29,240 nucleotides of DNA, from positions 1 through 29,240 of the IMG/VR virus record IMGVR_UViG_3300044697_000027; one strand, written 5' to 3'. The notes beneath the pieces were generated by a model, which was not told the DNA's origin, did no database searches, and saw nothing but the letters and a program-made list of their open reading frames with translations. Within the stretch, counting starts at the first letter, position 1. Each line of letters opens with the position of its first letter. Below are positions 1 through 29,240 of the stretch, one piece after another. The stretch comes from a virus. The position numbers and the translations under genes are program-made.

Positions 1-248
1 CCGCCTTCCAGGAGTTCTGGGGGAACATTTCGGGCGACGATTTCCTTGTCCGCCAAGCGGCCAAGACGTTTACCGAAGCGGCAGAGCAACTTTTGTTCGT
101 TCGGGCGAAGCGGGTTGAGGACGCCCGAAGGACTTCCGAGCTTGTCCGACTCAGTACGGAAAACGAACGAGCAAAAGCAGCCGAGGAAGCCCGAAAGTTG
201 CTGGAAGCCGAAGTTGCCGAGCAGGATTTGATCGAGGATACGCTTTAA
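1..248 (+). CDS. 3' part of a coiled-coil protein, cut by the window edge
   Basis: An open frame runs from the left edge (first full codon at position 3) to TAA at 246-248, giving 81 visible C-terminal residues; the start lies outside the window. The visible part is rich in Ala, Glu, Arg and Leu, with long stretches (Ala/Glu/Lys near AKAAEEARKLLEAE) expected to form a continuous helix or coiled coil. I do not recognise a family. It carries one copy of the 15-base dispersed box in frame, read as STENE. The next gene starts after a gap of about 115 bases, the longest non-coding stretch in the left half. A scaffold-like or accessory role is possible but not shown. Confidence 0.7.
   Translation, partial: AFQEFWGNISGDDFLVRQAAKTFTEAAEQLLFVRAKRVEDARRTSELVRLSTENERAKAAEEARKLLEAEVAEQDLIEDTL
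153..167 (+). repeat. 15-base dispersed box, copy 1
   Basis: AGTACGGAAAACGAA, 14 of 15 matches to the consensus AGTACGGAAAACGGA. It lies inside the edge gene and is translated as STENE. Confidence 0.8.
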
Positions 249-363
249 ACCCACTTTCCTTGCCCGTACGCGAAGGTTCGAGCGTCTAGTAAGGGATTTT
301 TGGGATGAAAACGAGATCGACGCTTAAATCGCCTTAGAATGCAAAAAGCGGGAGATTCGGAAA
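249..363. other. Non-coding gap between edge gene and first complete gene
   Basis: Only a 10-codon open frame is present. A TAGAAT hexamer at 335-340 could be a -10 element for the next gene, but no matching -35 at a normal distance is visible. A diverged version of the dispersed box (GATTCGGAAAATGGA, 354-368) covers the ATG of the next gene. Confidence 0.4.
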
Positions 364-549
364 ATGGATGACGAGAGTCTTAGAAACTTGCGGGCGTGGA
401 GCATGAAGTTGTACGACGACTTCGAGCCCGTTCGGGCTTTCCTGAATGAATACCCCGAAATGAGGGAAGATTTCATTGAGATTTTCGGGCAAGCATTGAC
501 TAACAGCTTCGCGGGCAACTTCTATGGCCCGTCGCCACTCGGGAGGTAG
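364..549 (+). CDS. Small hypothetical protein, 61 residues
   Basis: The protein is acidic and probably mostly helical, with no Cys, signal peptide or membrane segment, and I recognise no family. The ATG at 364 has a purine-rich GGGAG about 11 bases upstream, a rather long spacing that is filled by the diverged box. Its TAG stop is also the first three bases of TAGTACGG, the start of the next box copy, so gene end and box are welded together. It is the first of a run of five small genes leading into the primase-helicase with gaps of zero to a few bases, so it is probably co-transcribed with replication genes. Confidence 0.65.
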   Translation: MDDESLRNLRAWSMKLYDDFEPVRAFLNEYPEMREDFIEIFGQALTNSFAGNFYGPSPLGR

Positions 550-562
550 TACGGAAAATGGA
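548..562 (+). repeat. 15-base dispersed box, copy 2, spanning a stop/start junction
   Basis: AGTACGGAAAATGGA. The first two bases belong to the TAG stop of the upstream gene and the ATG of the downstream gene (558-560) lies inside the box. Confidence 0.85.
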
Positions 563-734
563 TAAACAAGACTTGCAAGAAGAACTTGAAGGGCGGAAGA
601 TCGTAGCAGTCCAGTGGATGGGAGACAAGCTTTATATTTTCACGGGCGACCAGATGTTTACGATGGAAGCCCCGAGGCCCGTAAAGTGGTATCATCGGGC
701 ATGGGAACGTCTGAAAGGATGGTTCGGGCGATGA
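558..734 (+). CDS. Small hypothetical protein, 58 residues
   Basis: The frame starts MDKQDLQEELEGRK and ends in a basic, aromatic tail (WERLKGWFGR). The ATG lies within a copy of the dispersed box, with GGAGG at 542-546 as the likely ribosome binding site. The middle section (VAVQWMGDKLYIFTG) looks like two short beta strands; no family is recognised. The next gene begins at an ATGA overlap (731-734), which argues for real translation of both and for translational coupling. Confidence 0.6.
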   Translation: MDKQDLQEELEGRKIVAVQWMGDKLYIFTGDQMFTMEAPRPVKWYHRAWERLKGWFGR

Positions 735-844
735 TCTACCACGGTCACTTTACCCACCCCGAGCTTTGGCTCATGTGGCTGGCGGTCGTCTTGACGCCCG
801 TAAATACTTTGGTTATTCTGTATCTTTGGAGGCGCGGGCGATGA
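731..844 (+). CDS. 37-residue single-pass membrane peptide
   Basis: ATG at 731 overlaps the previous TGA by four bases (ATGA) and its own TGA overlaps the next ATG in the same way. Residues about 10 to 31 (ELWLMWLAVVLTPVNTLVILYLW) are strongly hydrophobic and followed by RRGR, which predicts an inner-membrane peptide with a cytoplasmic positive tail. The frame stays open further upstream, but the junction decides for 731. Function unknown; tiny early membrane peptides are common in phages and often alter host envelope or division, but nothing in the sequence shows this. Confidence 0.6.
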   Translation: MIYHGHFTHPELWLMWLAVVLTPVNTLVILYLWRRGR

Positions 845-987
845 GAAAAAGAAGCATGTACGAGGTTCGCATGGAATTGTTTCGGGCAACTCCGTCCCCG
901 GTGTGGCGCGAGTATTTTGACAATGGATATACATGGGCCAAGGCGGTCAATGAAGAGCTGTCCTACGCAGAGACAGAAAATGAATAG
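841..987 (+). CDS. Small hypothetical protein, 48 residues
   Basis: Starts with MRKRSMYEVRM and ends SYAETENE. The ATGA overlap with the preceding gene sets the start. The last codons (ACAGAAAATGAA) resemble a decayed version of the dispersed box and contain the ATG of the next gene at 980, giving an eight-base gene overlap. The composition suggests a small soluble helical protein; no family recognised. Confidence 0.6.
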   Translation: MRKRSMYEVRMELFRATPSPVWREYFDNGYTWAKAVNEELSYAETENE

Positions 988-1180
988 TTTCCACATTGAC
1001 GACCGCCCGCTTGGGCCGATGCACGTCTGTGAGACGTGTGGAACCGAGTGGGATGCGGGAGAACGTTGCCCCACTTGCTCCGCCGAATGTACATGCGATG
1101 CGTATTATTACGGGCATCAGGGTATGCCGCACGCCCGAACTTGCCCGAAATACAAGAAGCCAGTACGGAAAACGGACTGA
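980..1180 (+). CDS. Small Cys-rich zinc-ribbon-like protein, 66 residues
   Basis: Two CxxC pairs (C17/C20 in CETCG and C30/C33 in CPTC) form a typical zinc ribbon, followed by further Cys and His residues (CTCDAYYYGH, HARTC) that could build a second metal site. The C-terminus reads PVRKTD, which is the 15-base box translated in a different frame from the STENE copies. TGA at 1178-1180 shares one base with the ATG of the primase-helicase, so the two are probably translationally coupled. It might be a nucleic-acid-binding accessory of replication, but that is inference from position only. Confidence 0.65.
   Translation: MNSFHIDDRPLGPMHVCETCGTEWDAGERCPTCSAECTCDAYYYGHQGMPHARTCPKYKKPVRKTD
1162..1176 (+). 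repeat. 15-base dispersed box, copy 3, exact consensus
   Basis: AGTACGGAAAACGGA in the last codons of the zinc-ribbon gene, two bases before the TGATG junction with the primase-helicase. Confidence 0.85.
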
Positions 1181-3072
1181 TGCCCGAAACTAGCCTACAG
1201 GAACTCAAGCGTCACCCGAAGGTACTTGATCTTTATCGGGCGAAGCTGTCGCTGAAGCAGGATGGCAGGCGTTGGCGCGGGCTTTGCATCTGGCACGCCG
1301 ATTCTCATGCGGGCAACTTCGACGTGTTTCAGCACCAGGGAACGTGGATTCATAAGTGTTTGAGCTGCGGAATTTCGGGCAGCGTGTTGGACCTTGTACA
1401 GAAAACGGATAATTGCGATCTACGGGCGGCGGTCAAGATTGTCCGAGAATTTACTTCCGATTTCGCGAGCGCCCGTACCCAAGTTGAAGCCGTATTCAAA
1501 CCTCTAGGAGTCCCCGATGCCCCAAAGAAAACTTATTCGGAAGAATCGTATAAAGCCCTCGAAAACGCGCTCAAGAACTCGCCCGAAGCGGTTTATTTCC
1601 TCCGATCAAGAGGAATTACTCTGGAAACGACTCAACGCCTACGAATCGGATTTCGCCAGGATGTTGGTAAACTCGCCGGAGAATCGAATGCAGATGTTGC
1701 TAGCCGAGGTTGGCTGGCGTTTCCGACGTTCGCTCGAAGCAGTGATGGCAATTCCGACTCCTTGGTCACAGGCATCAAATACCGAAGCATAACCAAGAAA
1801 GCCTTCTGCAAGCAGCCCGGAATGACGACCGAGTTGTTTAATGCGGATGCCGTGGATATGATGGAGCCCGTGTTCCTCGTGGAAGGCGAGTTTGATGCTC
1901 TGACTTTCGAGCAAGCGGGCTACAAGGCCGTGTCGCTTCCAAACGCCCAATATCAGCCGACGCCCGAAGACAAGGACTTACTTTTGTCCGCCGAGTACGT
2001 CGTCCTTGCGGGCGATAGCGACGATGCGGGCAAGAAGGCGATGCAGAAGCTTTGGGCCGAGATGAAAGAACGGACGTTCCTGCTTCAGTGGCCCGAAGGA
2101 ATTAAGGACGCGAATCAGTTCTTTCTAGAGACTTGCGGGCGAGACTTGTCCGTTTTCCGTACTAGGATTGACGGGCTGGTTCAGGAAGCCCGAACTCGGC
2201 CAATGGCCGGAATCTATAGCCTGCAAGAATCCTTGATGAACTCGACGGAAGAAAACATCAAGGACGACCCGAATCGGTTTCGGTTCTCAATCCCGAGCGT
2301 TGACCGAATGGCAATTCTGTCGCCCGGATCGGTAATTGGCGTCGTCGCGACTTCTACTGGGCAAGGGAAAACGACGTTCGTCCTGCAAGAAACTTTGGAA
2401 GCTGCCCGTAAACACGGCGAGGTCGTGCTGAACTACCAAGCCGAACTTACTATCGAACAAATTGCCCGCATCGTTACCGCCCACGTCCTGCGAAAGCATC
2501 GTCTTGAACTCACGCCCGATGATATGAAATCAGCGGCTCACGCTCTCGCGGGCGCTAAATATTATGTCGGGCGAAACGCGGCGCTGACGACAATCACGCC
2601 CGTACTCGACCTGATGGAAGCCGCAATCCGACGCTTGTCGCCTACGGTCGCGGTCCTCGATAACATCCACTACCTTGTCCGCAACGAGCAGGATCAAGTC
2701 AAGGCGATGGAAAACGCGATGCAGCGCGTAAAGTCGATGGCTGTTCTCTACGGGCTAAAATTCTTCGTCCTCGGAGCCCCCAAGAAAGCCGAATCCACGG
2801 CCAAGGGCAAGCAGTTGCATGTTACAGATGTTCGTGGTAGTGTAGCTTTTGGAGACGATTCGGACGCCGTATTCACGATTCATCGGGATATGCTGACGAA
2901 CTCCGATGACCGGAAGAACGACTATAGCCCGCAGACAAAGCTGAGGCTCGTAAAAGTTCGAGACAAGGGTCCGGGCGATGCTGAGGTAGATTTGATGTTT
3001 CTGGGCGAGATCGCAACGTTCTCGGAAATCGCCCGATTAAACGAACCGCAGTTATTTGGAGATCAACAATGA
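1180..3072 (+). CDS. Phage DNA primase-helicase (zinc finger, Toprim, RecA-type helicase)
   Basis: A 630-residue protein with the domain order of T7 gp4/Twinkle-type bifunctional replication proteins. A zinc-binding module holds C36, H39, C60 and C63 (CIWH, CLSC). A Toprim domain follows with VEGEFD at 234-239 and the acidic DSDDAG at 279-284, the catalytic metal residues for RNA primer synthesis. The DnaB-like helicase core has Walker A STGQGKTT at 392-399 and Walker B VAVLDN ending at about 495. An open frame extends upstream to 1036, but that part is antisense to sense in the zinc-ribbon frame, and the TGATG junction marks 1180. It would prime and unwind DNA at the phage fork. Two box copies lie inside it, one in each orientation. 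Confidence 0.93.
   Translation: MPETSLQELKRHPKVLDLYRAKLSLKQDGRRWRGLCIWHADSHAGNFDVFQHQGTWIHKCLSCGISGSVLDLVQKTDNCDLRAAVKIVREFTSDFASARTQVEAVFKPLGVPDAPKKTYSEESYKALENALKNSPEAVYFLRSRGITLETTQRLRIGFRQDVGKLAGESNADVASRGWLAFPTFARSSDGNSDSLVTGIKYRSITKKAFCKQPGMTTELFNADAVDMMEPVFLVEGEFDALTFEQAGYKAVSLPNAQYQPTPEDKDLLLSAEYVVLAGDSDDAGKKAMQKLWAEMKERTFLLQWPEGIKDANQFFLETCGRDLSVFRTRIDGLVQEARTRPMAGIYSLQESLMNSTEENIKDDPNRFRFSIPSVDRMAILSPGSVIGVVATSTGQGKTTFVLQETLEAARKHGEVVLNYQAELTIEQIARIVTAHVLRKHRLELTPDDMKSAAHALAGAKYYVGRNAALTTITPVLDLMEAAIRRLSPTVAVLDNIHYLVRNEQDQVKAMENAMQRVKSMAVLYGLKFFVLGAPKKAESTAKGKQLHVTDVRGSVAFGDDSDAVFTIHRDMLTNSDDRKNDYSPQTKLRLVKVRDKGPGDAEVDLMFLGEIATFSEIARLNEPQLFGDQQ
1395..1409 (+). repeat. 15-base dispersed box, copy 4
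   Basis: TGTACAGAAAACGGA (two mismatches), inside the primase-helicase just after the zinc module, read as VQKTD. Confidence 0.65.
2149..2163 (-). repeat. 15-base dispersed box, copy 5, inverted
   Basis: Exact consensus on the - strand inside the primase-helicase. It is the only copy in the left half that points against transcription. Confidence 0.75.
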
Positions 3073-3215
3073 GATTCTTTGATGTAGCCCGTAAGGATGG
3101 CGAGCTAATACGGGTGTGGGCGGATACTTATGTTTCGCAGTCGGCGTTTTCACGGGCGATCATCCGTTTTCTGTACAAATTGGATGCTTGGGTCGCCCGT
3201 AAACCAAGGACTTGA
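3069..3215 (+). CDS. Small basic hypothetical protein, 48 residues
   Basis: ATG at 3069 overlaps the helicase TGA (ATGA). The peptide begins MRFFDVARKDGELIRVWAD and ends in a basic tail ARKPRT. No family recognised. Its TGA (3213-3215) is embedded in the TTGACA -35 box of the next promoter, so this gene closes one transcription block and a new promoter begins exactly at its end. Confidence 0.6.
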   Translation: MRFFDVARKDGELIRVWADTYVSQSAFSRAIIRFLYKLDAWVARKPRT

Positions 3216-3241
3216 CACCCGATCTTAAAGCATGGTAGGAT
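3212..3241 (+). promoter_or_regulatory. Sigma70-type promoter for the 3260 gene block
   Basis: TTGACA at 3212-3217 and TAGGAT at 3236-3241 with an 18-base spacer. Expected transcription start is near 3248, leaving only about a dozen bases before the ATG at 3260. Confidence 0.7.
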
Positions 3242-3259
3242 GTAGGAGGATTACGGGCG

Positions 3260-3445
3260 ATGGCGAAAGAGAAGGAAATCCGAGAAATGCTCGAAGCCTT
3301 TACGGGCAGCCGTCACGCAATCGAGCCTTGCGCTCAGTCTCACGACCCTCAAGTTTTTGGCAAATATTGCGGCTGCGGCGGGTGTCATTTGTGGCGCATG
3401 TTTAACCATGCGGAAGAACTTCTAGCAAGTACGGAAAACGAATAA
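3260..3445 (+). CDS. Small Cys/His-containing hypothetical protein, 61 residues
   Basis: ATG at 3260 follows AGGAGG at 3244-3249. The N-terminal half is a charged helix; the middle carries C24, then a tight CGCGGCHLW cluster that could bind metal. The C-terminus ASTENE is a translated copy of the dispersed box. TAA at 3443-3445 shares a base with the next ATG (TAATG). First gene behind the 3212 promoter; function unknown. Confidence 0.65.
   Translation: MAKEKEIREMLEAFTGSRHAIEPCAQSHDPQVFGKYCGCGGCHLWRMFNHAEELLASTENE
3428..3442 (+). repeat. 15-base dispersed box, copy 6
   Basis: AGTACGGAAAACGAA as the last five sense codons of the 3260 gene, immediately followed by the TAATG junction. Confidence 0.85.
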
Positions 3446-4095
3446 TGCCCGCACAAGAGATTGAAGTACAGACGCCCGCAGCCCGAGAGAGGCAAGAATC
3501 ACTTCTTGCCCGAGTAGACTTGTTGCTGGACGATTCACGGGCGACGCAAGAGCATTTGGCCCGAAACTTTATTCAGATCGGGATCGCGCTGCTCGAAGTC
3601 GATAAGTCGCGGGCTTGGACTTTGCGGGCAAAGTCCTCGGATCAGTACATCAAGGATTGCGAAGGTAGATTCGGGCGTGGAAGAACCGCTTTGTACGCCT
3701 ACAAATCCGTGGCCGAGAACCTTCTGCCGCACATGCCCGAACAGAAGCTCGTAGAAATCGGGATTTCGAAGGCCCAGCCGCTCGCGACGTTCGTGAAGAA
3801 TTCGGGCAAGAAACCGCCCGCAAAACTTCTGGCTGCCGCCGAGAATCCGAAAGTCGGGGTCGAAGAATTTCGGGCGTCGATTGCCGAGACGCTGCACGAA
3901 AAGCCCGAATCCGGAAAATGGTACGAGTTCTTGTCCGGATTTTACGTGTCCGCCGAGGAGAAAGCGGAGTTCGAGCGGGCGATTCAGGCAGCCAAGGCCC
4001 AGATCGAGTTGCCCGAAAACTGTTCGGAATGGTTGGAACGGAAGCTCGTAGCTCAATGTTTCGTGGCCGAGTGTCTATCAAGTTGGGGAGCGTAG
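3445..4095 (+). CDS. Helical protein, possibly DNA-binding, 216 residues
   Basis: The protein is almost entirely helical. Residues about 25 to 95 (IGIALLEVDKSRAW, then SDQYIKDCEGRFGRGRTALYAYKSVAENL) resemble the pattern seen in DUF3102-like and other phage/plasmid helix-turn-helix proteins, where a short residue-rich turn (FGRGRTALY) precedes a recognition-like helix. The C-terminal half (KPPAKLLAAAENPKVGVEEF, then an EKAEFERAIQAAKAQIEL helix) looks like a separate helical domain. Start fixed by the TAATG overlap. Its TAG stop is the first part of the next box copy. It is the largest candidate in the window for a protein that binds the dispersed box, but that is speculation; no regulator family match is certain. 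Confidence 0.7.
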   Translation: MPAQEIEVQTPAARERQESLLARVDLLLDDSRATQEHLARNFIQIGIALLEVDKSRAWTLRAKSSDQYIKDCEGRFGRGRTALYAYKSVAENLLPHMPEQKLVEIGISKAQPLATFVKNSGKKPPAKLLAAAENPKVGVEEFRASIAETLHEKPESGKWYEFLSGFYVSAEEKAEFERAIQAAKAQIELPENCSEWLERKLVAQCFVAECLSSWGA

Positions 4096-4108
4096 TACGG
4101 AAAACGAA
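4094..4108 (+). repeat. 15-base dispersed box, copy 7, at a stop codon
   Basis: AGTACGGAAAACGAA begins inside the TAG stop of the 3445 gene and ends five bases before the AGGAG of the next gene. Confidence 0.85.
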
Positions 4109-4121
4109 TAAAGGAGATGAA

Positions 4122-4265
4122 ATGAAAACATTTTGGCTTGTTCTAGCTGTTGTGAACATGGTGGTTGCTGTTTTGCCTCCATTTAATCTCAAGGGCGTTG
4201 GCAACCTGTTCATAGCTTTCGGCTGCTTTCTGTTTTATCTGGCGGAGTCGGGCGTTAAGCTGTAA
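4122..4265 (+). CDS. 47-residue membrane protein with two hydrophobic segments
   Basis: ATG at 4122 lies behind AAAGGAG at the usual distance. Residues 4 to 20 and 28 to 42 are hydrophobic with a short PPFNLKG loop between them, predicting a two-pass membrane hairpin. No family recognised. Two-pass phage peptides can be holins, but this one sits among early genes far from the lysis candidates on the other strand, so I do not call it a holin. Confidence 0.65.
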   Translation: MKTFWLVLAVVNMVVAVLPPFNLKGVGNLFIAFGCFLFYLAESGVKL

Positions 4266-4268
4266 ACC

Positions 4269-4643
4269 ATGAACGCTCGGAACACTTGTTGGGTGGAGAG
4301 AATCGACGGGAAGATCGTAAAAATATTTCGCTCAACTCACGGGCAGGATTGGACTCGGGCGATGGAAGCGGGGACGCTTCAAAGTTGCCCGAAGAAAGAT
4401 GCAATCGGCGCAATTCGCTCGCAAATCTGGAAACGTTGTGGCGGGCAATGCGAGTGGTGCGGAAAACGGATTACTGAAACGGGACCGCTGTGGAAACGGA
4501 TGCACATGCACGAAAAGATTCCTAAAGGTTCAGGCGGCGAAGTCTCACTTGACAATTGCGTCGGAATATGTCAGAATTGTCACGAGAATAGCCCGGAAGC
4601 TCACGGGGATCGAAAACCTCAATGGACAAAGGAGTTGGAATAG
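4269..4643 (+). CDS. HNH endonuclease
   Basis: A 124-residue protein with C61/C64 (CEWC), a beta hairpin ending MHEKIPKGSGG (H81, E82), the LDNC turn with N96, and C101/C104/H105 (CQNCH). This is the zinc-stapled HNH layout of stand-alone phage nucleases. The N-terminal 40 residues (CWVERIDGKIVKIF, strand-rich) are not part of the HNH core. The ATG follows the upstream TAA by three bases. It may be a free-standing homing or packaging-linked nuclease; terminase genes are not in this window, so the role cannot be settled. A copy of the dispersed box (one mismatch beyond the usual variants) overlaps the first CxxC codons. Confidence 0.85.
   Translation: MNARNTCWVERIDGKIVKIFRSTHGQDWTRAMEAGTLQSCPKKDAIGAIRSQIWKRCGGQCEWCGKRITETGPLWKRMHMHEKIPKGSGGEVSLDNCVGICQNCHENSPEAHGDRKPQWTKELE
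4456..4470 (+). repeat. 15-base dispersed box, variant copy 8
   Basis: GGTGCGGAAAACGGA inside the HNH gene where it encodes the residues after the first CxxC; 13 of 15 match. Could be chance. Confidence 0.5.
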
Positions 4644-4861
4644 TGGCGTATCCTAGGTTCAATTTTCAAATTGCAGGATATTCGGACCAAGATATGATGT
4701 GGTTCGAGCACGGCCCGTCCGAATGCGGCTATATTACTGACGGTGTTTGTTTCGGGCACGATGGTCACGCGGGTTATGTGATGGACTTCTCGGATTTGGA
4801 AAAATGCTATTTATCCGCCGTGGAAAAGCGGCGCAGAATGGTGGAAGGCGAGGAAGAATAA
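4643..4861 (+). CDS. Small hypothetical protein, 72 residues
   Basis: I choose GTG at 4643 because it overlaps the HNH stop (TAGTG) and has AAAGGAG at 4628-4634 eight bases upstream; an in-frame ATG at 4622 is possible but lacks a good ribosome binding site. The protein is rich in Asp, Gly and aromatic residues (FEHGPSECGYITDGVCFGHDGHAGYVMDFSD) with two Cys and two His that may bind metal, and ends in a charged helix. No family recognised. TAA shares a base with the next ATG. Confidence 0.6.
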   Translation: MAYPRFNFQIAGYSDQDMMWFEHGPSECGYITDGVCFGHDGHAGYVMDFSDLEKCYLSAVEKRRRMVEGEEE

Positions 4862-5334
4862 TGCCAAGAGTAGAAGTTATCGTAAAGCTGAACGGCCAAT
4901 CCTTCCTGCTAACCGAAGGCGACCGGATCGAGAAGACGGTTATCATCGAGTGCAACAGCGCCCGCTGCGCTTCTAGACACGGGCAAGAGAAAGCTCAGGA
5001 AGTCTCGCTGATTGACGGGCAGCCGATGCCCGAAGCGGGAAGGCAATGGCTGTCCATTATTTTGCCCGAAACCAGCCCGCAGTATACGCCGATGCCGCCG
5101 AATTTTTGCGGACCAACTTGCGCCCGAGACTTCTTGGTTTACGATTATATCGCTCCTAGTTCTACGGGCGTCCAAGAAGTACAGAAAACGGATTCGCTAG
5201 GGCCCGAGCCAACGATAGACGATCCTCTCGGGCTGCGGGCGGAAACTATTCCGGGCGAGCAATATTCGCCCGTATCTCAAGCAGACGGCGATTCAGGCGA
5301 AGGCGAAAACCCGCAGGGTCCGAAATTTCTATGA
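4861..5334 (+). CDS. Hypothetical protein with two Cys pairs, 157 residues
   Basis: ATG at 4861 sits in a TAATG junction. The folded part covers residues 1 to about 105, strand-rich, with CNSARC and CGPTC, spaced such that the four Cys could bind one zinc. The last 50 residues are Pro/Glu/Gly-rich and probably disordered. A box copy is read in frame as VQKTD at the border between the two parts, suggesting the box is tolerated in a linker. Function unknown. Confidence 0.65.
   Translation: MPRVEVIVKLNGQSFLLTEGDRIEKTVIIECNSARCASRHGQEKAQEVSLIDGQPMPEAGRQWLSIILPETSPQYTPMPPNFCGPTCARDFLVYDYIAPSSTGVQEVQKTDSLGPEPTIDDPLGLRAETIPGEQYSPVSQADGDSGEGENPQGPKFL
5178..5192 (+). repeat. 15-base dispersed box, copy 9
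   Basis: AGTACAGAAAACGGA (one mismatch) at the start of the disordered tail of the 4861 gene. Confidence 0.75.
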
Positions 5335-5519
5335 GCCCGATTTATTGTTATAAATGCGACGAATGCGAGGTTGAGTTCGAGCGTCGGCAGCCCGTAACTC
5401 AAGCTGTTAAGACTCAGTTCTGCCGAGTATGCGGGCAACAGATTACAAGGTTGCCCGAAATTCCAAGTCGGTTTATTCGCGGGCAAGGATCGTGGAGCTC
5501 GCCCGCATCGAAAGGATAA
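5331..5519 (+). CDS. FmdB-like zinc-ribbon protein, 62 residues
   Basis: ATGA overlap with the upstream gene. The start MSPIYCYKCDECEVEFERRQ followed by FCRVCG at 30-35 matches the FmdB/CxxC_CxxC regulatory-protein pattern of two Cys pairs (C9/C12, C31/C34) around a short hairpin. Such mini-ribbons are common in phages and are thought to bind nucleic acid or protein partners; the role here is unknown. Part of a continuous operon from 3260. Confidence 0.75.
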   Translation: MSPIYCYKCDECEVEFERRQPVTQAVKTQFCRVCGQQITRLPEIPSRFIRGQGSWSSPASKG

Positions 5520-5521
5520 TC

Positions 5522-5695
5522 GTGGAACAAGCAACAGAGCTTGAGTATTTGCAGTATTTCTATTCGGCTGCGGGCGATTCTTTCGGTCCCGCTGATGATG
5601 ACATTTACGATGCCATAAAGCGAAACTTCAAGAAATGGAAGGGCAAGGCGCTGCCCGTAGGCTATTCCGATCCAGATGCGCCCGAGGAAGAATAA
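5522..5695 (+). CDS. Small acidic hypothetical protein, 57 residues
   Basis: GTG at 5522 is chosen: AAAGGA at 5511-5516 lies just upstream and the previous TAA ends at 5519. The frame continues upstream to 5429 but that stretch overlaps the zinc-ribbon gene. The protein (MEQATELEYLQYFYSAAG) is acidic with an aromatic N-terminal helix and a C-terminal EEE. No family recognised. Confidence 0.6.
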   Translation: MEQATELEYLQYFYSAAGDSFGPADDDIYDAIKRNFKKWKGKALPVGYSDPDAPEEE

Positions 5696-6005
5696 CTTGC
5701 CCGTAATCTTGCTAGTCGGGTTTCTGGCTGTCGGCTGGGCATTAACCATCGCGTTGTACGTTATCAGGATTCGCGACGCCCGAGAGCATCTGGGTTTCCT
5801 CGCCGAAGCGCAAGCCGAGGCCCAGGATTTGCGGATCGAAGCCGAGCGTGCCCGAAGCGTCGCCGAGACCGAGAGCCAGTACATGAAAATCACGCTCGCA
5901 AACGTGATTCAGAGGCCCGCAATCGCGGTAATGACGGACGAAAATATCCAGCAATTGGCGGCTTTGATCGAATCCGTTATCAAGCCCGTAGATAAGTTGA
6001 ACTAG
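5676..6005 (+). CDS. Membrane-anchored coiled-coil protein, 109 residues
   Basis: Residues 9 to 30 (PVILLVGFLAVGWALTIALYVI) form one membrane helix after a basic start (MRPRKNN), followed by about 40 residues of Ala/Glu/Arg-rich coiled coil (REHLGFLAEAQAEAQDLRIEAERA). ATG 5676 overlaps the previous gene by 20 bases; a TTG at 5697 with AGGAAG upstream is an alternative, but the basic N-terminus favours 5676. Shape resembles inner-membrane spanin subunits or other membrane-tethered phage proteins; without a partner lipoprotein I leave it unnamed. Confidence 0.65.
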   Translation: MRPRKNNLPVILLVGFLAVGWALTIALYVIRIRDAREHLGFLAEAQAEAQDLRIEAERARSVAETESQYMKITLANVIQRPAIAVMTDENIQQLAALIESVIKPVDKLN

Positions 6006-6013
6006 GAGGATTT

Positions 6014-6211
6014 GTGTTCGGACAAAAATCGCGTAGAATTCTACAACTCGAACAAACTGTCCGCGATCTACGACAGGAACTTTCGGGTGTCCAAGAACGG
6101 CTTCGTACGAGTCTCGGGCATGAGGAAGAACTTCGGGTGCTCGTGTCCAAGCAAGCCCGAGAGTTGCTGAAACATGAAGCCGAGCCCGTGAAGAAACCGA
6201 GGAAGAAATAA
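6014..6211 (+). CDS. Small coiled-coil protein, 65 residues
   Basis: GTG at 6014 with AGGAGGA five bases upstream. Nearly all of the protein is a heptad-like helix (LEQTVRDLRQELSGVQERL, EELRVLVSKQARELL) with a lysine-rich end (KKPRKK). It follows the membrane-anchored coiled coil by eight bases, and the two could pair. No family recognised. Confidence 0.65.
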   Translation: MFGQKSRRILQLEQTVRDLRQELSGVQERLRTSLGHEEELRVLVSKQARELLKHEAEPVKKPRKK

Positions 6212-6390
6212 TGTTTGCGTTTCCTTTCTCTCCAATCCCGTCTTACGCTTTCGCCCCGCCGCCTGCCAGACAATGGCAGGCGGCAAAGCAACGCCCGACG
6301 CAGTTCGGGGACAACAAGAATCGCCCGAGCGGTCAGAAGCATCCGCGCCCCGTACGGAAAATGGACTTGACACCGACGCCCGAAAACTGA
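6211..6390 (+). CDS. Small Pro-rich basic protein, 59 residues (tentative)
   Basis: ATG at 6211 is in a TAATG junction and the frame runs to TGA at 6388-6390. Composition is Pro, Ala, Gln, Arg-rich (FAPPPARQWQAAKQRPTQF), likely unstructured. A perfect 11-bp inverted repeat lies inside it (6258-6284), and the box plus a -35 hexamer overlap its last codons, so this stretch may instead be mainly regulatory. The TAATG junction is the main support for translation. Confidence 0.45.
   Translation: MFAFPFSPIPSYAFAPPPARQWQAAKQRPTQFGDNKNRPSGQKHPRPVRKMDLTPTPEN
6258..6284 (+). repeat. Perfect 11-bp inverted repeat (hairpin)
   Basis: GCCGCCTGCCA at 6258-6268 pairs exactly with TGGCAGGCGGC at 6274-6284 around the five-base loop GACAA. 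No T-run follows on either strand, so it is not a standard terminator; an RNA-processing or protein-binding hairpin is possible. Confidence 0.8.
6351..6365 (+). promoter_or_regulatory. 15-base dispersed box, copy 10, next to a -35 element
   Basis: CGTACGGAAAATGGA ends one base before TTGACA at 6367, an operator-like position. Confidence 0.75.
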
Positions 6391-6394
6391 TAAT
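6367..6394 (+). promoter_or_regulatory. Sigma70-type promoter
   Basis: TTGACA at 6367-6372 and GATAAT at 6389-6394, spacer 16. The start codon of the endonuclease VII-like gene (6395) directly follows the -10, so a transcript from here would start inside that gene and mainly serve the genes from 6780 on. Confidence 0.55.
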
Positions 6395-6790
6395 ATGCCC
6401 AAGACTGAAGAACAGAAACGAGATGCCGCCAAGGACGCCCGATTAAAGAAATTCTTTCGGGCAAGCTTGGAGGAATATCGGGCGATTGAAAAATGGCAGC
6501 AAGAGAACGGATTCGCGCATATTTTGGGGGGATCGCGGCGGGGCTTAGATCATCATCATGGCTCGGGTTTTATCAGGGGCGTGTTGGACTGGAGACTTAA
6601 CAAGGCGCTCGGTATTATTGAGAATTCTTTCGGGGTACAGACACCCGAGATATTGAAAGAATTAGCAGAATACCTCCTCTGCCCGCCTGCAATGGCTGTT
6701 ATAGGCTCTCGATATGGCCTTATCGGGAAAGCCAAGAACAAGAAGAAAATGATTTACGGGCCGCCCGTGGAGAAGAAGAATGCTCGATAA
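6395..6790 (+). CDS. Endonuclease VII-like protein lacking its zinc cysteines
   Basis: A 131-residue protein with LDHHHGSGFIRGVLDWRLNKALG at residues 51-73. This matches the core of the recombination endonuclease VII family (T4 gp49 type), normally DHDH, then TGxVRG, LLCxxCN and xLG. Holliday-junction resolution is the family role. The four zinc-binding Cys that bracket the core in most members are absent here (the only Cys, in LLCPP, lies well beyond), while the His/Asp core and N69 are kept. It may be a zinc-less active variant or a decayed paralogue of the 8946 gene. ATG 6395 follows the preceding TGA by four bases and lacks a clear ribosome binding site. Confidence 0.75.
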   Translation: MPKTEEQKRDAAKDARLKKFFRASLEEYRAIEKWQQENGFAHILGGSRRGLDHHHGSGFIRGVLDWRLNKALGIIENSFGVQTPEILKELAEYLLCPPAMAVIGSRYGLIGKAKNKKKMIYGPPVEKKNAR

Positions 6791-7475
6791 CTATCTCAAG
6801 TGGTTCAAGGCTCACGAGCGGCTCGCTATCGTTCTGATTGTCGCGGGTGTCCTGCTGTTCGTCGGAAATAAGTACCTGAACACGAGCTACGACGCGGCGG
6901 TCGCCCGAGAGAAATCCGCCGAACAAACTCTGACCACTCAGAAAGAGGCCAACGACAAACTCGCGGCTCAGAATCAGCAGGCAGTCGCTCAGTACCAAGT
7001 TCTTCTCGGGCAAGTAACGGCGGATAACAAGCGGCTGACTTCCGAGATTTCGCAGCTTTCGCAGACGCTCGCCGCCCGACAAAAGACAGATGCAGCCTTG
7101 CCGATGCCTGATCTCGCCGCCCGATGGGAATTCTTAATCGGCACTTCAGGAATCTCAAGTACGGAAAACGGATTGCTTTCTTCCCCGAGTGCAAGTCGGG
7201 CAACGGTTTCGAGCTTGGAATCGTTGCCCGTACTTCGACAACAGTTGTCCGATGAAACTGAAATATCTTCGGGCAAGGATAAGCAAATAACGTCCATGAA
7301 CGTGGTCGTTACGGGCCTTAGTGACCAGATTAATGGTCTTAACGTCCAACTAACGGATTCCGCCAAGGCGTGTCAAGCGCAAGTTGCAGTCGCCCGAAAG
7401 AGCAAGTGGCGCTGGTTCAAGTTTGGATTCGTCACGGGATTTGTCGGCGGAGTAGCGGCGGGTCACTATCTATGA
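6780..7475 (+). CDS. Membrane-anchored coiled-coil protein with C-terminal Gly-rich hydrophobic segment
   Basis: A 231-residue protein. Residues 14 to 32 form an N-terminal membrane helix (LAIVLIVAGVLLFVGNKYL); about 35 to 100 is a Gln/Ala/Leu coiled coil; a Ser/Thr-rich centre carries a box copy read as STENG; a second helical region (LSDQINGLNVQLTDSAKACQ) leads to a hydrophobic C-terminus FKFGFVTGFVGGVAAGHYL. Two membrane-facing ends joined by coiled coil suggest an envelope-spanning, spanin-like or Rz-like protein, but the far distance from the other lysis candidates makes this uncertain. GGAG upstream of ATG 6780; overlaps the previous gene by 11 bases. Confidence 0.7.
   Translation: MLDNYLKWFKAHERLAIVLIVAGVLLFVGNKYLNTSYDAAVAREKSAEQTLTTQKEANDKLAAQNQQAVAQYQVLLGQVTADNKRLTSEISQLSQTLAARQKTDAALPMPDLAARWEFLIGTSGISSTENGLLSSPSASRATVSSLESLPVLRQQLSDETEISSGKDKQITSMNVVVTGLSDQINGLNVQLTDSAKACQAQVAVARKSKWRWFKFGFVTGFVGGVAAGHYL
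7158..7172 (+). repeat. 15-base dispersed box, copy 11, exact consensus
   Basis: Inside the 6780 gene in its Ser-rich linker, read as STENG. Confidence 0.85.
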
Positions 7476-7669
7476 TCTGCGGGCATCTCAGAAGCGACGG
7501 AACGCAGTGCGGAAAACGTACTAATCGCAGATTCCACTATCACGGGGACAACGAATTGTATTGCTGGTCCGAAGAGAACGAGACGTGCTGGGCGGTTGTC
7601 CCGTTTTGCAAGATGCACGAGAAAGATCACAAGCCTTACAATCCAAAGGAATATAGGAGAAAGAAATGA
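7472..7669 (+). CDS. Cys/His-rich small protein, 65 residues
   Basis: The ATGA overlap at 7472-7475 sets the start. The protein opens MICGHLRSDGTQCGKRT, then has RRFHYHG, YCWSEENETCW, and FCKMHEKDH, giving five Cys and five His that fit one or two zinc sites. The variant box overlaps the CGKRT codons, the same residues as in the HNH gene's box copy. Function unknown. Confidence 0.65.
   Translation: MICGHLRSDGTQCGKRTNRRFHYHGDNELYCWSEENETCWAVVPFCKMHEKDHKPYNPKEYRRKK
7506..7520 (+). repeat. 15-base dispersed box, variant copy 12
   Basis: AGTGCGGAAAACGTA (13 of 15) near the start of the 7472 gene, encoding CGKRT as in copy 8. Confidence 0.5.
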
Positions 7670-7857
7670 AAAGAATCATCACGATTGGCGGAAAAGACGG
7701 GGACATTCAGTTGGAAGTTCGGGCGACTATCAAGACCAAGGGACTCGCCCGTTACGAATCGGAGCGTGTCGTAAAGACACTTGCTAACAAGCTGTTCTCC
7801 AACATTGATGTTCCGTACGCCGACTTCGGGGCGCATAACTTGACCGTAAGCCTGTGA
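7666..7857 (+). CDS. Small hypothetical protein, 63 residues
   Basis: ATGA overlap with the previous gene and AGGAGA upstream. The sequence alternates strands and helix (MKRIITIGGKDGDIQLEVRATIKTKG, then ERVVKTLANKLFSNIDVP), suggesting a compact alpha/beta fold. No family recognised. The following gene begins at a GTGA overlap. Confidence 0.6.
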   Translation: MKRIITIGGKDGDIQLEVRATIKTKGLARYESERVVKTLANKLFSNIDVPYADFGAHNLTVSL

Positions 7858-8093
7858 CGCCCGAGGATAAAAGGGAGAAGCAGTGGGCCGATCATTTTAT
7901 CGGGTGCCGGTTCCACCCGTGGAGGAAGTGCAACAGATCGGCTTTCGTGCTTCGGCGTTCAAGATTGTGCGGGACCTGTAAGAGTAGCGGGCGGCCCGCG
8001 TACAAGCGATACAAACAATCCACTCGTAGGCTGACTTTACAGCAGTACCGTACGAACCCCCGGGGCTGGGTCCGAAGAATCACAGGAGCTTAA
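7854..8093 (+). CDS. Small basic Cys-containing protein, 79 residues
   Basis: GTG at 7854 overlaps the previous TGA (GTGA). The protein is strongly basic (Arg/Lys-rich throughout) with C18, C26 and CGTC at 39-42, possibly one zinc site, and a C-terminal stretch TNPRGWVRRITGA. A nucleic-acid-binding role is plausible from charge alone. No family recognised. Confidence 0.6.
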   Translation: MTPEDKREKQWADHFIGCRFHPWRKCNRSAFVLRRSRLCGTCKSSGRPAYKRYKQSTRRLTLQQYRTNPRGWVRRITGA

Positions 8094-8094
8094 T

Positions 8095-8949
8095 ATGAAT
8101 GAAGAATTCGTTTCTCGAATTGAACTCTTGCAGCGGAAGTTTAAGAAGAGGGCCGTCAGCCTTGTCCGCCCAGAATCCGAATTCCCCGAATTAACGGTTA
8201 CCGTTCCGGACTCCTGGAACCAGGTTCAACTTGCCCCGCTGTATGACGTTCACATTGGCTCGGGCGACCACGACGCCGACTTGTTCCAGAAGCACCTGGA
8301 ATGGATCGCCAAGACCCCGAACGTCTTGACTTGGAACGGCGGAGATATGGTCGAAAACGCGACGAAATACTCGCCTGGAGCATCCGCAATTTGCCAGAAA
8401 GGAACTCCGAACGAGCAGTTATTTCAGGCAGCCAAACAATTGACCGCGATTCAGCACAAGATGCTGTTCGCAATTCCGGGCAATCACGAAGACCGAACGT
8501 TCAACGAAGCGGGCGTAGACGGGGCCCAGCAATTGGCCGAGCATCTCCGTTTACCGTACTTTCCAGATTACTGCTTCGTCACAATCAAGTGGCGCGGAAA
8601 CTCGTTCCGTGGTTGTATCCACCACGGCTCGGGCGCGGCACAGACTCCTGGAGCGCAGAGAAACGCCGCCCGCAAAGACATGCCGTGGGCTAACTTTGAT
8701 TTCTTCTGGACCGGGCATTTGCATCAGTCAATGGCTGACGTGGTTTACCGAACGGATTTCGATCAATCCACGGGCAGGATTTTTGAGCGGAATGCAATCG
8801 TGATGATCAGCCCGTCGTATGTCCGCTATTTCGGAGGATACGCCGCGAAGCGTCGTATGGCCCCCGGAAACCGAGGGCTGTCCGTGGCCGTGCTTAATGA
8901 AGATGGCCGCATTGATGTGAGTTTGCATGCTAGGGGTAAAAGAATTTGA
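8095..8949 (+). CDS. Calcineurin-like metallophosphoesterase
   Basis: A 284-residue protein with the full metallophosphoesterase signature: D51-V-H53 (YDVHIGS), GGD at 82-84, GNHE at 129-132, IHHG at 175-178 and GHLH at 207-210. These residues hold two metal ions and hydrolyse phosphodiester or phosphomonoester bonds. Stand-alone phage members are often annotated simply as metallophosphatase; DNA processing (SbcD-like) is one option given the RecA and endonuclease VII genes just downstream, but no SbcC partner is present. AGGAG precedes ATG 8095. GCCCG/CGGGC pentamers are about half as dense here as in the first 1200 bases. Confidence 0.9.
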   Translation: MNEEFVSRIELLQRKFKKRAVSLVRPESEFPELTVTVPDSWNQVQLAPLYDVHIGSGDHDADLFQKHLEWIAKTPNVLTWNGGDMVENATKYSPGASAICQKGTPNEQLFQAAKQLTAIQHKMLFAIPGNHEDRTFNEAGVDGAQQLAEHLRLPYFPDYCFVTIKWRGNSFRGCIHHGSGAAQTPGAQRNAARKDMPWANFDFFWTGHLHQSMADVVYRTDFDQSTGRIFERNAIVMISPSYVRYFGGYAAKRRMAPGNRGLSVAVLNEDGRIDVSLHARGKRI

Positions 8950-9320
8950 CCCCTGCGGAAAAAACTAGGAAGTGGCGGGATGAGCATCCGGGTTATCAAG
9001 AAGCGTGGCGCTTGAAAAACCCGGAAATGTACAAAGCGGGGATGTTCAGGGGTGGCCTCAAAAGGATGGGACTTACTCCTGAACAATACTTTGCCATATT
9101 CGAAGAGCAAGGTGGGGTTTGTGCGCTATGCAAACAGCCTCCCAAGAGAATCAGGCTGTCGGTAGACCACGACCACGATTGTTGCCCAAGTGAGCGGGCG
9201 TGTGGTAAATGCAGACGCGGGTTGTTGTGCAGCATCTGCAACGTTTACATAGTCGGGCATTTGGAAAAAGCGGGAATACCGCCCGAAAGACTGGTCTCGT
9301 ACCTAAGGAAAAGAGTGTAA
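8946..9320 (+). CDS. Recombination endonuclease VII (Holliday-junction resolvase type)
   Basis: A 124-residue protein with C59/C62 (CALC), the catalytic VDHDHDCC at 73-80, and RRGLLCSICN at 90-99 giving C95/C98, the typical endonuclease VII zinc site and His/Asp/Asn active centre. A second CGKC pair (86-89) is inserted between them. The family cleaves branched DNA such as Holliday junctions, useful for clearing replicative concatemers before packaging. The start is TTG at 8946, which overlaps the phosphoesterase TGA by four bases; TAA shares a base with the RecA ATG. Together with the next gene it forms a recombination pair. Confidence 0.88.
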   Translation: MTPAEKTRKWRDEHPGYQEAWRLKNPEMYKAGMFRGGLKRMGLTPEQYFAIFEEQGGVCALCKQPPKRIRLSVDHDHDCCPSERACGKCRRGLLCSICNVYIVGHLEKAGIPPERLVSYLRKRV

Positions 9321-10306
9321 TGACCCTCCAAACCGCCAAGACGAAGATCGACAAGTTGTTCGGGAAAGGCGCTCTCTTGCGAGTCGGAGATACCGAGCAC
9401 GTTCCTGCCGAAGTTATTTCTACGGGCATCCTGAGTCTTGATCGGGCGATTCGTCCTAGTCCGTTAGGCGGATTCCCGCTAGGCCGGATCGTGGAGCTTT
9501 TCGGGCAGGAGGCCACGGGCAAAACGAGCATCGTGCTTTCGACAATCGCCGAAGCTCAGAAAGCCGGAGAAATCTGCGCCCTGATCGACGCCGAGCACGC
9601 CTTCGACCGCGATCATGCCCGCAGACTCGGGGTTGACGTAGACAATCTCTATATCAGCCAGCCGAGTTGCGGAGAAGAAGGACTGGAGATCGCCGATGAG
9701 CTCGTCCGCAGTGGAGAAGTTGCTATTGTTGCTATCGATAGTGTTGCTGCTTTGGTCCCGAAGGCCGAGCTAGAGGGACAAATGGGGGACGCTTCGATGG
9801 CCCTCCAAGCCCGAATGATGAACCAGGCTCTCAGGAAACTTACGGGCAGCGTGTCAAAGACAAATACTTGTCTGTGCTTCGTGAACCAGCTCCGCGACAA
9901 GATCGGGGCTTTTTATGGTAGCCCGACCGTAACCACGGGCGGCAAGGGTTTGAAGTTCTACGCTAGTCTGAGACTTGAAGTTTCTCGCACGGGCAACCTG
10001 AAGGACGGCGAGCAGGTTATCGGTGCCCGAACCAAGATTAAGGTCGTGAAGAACAAAATCTCGGCACCCGCAAACTACTGCGAAGTCGATCTTTTGTTTG
10101 ATCGGGGATTCAGCAAGGAAGGCGATCTCGTTGATCTTTGTACGGAAAACGGAGTAATCACCAAGAGCGGTGCGTGGTTTGAGTTTCCTGCGGGCCACGG
10201 GCGTGTACAAGGAAGAGACGCAGCGGTCGCCCGTATACGAGAAGAACTTGGAACGCAGAACTTGATTCGCTCGCAACTTATGGAAAAGCTATGCTCAAAA
10301 GAATGA
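9320..10306 (+). CDS. RecA-family recombinase
   Basis: A 328-residue protein aligned with bacterial RecA over nearly its full length: Walker A FGQEATGKTS at 61-70 (bacterial RecA usually GPESSGKT), IDAEHAFD after it, the Walker B VAIVAIDSVAALVP, the NQLRDKIG motif with the L2 region SPTVTTGGKGLKFYAS, and the C-terminal core. It is a little shorter than host RecA, mostly in the acidic C-tail, which is here replaced by a short helical end. It would catalyse strand exchange for phage recombination or replication restart. The start is set by TAATG; an upstream open extension overlaps the endonuclease gene. A box copy lies near its 3' end (CTENG). Confidence 0.93.
   Translation: MTLQTAKTKIDKLFGKGALLRVGDTEHVPAEVISTGILSLDRAIRPSPLGGFPLGRIVELFGQEATGKTSIVLSTIAEAQKAGEICALIDAEHAFDRDHARRLGVDVDNLYISQPSCGEEGLEIADELVRSGEVAIVAIDSVAALVPKAELEGQMGDASMALQARMMNQALRKLTGSVSKTNTCLCFVNQLRDKIGAFYGSPTVTTGGKGLKFYASLRLEVSRTGNLKDGEQVIGARTKIKVVKNKISAPANYCEVDLLFDRGFSKEGDLVDLCTENGVITKSGAWFEFPAGHGRVQGRDAAVARIREELGTQNLIRSQLMEKLCSKE
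10139..10153 (+). repeat. 15-base dispersed box, copy 13
   Basis: TGTACGGAAAACGGA (one mismatch) in the 3' part of the RecA gene. Confidence 0.75.
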
Positions 10307-10407
10307 AAGACCGGTACGTAGAAGTCAAAATGCTTCATATCGGGCTAAACAACCACTTTTGGCATTTGATCGATGTCGTCTACGTGCTTACGGGTCGGAT
10401 ATTATGA
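10303..10407 (+). CDS. 34-residue peptide (tentative)
   Basis: ATG at 10303 overlaps the RecA TGA (ATGA) and its own TGA overlaps the next ATG in the same way. The peptide starts MKDRYVEVKMLHIG and has a mildly hydrophobic end (LIDVVYVLTGRIL). Double junctions support translation; function unknown. Confidence 0.5.
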   Translation: MKDRYVEVKMLHIGLNNHFWHLIDVVYVLTGRIL

Positions 10408-10649
10408 GATACTACGATCCGCCTTCGGGTTGGCAGTACGGGTTTCCGAAGCCATACAAACCGTTGCCCGAAGAAACTTTCGAACAGACCTTGCGAAGAG
10501 ACGGGTATCCTGATAAACTGATGCCGCTCGCAAGGGCGACAATATTTTGGGAGACGGATGAAGCGAAAGAATCTCAGCAAAAGTCAAAGACAAAGAAACC
10601 GGGTAGGAATAAAAGGAACGTATCCGATGGAAGTCCAGGAAATAGCTAA
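10404..10649 (+). CDS. Small hypothetical protein, 81 residues
   Basis: ATG at 10404 is fixed by an ATGA overlap. The N-terminal half is aromatic and Pro-rich (MRYYDPPSGWQYGFPKPYKPLP), the C-terminal third lysine-rich and likely disordered. It overlaps the next gene by 92 bases in another frame if that gene starts at 10558. No family recognised. Confidence 0.55.
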   Translation: MRYYDPPSGWQYGFPKPYKPLPEETFEQTLRRDGYPDKLMPLARATIFWETDEAKESQQKSKTKKPGRNKRNVSDGSPGNS

Positions 10650-10797
10650 AGAATTAGGATTGACATTCCATCAAGTTCATAGTACGTTAAGACGGGCAAT
10701 GAAAAAATTGCGTGACGGGCGAGCGATTCCGATAAAGGATTTATCGGTCGCCCGAGAAAGAGAAGCTCGGTACGGGCTTCCGAGGGTAATGGAATGA
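10558..10797 (+). CDS. Small helix-turn-helix protein, sigma region 4-like
   Basis: Residues 24 to 54 (MEVQEIAKELGLTFHQVHSTLRRAMKKLRDG) match the helix-turn-helix of sigma70 region 4 and related regulators, ending in the typical RAxxKLR. The N-terminal 22 residues are very basic. ATG 10558 has GGGAGA upstream; an internal ATG at 10627 would keep the helix-turn-helix and avoid most of the overlap with the previous gene. It could be a phage transcription regulator and is one candidate for a box-binding protein; evidence for that is only that it is a DNA-binding fold encoded here. Confidence 0.65.
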   Translation: MKRKNLSKSQRQRNRVGIKGTYPMEVQEIAKELGLTFHQVHSTLRRAMKKLRDGRAIPIKDLSVAREREARYGLPRVME

Positions 10798-11114
10798 CGA
10801 TTGACGAAATGCAAGAGCGGGCGTGGATCAATTCCGAAGTTCACGGGTTCCACGAGAACAACGATATCCCGACCAAACTGATGTTGATTGTGTCGGAAGC
10901 TGCCGAGGCGATGGAAGACAACCGCAGCGGAAAGATGGATGAAACCGTGTTGGAGTCGGGCAAGCCCGTTGGATTCCCCTCGGAACTAGCTGATATTATT
11001 ATCCGCGTCGGCGACTTGGCGGGCATCTTGGGGATCGATCTGGAAGCCGCAGTTGTACGGAAAATGAACTACAACGAAACTCGCCCGATGAAACATGGCG
11101 GAAAGGCGTACTAA
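10794..11114 (+). CDS. MazG-like nucleotide pyrophosphohydrolase
   Basis: A 106-residue all-helical protein. SEAAEAMED (34-42) supplies the ExxE half and ELADIIIRVGD (64-74) the ExxD half of the MazG/all-alpha NTP pyrophosphatase metal site. The family hydrolyses (d)NTPs to NMP plus pyrophosphate; phage members trim nucleotide pools or counter (p)ppGpp-type alarm signals. The ATGA overlap with the helix-turn-helix gene and TAATG overlap with the next gene indicate one operon. A box copy is near its end (VVRKMN). Confidence 0.85.
   Translation: MTIDEMQERAWINSEVHGFHENNDIPTKLMLIVSEAAEAMEDNRSGKMDETVLESGKPVGFPSELADIIIRVGDLAGILGIDLEAAVVRKMNYNETRPMKHGGKAY
11054..11068 (+). repeat. 15-base dispersed box, copy 14
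   Basis: TGTACGGAAAATGAA in the 3' part of the MazG-like gene, three mismatches. Confidence 0.6.
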
Positions 11115-11530
11115 TGCGCGTCTATTTAGCAGCGGGCTTTTCCCGCAAAAACGAAATTGCCGAGAAATCCCAGGAATTGGAAAATCTCGGCATCAAGATT
11201 GTGTCTACTTGGACGAACGATTCCGAGGAGCTAGACGACAAGATTTATGACTGCCAATCCTCGGAAGATTTCTGTACGCTTTCCGAACTAGCCCGCAAGG
11301 ACGAAAATGAGATCAAACGCTGCGATGCTTTGGTCTTGTTCACTCAAAGCCCGAAGATACCTTTCTATCGCGGCAGTCGGATGGATGAAGCGGGCTTCGC
11401 CCGAGCCTTGGGGAAAACAATTCTAGTTTGCGGGCCGCGAGAAAATTTGTTCCACTACTTGCCCGAAATAAACCAGTTCAACACTTGGGAAGAACTCAAG
11501 GCAACCTTAACCAAAGCTATTCTTGTCTAG
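11114..11530 (+). CDS. Nucleoside 2-deoxyribosyltransferase-like protein
   Basis: A 138-residue protein starting with MRVYLAAGFSRKNEI, with DALVLFTQ near residue 75 and GSRMDEAGFARALGKTILVCGP near 91. This is the Rossmann-like layout of nucleoside 2-deoxyribosyltransferases, where the Glu of the DEAGFA-type motif is the expected nucleophile that swaps bases on deoxyribose. Phage versions salvage or remodel deoxynucleosides. It lies between MazG-like and DUF5664-like genes, all three acting on nucleotides. The substrate cannot be told from sequence. Confidence 0.75.
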   Translation: MRVYLAAGFSRKNEIAEKSQELENLGIKIVSTWTNDSEELDDKIYDCQSSEDFCTLSELARKDENEIKRCDALVLFTQSPKIPFYRGSRMDEAGFARALGKTILVCGPRENLFHYLPEINQFNTWEELKATLTKAILV

Positions 11531-11538
11531 GAGACGCG

Positions 11539-12027
11539 ATGCCGTACGAAGAGGCAACTACTGTGTGGGTAACGCCCGAGCGGAACAAGTTCTTTGAAGA
11601 CGTTCCAACACCCGATCCCGAGTTGCAAGAGCTGCTGTGTCAGAAAGAGCCTCGGTCGTACGTTACCGAAGCTGGAGAAATCTTGCAATACACAAACAAA
11701 CCGAAGGGAATCTTGCCCGAAGGTAAAGAAGAAAGGAAGAAAATTCCCGTGGGTACAGGCGTCCTCGACTACTTCCCCGCAGCCCTGGCCGCTGTTGCCG
11801 CCGTGTCGTATGCGGGCAACGAACAGCATAATCCGGGCGAGGAACTTCATTGGGCTCGGGGGAAGTCGGGCGATCAGGCCGACACTATGATCCGCCACTT
11901 TCTTGAACGCGGGACCTTAGATACTGACGGGCATCGCCATTCTGCAAAAATGGCTTGGCGGGCGCTTGCAATACTGCAGCTTGAACTTGAAGAAGCGGGC
12001 GCTCCAGTCGCCCGTGGAGCAAAATAG
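11539..12027 (+). CDS. DUF5664-like (dATP/dGTP diphosphohydrolase N-terminal family) protein
   Basis: ATG at 11539 behind TAGGAGACGCG gives 162 residues; the open frame upstream overlaps the transferase gene. The C-terminal half carries VLDYFPAALAAVAAVSYAGN, NPGEELHWARGKSGDQADTMIRHF and HRHSAKMAWRALAILQLELEE, the helical pattern I associate with PF18909/DUF5664, a phage family named after dATP/dGTP diphosphohydrolases. Conserved Glu, Asp and His residues in these helices could bind metal. Role inferred: control of dNTP pools, with the two upstream genes. The first 70 residues are variable and Pro/Glu-rich. Confidence 0.65.
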   Translation: MPYEEATTVWVTPERNKFFEDVPTPDPELQELLCQKEPRSYVTEAGEILQYTNKPKGILPEGKEERKKIPVGTGVLDYFPAALAAVAAVSYAGNEQHNPGEELHWARGKSGDQADTMIRHFLERGTLDTDGHRHSAKMAWRALAILQLELEEAGAPVARGAK

Positions 12028-12035
12028 GAGGAAAT

Positions 12036-12287
12036 ATGTGCGTAGTTAGTATGGTTGTAGACGGTGCTCGCGAGCAGTGGGGGCAAATTCAAAACTGGCC
12101 GTATCCCGTGGTCCAAGATATGTCGGACATTATCGAACGGTTGTCCGAGATTGACAAGAAGCTCGGGGCCAAGGACTGCTTTGATCCCAAGAAAGACGCC
12201 TTCATTCAGGAATTGTCCGAGCGATTGGCGGCTCTGGAGCAAGTGGTGAAACCCAAGAAAACGAAGAAAGTACGGAAAACGGATTAG
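12036..12287 (+). CDS. Small phage protein with MCxVSMVxD start, 83 residues
   Basis: AGGAGGAAAT precedes ATG 12036. The start MCVVSMVVDGAREQW resembles a short conserved opening (MCxVSMVxD) I have seen on small phage proteins of unknown function; the rest (DIIERLSEIDKKL, ELSERLAALEQVV) is coiled coil ending in a lysine-rich tail. The last codons are an exact box copy (KVRKTD). Its TAG stop overlaps, in TTAG, the TAA stop of the convergent - strand gene. Confidence 0.65.
   Translation: MCVVSMVVDGAREQWGQIQNWPYPVVQDMSDIIERLSEIDKKLGAKDCFDPKKDAFIQELSERLAALEQVVKPKKTKKVRKTD
12269..12283 (+). repeat. 15-base dispersed box, copy 15, exact consensus
   Basis: Last copy of the + strand block, directly before the TTAG where the two convergent genes' stops overlap. 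Confidence 0.85.
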
Positions 12288-12505
12288 AGACCTAATTTCT
12301 TGGCCGCGACGTGGAACGCCCCGAGCAAGGGCACGATCACGGCAGTTTGAATCCAGAAGCGGGTGTCGGCGGTTTTCTGGGCCTCTTCCAAGGCCGTGAC
12401 TCGCCCGTACGGGCCCGCCAGACCCTCAAGCATCTGCTTGATTGACCCGATGTCTTCCGACATTTGGAGGTTGTACTCCCGCCGCTCGTGGTGTTCTGGT
12501 TCCAT
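12284..12505 (-). CDS. Holin-like small membrane protein, XhlA-like layout
   Basis: A 73-residue protein with a charged helical N-terminal part (about 48 residues, with SEDIGSIKQMLEGLAG and ALEEAQKTADTRF) and one hydrophobic segment near the C-terminus (WIQTAVIVPLLGAFHVAAKKLGL). This matches the XhlA/hemolysin-accessory holin layout of a cytoplasmic helix followed by one membrane helix. GGGG upstream of ATG at 12505 on the - strand. It is the last gene of the - strand block, a usual place for lysis genes. Confidence in holin function is moderate. Confidence 0.6.
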   Translation of the reverse strand: MEPEHHERREYNLQMSEDIGSIKQMLEGLAGPYGRVTALEEAQKTADTRFWIQTAVIVPLLGAFHVAAKKLGL

Positions 12506-12513
12506 AATTCCCC

Positions 12514-12542
12514 TTGATTTCTAGAAGTTTGTCTGGTATGCT
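12514..12542 (+). promoter_or_regulatory. Sigma70-type promoter for a leaderless gene
   Basis: TTGATT at 12514-12519 and TATGCT at 12537-12542 with a 17-base spacer. The expected start of transcription coincides with the ATG at 12549. Confidence 0.65.
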
Positions 12543-12548
12543 TCGGGC

Positions 12549-12932
12549 ATGAGAATTGCCGTTATTCTGGTATTGCTTTCGGGCGTCGCTTTCGGACAAT
12601 TGCCCGATGCGCCTAAGATCGCGGACAAGTCGTTCTGGGCCGTAACCGCTTTCTCGGGTGCCGCGACCGCCGCCGACGCCTACACGACCGCTGACTTCGG
12701 GCCCCGGTGTTCGGAAGAAGTTACAAGCCCCGAACTTTACGGACGATACCCAACCGCCAAGCGCGTTACGCTGGTCATGGGCGGGCTGTTTGCTGCCAGT
12801 GCCGGAGCGTCGTACGTCTTGAAACGGCACCACGTTCGCTTGTGGAAAGTCCCGTTGTGGCCCGCGCCCGAGTTGTACGTGGCTTACGGGCATGCTGCGG
12901 GGGCCGTGAGCAACGCCCGCAATTGCTACTGA
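12549..12932 (+). CDS. Secreted or membrane protein of host-like (Acidobacteriota-like) type, inserted moron
   Basis: A 127-residue protein with a signal peptide (MRIAVILVLLSGVAFG) followed by QLPDAPK, then two moderately hydrophobic stretches (FWAVTAFSGAATAADAYTT and RVTLVMGGLFAASAGASYVL) and a conserved-looking RHHVRLWKVPL. The LPDAP opening after a signal peptide and the ELYGR...LKRHH pattern are what I remember from many acidobacterial hypothetical proteins, so it may be host-derived. It sits on the + strand between two - strand genes with its own promoter and no ribosome binding site, so it is probably expressed independently, for example in a lysogen or early after infection. Function unknown; change of the host surface is a typical moron role. 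Confidence 0.65.
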   Translation: MRIAVILVLLSGVAFGQLPDAPKIADKSFWAVTAFSGAATAADAYTTADFGPRCSEEVTSPELYGRYPTAKRVTLVMGGLFAASAGASYVLKRHHVRLWKVPLWPAPELYVAYGHAAGAVSNARNCY

Positions 12933-14120
12933 TTACAGGAACTCCACGATACAGCGGTAGAACGTAACCGAGTCTGTATTGGCCCCGCCTTGGAACGTGA
13001 CCGTCAAGTTCTGCGATGTCGTGGAATCAATGGCGGTAGTCTGGTGAGCGAAGTTAACGCCGTTATTGGATGTAGGCACGAGGTAATTCATCTCCAAAGG
13101 GTCCCACGATTGAGAATTAGTTGCTCCGAGGTTGCCGCCGACAATAACCAAAGAGCCGCCCGAGGCCGTTCGCGTCGAAGATATGTTGTTGGGAGTGCTT
13201 ATTCTCGACCCGCCATAATTGACCAAAACTTCTGCGGTGTTGCTGCTTACGTTGGTTAACAGCATTGCCACGGTTATTCGCATCTGTCCCGTTGCGGGCA
13301 TCGCCCCGCCCGGAATCGCCAGCGTATAAATTGTGTGGAGCGAAGTGTCGCCCGTCTGAGTCACTGTAGCGGTCGTCTTGATCGGGGCGGGCAGCGAACT
13401 CGAAAGTGCCTGCCAATCCGCCGCAGAGCCGCTCGTGGCGGTAAGAACCTCTCCGGCAGTAGGAACACCGCTGACGGTAACGCCCGATATAACTGTAACG
13501 CCCGTTGGAACCGCAGGGTATTCCCATTGGACCCCGCCGCCCGTAGAAGTCAGGACTTCGCCTTGGAATCCTTGGAAGCCTAAATTATCGGCGAGCGTGC
13601 CCGAAATCGATACGTCCCGAAGAACCGCATTCCACTGAGCGCCCTGAAACCCGAGACTCTGCGTCGTATTCCCGTTTGCGGGCAAGAGATTGAATTCGTA
13701 GATTGTTTGATCGCCCGTAGGGTTTGAAAGAATTGCGGGCGATACCCCGAGCAATCCGCTTCCCGGAGGATTATTAGGCGGCTGATTCGCGACGTTGTAA
13801 GGCGAGACGGCGGAAGTCAGAACCCAGAACTGAGGCCCGAAAACGAATGCCCCACTTTCATCATACCCCCAAACCGTATAATACGACCCGCCCGGAAGTA
13901 ACTGATCCGCAGGCCAAAGCGTGGTTGCGGGCGAAACCGGAATATTGCCCGTATTATCCAAAGCAATCTTCAGCTTCGGCATGCCCGTAATCAATCCGGG
14001 ATTTACGACTTCCATTTCGTCGTGCGAAAGCTGGACGATCAAATACCCTAGCGCAAGAGGCGCTCCTTCGGCGTTCTGGAAGTCCCCGCCGATGATCTGG
14101 ATTTTTCCTGTTACGGGCAT
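12933..14120 (-). CDS. Tail fibre-like or virion surface protein
   Basis: A 395-residue beta-rich protein. Residues 1 to about 110 (MPVTGKIQIIGGDFQNAEGAPLALGYLIVQL) look like a small folded N-terminal domain, often a virion attachment domain. The centre has short Gly-rich repeats (LGFQGAQWNAV, LGFQGFQGEVLTST, TAGEVLTATSG), and the C-terminal part is Ser/Thr/Val/Ala-rich beta structure ending YRCIVEFL. The composition and the position at the end of the virion cluster support a fibre or receptor-binding protein. TAGGAGATTAG precedes the ATG. No specific family recognised. Confidence 0.65.
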   Translation of the reverse strand: MPVTGKIQIIGGDFQNAEGAPLALGYLIVQLSHDEMEVVNPGLITGMPKLKIALDNTGNIPVSPATTLWPADQLLPGGSYYTVWGYDESGAFVFGPQFWVLTSAVSPYNVANQPPNNPPGSGLLGVSPAILSNPTGDQTIYEFNLLPANGNTTQSLGFQGAQWNAVLRDVSISGTLADNLGFQGFQGEVLTSTGGGVQWEYPAVPTGVTVISGVTVSGVPTAGEVLTATSGSAADWQALSSSLPAPIKTTATVTQTGDTSLHTIYTLAIPGGAMPATGQMRITVAMLLTNVSSNTAEVLVNYGGSRISTPNNISSTRTASGGSLVIVGGNLGATNSQSWDPLEMNYLVPTSNNGVNFAHQTTAIDSTTSQNLTVTFQGGANTDSVTFYRCIVEFL

Positions 14121-14128
14121 CTAATCTC

Positions 14129-14539
14129 CTATTTGAAAAACGTCAGCGGACCCATGTCCGCACAGCGGGCCTTCTCGGGGTTACGGGCAATGTGGGTCAA
14201 CCACCATTCGGACTGCACGTCAGTTAGGTCGCCCCAATATAAAGCCCCATTGCTGGAATCTTTTCGGGTGTCGTCGCAAATCCCGTCAATCTCGTTGTAC
14301 AGCGAAAGGAATCGGCGGTCCCAAGCGTCGGGATGCTGCGCCGTCTTCGGCGGAGCCGCGTGCCATTTATCGACCGTATCCAGAACGTGAAGGTACGTAC
14401 CAAAACCCGCTTTCTCTCTGTTCTTCAGCGTATGAAGAATGTTGATCATTGCGGGCGTTCCGCCGTAGTGTTGGCCGTAACGCCAAGCGCATTCGATAAG
14501 TTGGGCCTTGATATAGAGTTCTGAATTCGTGCTTGCCAT
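14129..14539 (-). CDS. Possible SleB-like cell wall hydrolase (endolysin candidate)
   Basis: A 136-residue protein whose element order follows the SleB/hydrolase_2 fold: an N-terminal helix with Glu (LIECAWRYGQHYGG, E17), AMINILHTLKNREK where the family has AAVVLNR, a WDRRFLSLYNEIDGI helix, then SNGALYWGD where the family has GALYFHN, and a C-terminal GPLTFF. Family members cut peptidoglycan. Similarity is distant. It lies next to the fibre and near the holin-like gene, as expected for an endolysin. AAAAAGGA from the upstream box acts as ribosome binding site. Confidence 0.5.
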   Translation of the reverse strand: MASTNSELYIKAQLIECAWRYGQHYGGTPAMINILHTLKNREKAGFGTYLHVLDTVDKWHAAPPKTAQHPDAWDRRFLSLYNEIDGICDDTRKDSSNGALYWGDLTDVQSEWWLTHIARNPEKARCADMGPLTFFK

Positions 14540-14543
14540 AGAA

Positions 14544-14558
14544 TCCTTTTTCCGTACT
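14544..14558 (-). repeat. 15-base dispersed box, copy 16, forming a ribosome binding site
   Basis: AGTACGGAAAAAGGA on the - strand, between the stop at 14561 and the ATG at 14539; the C-to-A change makes it end in AAAGGA. Confidence 0.85.
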
Positions 14559-14560
14559 AA

Positions 14561-14812
14561 CTAGTTATCTGTAATTACGGGCGATCCCGTCTTTCGGACG
14601 CCCGCAGCCTTCTTCTGAAAATGCTTCGCCAGTGGGTGGGGCGTGATCCCATTCGCTTTGTCTGGATCAGCGGGTGCGTTCTGGACGCTCATGGTTGCGC
14701 CTGCGGGCGTGTCGGCTTTACGGGCAGCCGTGTCCGAGTCGAACGGTTTGATGTTTTGCGGGTTGGGTAGAACTCGCCCGCCAAAATCTGCTGGAGCGCC
14801 TTCGTCAGCCAT
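14561..14812 (-). CDS. Small hypothetical virion-cluster protein, 83 residues
   Basis: Pro, Ala, Asp and Lys-rich without clear secondary structure (MADEGAPADFGGRVLPNPQN; PAGATMSVQNAPADPDKAN). TAATG overlap with the upstream gene. Possibly a disordered minor virion component; no family recognised. Confidence 0.55.
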   Translation of the reverse strand: MADEGAPADFGGRVLPNPQNIKPFDSDTAARKADTPAGATMSVQNAPADPDKANGITPHPLAKHFQKKAAGVRKTGSPVITDN

Positions 14813-15045
14813 TACTCTTGTTCATCCTTGTGGAGTTCGGGCTCCGGTCCTGGTTCTTCGAGCTTCCCGAAATGCACGAAGTAATTCCCGCCGTCTAATC
14901 TTGACCGAAGATGCTGGTCGGTTTCGAATTGGCTGCGGGCGATGGCTACGTGCGAACCGCAGGATTTGCATTTGCCGTCCGAGAACGGCGCTCCGCAATC
15001 TTTGCACTGTAGCGGAGTTGGATGTGTTAAAGGGTTGACGCTCAT
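14812..15045 (-). CDS. Small zinc-ribbon protein, 77 residues
   Basis: CKDCGAPFSDGKCKSCG near residues 14-30 forms two CxxC pairs, a compact zinc ribbon. The rest is polar with an acidic Glu/Pro tail. AAGGAAC lies before the ATG at 15045. A zinc ribbon between virion genes is unusual; function unknown. Confidence 0.6.
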   Translation of the reverse strand: MSVNPLTHPTPLQCKDCGAPFSDGKCKSCGSHVAIARSQFETDQHLRSRLDGGNYFVHFGKLEEPGPEPELHKDEQE

Positions 15046-15057
15046 ATAATTGTTCCT

Positions 15058-17133
15058 TTACTGGTTTGTGTAAACCACGTTCTGATCTTCGGGCTGCGAC
15101 AGCGGTTCGGTAGCCCCGCCGAGAACATTTCCCAAGGCGTTGCCCGCTCCGTATTTAACTGCGGTGCCGAGTCTACGGGCTGCGGGCGATTCTTCTAGCG
15201 TCGCTCCTATTGCCCCCGCTCTACGGAAGTTTTTCCACATACTCGGGCTATTTGCAATCTTGTCAAGTAAATCCGAACCCCGCTCGCCCGCCAATCCTAG
15301 AACGATTGGAATGGCTCCGAGTTCGCCGCCCGCATGAACCGCGTGTCCAGCCGCTCCGCCCGCAGCACTGGCTCCGCCGATAATCCCCGCTCGGACAAGT
15401 TTCTGGTAATTGGCCGCTGATTTCAGGTCGCTCGAAAGTTTATCCAAGCCCGCTTGAGCGCCCGGCATATCGAAAAGTTTTTCCTTGACTTCGGGCGGCA
15501 GGTTATCAATCTGCTTAAAGTTCTTCACGAACTTCGCGGGATTGATCTGTCCGTCTGTGCTTGCATCCGCTAATTGCTTCTGAATAATTCCTTTGCCCAA
15601 GTCCTTTACGGCAGGTTCGCCGATTGTCTCAGTTAACGTGTTAACCTTGTCAATCTTGTTTCCGCTTGAAGTCAAATATTTGAAAGCGTTATCGAGCTTC
15701 GTATCGCTCGCAACTCCGGGCGCGGACATCGCCTGCATCGCCGGACTTTGGAACAGCTTTACTTTATCCTTGTATGCCGCCCGCAAAGCATCGTAATCCT
15801 GCGCGGCTTCGGGCTTCCCCGACTGCTTCGCAAGACCCTGGATTGTGTCGTCGATCCCGTCGCGGAGTTTCTGGTAGACTTGAACGTCGGCGCGATCCGC
15901 CGAACTCGTAGCACCCTTTGTCAGTTGCCCGATCTTTTCCCCGAGTTGCTGGCGTCGCTGAACGAGTTCGTCGATTGTCAGGTCGCCCGCCTTGTTCGGT
16001 TCGGTTAAGCCGAGCAACAGCTTTTTAGTAGTGTCGGAGCCCCCGCCCAATGCCTGGAATTCTTTTCCCAACGTAGTCGTTTTATTCTCGGGCACGTCGG
16101 CGGAAGACTCTAAGAGATTGGTTGCAGCTTTCTGTAACGGGCTACCTTGATATGGGATTTTCTGTCCCTTGAGGTCGCCCGAAAGTTTCTGGATTCCGGT
16201 TTCGAAATCTCCGTGCATCTTGGTTTCAGCGTCGTTAATCTGATCGCTGATGTTCTTCCCGAGTTCGGAGCTTGTCGGGGCGTTCTTGCCCAACTCCGAG
16301 GCTTCCTGAACCGCTTTTCCGGCTTCTCCCGCTTTTTCCGTTGCTCGCCCGAGCGCACCAAAAATAGTTCCCAAAACGCCCGAAGCCAATCCGGTTTCCG
16401 CGCCTTGTTTCGCACCCTCTGCAACATCCCCCGTTTTCGCCGTAGTCTGAGCGCCCTGAACCACGCCTTGTCTGAGCGCGTCCATGCCTGTTCCTACTAA
16501 TCGGGCAAGCATCGGGCTTTTCTTCAAAGCGGCTTGTTCTTCAGGCCCGAGTTCAGCTTGGGCTTTTCCTACATCCACGCCCATTTGCAGCATCTTCATC
16601 AGACGCGGGCTTTTCTCCAAGATACCCATAACGCCCGAAATCTGCTTGAATTTGTCGGCCATGCTAAGGCCCTTGAGGGCTTCGTCGCCAAGCATGAACT
16701 CCGCGAGATTCTCCCCGCCATATCCGACCCACTGCGCGGGATTTTGCGGGCTCGGTGTGCCTTTCTGTTCGGCATCCAAGCCCGCTTGCGGAATCAATTC
16801 ATGTCCGGATAATTTTTCGGCAAGCGCGACTTGCGGGATTTTCTTTAGCCCGCTGCCGATCCCGTGAACCGTCTCCATCAAAGCATTTCCGAAGCCAGAC
16901 GAGATATCGCCCGCAACGTCGTTTACTTTGGATAATAGGGATTGATCGGGCTGTCCGCTTTCCGTACTAGGCGGGGTATCGCTCGCGCCCGCCGGGGCGG
17001 GAGTATTCGCAGGCGGTGCGTCCATCGCCCCTTGAGGCGGAGGAGGAATCTGCGGCGTTCCAGATTGCGCAGCGTCAGGATGATCTGTCGCACCCGAACT
17101 CGCGGGTTGTGGAATTTCAGGATTTTCGGCCAT
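15058..17133 (-). CDS. Large helical protein, candidate internal virion (ejection) protein
   Basis: A 691-residue protein. The first 65 residues are Pro/Ala-rich and disordered; the rest is long amphipathic helices rich in Ala, Lys, Leu and Gln (LRQGVVQGAQTTAKTGDVAEG, KLRDGIDDTIQGLAKQSGK) with a Gly/Ala-rich, weakly hydrophobic stretch near 590-640 (IIGGASAAGGAAGHAVHAGG). It lies third in a row of Ala/Gln-rich helical proteins downstream of the nozzle-like gene, the position of T7 gp16. No transglycosylase motif is visible. A box copy lies in the N-terminal disordered part. Assignment as ejection protein rests on position, size and composition. Confidence 0.55.
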   Translation of the reverse strand: MAENPEIPQPASSGATDHPDAAQSGTPQIPPPPQGAMDAPPANTPAPAGASDTPPSTESGQPDQSLLSKVNDVAGDISSGFGNALMETVHGIGSGLKKIPQVALAEKLSGHELIPQAGLDAEQKGTPSPQNPAQWVGYGGENLAEFMLGDEALKGLSMADKFKQISGVMGILEKSPRLMKMLQMGVDVGKAQAELGPEEQAALKKSPMLARLVGTGMDALRQGVVQGAQTTAKTGDVAEGAKQGAETGLASGVLGTIFGALGRATEKAGEAGKAVQEASELGKNAPTSSELGKNISDQINDAETKMHGDFETGIQKLSGDLKGQKIPYQGSPLQKAATNLLESSADVPENKTTTLGKEFQALGGGSDTTKKLLLGLTEPNKAGDLTIDELVQRRQQLGEKIGQLTKGATSSADRADVQVYQKLRDGIDDTIQGLAKQSGKPEAAQDYDALRAAYKDKVKLFQSPAMQAMSAPGVASDTKLDNAFKYLTSSGNKIDKVNTLTETIGEPAVKDLGKGIIQKQLADASTDGQINPAKFVKNFKQIDNLPPEVKEKLFDMPGAQAGLDKLSSDLKSAANYQKLVRAGIIGGASAAGGAAGHAVHAGGELGAIPIVLGLAGERGSDLLDKIANSPSMWKNFRRAGAIGATLEESPAARRLGTAVKYGAGNALGNVLGGATEPLSQPEDQNVVYTNQ
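16954..16968 (-). repeat. 15-base dispersed box, copy 17
   Basis: AGTACGGAAAGCGGA on the - strand, in the disordered N-terminal coding part of the 15058-17133 gene. Confidence 0.75.
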
Positions 17134-17135
17134 AA

Positions 17136-19328
17136 TTATTTAACGGGCGAGCCATCTATTTTGGTCCAAGGATCGCCGGATTTCCCTGTGTGGAAAATCT
17201 GAGTCCCATCCGGCATCCACTTTACGTCTGCCGGATGACCGCCCCCAGGCAATGTAATACTTTGCAAGATCGACTGCTTGTTTGGCGCGGGCTTCGGTTG
17301 TCCGCTTTGCGGATTTTGTGCGGGTTGTGGCTGCCCGTTAACTCTGGCTGCGTACCGAGGGTCCAGTTTTGCCCGAGCCTTCAGAGCGGCGGAGTCAACC
17401 TGCGGCATCGGAGCTTCGTAGACTTTGCTCGGGGCAGCGTTCTTCCACGTCTGTTCCAAACTGTCAAACTTGTCGCCCATTGACTGCGCTTGAGTTTGGA
17501 TTGAGGCATCGCGGTTTGCGAACGCTCCCAAAGTTGAAGCCATGCTCTGGATACTCTTGTCGGTTTTCGGCAAGTTGTAGAACGTCGCGAGTTCGCCCGT
17601 AAGCGTGTCAAGTTTGTTATTGAAGCGGTTGTAATCAGCCGTGCCCGGAATTCGGCTGGCGACCGTGTTCAACTCCTTCAACTCGGACATATGCTTCAAG
17701 GCCGTGGAGCCCGCGTTGAGTTGAGCACCCGCAGTCCCGTTCTTCGTGGACGTATATTCTTTAACCGCGTTCGTGTAAGCCTGAACTTTCGAGCTATCGA
17801 AATCTGGATACGCTCGGGAGACGGCTTCAAGGACTTCGGGCTTTCGAGTCAGAAGGTAATCAAGGCGGCTGAGGGCGATCTTGCCCGTACCCAATTCCTT
17901 GACCAAGGACTGAGAGCCCGCGGGCAATGAATTAAGGTAGGCGTCGCCCGTAAGGGTAGTGTCTCCTGCGTCGAAGCCTTCGGAGTCCTTCTGAAGTTTC
18001 GCTAATTCCGCTTTATCCTTTTCGCCCGTTAATTTCAAGTTGGCGAGCTTTTGTTGGCCTTCGGGCGTTGCGGCTTCTGCTGTCGCTCGGGCGGTAGCTT
18101 CCGCTCCGGCTTTCGCGCCCGCAAGATCGGCGGCCTTCTTGTCTTGAAGCTTCTTGAGATTATCCGCCCCAAACAACTCGCTCATAATGCCCGCAGCCTG
18201 CGGGTGATTCTTCTGGATCGACTTCAGTTGATCGTTGGGGTCGGTGCTCGTAGCGTCATTATGAAATTTCTCGATGGCGGACAATACCTGCGGGTTTTCC
18301 TTAATCTTGGCCGCAAGATCGACTTTATCCCCGCCAATTTCGTCGTGAACGTCGTCAAGTTCCCGCTGCGTCTGCTGGATAAGATCGAGTTTGTGGTTCA
18401 TCAGCGCGAGCGACGCGGACGTAATTGTCGCGCCTTCGGGCAAGTTAAATCCCTCTTTGGCCTTCATCAGCCCGTACTTCGCAAACTGATCGTATTTATC
18501 TTGCGTCAGCGGGGTTTGAGTCGTGCCGTCAACCACGGAATACGTGAGCTGAGACAGCGGAACGCCGTTCTTGTCGGTCGCCCGCTGACCATCGGGACCA
18601 AATGCTGGAACTTTCCCATCAGGGATCGCGATGTATTTCGTCTTGTCAAACCCCTTCTTCATCAGTTCGTTCGAAGGGATATTGGAAGCTTCGACGGCCC
18701 CGGATTTATTCCACTGGTCGAGATCGTCGGCATGGTTCTGGATTATCGAGTCTTTGGCCTCGTCATCTTCCTTGCCCGCAGCGTACGCCGAACGCATGGC
18801 TTCCATGTTCGCGGACAATACCTTGGCCTGCTGGACCTTGGTCTGCTGCTGTTGCTCGAAATCCGCCTGCGACTGCTGCGCTCGTTGCTGCGCCGCTGCC
18901 TGAGTAGGCAACGGTTGCGGAGCTGGATTCGGGCGACCTTGGCGCGACGCGACGTAGGCGTTTCCCGCCTGCCCCAGCCCGCCAAGAATGTTTGCCAGAG
19001 CGCCCTTGAGAATCTCGCCCGTAGAAAGCGGAACTTTCTCTCGGGTGACCGTTCCAGTCTGGGGGTCAATCGTGGTCTTGATTCGCGGGCCGCCCGCAAT
19101 CGTCTCGCCGACGCGCCGAATTACTCCTGCTTGCTGGACTGCCGGATGATTCGCCAGAGGGTCGGGAATCTGATCGGGCATCGTCGAGGTCGTGGGCTGA
19201 ACGGGTTGTGCAGCTTGCGCCGCCTGCGCCATTTGCGCGGCGGGAGGCTGTACGTTATCCGTACTAGCGGGGGTGCCCGTAGGTTGTGATTCTACTTCTT
19301 CGGGTGTTGCTGTCTGTTCGTCTGCCAT
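17136..19328 (-). CDS. Large helical protein, candidate internal virion (ejection) protein
   Basis: A 730-residue protein with a disordered Pro/Gln/Ala-rich N-terminus (about 65 residues), a Gln-rich helix near 130-170 (QAAAQQRAQQSQADFEQQQQ), long charged helices in the middle and a Pro/Gln-rich tail. The architecture resembles the upstream neighbour in the T7 gp15 position. The + strand of this gene stays open for 412 codons in an antisense frame, but that is a by-product of composition. AAGGAAAC precedes the ATG at 19328; TAA is two bases before the next gene. No family recognised with certainty. Confidence 0.55.
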   Translation of the reverse strand: MADEQTATPEEVESQPTGTPASTDNVQPPAAQMAQAAQAAQPVQPTTSTMPDQIPDPLANHPAVQQAGVIRRVGETIAGGPRIKTTIDPQTGTVTREKVPLSTGEILKGALANILGGLGQAGNAYVASRQGRPNPAPQPLPTQAAAQQRAQQSQADFEQQQQTKVQQAKVLSANMEAMRSAYAAGKEDDEAKDSIIQNHADDLDQWNKSGAVEASNIPSNELMKKGFDKTKYIAIPDGKVPAFGPDGQRATDKNGVPLSQLTYSVVDGTTQTPLTQDKYDQFAKYGLMKAKEGFNLPEGATITSASLALMNHKLDLIQQTQRELDDVHDEIGGDKVDLAAKIKENPQVLSAIEKFHNDATSTDPNDQLKSIQKNHPQAAGIMSELFGADNLKKLQDKKAADLAGAKAGAEATARATAEAATPEGQQKLANLKLTGEKDKAELAKLQKDSEGFDAGDTTLTGDAYLNSLPAGSQSLVKELGTGKIALSRLDYLLTRKPEVLEAVSRAYPDFDSSKVQAYTNAVKEYTSTKNGTAGAQLNAGSTALKHMSELKELNTVASRIPGTADYNRFNNKLDTLTGELATFYNLPKTDKSIQSMASTLGAFANRDASIQTQAQSMGDKFDSLEQTWKNAAPSKVYEAPMPQVDSAALKARAKLDPRYAARVNGQPQPAQNPQSGQPKPAPNKQSILQSITLPGGGHPADVKWMPDGTQIFHTGKSGDPWTKIDGSPVK
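19251..19265 (-). repeat. 15-base dispersed box, copy 18
   Basis: AGTACGGATAACGTA on the - strand, two mismatches, near the 5' end of the 730-residue gene. Confidence 0.65.
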
Positions 19329-19334
19329 GTTTCC

Positions 19335-20006
19335 TTAGCCCCCCAGAATCGATCCCGCAGTGCCCGCTGCGCTGGACGCGACTTGAACCAAGTCTTGGAT
19401 TCCCTGTTGATTGGCGTTGTTGACAGCGGTCGCGCCCTGCATTGCCGAGCCTCCACCGCCGACCGCAGCATTTCCTATCGCGGTAGCTGCATTATACACG
19501 TTCGGGGCTCCGGCGAGGACGCCCGCAGCGTTCATCCAATTCTGCTGTCCGAGCATCGCGTTCTGGGTATTGATTCCGGCCAATTCGTTCGCGGTTTGCG
19601 TCGCGCCCGCTTCCGCGATATTCGCGTTCTCGCCAAGCTGTGCGCCGCTAGGCAACGTCGTGGTTCCCCCGCCTTGGGCCGCCGAGCGTTCGCCCGCAGC
19701 CTGTTCCGCATTCCGCGTCGCGACGCCCGTATTCGTAATTGCCTGAGATTTCAAATTCGCGAGTTCTGCGGGCGTATAACCCGGCTGGCCGGGTCCGGCA
19801 GCCACGATTGGAGCGAAGCTCGATTGTAAATCGTTGAAAACCTGGGAGGAGTTATTAAACACTTGCCCGGCTTGATTCATCAGCGTGTTGTAATTCGTCT
19901 GCTGTTCTTGCGAGATACTGTTTTGGGAAGCGCTTGCGCCACAACCGCCACTGACAGTTCTGCCTTCGCGGATGTATCGGGCAATTCGGGCTGTATGATT
20001 ATTCAC
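19335..20006 (-). CDS. Ala/Gln/Asn-rich protein, candidate internal virion protein
   Basis: About 223 residues if it starts at GTG 20006, which overlaps the end of the acetyltransferase-like gene and has AGGA upstream; an ATG at 20093 in the same frame is further inside that gene and less likely. After a short basic start the protein carries SGGCGASASQN, then long low-complexity helix rich in Ala, Gln, Asn and Gly to the end (ASSAAGTAGSILGG). Size and place before two large helical proteins recall T7 gp14, a component that helps form the DNA ejection channel. The start and the function are uncertain. Confidence 0.55.
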   Translation of the reverse strand: MNNHTARIARYIREGRTVSGGCGASASQNSISQEQQTNYNTLMNQAGQVFNNSSQVFNDLQSSFAPIVAAGPGQPGYTPAELANLKSQAITNTGVATRNAEQAAGERSAAQGGGTTTLPSGAQLGENANIAEAGATQTANELAGINTQNAMLGQQNWMNAAGVLAGAPNVYNAATAIGNAAVGGGGSAMQGATAVNNANQQGIQDLVQVASSAAGTAGSILGG

Positions 20007-20376
20007 GAATATTTTTCCTATAGTCGGGCGATTCCGAATAACCCAACCGCTTGCAGAACTCCGATAATTTCGGGCTTCGGGACTCGAACACAAATTCTTT
20101 GAAGTTTTGATTTCGGGCGTCCGCCGACAACTGTTTCAGCCCGTCAGCTAAAGCCTTGCCGATCCGTGAAGGCCCCGCTTCGGGATTGAAGTCTATGTCA
20201 ACCCTAAGACACGGCGTAAACTTGGCAACCAAGACTTGCCCGTCAGAATCTTCGTAAATTACTGTTTTCGTTCCGGCTTCCGAGTACCAGTCAAACGTGT
20301 TGGAAGCATGTTCGGGCTCGGCAGCGATCCAGTTCTCGATTTGCGGGCGGTCATTTTCAGACAAGTTTCGTATCAT
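19999..20376 (-). CDS. GNAT-like acetyltransferase in the virion cluster
   Basis: A 125-residue protein with the GNAT course: MIRNLSENDRPQIENWI start, two strands (TVIYEDSDGQVLVAKF), a strand followed by a helix around RIGKALADGLKQLSADARNQ, and a last part EFVFESRSPKLSEFCKRLGYSES, the usual end of the acetyl-CoA-binding fold. The canonical RGxG/A loop is replaced by PSRIGKA. It lies between nozzle-like and internal-protein candidates, which is the T7 gene 13 position, so it may be a structural or assembly protein with a GNAT fold and not an active enzyme. Confidence 0.6.
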   Translation of the reverse strand: MIRNLSENDRPQIENWIAAEPEHASNTFDWYSEAGTKTVIYEDSDGQVLVAKFTPCLRVDIDFNPEAGPSRIGKALADGLKQLSADARNQNFKEFVFESRSPKLSEFCKRLGYSESPDYRKNIRE

Positions 20377-20383
20377 TTCGGGC

Positions 20384-20412
20384 TTGACATCCTTGTTCGT
20401 TTTCCGTACTAT
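20384..20412 (+). promoter_or_regulatory. Strong sigma70-type promoter with box copy over the -10
   Basis: TTGACA at 20384-20389, 17-base spacer, TACTAT at 20407-20412. The box in the spacer shares TACT with the -10 element. Confidence 0.8.
20396..20410 (-). promoter_or_regulatory. 15-base dispersed box, copy 19, operator-like
   Basis: AGTACGGAAAACGAA on the - strand, overlapping the spacer and -10 of the + promoter and lying 20 bases upstream of the divergent acetyltransferase-like gene. Confidence 0.85.
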
Positions 20413-20429
20413 TGGGGTTGGAGGGGAAT

Positions 20430-20756
20430 ATGATTATCACGGACGTAGACGGCTATAGGCTGAGTTTGACTAAAACTAAACTGATCGAGGTCGATCATCT
20501 AAGTGTAAATCCGTACCACGCTTTCTTATCGGATATACTAAAATCTTATGTTGCGAGACGCATCACCGATCTACGCATTCATGGGAAGGATGCAGGTGGA
20601 AGTTGGTGGGGCGGAAAGATCGGCTATCCCGCATTCATCGACCCAAAGGAGCGCAGGATCGGCTGCCGCAGATTTTCGCCCGAAACGTTTGCTCAAATCC
20701 TGAAAGCAGCGGGAGTTAAGACTGCAAAGGCACGTAAGAAATCGAAACGGAAATAG
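20430..20756 (+). CDS. Inserted + strand gene, 108 residues, own promoter
   Basis: ATG at 20430 has GGAGGGG just upstream; a TTG at 20412 would lie in the -10 and is rejected. The protein opens MIITDVDGYRLSLTKTKLI, has a central Gly/Trp-rich stretch GGSWWGGKIGYP and ends in a strongly basic tail (KTAKARKKSKRK), which suggests nucleic acid binding. No family recognised. It runs against its neighbours and its 3' end overlaps the next - strand gene by 41 bases. GCCCG/CGGGC pentamers are nearly absent (one found), a sign of recent arrival. Because a box copy covers its promoter, it is a candidate for autoregulation. Confidence 0.65.
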   Translation: MIITDVDGYRLSLTKTKLIEVDHLSVNPYHAFLSDILKSYVARRITDLRIHGKDAGGSWWGGKIGYPAFIDPKERRIGCRRFSPETFAQILKAAGVKTAKARKKSKRK

Positions 20757-21399
20757 CGGAACTCGACGCCCCTAAGTTATCGACCGTGATATAAGCGGAA
20801 GCTGATTGCGGGCTATCGCTGTTCGCCCCGATCATGTCCTCGCAATACCAAACAGTCGGGGCCGTGGTCAGAACAACGTCGCCGATAATTCCCTGCTCGG
20901 TGCCGAAGCCCGGACCCTGAGTTTGCGGGCGTGATTTGTCCACGGTCTGGGCCGCTGCGGTCGAATAAAGTCTGACTCGGGCGGCGGCGTTGACCGAAAT
21001 CGACAGGACGATGAACGCCTTGGCAAGAGTTACGACGCCCGTAAACTGCCCTGCGGGATTCAAAACCGAAGTCGCAGCCGAAGCGGTTTGCGCCACGGGC
21101 GGGTTATTCGTTGACGTGCTGCTCGAAGAAAATACCGTCGCGGCGGTCGTAGTTGACGTGCTGCCCGTACTCTGCGTCGGGGCCGTGGGAATCCGCCACT
21201 GCGGAATCATCCCGCCAAGATGGTAGCCGATCAGGGTGTCGCTCGAAGGAAAACTGCCCGGAATATTAGGAGCCGAGAACCTTAGCTTCGAGTCTCTTAC
21301 GGGCAATAACGGCTGTTCGAGTTGCGAGTTTGCGGGCGGCGGGGCTACGGGTTCGTAACCCTCCGTTGAAACTCCTATATGATCCGCGATGCTCGGCAT
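20716..21399 (-). CDS. Virion-cluster beta-rich protein, 227 residues
   Basis: The N-terminal 90 residues are Pro/Ser/Thr-rich (VAPPPANSQLEQPLLPVRD; STSTTTAATVFSSSSTST), likely a linker or stalk, followed by a beta-sandwich-like domain (GVVTLAKAFIVLSISVNAAARVRLYST; WYCEDMIGAN; AISVSISYVPLQS). Such domains occur in phage decoration and fibre-associated proteins. The ATG lies just after a box copy that begins at the stop of the nozzle-like gene. No specific family. Confidence 0.6.
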   Translation of the reverse strand: MPSIADHIGVSTEGYEPVAPPPANSQLEQPLLPVRDSKLRFSAPNIPGSFPSSDTLIGYHLGGMIPQWRIPTAPTQSTGSTSTTTAATVFSSSSTSTNNPPVAQTASAATSVLNPAGQFTGVVTLAKAFIVLSISVNAAARVRLYSTAAAQTVDKSRPQTQGPGFGTEQGIIGDVVLTTAPTVWYCEDMIGANSDSPQSASAYITVDNLGASSSAISVSISYVPLQS

Positions 21400-21401
21400 T
21401 G

Positions 21402-21416
21402 TCCGCTTTCCGTATT
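21402..21416 (-). repeat. 15-base dispersed box, copy 20, at a stop/start junction
   Basis: AATACGGAAAGCGGA on the - strand starts in the TAA stop of the nozzle-like gene and ends two bases before the next ATG. Confidence 0.75.
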
Positions 21417-24400
21417 ATTGTTCTTGCAGAATGGCCCCAAAAATCGAGCACGTCCAGAGGGAATTCTGCGCGTTTTCAGCCGGGAAGCTGATCTGGTATT
21501 GAAGACTTCGACAAACTGCGGGTTCCTGCGTCTGGGCCAGATAAAATCTCTGGCTGAGAATCGACGTTGACCGAGGCAACGTCGGCGGGTCTTCGATCCA
21601 TTCCGGAATGTTCTCGAAGCTGCCCGTAAAATAAGGGACGGCTTCATCAAGAATCACGCCCATTGATAGCGGGCTTCCAACTGCCGCGCTGTCGGTGGTG
21701 ATGAACGCCACTTCCGCGAGTTGTCCGGGATTCGCCAGAACGTGGCTCCCGACCGTGGCGAACCAAGTATAATTTTGCCCGTTATCCTGGAACTGCGTAA
21801 TGTTTCGGGCAAGAATAGGTCCAGTTGTCGGGCTTCCGATCAGAAGTTGATGAACGCCCGGAGACGTTTCAATCGACATCACGGCTTCGGCACCGCCTAC
21901 GATAGTCGCGAACGGAGAGATCGTCACGCCTTGTTCGGGGCTAGGAGTGACTCCGATTCTGTACCAGCCCGTCGTTCCGTCAGACAAGAACCAAGCCTTG
22001 TCCTCGCCCGAAGAATGCCAAGTAACGTAGGCGGTATTTGGATTCCACGGAGCAACCTGCAAGAGATTGCCGATATTGAATCCGGTTTCCGAAGGCCCGG
22101 AGGAAATATCCAAGGTGTTGAACGTTGAGTCCGATGCGAAGAATCCGACACTCGAACCAAAGACATCCAAAGCATTGTAGTTCAGAAGCCCGAGACCTTG
22201 AGCGTAAAGAACCGCAGGCGGGATCGCGCCGCCTGTATTCGATATCAGATAGATGTCTGAAACCGTAAAGATAAAGATTCCGACGATTGTAGGGACCAAT
22301 CGGGTGACCTTGGACGGAAGCTCCTGGAAGTTGTCGGGGCCCGTGCCTTCGAAGCCATTGCCTACGGGCGTGTCGGGACCCGAAGTGTAATACACGGTAT
22401 TCCCGATGCTGTAGAAAATCCGCTGAAGGTATTGCGCGAGGTTGATCGAGCCGAGCGCCGGAGGCGTGTTCTGCCCCGCAATCGGACCTTCGATTAGGTT
22501 GTTCAGGCCCGTATCCGGAGTGTCGTCGTAATACCCGTTTACAATATAATCGGGCAATGGAATCGTCCAGATCGCGTTCGTCGTGCCCGAGATCAGGAAC
22601 GGCGTCGTCAGCCCGTCCGTTGTCCGGAAAATGGCTACGTAATCCGCCTGCGGATCGATATTCGCCAGAGGCGGAAGTCCGCCCGTGATTTGAACGCCCG
22701 CAGCGCCAATAAAGTTCCCCGTGGCCGTGCTTGCAGGAGACGCATTCGAAACCGTGTCCGTGAGCGAGTTCACTAACGCGACGTAGTAAATATACCCGCC
22801 GTTAAATGCCGAAAGTGTTCCGGGCGGCGGCGCGGGGCCGGGGCCTTGGTTGATCCAGATCAAATTAGGGTTATCGAGCGTAAGCTGATTGACGCCCGTG
22901 GCGAATGTTGGGACGGTAGACCCGGTGATTCCGGCTCGGAACGGAGCTTCGGTGTTGTTGTTCGGGTCGGTGATCGTAGTATCGGGCAACGTATAGGTAA
23001 CGCCCGCCGCCCATACCGCGTCCGTGATCGGACCAAGGTTCGCCCAACTGAGCGGGCCAGGGCCGTTGCCGCCCGTGCTCAAAGTACCGCCCGTATTCAA
23101 AGTACTCATGCCAGCGTCGTTCATTTCCGACACCGTTGCGTAATTAGGCGCAAAAGATGTCGAGAAAGCGGGCCAATTCGGAGCGGTCGTGCCCGTTTCT
23201 GCGGGTCCCGGAACAGGAGTTTGCCCGTTGCAATACAACGCCAAAAATTGGGGGATCGATGTATCAGATTTAGCGAAATCAATTTCGAACGGGAAGTTCC
23301 CAGCCACGGGGAAATTGATTACGAAAGTATCCTGCGATGCGCCTGTGACGTTGTTTGCTCCCAAGACTGGATAGCCTTGAAGGGCCGTCAGGGTCGCGAC
23401 GGGCGCGGGACAGTTGGTTGGGCCCGAGATTCGGGCGGGCTGGCTTCCGCCCGAAGGTCCGATCCCCCAGAACATTCCGTCGTTGTGAAAAATCGTGAAG
23501 CTGTACTGCCCCGCAACAGGTACGGAAAACGTACCGAATACAACCATTGTGTAGTTGCCGGGTGTGGCGTGAATGTACGGGACCGTATAGCCCGTAATAT
23601 CTCCGGCAGCGGATAGCGTGGCCCACTGCAAAGGGTCGGTTATACTGGAAATCTGGCCGGGGTTAAATAAGACGCTGTTCCCGTTCGCCGTTGCGACCAA
23701 CCCGTAAGGAGCTACGCCGGGGTTGTTCGGGCCATCGACAGGATTTCGGAGTTCGCACGAGCCGTCGTACGTCCCTGAATTATGCGGATAGAAATTCGCC
23801 GTAACATAGACACCCAAAACTTCTTCAAACGTCGGGTATGGGTTGGGCTGGAGCTGGAATAGGCTGTTGGTGCCTGCGGCATTCGCGACGATCAGGTGAT
23901 CGACAGGAAATACCGTGCTCGGGCTCCACGTCGAATTACTCGAAAACGTGCTGGAAACGTTCAACCAAGTTACGCCGCCGTCCGTAACCGTGGTAGTACC
24001 CGCAGTCGGGTTGCTCGTGAAGGGATTCGCCCCGCCAGATTTTCCGGCAACAGTAACCTGCCAGATATTCGTTTGCCCGGCGAACTGAGTATCGATTACC
24101 GCGCCGACAAGCGAGAAAAACGTATCAGCTTTCCACGCGATGCCCGAAGTTCCGACCACAATATTCGGCGCAGTCGTGCCCGCAGCAATCCCGAAATTCT
24201 CCAGCGGACTTCCGCGATTGATCCAGACAGCCGTACCGTCAATCGTGATTCCGCCTTGGAAGTCGTTTCCGGCGTCGGGAACCTGCGTGTTCCAAACAGG
24301 CACGCTCGCGCCCGTAACGGGGATTCCGCCTTGGGCGTCCGTAACATTGCCCGTATCCGCCGCAGAAGCGTAATCCGCGTGGATGATATTCAGAAGATTG

Positions 24401-25191
24401 GCGGTCACGGTCGTGCCGACAGCCGTCAGCACGGTCCAAGTTACGCCGTTCAGCCAAGTCGCGACGCCCGCGTTCCAGATAACGTAATTATCGCCATCAG
24501 TAATGCCCGCAGTCGATCCAACGGTCAACGTCAGGGTGTTGGTGGCTTCGACATACGCAACGTTCGAAATCGTCGTGACTTCCGTAGCGTACAATTCTTC
24601 GAGGTTCCCGTTTGAGTCGATCAGGTACGTTGAAATAAACGGCGTAGAAGCTGCGGACAAAGTGACGGAATTCCCGATATTCGGGAGGCCCGCAGAACTC
24701 GCCGTGCGAGTAAAAAGACTCTGGACGAACTTCTGCTGCGTCTCGCCGTTTCCGAAGAACAATGTGTTGCCTACGGACTGGAAGAAAGTTTGCCCGGCAC
24801 CCGGAGGCTTCGCGTAAAGCAGCGTGTCCTGATTGTTCGAAATAATGTAAACGCCCGTAGCGGTATCCGCGAGGACTTCAATTGTCTCGCTCGTGGGCCC
24901 GAACATCCGGAAAGCGTAAAAGTAATCGACGCCCGTAAAAAGATTCGAGTTATAAACCGAGTTTCCGGGTCTGCGGGCAAGCGTCAGCTTCGGCGTGATC
25001 TCACAATTAGAACCGTCGATCAGTGCGTCCCCGCGTGTGCCCAAGTACCGTTCTTCGTAGGACGAACCTGCGGAGCGGAGCGGGCTGCGTTGCGTGCATA
25101 ATCCGCTGTAGTAGCGCGAAGTATAAAGAGGGGCGTACCTCGGGGCTTTATTTCCCGCTTGAGCGCCCGCTAATTGTAGGCTTCCTGCCAT
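21415..25191 (-). CDS. Large tail protein, nozzle-like, with PA14-like insert
   Basis: A 1258-residue, beta-rich protein. The opening (YAPLYTSRYYSGLCTQRSPL, then GDALIDGSNCEITPKLTLARRPG) and blocks such as QSVGNTLFFGNG recall podovirus nozzle (T7 gp12-like) proteins, which list a reference to per-surface values and form a propeller at the tail tip. Residues about 525-660 (GTFSVPVAGQYSFTIFHNDGMFWG; FPFEIDFAKSD) look like a PA14-type carbohydrate-binding sandwich. Residues about 214-282 repeat a module found in the 27089 gene, and three D/G-xxx-W-N-x-G motifs recur. A box copy lies inside in reverse sense. Role: virion tail; exact family not certain. Confidence 0.65.
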   Translation of the reverse strand: MAGSLQLAGAQAGNKAPRYAPLYTSRYYSGLCTQRSPLRSAGSSYEERYLGTRGDALIDGSNCEITPKLTLARRPGNSVYNSNLFTGVDYFYAFRMFGPTSETIEVLADTATGVYIISNNQDTLLYAKPPGAGQTFFQSVGNTLFFGNGETQQKFVQSLFTRTASSAGLPNIGNSVTLSAASTPFISTYLIDSNGNLEELYATEVTTISNVAYVEATNTLTLTVGSTAGITDGDNYVIWNAGVATWLNGVTWTVLTAVGTTVTANLLNIIHADYASAADTGNVTDAQGGIPVTGASVPVWNTQVPDAGNDFQGGITIDGTAVWINRGSPLENFGIAAGTTAPNIVVGTSGIAWKADTFFSLVGAVIDTQFAGQTNIWQVTVAGKSGGANPFTSNPTAGTTTVTDGGVTWLNVSSTFSSNSTWSPSTVFPVDHLIVANAAGTNSLFQLQPNPYPTFEEVLGVYVTANFYPHNSGTYDGSCELRNPVDGPNNPGVAPYGLVATANGNSVLFNPGQISSITDPLQWATLSAAGDITGYTVPYIHATPGNYTMVVFGTFSVPVAGQYSFTIFHNDGMFWGIGPSGGSQPARISGPTNCPAPVATLTALQGYPVLGANNVTGASQDTFVINFPVAGNFPFEIDFAKSDTSIPQFLALYCNGQTPVPGPAETGTTAPNWPAFSTSFAPNYATVSEMNDAGMSTLNTGGTLSTGGNGPGPLSWANLGPITDAVWAAGVTYTLPDTTITDPNNNTEAPFRAGITGSTVPTFATGVNQLTLDNPNLIWINQGPGPAPPPGTLSAFNGGYIYYVALVNSLTDTVSNASPASTATGNFIGAAGVQITGGLPPLANIDPQADYVAIFRTTDGLTTPFLISGTTNAIWTIPLPDYIVNGYYDDTPDTGLNNLIEGPIAGQNTPPALGSINLAQYLQRIFYSIGNTVYYTSGPDTPVGNGFEGTGPDNFQELPSKVTRLVPTIVGIFIFTVSDIYLISNTGGAIPPAVLYAQGLGLLNYNALDVFGSSVGFFASDSTFNTLDISSGPSETGFNIGNLLQVAPWNPNTAYVTWHSSGEDKAWFLSDGTTGWYRIGVTPSPEQGVTISPFATIVGGAEAVMSIETSPGVHQLLIGSPTTGPILARNITQFQDNGQNYTWFATVGSHVLANPGQLAEVAFITTDSAAVGSPLSMGVILDEAVPYFTGSFENIPEWIEDPPTLPRSTSILSQRFYLAQTQEPAVCRSLQYQISFPAENAQNSLWTCSIFGAILQEQ
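23519..23533 (+). repeat. 15-base dispersed box, copy 21, against transcription
   Basis: GGTACGGAAAACGTA on the + strand within the - strand nozzle-like gene; two mismatches. One of only two counter-oriented copies. Confidence 0.6.
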
Positions 25192-25194
25192 TTA

Positions 25195-25209
25195 TCCTTT
25201 TTCCGTACT
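25195..25209 (-). repeat. 15-base dispersed box, copy 22, forming a ribosome binding site
   Basis: AGTACGGAAAAAGGA on the - strand starts in the TAG stop of the upstream adaptor-like gene and supplies AAAGGA for the nozzle-like ATG at 25191; same variant as copy 16. Confidence 0.85.
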
Positions 25210-26107
25210 AAATGCCGCGATGTTGTTGGCCCGATTGAAGCGTCATTTGCCGCCCGATAGGATCGAGCGTGATCGCGTTGAAGTTGGCCAAAAAGATGTC
25301 AATTTCTGTGGCGGACAAACCTTCGGCGGCTCCGAGCAATGCGGCGATAAATCTCTGCCGAGTCGGGGCCCAACGGGAATCGTCGGCGAACTCGTACATC
25401 CAAGCCAGAAACCCGAGTTGATAAATATATCCAAGGTAGTCCGGCAGCGGGGCCCAAGTTTGGTTTAAGCTCGTGATTAGCGGTGCGCCCTGCTGCATGG
25501 TGATGGCCACAGGGTACGCCTTGTCTGGCACGGGCATCAGTCGGAACGTAACGCCCAAACTTCCGATCAGTTCCGCCGATATATTTTGCGGGCGGCTCTG
25601 CGCTGCGTCCAAGGCCAGATCGACCTTGTTGGAAATCTGGACCCACTTCAAACTTACAGGGTCTTGAACCGAGGCGTTCTCCAACCAACCGTAAAGATAG
25701 GAAGAAGATGCGTTTGGAATCGCTCCGACGTTCGTCCAAGTTACGGTGTTGTCGGTCGTCGTTCCGTTCAAAGTCCCGTTGAAACTCGGGATCGTACCGC
25801 CCGTAGTACCGCCCGTAGTTACTTTTTGAATGTTAGAAGCAGAGTCGATTACGAAACTGCCCGCAGCCAAGATTTGGTTCGCGGGCCACAAGTACAAAAG
25901 CAAATAATCCTGCTGGCCCGCCGTTGTCAAGAACCCCGTCACAACTCTGTTTTCGGGCCAGCGAAAAGGTCGCCCGAGGATAGTTTGGAGAACAGTGTTG
26001 GCGCTCGTGATCGCAGGCTCTTTGGGGCCGCCAATCGAGAGCTGACGATTGAAGCAGAATCTTTTGCTCCACTCGACACTGGATAAAATTGTTTTCGTTG
26101 ACGCCAT
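25208..26107 (-). CDS. Head-tail adaptor-like protein, first of a pair
   Basis: A 299-residue protein. The pattern ANTVLQTILGRPFRWPENR, then GQQDYLL near residue 66, an inserted beta module (NGTTTDNTVTWTNVG), and a helical C-terminal half with LPDYLGYIYQLGFLAWMYEFADD and RQRFIAALLGAAEGL fits the shape of podovirus adaptor (T7 gp11-like) proteins, which sit under the portal. The 27089 gene repeats the same ANxVLxxxL, W-N-R, QQDY and C-terminal helix pattern, so the two are probably paralogues. AGAGGGTGG precedes the ATG. It directly precedes the nozzle-like gene, as in T7. Confidence 0.6.
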   Translation of the reverse strand: MASTKTILSSVEWSKRFCFNRQLSIGGPKEPAITSANTVLQTILGRPFRWPENRVVTGFLTTAGQQDYLLLYLWPANQILAAGSFVIDSASNIQKVTTGGTTGGTIPSFNGTLNGTTTDNTVTWTNVGAIPNASSSYLYGWLENASVQDPVSLKWVQISNKVDLALDAAQSRPQNISAELIGSLGVTFRLMPVPDKAYPVAITMQQGAPLITSLNQTWAPLPDYLGYIYQLGFLAWMYEFADDSRWAPTRQRFIAALLGAAEGLSATEIDIFLANFNAITLDPIGRQMTLQSGQQHRGI

Positions 26108-26115
26108 CCACCCTC

Positions 26116-26144
26116 TTGACGGATACTTCGGAATTTGGTATGAT
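26116..26144 (+). promoter_or_regulatory. Sigma70-type promoter for the inserted HNH gene
   Basis: TTGACG at 26116-26121, 17-base spacer, TATGAT at 26139-26144. Expected transcription start near 26151, about two bases before the ATG. Confidence 0.75.
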
Positions 26145-26152
26145 TACTGATT

Positions 26153-27079
26153 ATGGATATTCAGGAATTGGAGAAAAAACTGTTATCGTTCGGAGGTAGC
26201 CGTGTTGTCACTCAGAACGGTGCTAACCAGCCCGAAACCGTGGATATTCTGTTCAATCGCGGGCGGGTGATGGAATATGCGCGGCTCGTGAAGAAGCCGG
26301 GGGAACACCACCGTTGCCACATGAATTCTTTGGACTTAGTCGTCCAAAAACCGTGGACTAGGGCGTATTGCACGGGATACGCTTTAACGCTGGAAGATGG
26401 AATATGGCGTCCGCACTCTTGGGTTTACTTAAAGAAAACCAAAACCATTTGGGAAACCACAACAGAAAGAATTCTTTATTATGGCGTTAAAGACTTTGAA
26501 GCTACCCGCATCTTCACGATTGAATGGGAAGCCAATATCAATCAACAACTCCGAGGAGCAAAAGATGCGGAAACGTGGAAGCCAATCGCGGGCTATGAGG
26601 AAATCTACGAAATCTCCGATAAGGGCAGCGTAAAAAGAATCAAACCCGAATATAATACCTACGTCGGGAAAATTCTAGCGGGCGGCTACGACACTGACGG
26701 CTACCATGTAGTTCTCTTGTACAAGAGCGGCAAACGTCGAATGTTCAAGGTTCATCGACTGGTAGCGGAGGCTTTTCTTCCCAATCCCGATAGCAAGCCG
26801 CAAGTCCACCATAAAAATTCCGTAAAGTTTGATAATCGGGCGGAGAATTTAGAATGGGTTACTTGGCCGGAACATGTAGAACATACGGTTGCTGACAACG
26901 CGTACAACCCTGCTAAAGGCTCGGATCACCACAACGCCAAGTTAAAGGAAAGCCAGATTCCAGAAATTCGGAAACTTTTAGCCGAAGGAAAATCCTGTAC
27001 AGATATCGCTCTGCTGTTCGCTGTCAATTCTGCTACAATTGGCGACATCAAAGACGGAAAAACTTGGAAACACGCTTAG
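26153..27079 (+). CDS. HNH homing-endonuclease fusion (unknown N-domain + NUMOD4 + HNH + HTH)
   Basis: A 308-residue protein on the + strand between two - strand paralogues. Residues 1 to about 125 form a separate domain with WRPHSWVYL, ETTTERILYYG and a Cys/His pair (HHRCH), known to me only as a general hypothetical pattern. From 141 the protein follows free-standing homing enzymes: WKPIAGYEEIYEISDKG (NUMOD4, 142-158), VHRLVAEAFLPNP and VHHKNSVKFDNRAENLEWVT (HNH_3 type, 200-237) and a C-terminal helix-turn-helix (270-305) for target binding. No ribosome binding site; leader about two bases. Low GCCCG content suggests recent arrival. Confidence 0.85.
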   Translation: MDIQELEKKLLSFGGSRVVTQNGANQPETVDILFNRGRVMEYARLVKKPGEHHRCHMNSLDLVVQKPWTRAYCTGYALTLEDGIWRPHSWVYLKKTKTIWETTTERILYYGVKDFEATRIFTIEWEANINQQLRGAKDAETWKPIAGYEEIYEISDKGSVKRIKPEYNTYVGKILAGGYDTDGYHVVLLYKSGKRRMFKVHRLVAEAFLPNPDSKPQVHHKNSVKFDNRAENLEWVTWPEHVEHTVADNAYNPAKGSDHHNAKLKESQIPEIRKLLAEGKSCTDIALLFAVNSATIGDIKDGKTWKHA

Positions 27080-27088
27080 TATATAAAA

Positions 27089-28393
27089 CTAGTAATACCA
27101 CGGCCAACCCGGATAGGGTGCCGCTGGCCCGAGCCAGATACTTCCCGCCCCCGTTTCCATGATCGGTTCGGAAGGGTAAAATCCAAAATTATTTTGTTCG
27201 CGATTCGCGAACTTAAACGAATCGTTCAGAGCTTTCAGCCACAGCGTCCATTCCTGCGAAAATCGCGAGCGAATCTTTGCATCCGGATTTCTCCGGTATG
27301 CCTGCGCCATGCAGCCATCGACGAAGGTTTGATAATAGTCGTCGGGCAAGACTCCGAGGCTTTGGGTCAACGTCGTGAACTGCGTGATCCGAAGTTGCCC
27401 GACACAGTTGATCGTCCAGACTTGCCCTTGTTCGGGCGGGATCGGATTCAGACGGATTGCTTGTCCGTTGGGATTGATCGCGGTCCAGACGCAGGTTCCA
27501 TCGATAACGGTCGTAGCTGCTGTATTCGGGCTAGTCAAGCTCGGGTAAGTCTGGTTGATATATCCGACGCCCGTATCGGCGGGGTTCGAGTAATTCGCGT
27601 GTGTAAATGCGGCGGTGAATCCCGTTTGATTCGGGCTAGTTCCGATCACGGACGCCACGGTAACAGATTGCCCGTTCAGAAAAGTCTCGGCGGTATTTTC
27701 GAGCAGCACACTCTGGCCGATTTGTACGGTATTAGGAACCGTTACGGTCAAGACGTTGCCCGTAATCGAAGTCGCTGTGATATTCAGCGCAAACGGATTA
27801 AACGTCCCGCAAGTTCCGTACGTCGTCAACGCCCACAAGCCGCCATTCGGGTCTTCGATTGCCGTTGAAGGATTCGAGGGTTGCGTCAGTACAGTTAACG
27901 GATTTATGTAGACCGCTCCGGGCCCTGGGTTGTTTTGTCCAGTCGGAGTCTGAAGTTCGGTATCGCCCCAAGTTCCGGTCTGCGCCAAGCTGTTCGGAAT
28001 CCAGCAGACCTTGCCCGGATATCCGCACTGTTGGTACGTTACGAGCAAGTCCTTGTGGCATTCAAGAGGAATTTTGGGCTTCGGTTGCGACGTATTCGAG
28101 AACTGAATTCCCCACGCGCTTTCGAGCCACGCGAGTTGCACCAAGCCCGGAATGAAATAATCCTGCTGCCAAGAAATCGTAGGAAACGGGGTAATGTTGA
28201 AACGATTCCATTTCCAATTCATCGGTTGCCCGTTTGCTCCGCCGAGCAACATCGCGGACAAGACCTGATTCGCGAGCTGAATCATCGGCTGCTGCGAAAA
28301 TCCGCCCGTAGCCAACGCAGGCGCGGTATCGCCGTTTGCCGAAACTATATCGGTGACATCTTGGAGCGTATAACTTGACGAGTTCACAGCCAT
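27089..28393 (-). CDS. Adaptor-like tail protein, second of a pair, with module insert
   Basis: A 434-residue protein. LANQVLSAMLLGGANGQPMNWKWNR and WQQDYFIPGL mirror the N-terminus of the 25208 gene; LPDDYYQTFVDGCMAQAYRR and RSRFSQEWTLWLKALNDSF mirror its C-terminal helices. Between them lie about 200 residues of beta modules, including a stretch at 209-281 shared with the nozzle-like protein and a DGTCVWTAINP motif. The C-terminal tail is Pro/Trp/Gly-rich (PAAPYPGWPWYY). Probably a tail tube or adaptor component; ends nine bases from the convergent HNH gene without a terminator-like hairpin. Confidence 0.6.
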   Translation of the reverse strand: MAVNSSSYTLQDVTDIVSANGDTAPALATGGFSQQPMIQLANQVLSAMLLGGANGQPMNWKWNRFNITPFPTISWQQDYFIPGLVQLAWLESAWGIQFSNTSQPKPKIPLECHKDLLVTYQQCGYPGKVCWIPNSLAQTGTWGDTELQTPTGQNNPGPGAVYINPLTVLTQPSNPSTAIEDPNGGLWALTTYGTCGTFNPFALNITATSITGNVLTVTVPNTVQIGQSVLLENTAETFLNGQSVTVASVIGTSPNQTGFTAAFTHANYSNPADTGVGYINQTYPSLTSPNTAATTVIDGTCVWTAINPNGQAIRLNPIPPEQGQVWTINCVGQLRITQFTTLTQSLGVLPDDYYQTFVDGCMAQAYRRNPDAKIRSRFSQEWTLWLKALNDSFKFANREQNNFGFYPSEPIMETGAGSIWLGPAAPYPGWPWYY

Positions 28394-28603
28394 TTATTGT
28401 CCGTTTCCCGTACTAGTTGACGCGGGCGTATTCGATTGGACCCAAGCATGCCCGCCAAGAAAACCCAAGACGGTGGTCGTGAACGCGACGAATGCGGCAT
28501 CAATCCCGTGAATATAATGAATAACCGAACCCACGACGAAGATGAACAATCCGATCCCTACGTGCCCGTCAGTATTCAGTTTTGTTAGAATTTTACTAAG
28601 CAT
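28394..28603 (-). CDS. Small two-pass membrane protein, holin-like
   Basis: A 69-residue protein with a short amphipathic start, hydrophobic segments at about 16-33 (GIGLFIFVVGSVIHYIHG) and 36-51 (AAFVAFTTTVLGFLGG), and a Ser/Thr tail ending STGNGQ, which is the box copy translated. The hairpin of two membrane helices and size fit class II holins, but the place inside the virion block is unusual. TAA is directly followed by the ATG of the 27089 gene. Confidence 0.6.
   Translation of the reverse strand: MLSKILTKLNTDGHVGIGLFIFVVGSVIHYIHGIDAAFVAFTTTVLGFLGGHAWVQSNTPASTSTGNGQ
28400..28414 (-). repeat. 15-base dispersed box, copy 23
   Basis: AGTACGGGAAACGGA (one mismatch) on the - strand in the last codons of the membrane protein gene. 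Confidence 0.75.
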
Positions 28604-28609
28604 AAGTCT

Positions 28610-29080
28610 TTACGCCAAAAGGTACGAATATTCTACCGTGACAAGCAGGCTACCGTTACCATTCGTCCAATCCGCCCCCGCAGGAAAACTACCGCTAGTG
28701 AACTGAGTAAGATATAGCCCAGCTCCGACAATGGAGCTGGCAGGGGCCGAATTGTTTACATTTGCTTGAACGTCAATTCCCGTAAACCACCCATCAAAAA
28801 ACCCGCCACGATTTGCCGCCTGATCCACGAATCCCGCTGCATTAAATAATGTTCCTGGATAGGCTGATAAAACCGTTCCGCTCCCCGTATACACAGTGAG
28901 AACGTCGTTTGCATTAACGGTAAACGGCGTCGCTCCCGCCACGTATTTGATGTATACCGAATTAAGATTAAAAAGATTCCCCCCCGTGCCTGCAACTAGT
29001 TGGAACGGGGCGGAATGCAACGTCAAAACATTGGCGGTCGGGACCGCGACAGCAACTATCGTATGAACAGGTGTTGGCAT
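28610..29080 (-). CDS. Virion surface/decoration-type protein
   Basis: A 156-residue, strand-rich protein (ANVLTLHSAPFQLVAGTGG; VYIKYVAGATPFTVNANDVLTVYTGSG) ending GSLLVTVEYSYLLA. Its C-terminal 35 residues closely match those of the gene cut by the window edge (GLYLxQ, FP, DWTxGxGSLL, VEYS), so the two are tandem paralogues. Composition fits a capsid decoration or fibre-associated protein. GGGGAACC precedes the ATG. It contains no GCCCG/CGGGC pentamer at all, in contrast to nearly every other gene here. Confidence 0.65.
   Translation of the reverse strand: MPTPVHTIVAVAVPTANVLTLHSAPFQLVAGTGGNLFNLNSVYIKYVAGATPFTVNANDVLTVYTGSGTVLSAYPGTLFNAAGFVDQAANRGGFFDGWFTGIDVQANVNNSAPASSIVGAGLYLTQFTSGSFPAGADWTNGNGSLLVTVEYSYLLA
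28719..28740. repeat. 8-bp perfect inverted repeat
   Basis: CCAGCTCC and GGAGCTGG around the six-base loop GACAAT, inside the 28610 gene. No T-run follows. The loop bases GACAA(T) are the same as in the hairpin at 6258. Confidence 0.6.
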
Positions 29081-29091
29081 GGTTCCCCTAG

Positions 29092-29240
29092 CTAGGCGGC
29101 GTCTACCAAAGAGTATTCAACAAGAGCTAGTAGGCTTCCGTCGCCCTGAGTCCAATCGCTCGTCCCGTCAGGAGGGAATCCATCCCCGTTAACATTGCAT
29201 TGACAAAGATATAGCCCGGAATTGGAGATATCGCTGAGGG
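29092..29240 (-). CDS. 3' part of a decoration-type protein, cut by the right edge
   Basis: Read on the - strand, 48 or so residues end at TAG (29092-29094): SGLYLCQCNVNGDGFPPDGTS, then DWTQGDGSLLALVEYSLVDAA. Strong similarity to the end of the 28610 protein shows a tandem duplication. It has two Cys the neighbour lacks. The start is outside the window. Eleven bases separate its stop from the next ATG, with CTAGGGGAACC as ribosome binding site. Confidence 0.65.
   Translation of the reverse strand, partial: LSDISNSGLYLCQCNVNGDGFPPDGTSDWTQGDGSLLALVEYSLVDAA

Follow-up and report, generated by a model that had tools for sequence, protein, structure and literature searches.

The window analyzed here, a virus record of 29,240 bases, consists of a replication half read from the plus strand and a structural half read from the minus strand. 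Against the minus-strand structural operon stands a lone plus-strand gene (20430 to 20756), and the promoter-like sequence ahead of it is overlapped by a copy of a short box that recurs across the window. This arrangement raises the question of whether the box is an operator, which genes such an operator would control, and which phage protein might read it.

Genomes and definitions

The window was compared with related genomes, chiefly its closest relative (G003) and two large relatives, G001 (IMG/VR 3300050821_004371, 91.5 kb) and G002 (IMG/VR 3300021401_000004, 93.0 kb). Box copies were defined as matches to AGTACGGAAAACGGA within 2 mismatches, and sigma70 promoters were scanned for in six genomes. 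The relatives are nearly all metagenome assemblies and most genomes are fragments; gene calls were made within this analysis, and several of the counts given below rest on related genomes. A tyrosine integrase is found in G001, G002, and G004 and none in the window fragment, and the integrases fit temperate phages. No host or prophage relatives carrying the conserved structural protein were found among genome contigs.

A promoter partly made by its opposing box

A −35 and a −10 hexamer separated by a 17-nt spacer (20390 to 20406) lie exactly where the preliminary description of this locus had placed a sigma70 promoter for the plus-strand gene (Table 1). That promoter had been called near-perfect, which holds for the −35 hexamer and fails for the −10 hexamer, with 10 of the 12 hexamer bases agreeing with the consensus overall. 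The claim that a box on the opposite strand covers part of the spacer and four bases of the −10 was borne out: 11 spacer bases and four −10 bases (20407 to 20410) are covered, and the motif is recognizable out to about 20393 to 20412. Box and −10 are not independent: the box edge alone reads TACTA, and TAGTACGG gives CCGTACTA when reverse complemented, so that the box makes part of the hexamer.

The starts of the plus-strand gene and of the minus-strand gene on the other side of the box (19999 to 20376) are each 19 nt away from the box. The 20430 open reading frame is weakly supported as a coding gene by codon bias. We found no intrinsic terminator downstream of 20756, so transcripts started at the promoter would continue in antisense into the structural operon, and this may be a reason to silence the promoter when the late genes are on.

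Table 1. Features of the promoter locus and box copies elsewhere in the window
Feature	Coordinates	Strand	Remarks
−35 hexamer TTGACA	20384..20389	+	6/6 match; invariant at the locus in the window, G003, G001, and G002
−10 hexamer TACTAT, partly box-made	20407..20412	+	4/6 match; invariant in the same four genomes
Box (putative operator), core AGTACGGAAAACGAA	20396..20410	−	1 mismatch to AGTACGGAAAACGGA; matrix score 27.6, among the best copies
Shine-Dalgarno GGAGGGG of the plus-strand gene	20420..20426	+	leader TTGGAGG kept in the window, G003, G001, and G002
Accessory (moron-like) gene, 108 aa, basic C terminus	20430..20756 (ATG 20430)	+	homologues: same promoter in G003; near integrase in G001, G002, and G004
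Minus-operon gene, 125 aa	19999..20376	−	orthologues in G001, G002, G003, and G013
Box	153..167	+	conserved in G003 and G002; 1 change in G001
Box overlapping start of ORF 558	548..562	+	
Box, perfect	1162..1176	+	
Box	1395..1409	+	
Box, antisense inside primase gene	2149..2163	−	site kept in relatives with 1-2 changes
Box	3163..3177	−	
Box, 2 nt before ORF 3445	3428..3442	+	
Box	4094..4108	+	
Box	4456..4470	+	unchanged in G001, G002, and G003
Box	5178..5192	+	unchanged in G001 and G003
Box abutting −35 of promoter 6367-6396	6351..6365	+	
Box inside gene 6780-7475	7158..7172	+	unchanged in three relatives
Box	7506..7520	+	
Box, antisense in gene	8546..8560	−	
Box inside recA	10139..10153	+	unchanged in three relatives
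Box, perfect	12269..12283	+	
Box, 4 nt before ORF 14129-14539	14544..14558	−	
Box	16954..16968	−	unchanged in three relatives
Box	19251..19265	−	
Box, 2 nt before ORF 20716-21399	21402..21416	−	
Box, antisense in gene	23519..23533	+	not conserved
Box before ORF 21415-25191	25195..25209	−	here in G001 and G002: box-embedded promoter with swapped small genes
Box before ORF 27089-28393	28400..28414	−	

The box is a dispersed, asymmetric, and conserved motif

The window holds 24 box copies, where Markov shuffles expect about 0.1 and the reversed-motif control yields 0. Within 2 mismatches, G001 has 63 copies and G002 has 64, with 0 in the reversed-motif controls, and a matrix scan finds about 100 boxes per ~92-kb genome, with 1 or 2 in the reversed-sequence control. 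The sequence logo gives an asymmetric motif of 15 to 18 bp lacking conserved companion elements. Boxes are 3.7-fold denser in noncoding than in coding DNA (2.62 versus 0.70 per kb), and with respect to local transcription 190 are in syn and 60 in anti orientation. About a quarter (70 of 297) are linked to a gene start; the boxes lie mostly outside promoters, and most are found inside genes or at a distance from gene starts, on both strands. The intragenic boxes at 7158, 10139, 4456, 5178, and 16954 are identical in relatives within flanking DNA of 69 to 80% identity, which indicates selection on the DNA site itself.

The motif is absent from the acidobacterial phage Tunturi_4, which gave a distant primase match. 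A search of all viral contigs for the promoter pattern brought up one extra contig (L080) with a couple of boxes, which we took as chance, and it was rejected as a further member of the group. In a more distant relative, G013 (L068-L071), the boxes are sparser and of a relaxed form, TACGGAAA[A/C/G]CGGA, which suggests drift of a putative binder's specificity.

Box-embedded promoters recur in a fixed register

The layout at 20384 to 20412 is seen repeatedly in these genomes: TTGACA, six free bases, an antisense box, and the box edge as the −10. The register is fixed, in that at 14 promoters in the six genomes the box starts 12 nt after the start of the −35 and the spacer is 17 nt, with two further promoters having a spacer of 18; a registered TTGAC(A/T) thereby accompanies 16 of 297 strong boxes. 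An exact TTGACA at the offset of the 17-nt spacer is present at 13 of 350 boxes, where about 0.2 are expected per offset. Counted from the side of the promoters, 17 of the 39 that score at least 12.5 overlap a box (1.6 expected), as do 11 of the 20 that score at least 14 (0.8 expected); these overlaps are partly built in, because the box supplies a −10-like edge, and the −35 statistic is unaffected by this. The 16 promoters fall into 13 groups by downstream sequence and into ~10 loci when orthologous positions are merged, and the Poisson chance of ten or more independent loci is about 2e-9. Among 11 representative promoters with a 17-nt spacer, the first six spacer bases vary and the box part is nearly invariant, which from the sequences would mean a constraint beyond what RNA polymerase alone imposes. 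In the two large genomes no box-promoter was recognized for most gene runs, and a strong promoter in the divergent control region of G001 (25912 to 25940) is free of a box.

The preliminary description had regarded this copy of the box as a true operator, and both the preservation of the overlap in four genomes and the fixed register at about ten independent promoters argue for that assignment. We consider it probable, though by no means certain, that the box at 20396 to 20410 is an operator within a stoperator-like, genome-wide regulon that silences the promoters of accessory genes. The account that follows, as regards binding, repression, timing, and the identity of the protein, is one that we infer from the sequence, geometry, conservation, and recurrence of the box. 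TTGACA-17-TACTAT would be recognized by host RNA polymerase carrying its main sigma factor, and the lone plus-strand gene would be transcribed against the structural operon. A DNA-binding phage protein seated on the box would hide the spacer and the −10 and so keep the open complex from forming. The accessory genes would be on while this protein is absent, just after infection, and off later or in the prophage; the same architecture serves several exchangeable accessory genes, including DNA methyltransferases. The remaining boxes, mostly oriented along transcription and enriched between genes, are probably sites for this protein too, working as stoperator-like roadblocks.

An unlikely alternative, and the one to which we give the most weight, is that the box has a nontranscriptional DNA function, such as partition, genome organization, replication, or packaging, and that accessory promoters exapted it as a −10. 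The position of most copies, which are intragenic or away from gene starts and on both strands, is what such a function would lead one to expect, and the protein encoded at 3445 to 4095, conserved in the box-bearing relatives, has a weak hint of a ParB/Spo0J-like fold (6s6h). Exaptation of this kind is, however, hard to square with the constant position of the box relative to the −10 at about ten independent promoters, with the near-invariance of the box part of the spacer, or with the orientation bias along transcription.

Exchange of genes behind a conserved promoter and putative operator

The promoter and box occupy the orthologous place in the window, G003, G001, and G002, and all 12 hexamer bases are invariant among them while the gene body changes. 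G003 reads TTGACATTCCTGTTCATTTTCCGTACTAT with a 20430 homologue behind it, and the minus-strand gene on the other side differs from that of the window. G001 and G002 agree with the window in promoter, box, and TTGGAGGG leader, but the small gene behind them (MRITVQVTQRDI...) is unrelated and in G001 is internally deleted and truncated; G013 has no gene at this place. The conserved unit is thus a promoter, a putative operator, and a ribosome site, with an exchangeable gene. At a second locus with a swapped gene, the promoters at G001 70737 and G002 51874 are identical. Lone opposite-strand genes with a box-embedded promoter within structural arms are found at 20430 in the window, 22005 in G003, 70772 and 73788 in G001, and 42828 in G002. 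A counter-example is the HNH endonuclease gene at 26153 to 27079 of the window, which faces the structural operon behind a promoter of its own, TTGACG-17-TATGAT (26116 to 26144), with no box.

Unrelated accessory genes in these phages thus share the same strong promoter sequence. Behind box-embedded promoters we found an MT-A70 adenine methyltransferase (PF05063; G002 42828-43409), two cytosine-5 methyltransferase-like open reading frames (G002 63100 and G005 14815, in which FAGAGG and PCQ motifs were recognized by eye), a small protein whose N terminus is signal-like, and several orphans. The MT-A70 and C5 methyltransferases are the sole hint at an anti-defense role. The two C5 methyltransferase-like open reading frames have a common N-terminal part and different C-terminal parts.

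Swapping of this kind could also mean that promoter and box are mainly a recombination anchor for exchanging small gene cassettes, with regulation secondary. Two loci have identical or near-identical promoters and unrelated genes (the window and G003 versus G001 and G002; G001 70737 versus G002 51874), and at the first of them the 3′ flanks are common as well. We nevertheless regard an anchor as improbable: most boxes have no adjoining cassette, and inside promoters the box stays near its consensus, where any homologous sequence would suffice for recombination.

Still more improbable, in our estimate, is that the protein on the site is an activator and not a repressor, or that the site is an element for a phage-specific sigma factor or polymerase. 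There is a minor second geometry, in which a box on the same strand lies directly upstream of the −35 and starts 16 nt before it, and this position is typical of activators. The box at 20396 to 20410, in contrast, overlaps the −10 and the spacer of a promoter whose hexamers come so close to consensus that no activator is needed. A search for a single-subunit RNA polymerase domain (PF00940) found none, with its control equally silent, and the motif comes without companion elements. Finally, it would be very surprising if the arrangement were a coincidence, a box serving the minus-strand gene 19999-20376 beneath a chance promoter-like sequence: the box does lie close to the start of that gene, on its sense strand like many others, and itself yields a −10-like edge, but both hexamers are kept in four genomes and the register recurs far beyond chance at independent loci.

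Candidate binding proteins

If the box is an operator, as we favor, a phage protein should bind it. The suggestion that the controlled gene encodes this protein did not hold up. An unrelated gene stands behind the same promoter in G001 and G002, and the 20430 family (five members, 36 to 42% identical) gave no match in Pfam or PHROG; a structure model of the 20430 protein (pLDDT 71) has no helix-turn-helix (HTH) and matched no fold in the PDB or viral libraries. We therefore rejected it as the box binder. Its homologues in G001, G002, and G004 (L053:13118-13444, L061:8160-8477, L064:3985-4188) lie beside the integrase without a box-embedded promoter, a position that does not demonstrate DNA binding.

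The 10558 protein, the other binder proposed earlier, has a sigma-r4-like HTH and was likewise set aside: the window and G003 proteins do not have the recognition helix of the G001 and G002 proteins, although all four genomes share the same box, and G013, which bears the box, lacks the HTH. The genes adjoining the box at 20396 to 20410 gave no HTH match in Pfam or PHROG, and when 53 small proteins of G001 were scanned against Pfam, the 25 listed of 35 families included no phage repressor family. A possible box binder, as a lead only, is the predicted helical protein of 216 aa encoded at 3445 to 4095, which is conserved in the relatives that cover the region and has a weak similarity to the ParB/Spo0J DNA-binding domain (6s6h, probability 0.51, E value 0.94).

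Comparison with known systems

The mycobacteriophage L5 and its Cluster A relatives have 20 to 30 asymmetric sites, mostly oriented along transcription and some of them in promoters, which block initiation and elongation (PMC9283540, PMC6550527). Systems of the L5 type also have a repressor that joins an HTH to a Stoperator domain and binds as a monomer, and their block of elongation depends on the orientation of the site. The box system is similar in being a short asymmetric site spread across the genomes of apparently temperate phages, mostly in syn with transcription, and in that a few sites are operators inside promoters and most are not (here, the registered 16 of 297 strong boxes). It differs in its sequence and in having 2 to 3 times more copies (63 to 64 within 2 mismatches versus 20 to 30), and unlike in Cluster A, many accessory promoters carry a putative operator, with the box facing against the direction of the promoter, for a repressor that is so far a presumed one.

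In archaeal viruses, conserved early promoters precede anti-defense genes and are proposed to be repressed by Aca8 (PMC11065993). The likeness, one strong promoter sequence before several unrelated accessory genes, rests here on sequence, with early expression and an anti-defense role being putative; the promoter in our phages is in contrast a bacterial sigma70 promoter, and its site is also dispersed genome-wide without promoters. Promoters of Aca-regulated anti-CRISPR genes such as acrIF23-24 carry inverted-repeat operators whose HTH reader is encoded in the same locus (PMC9001735). There, too, the operator lies between the −35 and −10 of a small accessory-gene promoter, whereas the box is asymmetric and has no adjacent HTH gene. 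Phage-specific, genome-wide repeats of which many lie near starts are also known from Cluster O, where the 17-bp repeats are dyads (PMC4351075), and from Cluster K, where start-associated sequences occur almost only a few bp before starts (PMC3203893); the box logo shows no dyad symmetry, unlike the former, and only about a quarter of boxes are start-linked, unlike the latter. By analogy, the box system resembles the operator/stoperator class and the archaeal anti-defense promoter class, a resemblance that falls short of proven membership in either.

If the operator reading is right, these uncultured phages, known only from metagenomes, would have a second, unrelated L5-like system of dispersed repressor sites, and one whose clear promoter operators would make binding and repression directly testable. 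We also put forward, tentatively and with more doubt than confidence, a broader possibility: that in this bacterial phage lineage one dispersed asymmetric operator supplies both genome-wide stoperators and the off switch of a promoter cartridge for swapped accessory genes, probably for anti-restriction and other anti-defense functions, so that the promoter-box signature alone might find new anti-defense genes. The cartridge would also offer a sequence handle for small accessory genes, as in the archaeal-virus work (PMC11065993).

Other sequence features

At 6351 to 6396, where a promoter has a same-strand box immediately next to its −35, the −10 runs into the start codon (TAATATG), and this layout has similar counterparts in G003 and G002. 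GCCCG-containing words are among the commonest 10-mers of G013. In the window, CGGGC/GCCCG is about 4.9 times commoner than base composition predicts (399 versus 82), and TTCGGGC is about 17 times above that prediction.

Follow-up and report, generated by a model that had tools for sequence, protein, structure and literature searches.

A probable homing cassette in an environmental phage: an HNH endonuclease gene merged with a small enzyme-like gene between two late genes

An HNH homing-endonuclease gene, of the free-standing kind, and an enzyme-like cargo gene probably form a homing cassette within one insertion in an environmental phage, and their two frames are merged there into a single open reading frame (ORF). 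The stretch of DNA that was analysed, called the window below, comprises 29,240 nucleotides, positions 1–29,240 of virus record IMGVR_UViG_3300044697_000027. In its closest relative, IMGVR_UViG_3300050821_001994 (L010; also L033, L041 and L059), both genes are present and separate, and in two further relatives (L032 and L034) the site is empty. This before-and-after series, from an empty site through two overlapping genes to one fused gene, points to a route by which a homing endonuclease may come to carry a second domain. In addition, the analysis revealed a family of phage domains whose conserved pattern is enzyme-like; it occurs in viral contigs, plasmids and a bacterial MAG and is unmatched by the models of Pfam, PHROGs and NCBIfam.

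Layout of the fused reading frame

According to the ORF list, its translation and Pfam, the fused ORF (26153–27079, plus strand) encodes 308 aa and consists of an N-terminal domain (N-domain), NUMOD4, HNH_3 and a weak HTH, the nuclease makeup that an earlier note had proposed from the letters alone. NUMOD4 (residues 140–189; 26570–26719, plus strand) was matched with E 1.4e-12 and 48.1 bits against a Pfam cut-off of 23.4, and HNH_3 (residues 199–241; 26747–26875, plus strand), which was also followed in an alignment of relatives, with E 1e-9 and 38.3 bits against a cut-off of 24.8. The resolvase-type HTH (residues 263–291; 26939–27025, plus strand) stayed below its Pfam cut-off (E 0.048, 14.2 bits versus 23.8).

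The same note had taken the first 125 residues for a complete domain outside the usual homing-enzyme layouts. The domain itself was borne out, for it is also found as a stand-alone phage gene, but its length had to be revised to about 133 aa, as its last helix (residues 114–132) reaches the joint; it thus covers residues 1–133 (26153–26551, plus strand). Searched alone, as the note had advised, these residues matched neither Pfam nor PHROGs (E up to 1), nor NCBIfam, nor any PDB sequence with phmmer (E up to 10), and a 21-row profile of the domain returned three chance-level matches among PDB sequences (best E 0.87). The possibility that the N-part is a usual extension of this HNH group was ruled out, because, among 223 HNH relatives, 75 of the best 80 have fewer than 30 aa before the domain match; the remaining five of these 80 have longer open frames without the N-domain. 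Among the same 80, an N-domain lies nearby only in the L010 contig itself.

Members and contexts of the N-domain family

The first relative of the N-domain to be found, with 39% identity over 109 columns, was a 163-aa protein from a megaplasmid of Alteromonas mediterranea (two records); its gene is followed by an Xre/RES gene pair. With the window sequence as query, no N-domain relative was found in genome contigs, and viral contigs searched with the window sequence, the Alteromonas sequence and a two-row alignment of both gave none. A DNA pattern for the motif DGxWRxHSW was present in 26 viral contigs, with family members in 18 and not in the other 8, and an alignment-based scan of viral contigs returned the identical 18. 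No relatives were found in named phages. Two loci in one Verrucomicrobia MAG both became alignment rows; 2 of 288 verrucomicrobial genomes matched the N-domain, one being this MAG and the other giving a weak match with internal stops. A partial match on a Euzebya plasmid was excluded, and the final alignment holds 22 sequences, the window included.

The N-domain occupies a separate frame in 15 of the 18 viral contigs, measuring 132–223 aa between stops (the locus end truncates L016, whose frame was read from L057). The survey of other contexts that the note had called for thus found mostly a small phage gene of its own, that is, an independent domain. In the other three it lies within larger frames. 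In the 463-kb phage contig L009 it lies inside a polyvalent-type protein of 3348 aa (L009:2865–12908) together with ART-PolyVal (three stretches), 2'-5' RNA ligase and NUDIX; in L027 it follows a Phage_Mu_F domain in one protein; and in L020 it lies within a 513-aa frame without a Pfam match. An effector or cargo role of the N-domain is suggested by the two multidomain contexts, those in L009 and L027.

No constant genomic partner emerged among the neighbour frames scanned with Pfam (57 of 117, being those remaining from 93 after four loci were dropped): the 25 Pfam families shown (of 28) each occur in at most one of the 57, and NUMOD4, HNH_3 and NUMOD3 in one frame each. For L052 and L057 the automatic frame choice fell on the wrong strand for the N-domain gene, and the neighbours of L052 are approximate. 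Among the 18 viral relatives, a related HNH gene adjoins the N-domain gene only in L010. The pair is therefore known from two phages only, the window and L010, and a lasting partnership of N-domain and HNH is not established. In L008/L049, a related HNH gene lies about 1.3 kb from the N-domain gene on the other strand.

Fourteen columns are invariant in the 22 rows (C55, H56, N58, G75, D82, G83, W85, R86, H88, W90, T102, T103, Y109 and G111), and A77, L78 and E101 are conserved in at least 90% of them. Judged by conservation, this pattern is enzyme-like. Between the window and L010, the nucleotide differences in the N-domain number 27, 21 and 72 at codon positions 1, 2 and 3, and this excess at third positions argues that the domain is under constraint.

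Predicted fold of the N-domain

An AlphaFold2 model of the N-domain built from 21 rows is compact, with a mean pLDDT of 94.1 and a pTM of 0.87. It includes a helix (55–65), strands at 70–79, 84–93, 98–101 and 106–113 and the last helix. C55 opens the first of these helices, H88 lies in the second strand that follows and E101 ends the third. In a model of the whole fusion protein, the C-part was good and the N-part poor (mean pLDDT 71), with only two rows over the N-part.

Structural comparison aligned 994 chains, of which 34 reached a Z of at least 2 and none a Z of 5. The best neighbour was PeiW with Z 3.8, a value within the noise of the aligner. Among the 25 neighbours listed, 12 are papain/transglutaminase-like (6 by title, the others being TglA, SpvD twice and GdmF three times) and 7 are cyclic-nucleotide-binding domains. 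No single papain-like family stands out, and that further families are missing from the list carries no weight. Foldseek gave no N-domain match in the PDB below E 0.001 (best 0.091); against viral models three matches fell below 0.001, the top one being an uncharacterised Yasminevirus protein (E 4.4e-8, 32% identity).

In the papain-like core, the cysteine sits at the very N-terminus of a helix, and strands 2 and 3 bring the histidine and a polar residue (PMC10318531). The predicted model has this layout, with Cys opening the core helix, His in strand 2 and the polar residue in strand 3, and in this it resembles the superfamily; the N-domain has neither a sequence match nor a strong structural match to any named family. 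Taken together, the fold is most likely papain/transglutaminase-like with a Cys-His-Glu set, a class that stays a prediction because the structural scores are weak.

An insertion between two late genes

The fused ORF lies between late gene A (299 aa; 25208–26107, minus strand) and late gene B (434 aa; 27089–28393, minus strand), neither of which matches Pfam or PHROG, and is oriented against both. From the start of gene A to the stop of gene B, the insertion spans 981 bp (26108–27088); it measures 963 bp in L010, and in L032 and L034 3 bp separate genes B and A. L010 has the same neighbouring genes, and at the same site its N-domain gene and HNH gene are separate but overlap by ATGA, so that the TGA stop of the former lies in the ATGA whose ATG starts the latter. 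Identity between the window and L010 is 71% for the N-domain, a match that as a sequence comparison is more than chance, 60% for the HNH part and 66–80% for the flanking genes. Genes B and A of L032 and L034 are 87–90% and 76–78% identical, respectively, to those of the window, and the site could be read directly; the HNH gene is missing from these otherwise matching alleles, and neither record (93 and 91 kb, perhaps incomplete) has a match to the N-domain or the HNH part. Hence the two parts are present together and absent together.

In the more distant L035 and L040, which share the gene order and may be incomplete records, there was also no match to either part. At the B/A boundary, L035 has a gap of 43 bp and L040 a different 284-aa gene (L040:3074–3928), histidine-phosphatase-like by eye, indicating that this boundary accepts insertions. 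Genes A and C are separated by 259 bp in L032 (5401–5659) and 238 bp in L034 (5401–5638), compared with 16 bp in the window and 18 bp in L033. The L032 stretch contains the greater part of a 76-aa frame that runs on the other strand. A 69-aa frame lies directly before gene B in the window.

A promoter scan placed a promoter-like site, TTGACG-17-TATGAT (26116–26144, plus strand), 8 nt before the N-domain ATG, and L010 has a counterpart, TTGACA-17-TAATAT, before its N-domain ATG. Such sites number 4 in the window and 3 in L010 against shuffle means of 1.6 and 1.8, a count that alone is not strong; the evidence for a promoter is the shared position before the ATG. On the minus strand, a ribosome-site-like stretch recognised by eye, GAGGGTGG (26108–26115), precedes the ATG of gene A inside the insertion; by eye it is present in both carriers and was not seen in the empty alleles. 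The separate genes of L010 at the same site, together with the empty alleles of L032 and L034, argue for an insertion of two genes with its own promoter-like site.

The joint and the origin of the fusion

The joint of the two former genes (26552–26569, plus strand) has a net gain of 10 nt relative to L010, which has its ATGA overlap there, and differs from it by more than one gap in the nucleotide alignment. By eye and from this alignment, a relict ribosome site, AGGAG (26554–26558), and an ATG (26565–26567) can be recognised within it (26554–26567, plus strand). This AGGAG-6 nt-ATG stands at the place of the L010 HNH start codon and is out of frame in the window. The fused form was found in the window only, among the viral contigs and the 80 best-matching HNH relatives (of 223), scans from which records very close to that of the window may be missing. 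A recent origin of the fusion is probable, because the ribosome site and ATG of the former HNH gene survive out of frame and a near-invariant Asn of the HNH part has been substituted.

In the nuclease part, H220 and N232 are kept as in 69/69 relatives, N228 as in 67/69 and H201 as in 66/69. The window has H at position 241, where 67/69 relatives have N, and H at position 219, where 48/69 have N and one has H. Both positions are presumably metal ligands in I-HmuI-like enzymes, and the change at 241 means that the HNH part of the window may be inactive. Nevertheless, His fills the role of metal ligand in HNH enzymes of the colicin type, so that the substitution need not kill it. Between the window and L010, dN (NG86) amounts to 0.32 in the HNH part, compared with 0.19 in the N-domain; dS was not usable, presumably owing to saturation.

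These observations lend appreciable, though lesser, weight to a reading in which the fusion is a step of decay, the nuclease having lost its own start and gained active-site changes while selection keeps the N-domain only; it is compatible with the cassette and denies only that the fused nuclease works. The relict start signals out of frame at the former HNH start, the two His substitutions and the higher dN of the HNH part fit decay. An HNH frame that has stayed open for about 170 codons, with its four conserved residues in place, and the service of His as a ligand elsewhere speak against it.

An error of sequencing or assembly, the actual phage having two overlapping genes like L010, is a rather unlikely explanation of the fusion. 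The fused form was seen once, a pattern spanning the joint matched only L010 among the viral contigs (records very near the window may be outside that scan), and the retained ribosome site and ATG are just what an unfused gene needs. On the other hand, in comparison with L032 and L034 the window has genes A, B and C at full length (299/299, 434/434 and 1258/1256 aa), which argues that indel errors are infrequent in this contig, and more than one gap would have to be explained at the joint.

The suggestion that the domain was captured to change targeting fared worst: recruitment to serve the nuclease as a new module for DNA targeting or regulation, which the in-frame spacing of 7 residues between the last helix and NUMOD4 would suit, is highly improbable, since the N-domain stands alone in most relatives and is a separate gene overlapping the HNH gene in L010, its conserved pattern is enzyme-like, and the usual NUMOD4 is intact and accompanied by the weak HTH as in ordinary relatives, while no result bears on targeting. 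Being a separate gene inside one insertion in L010, the N-domain is better seen as a neighbour or cargo gene.

A proposed course of events

Under the favoured reading of a homing cassette, a small enzyme-like gene and a gene for an HNH homing endonuclease would have been inserted together between the two late genes. The ATGA overlap in L010 suggests that the nuclease is made there through re-initiation of translation. Small indels at the overlap would then have put both frames of the window in register to yield one protein; the fusion may thereby drop the re-initiation step and supply N-domain and nuclease in equal amounts. As a cargo enzyme, the N-domain might modify or cut a host or rival protein and so pay for the upkeep of the nuclease, which would cut near the B/A junction and copy the cassette into empty alleles. 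The cassette and its flanks have diverged to a similar extent, which is equally compatible with recent homing and with vertical inheritance followed by loss in the lineage of L032 and L034. More tentatively, the unit may be a minimal cassette, in which a predicted cysteine-enzyme effector is translationally tied, and here fused, to a homing nuclease. If this holds, one protein would both spread the cassette and act on the host.

Comparison with known phage systems

In phage T4, the start of mobE overlaps the stop of the upstream nrdA (UAAUGA), which was suggested to couple their translation (PMC2988022). Like mobE and other free-standing mob/seg endonucleases, the HNH gene lies between conserved phage genes, and the ATGA of L010 is a comparable overlap; unlike nrdA, a resident gene, the upstream partner here is part of the insertion and is fused in the window (PMC2988022). 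The ShiLan insertion element is similar in that an HNH sequence shares an open stretch with another phage gene, but there it lies out of frame inside a methylase gene, whereas the HNH part of the window is in frame and C-terminal (PMC11855218).

The family members in L009 and L027 are of the kinds described as phage polyvalent proteins (PMC5512222) and MuF proteins (PMC5576092), respectively, from which the window protein differs as a small two-part fusion with two predicted activities. Polyvalent proteins are multidomain proteins that combine disparate activities and enter the host along with the phage DNA. The words papain, transglutaminase and cysteine are absent from the main text of the former account (PMC5512222).

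Homing endonuclease genes (HEGs) are believed to carry other phage genes along as cargo in HEG-islands, which exceed 10 kb and have essential cargo flanked by HEGs (PMC10448857). The combination of HEG and cargo is thus already known from that account; the present case differs as a unit of 1 kb in which a single HEG is paired with an accessory, enzyme-like gene, the two being fused in the window. HEG-islands are recognised by genes flanked by HEGs and by high nucleotide identity between distant phages, whereas the site in the window has one HEG and a cassette divergence like that of the flanking genes. In L010, a further HNH-like gene (L010:3–512; by eye, with a DHDH motif and Cys pairs) overlaps gene B at its start, which places gene B between two HNH-type genes in a HEG-island-like layout. 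Two more HNH-type genes occur elsewhere in the window (8946–9320 and 4269–4643), one matching recombination endonuclease VII and the other HNH.
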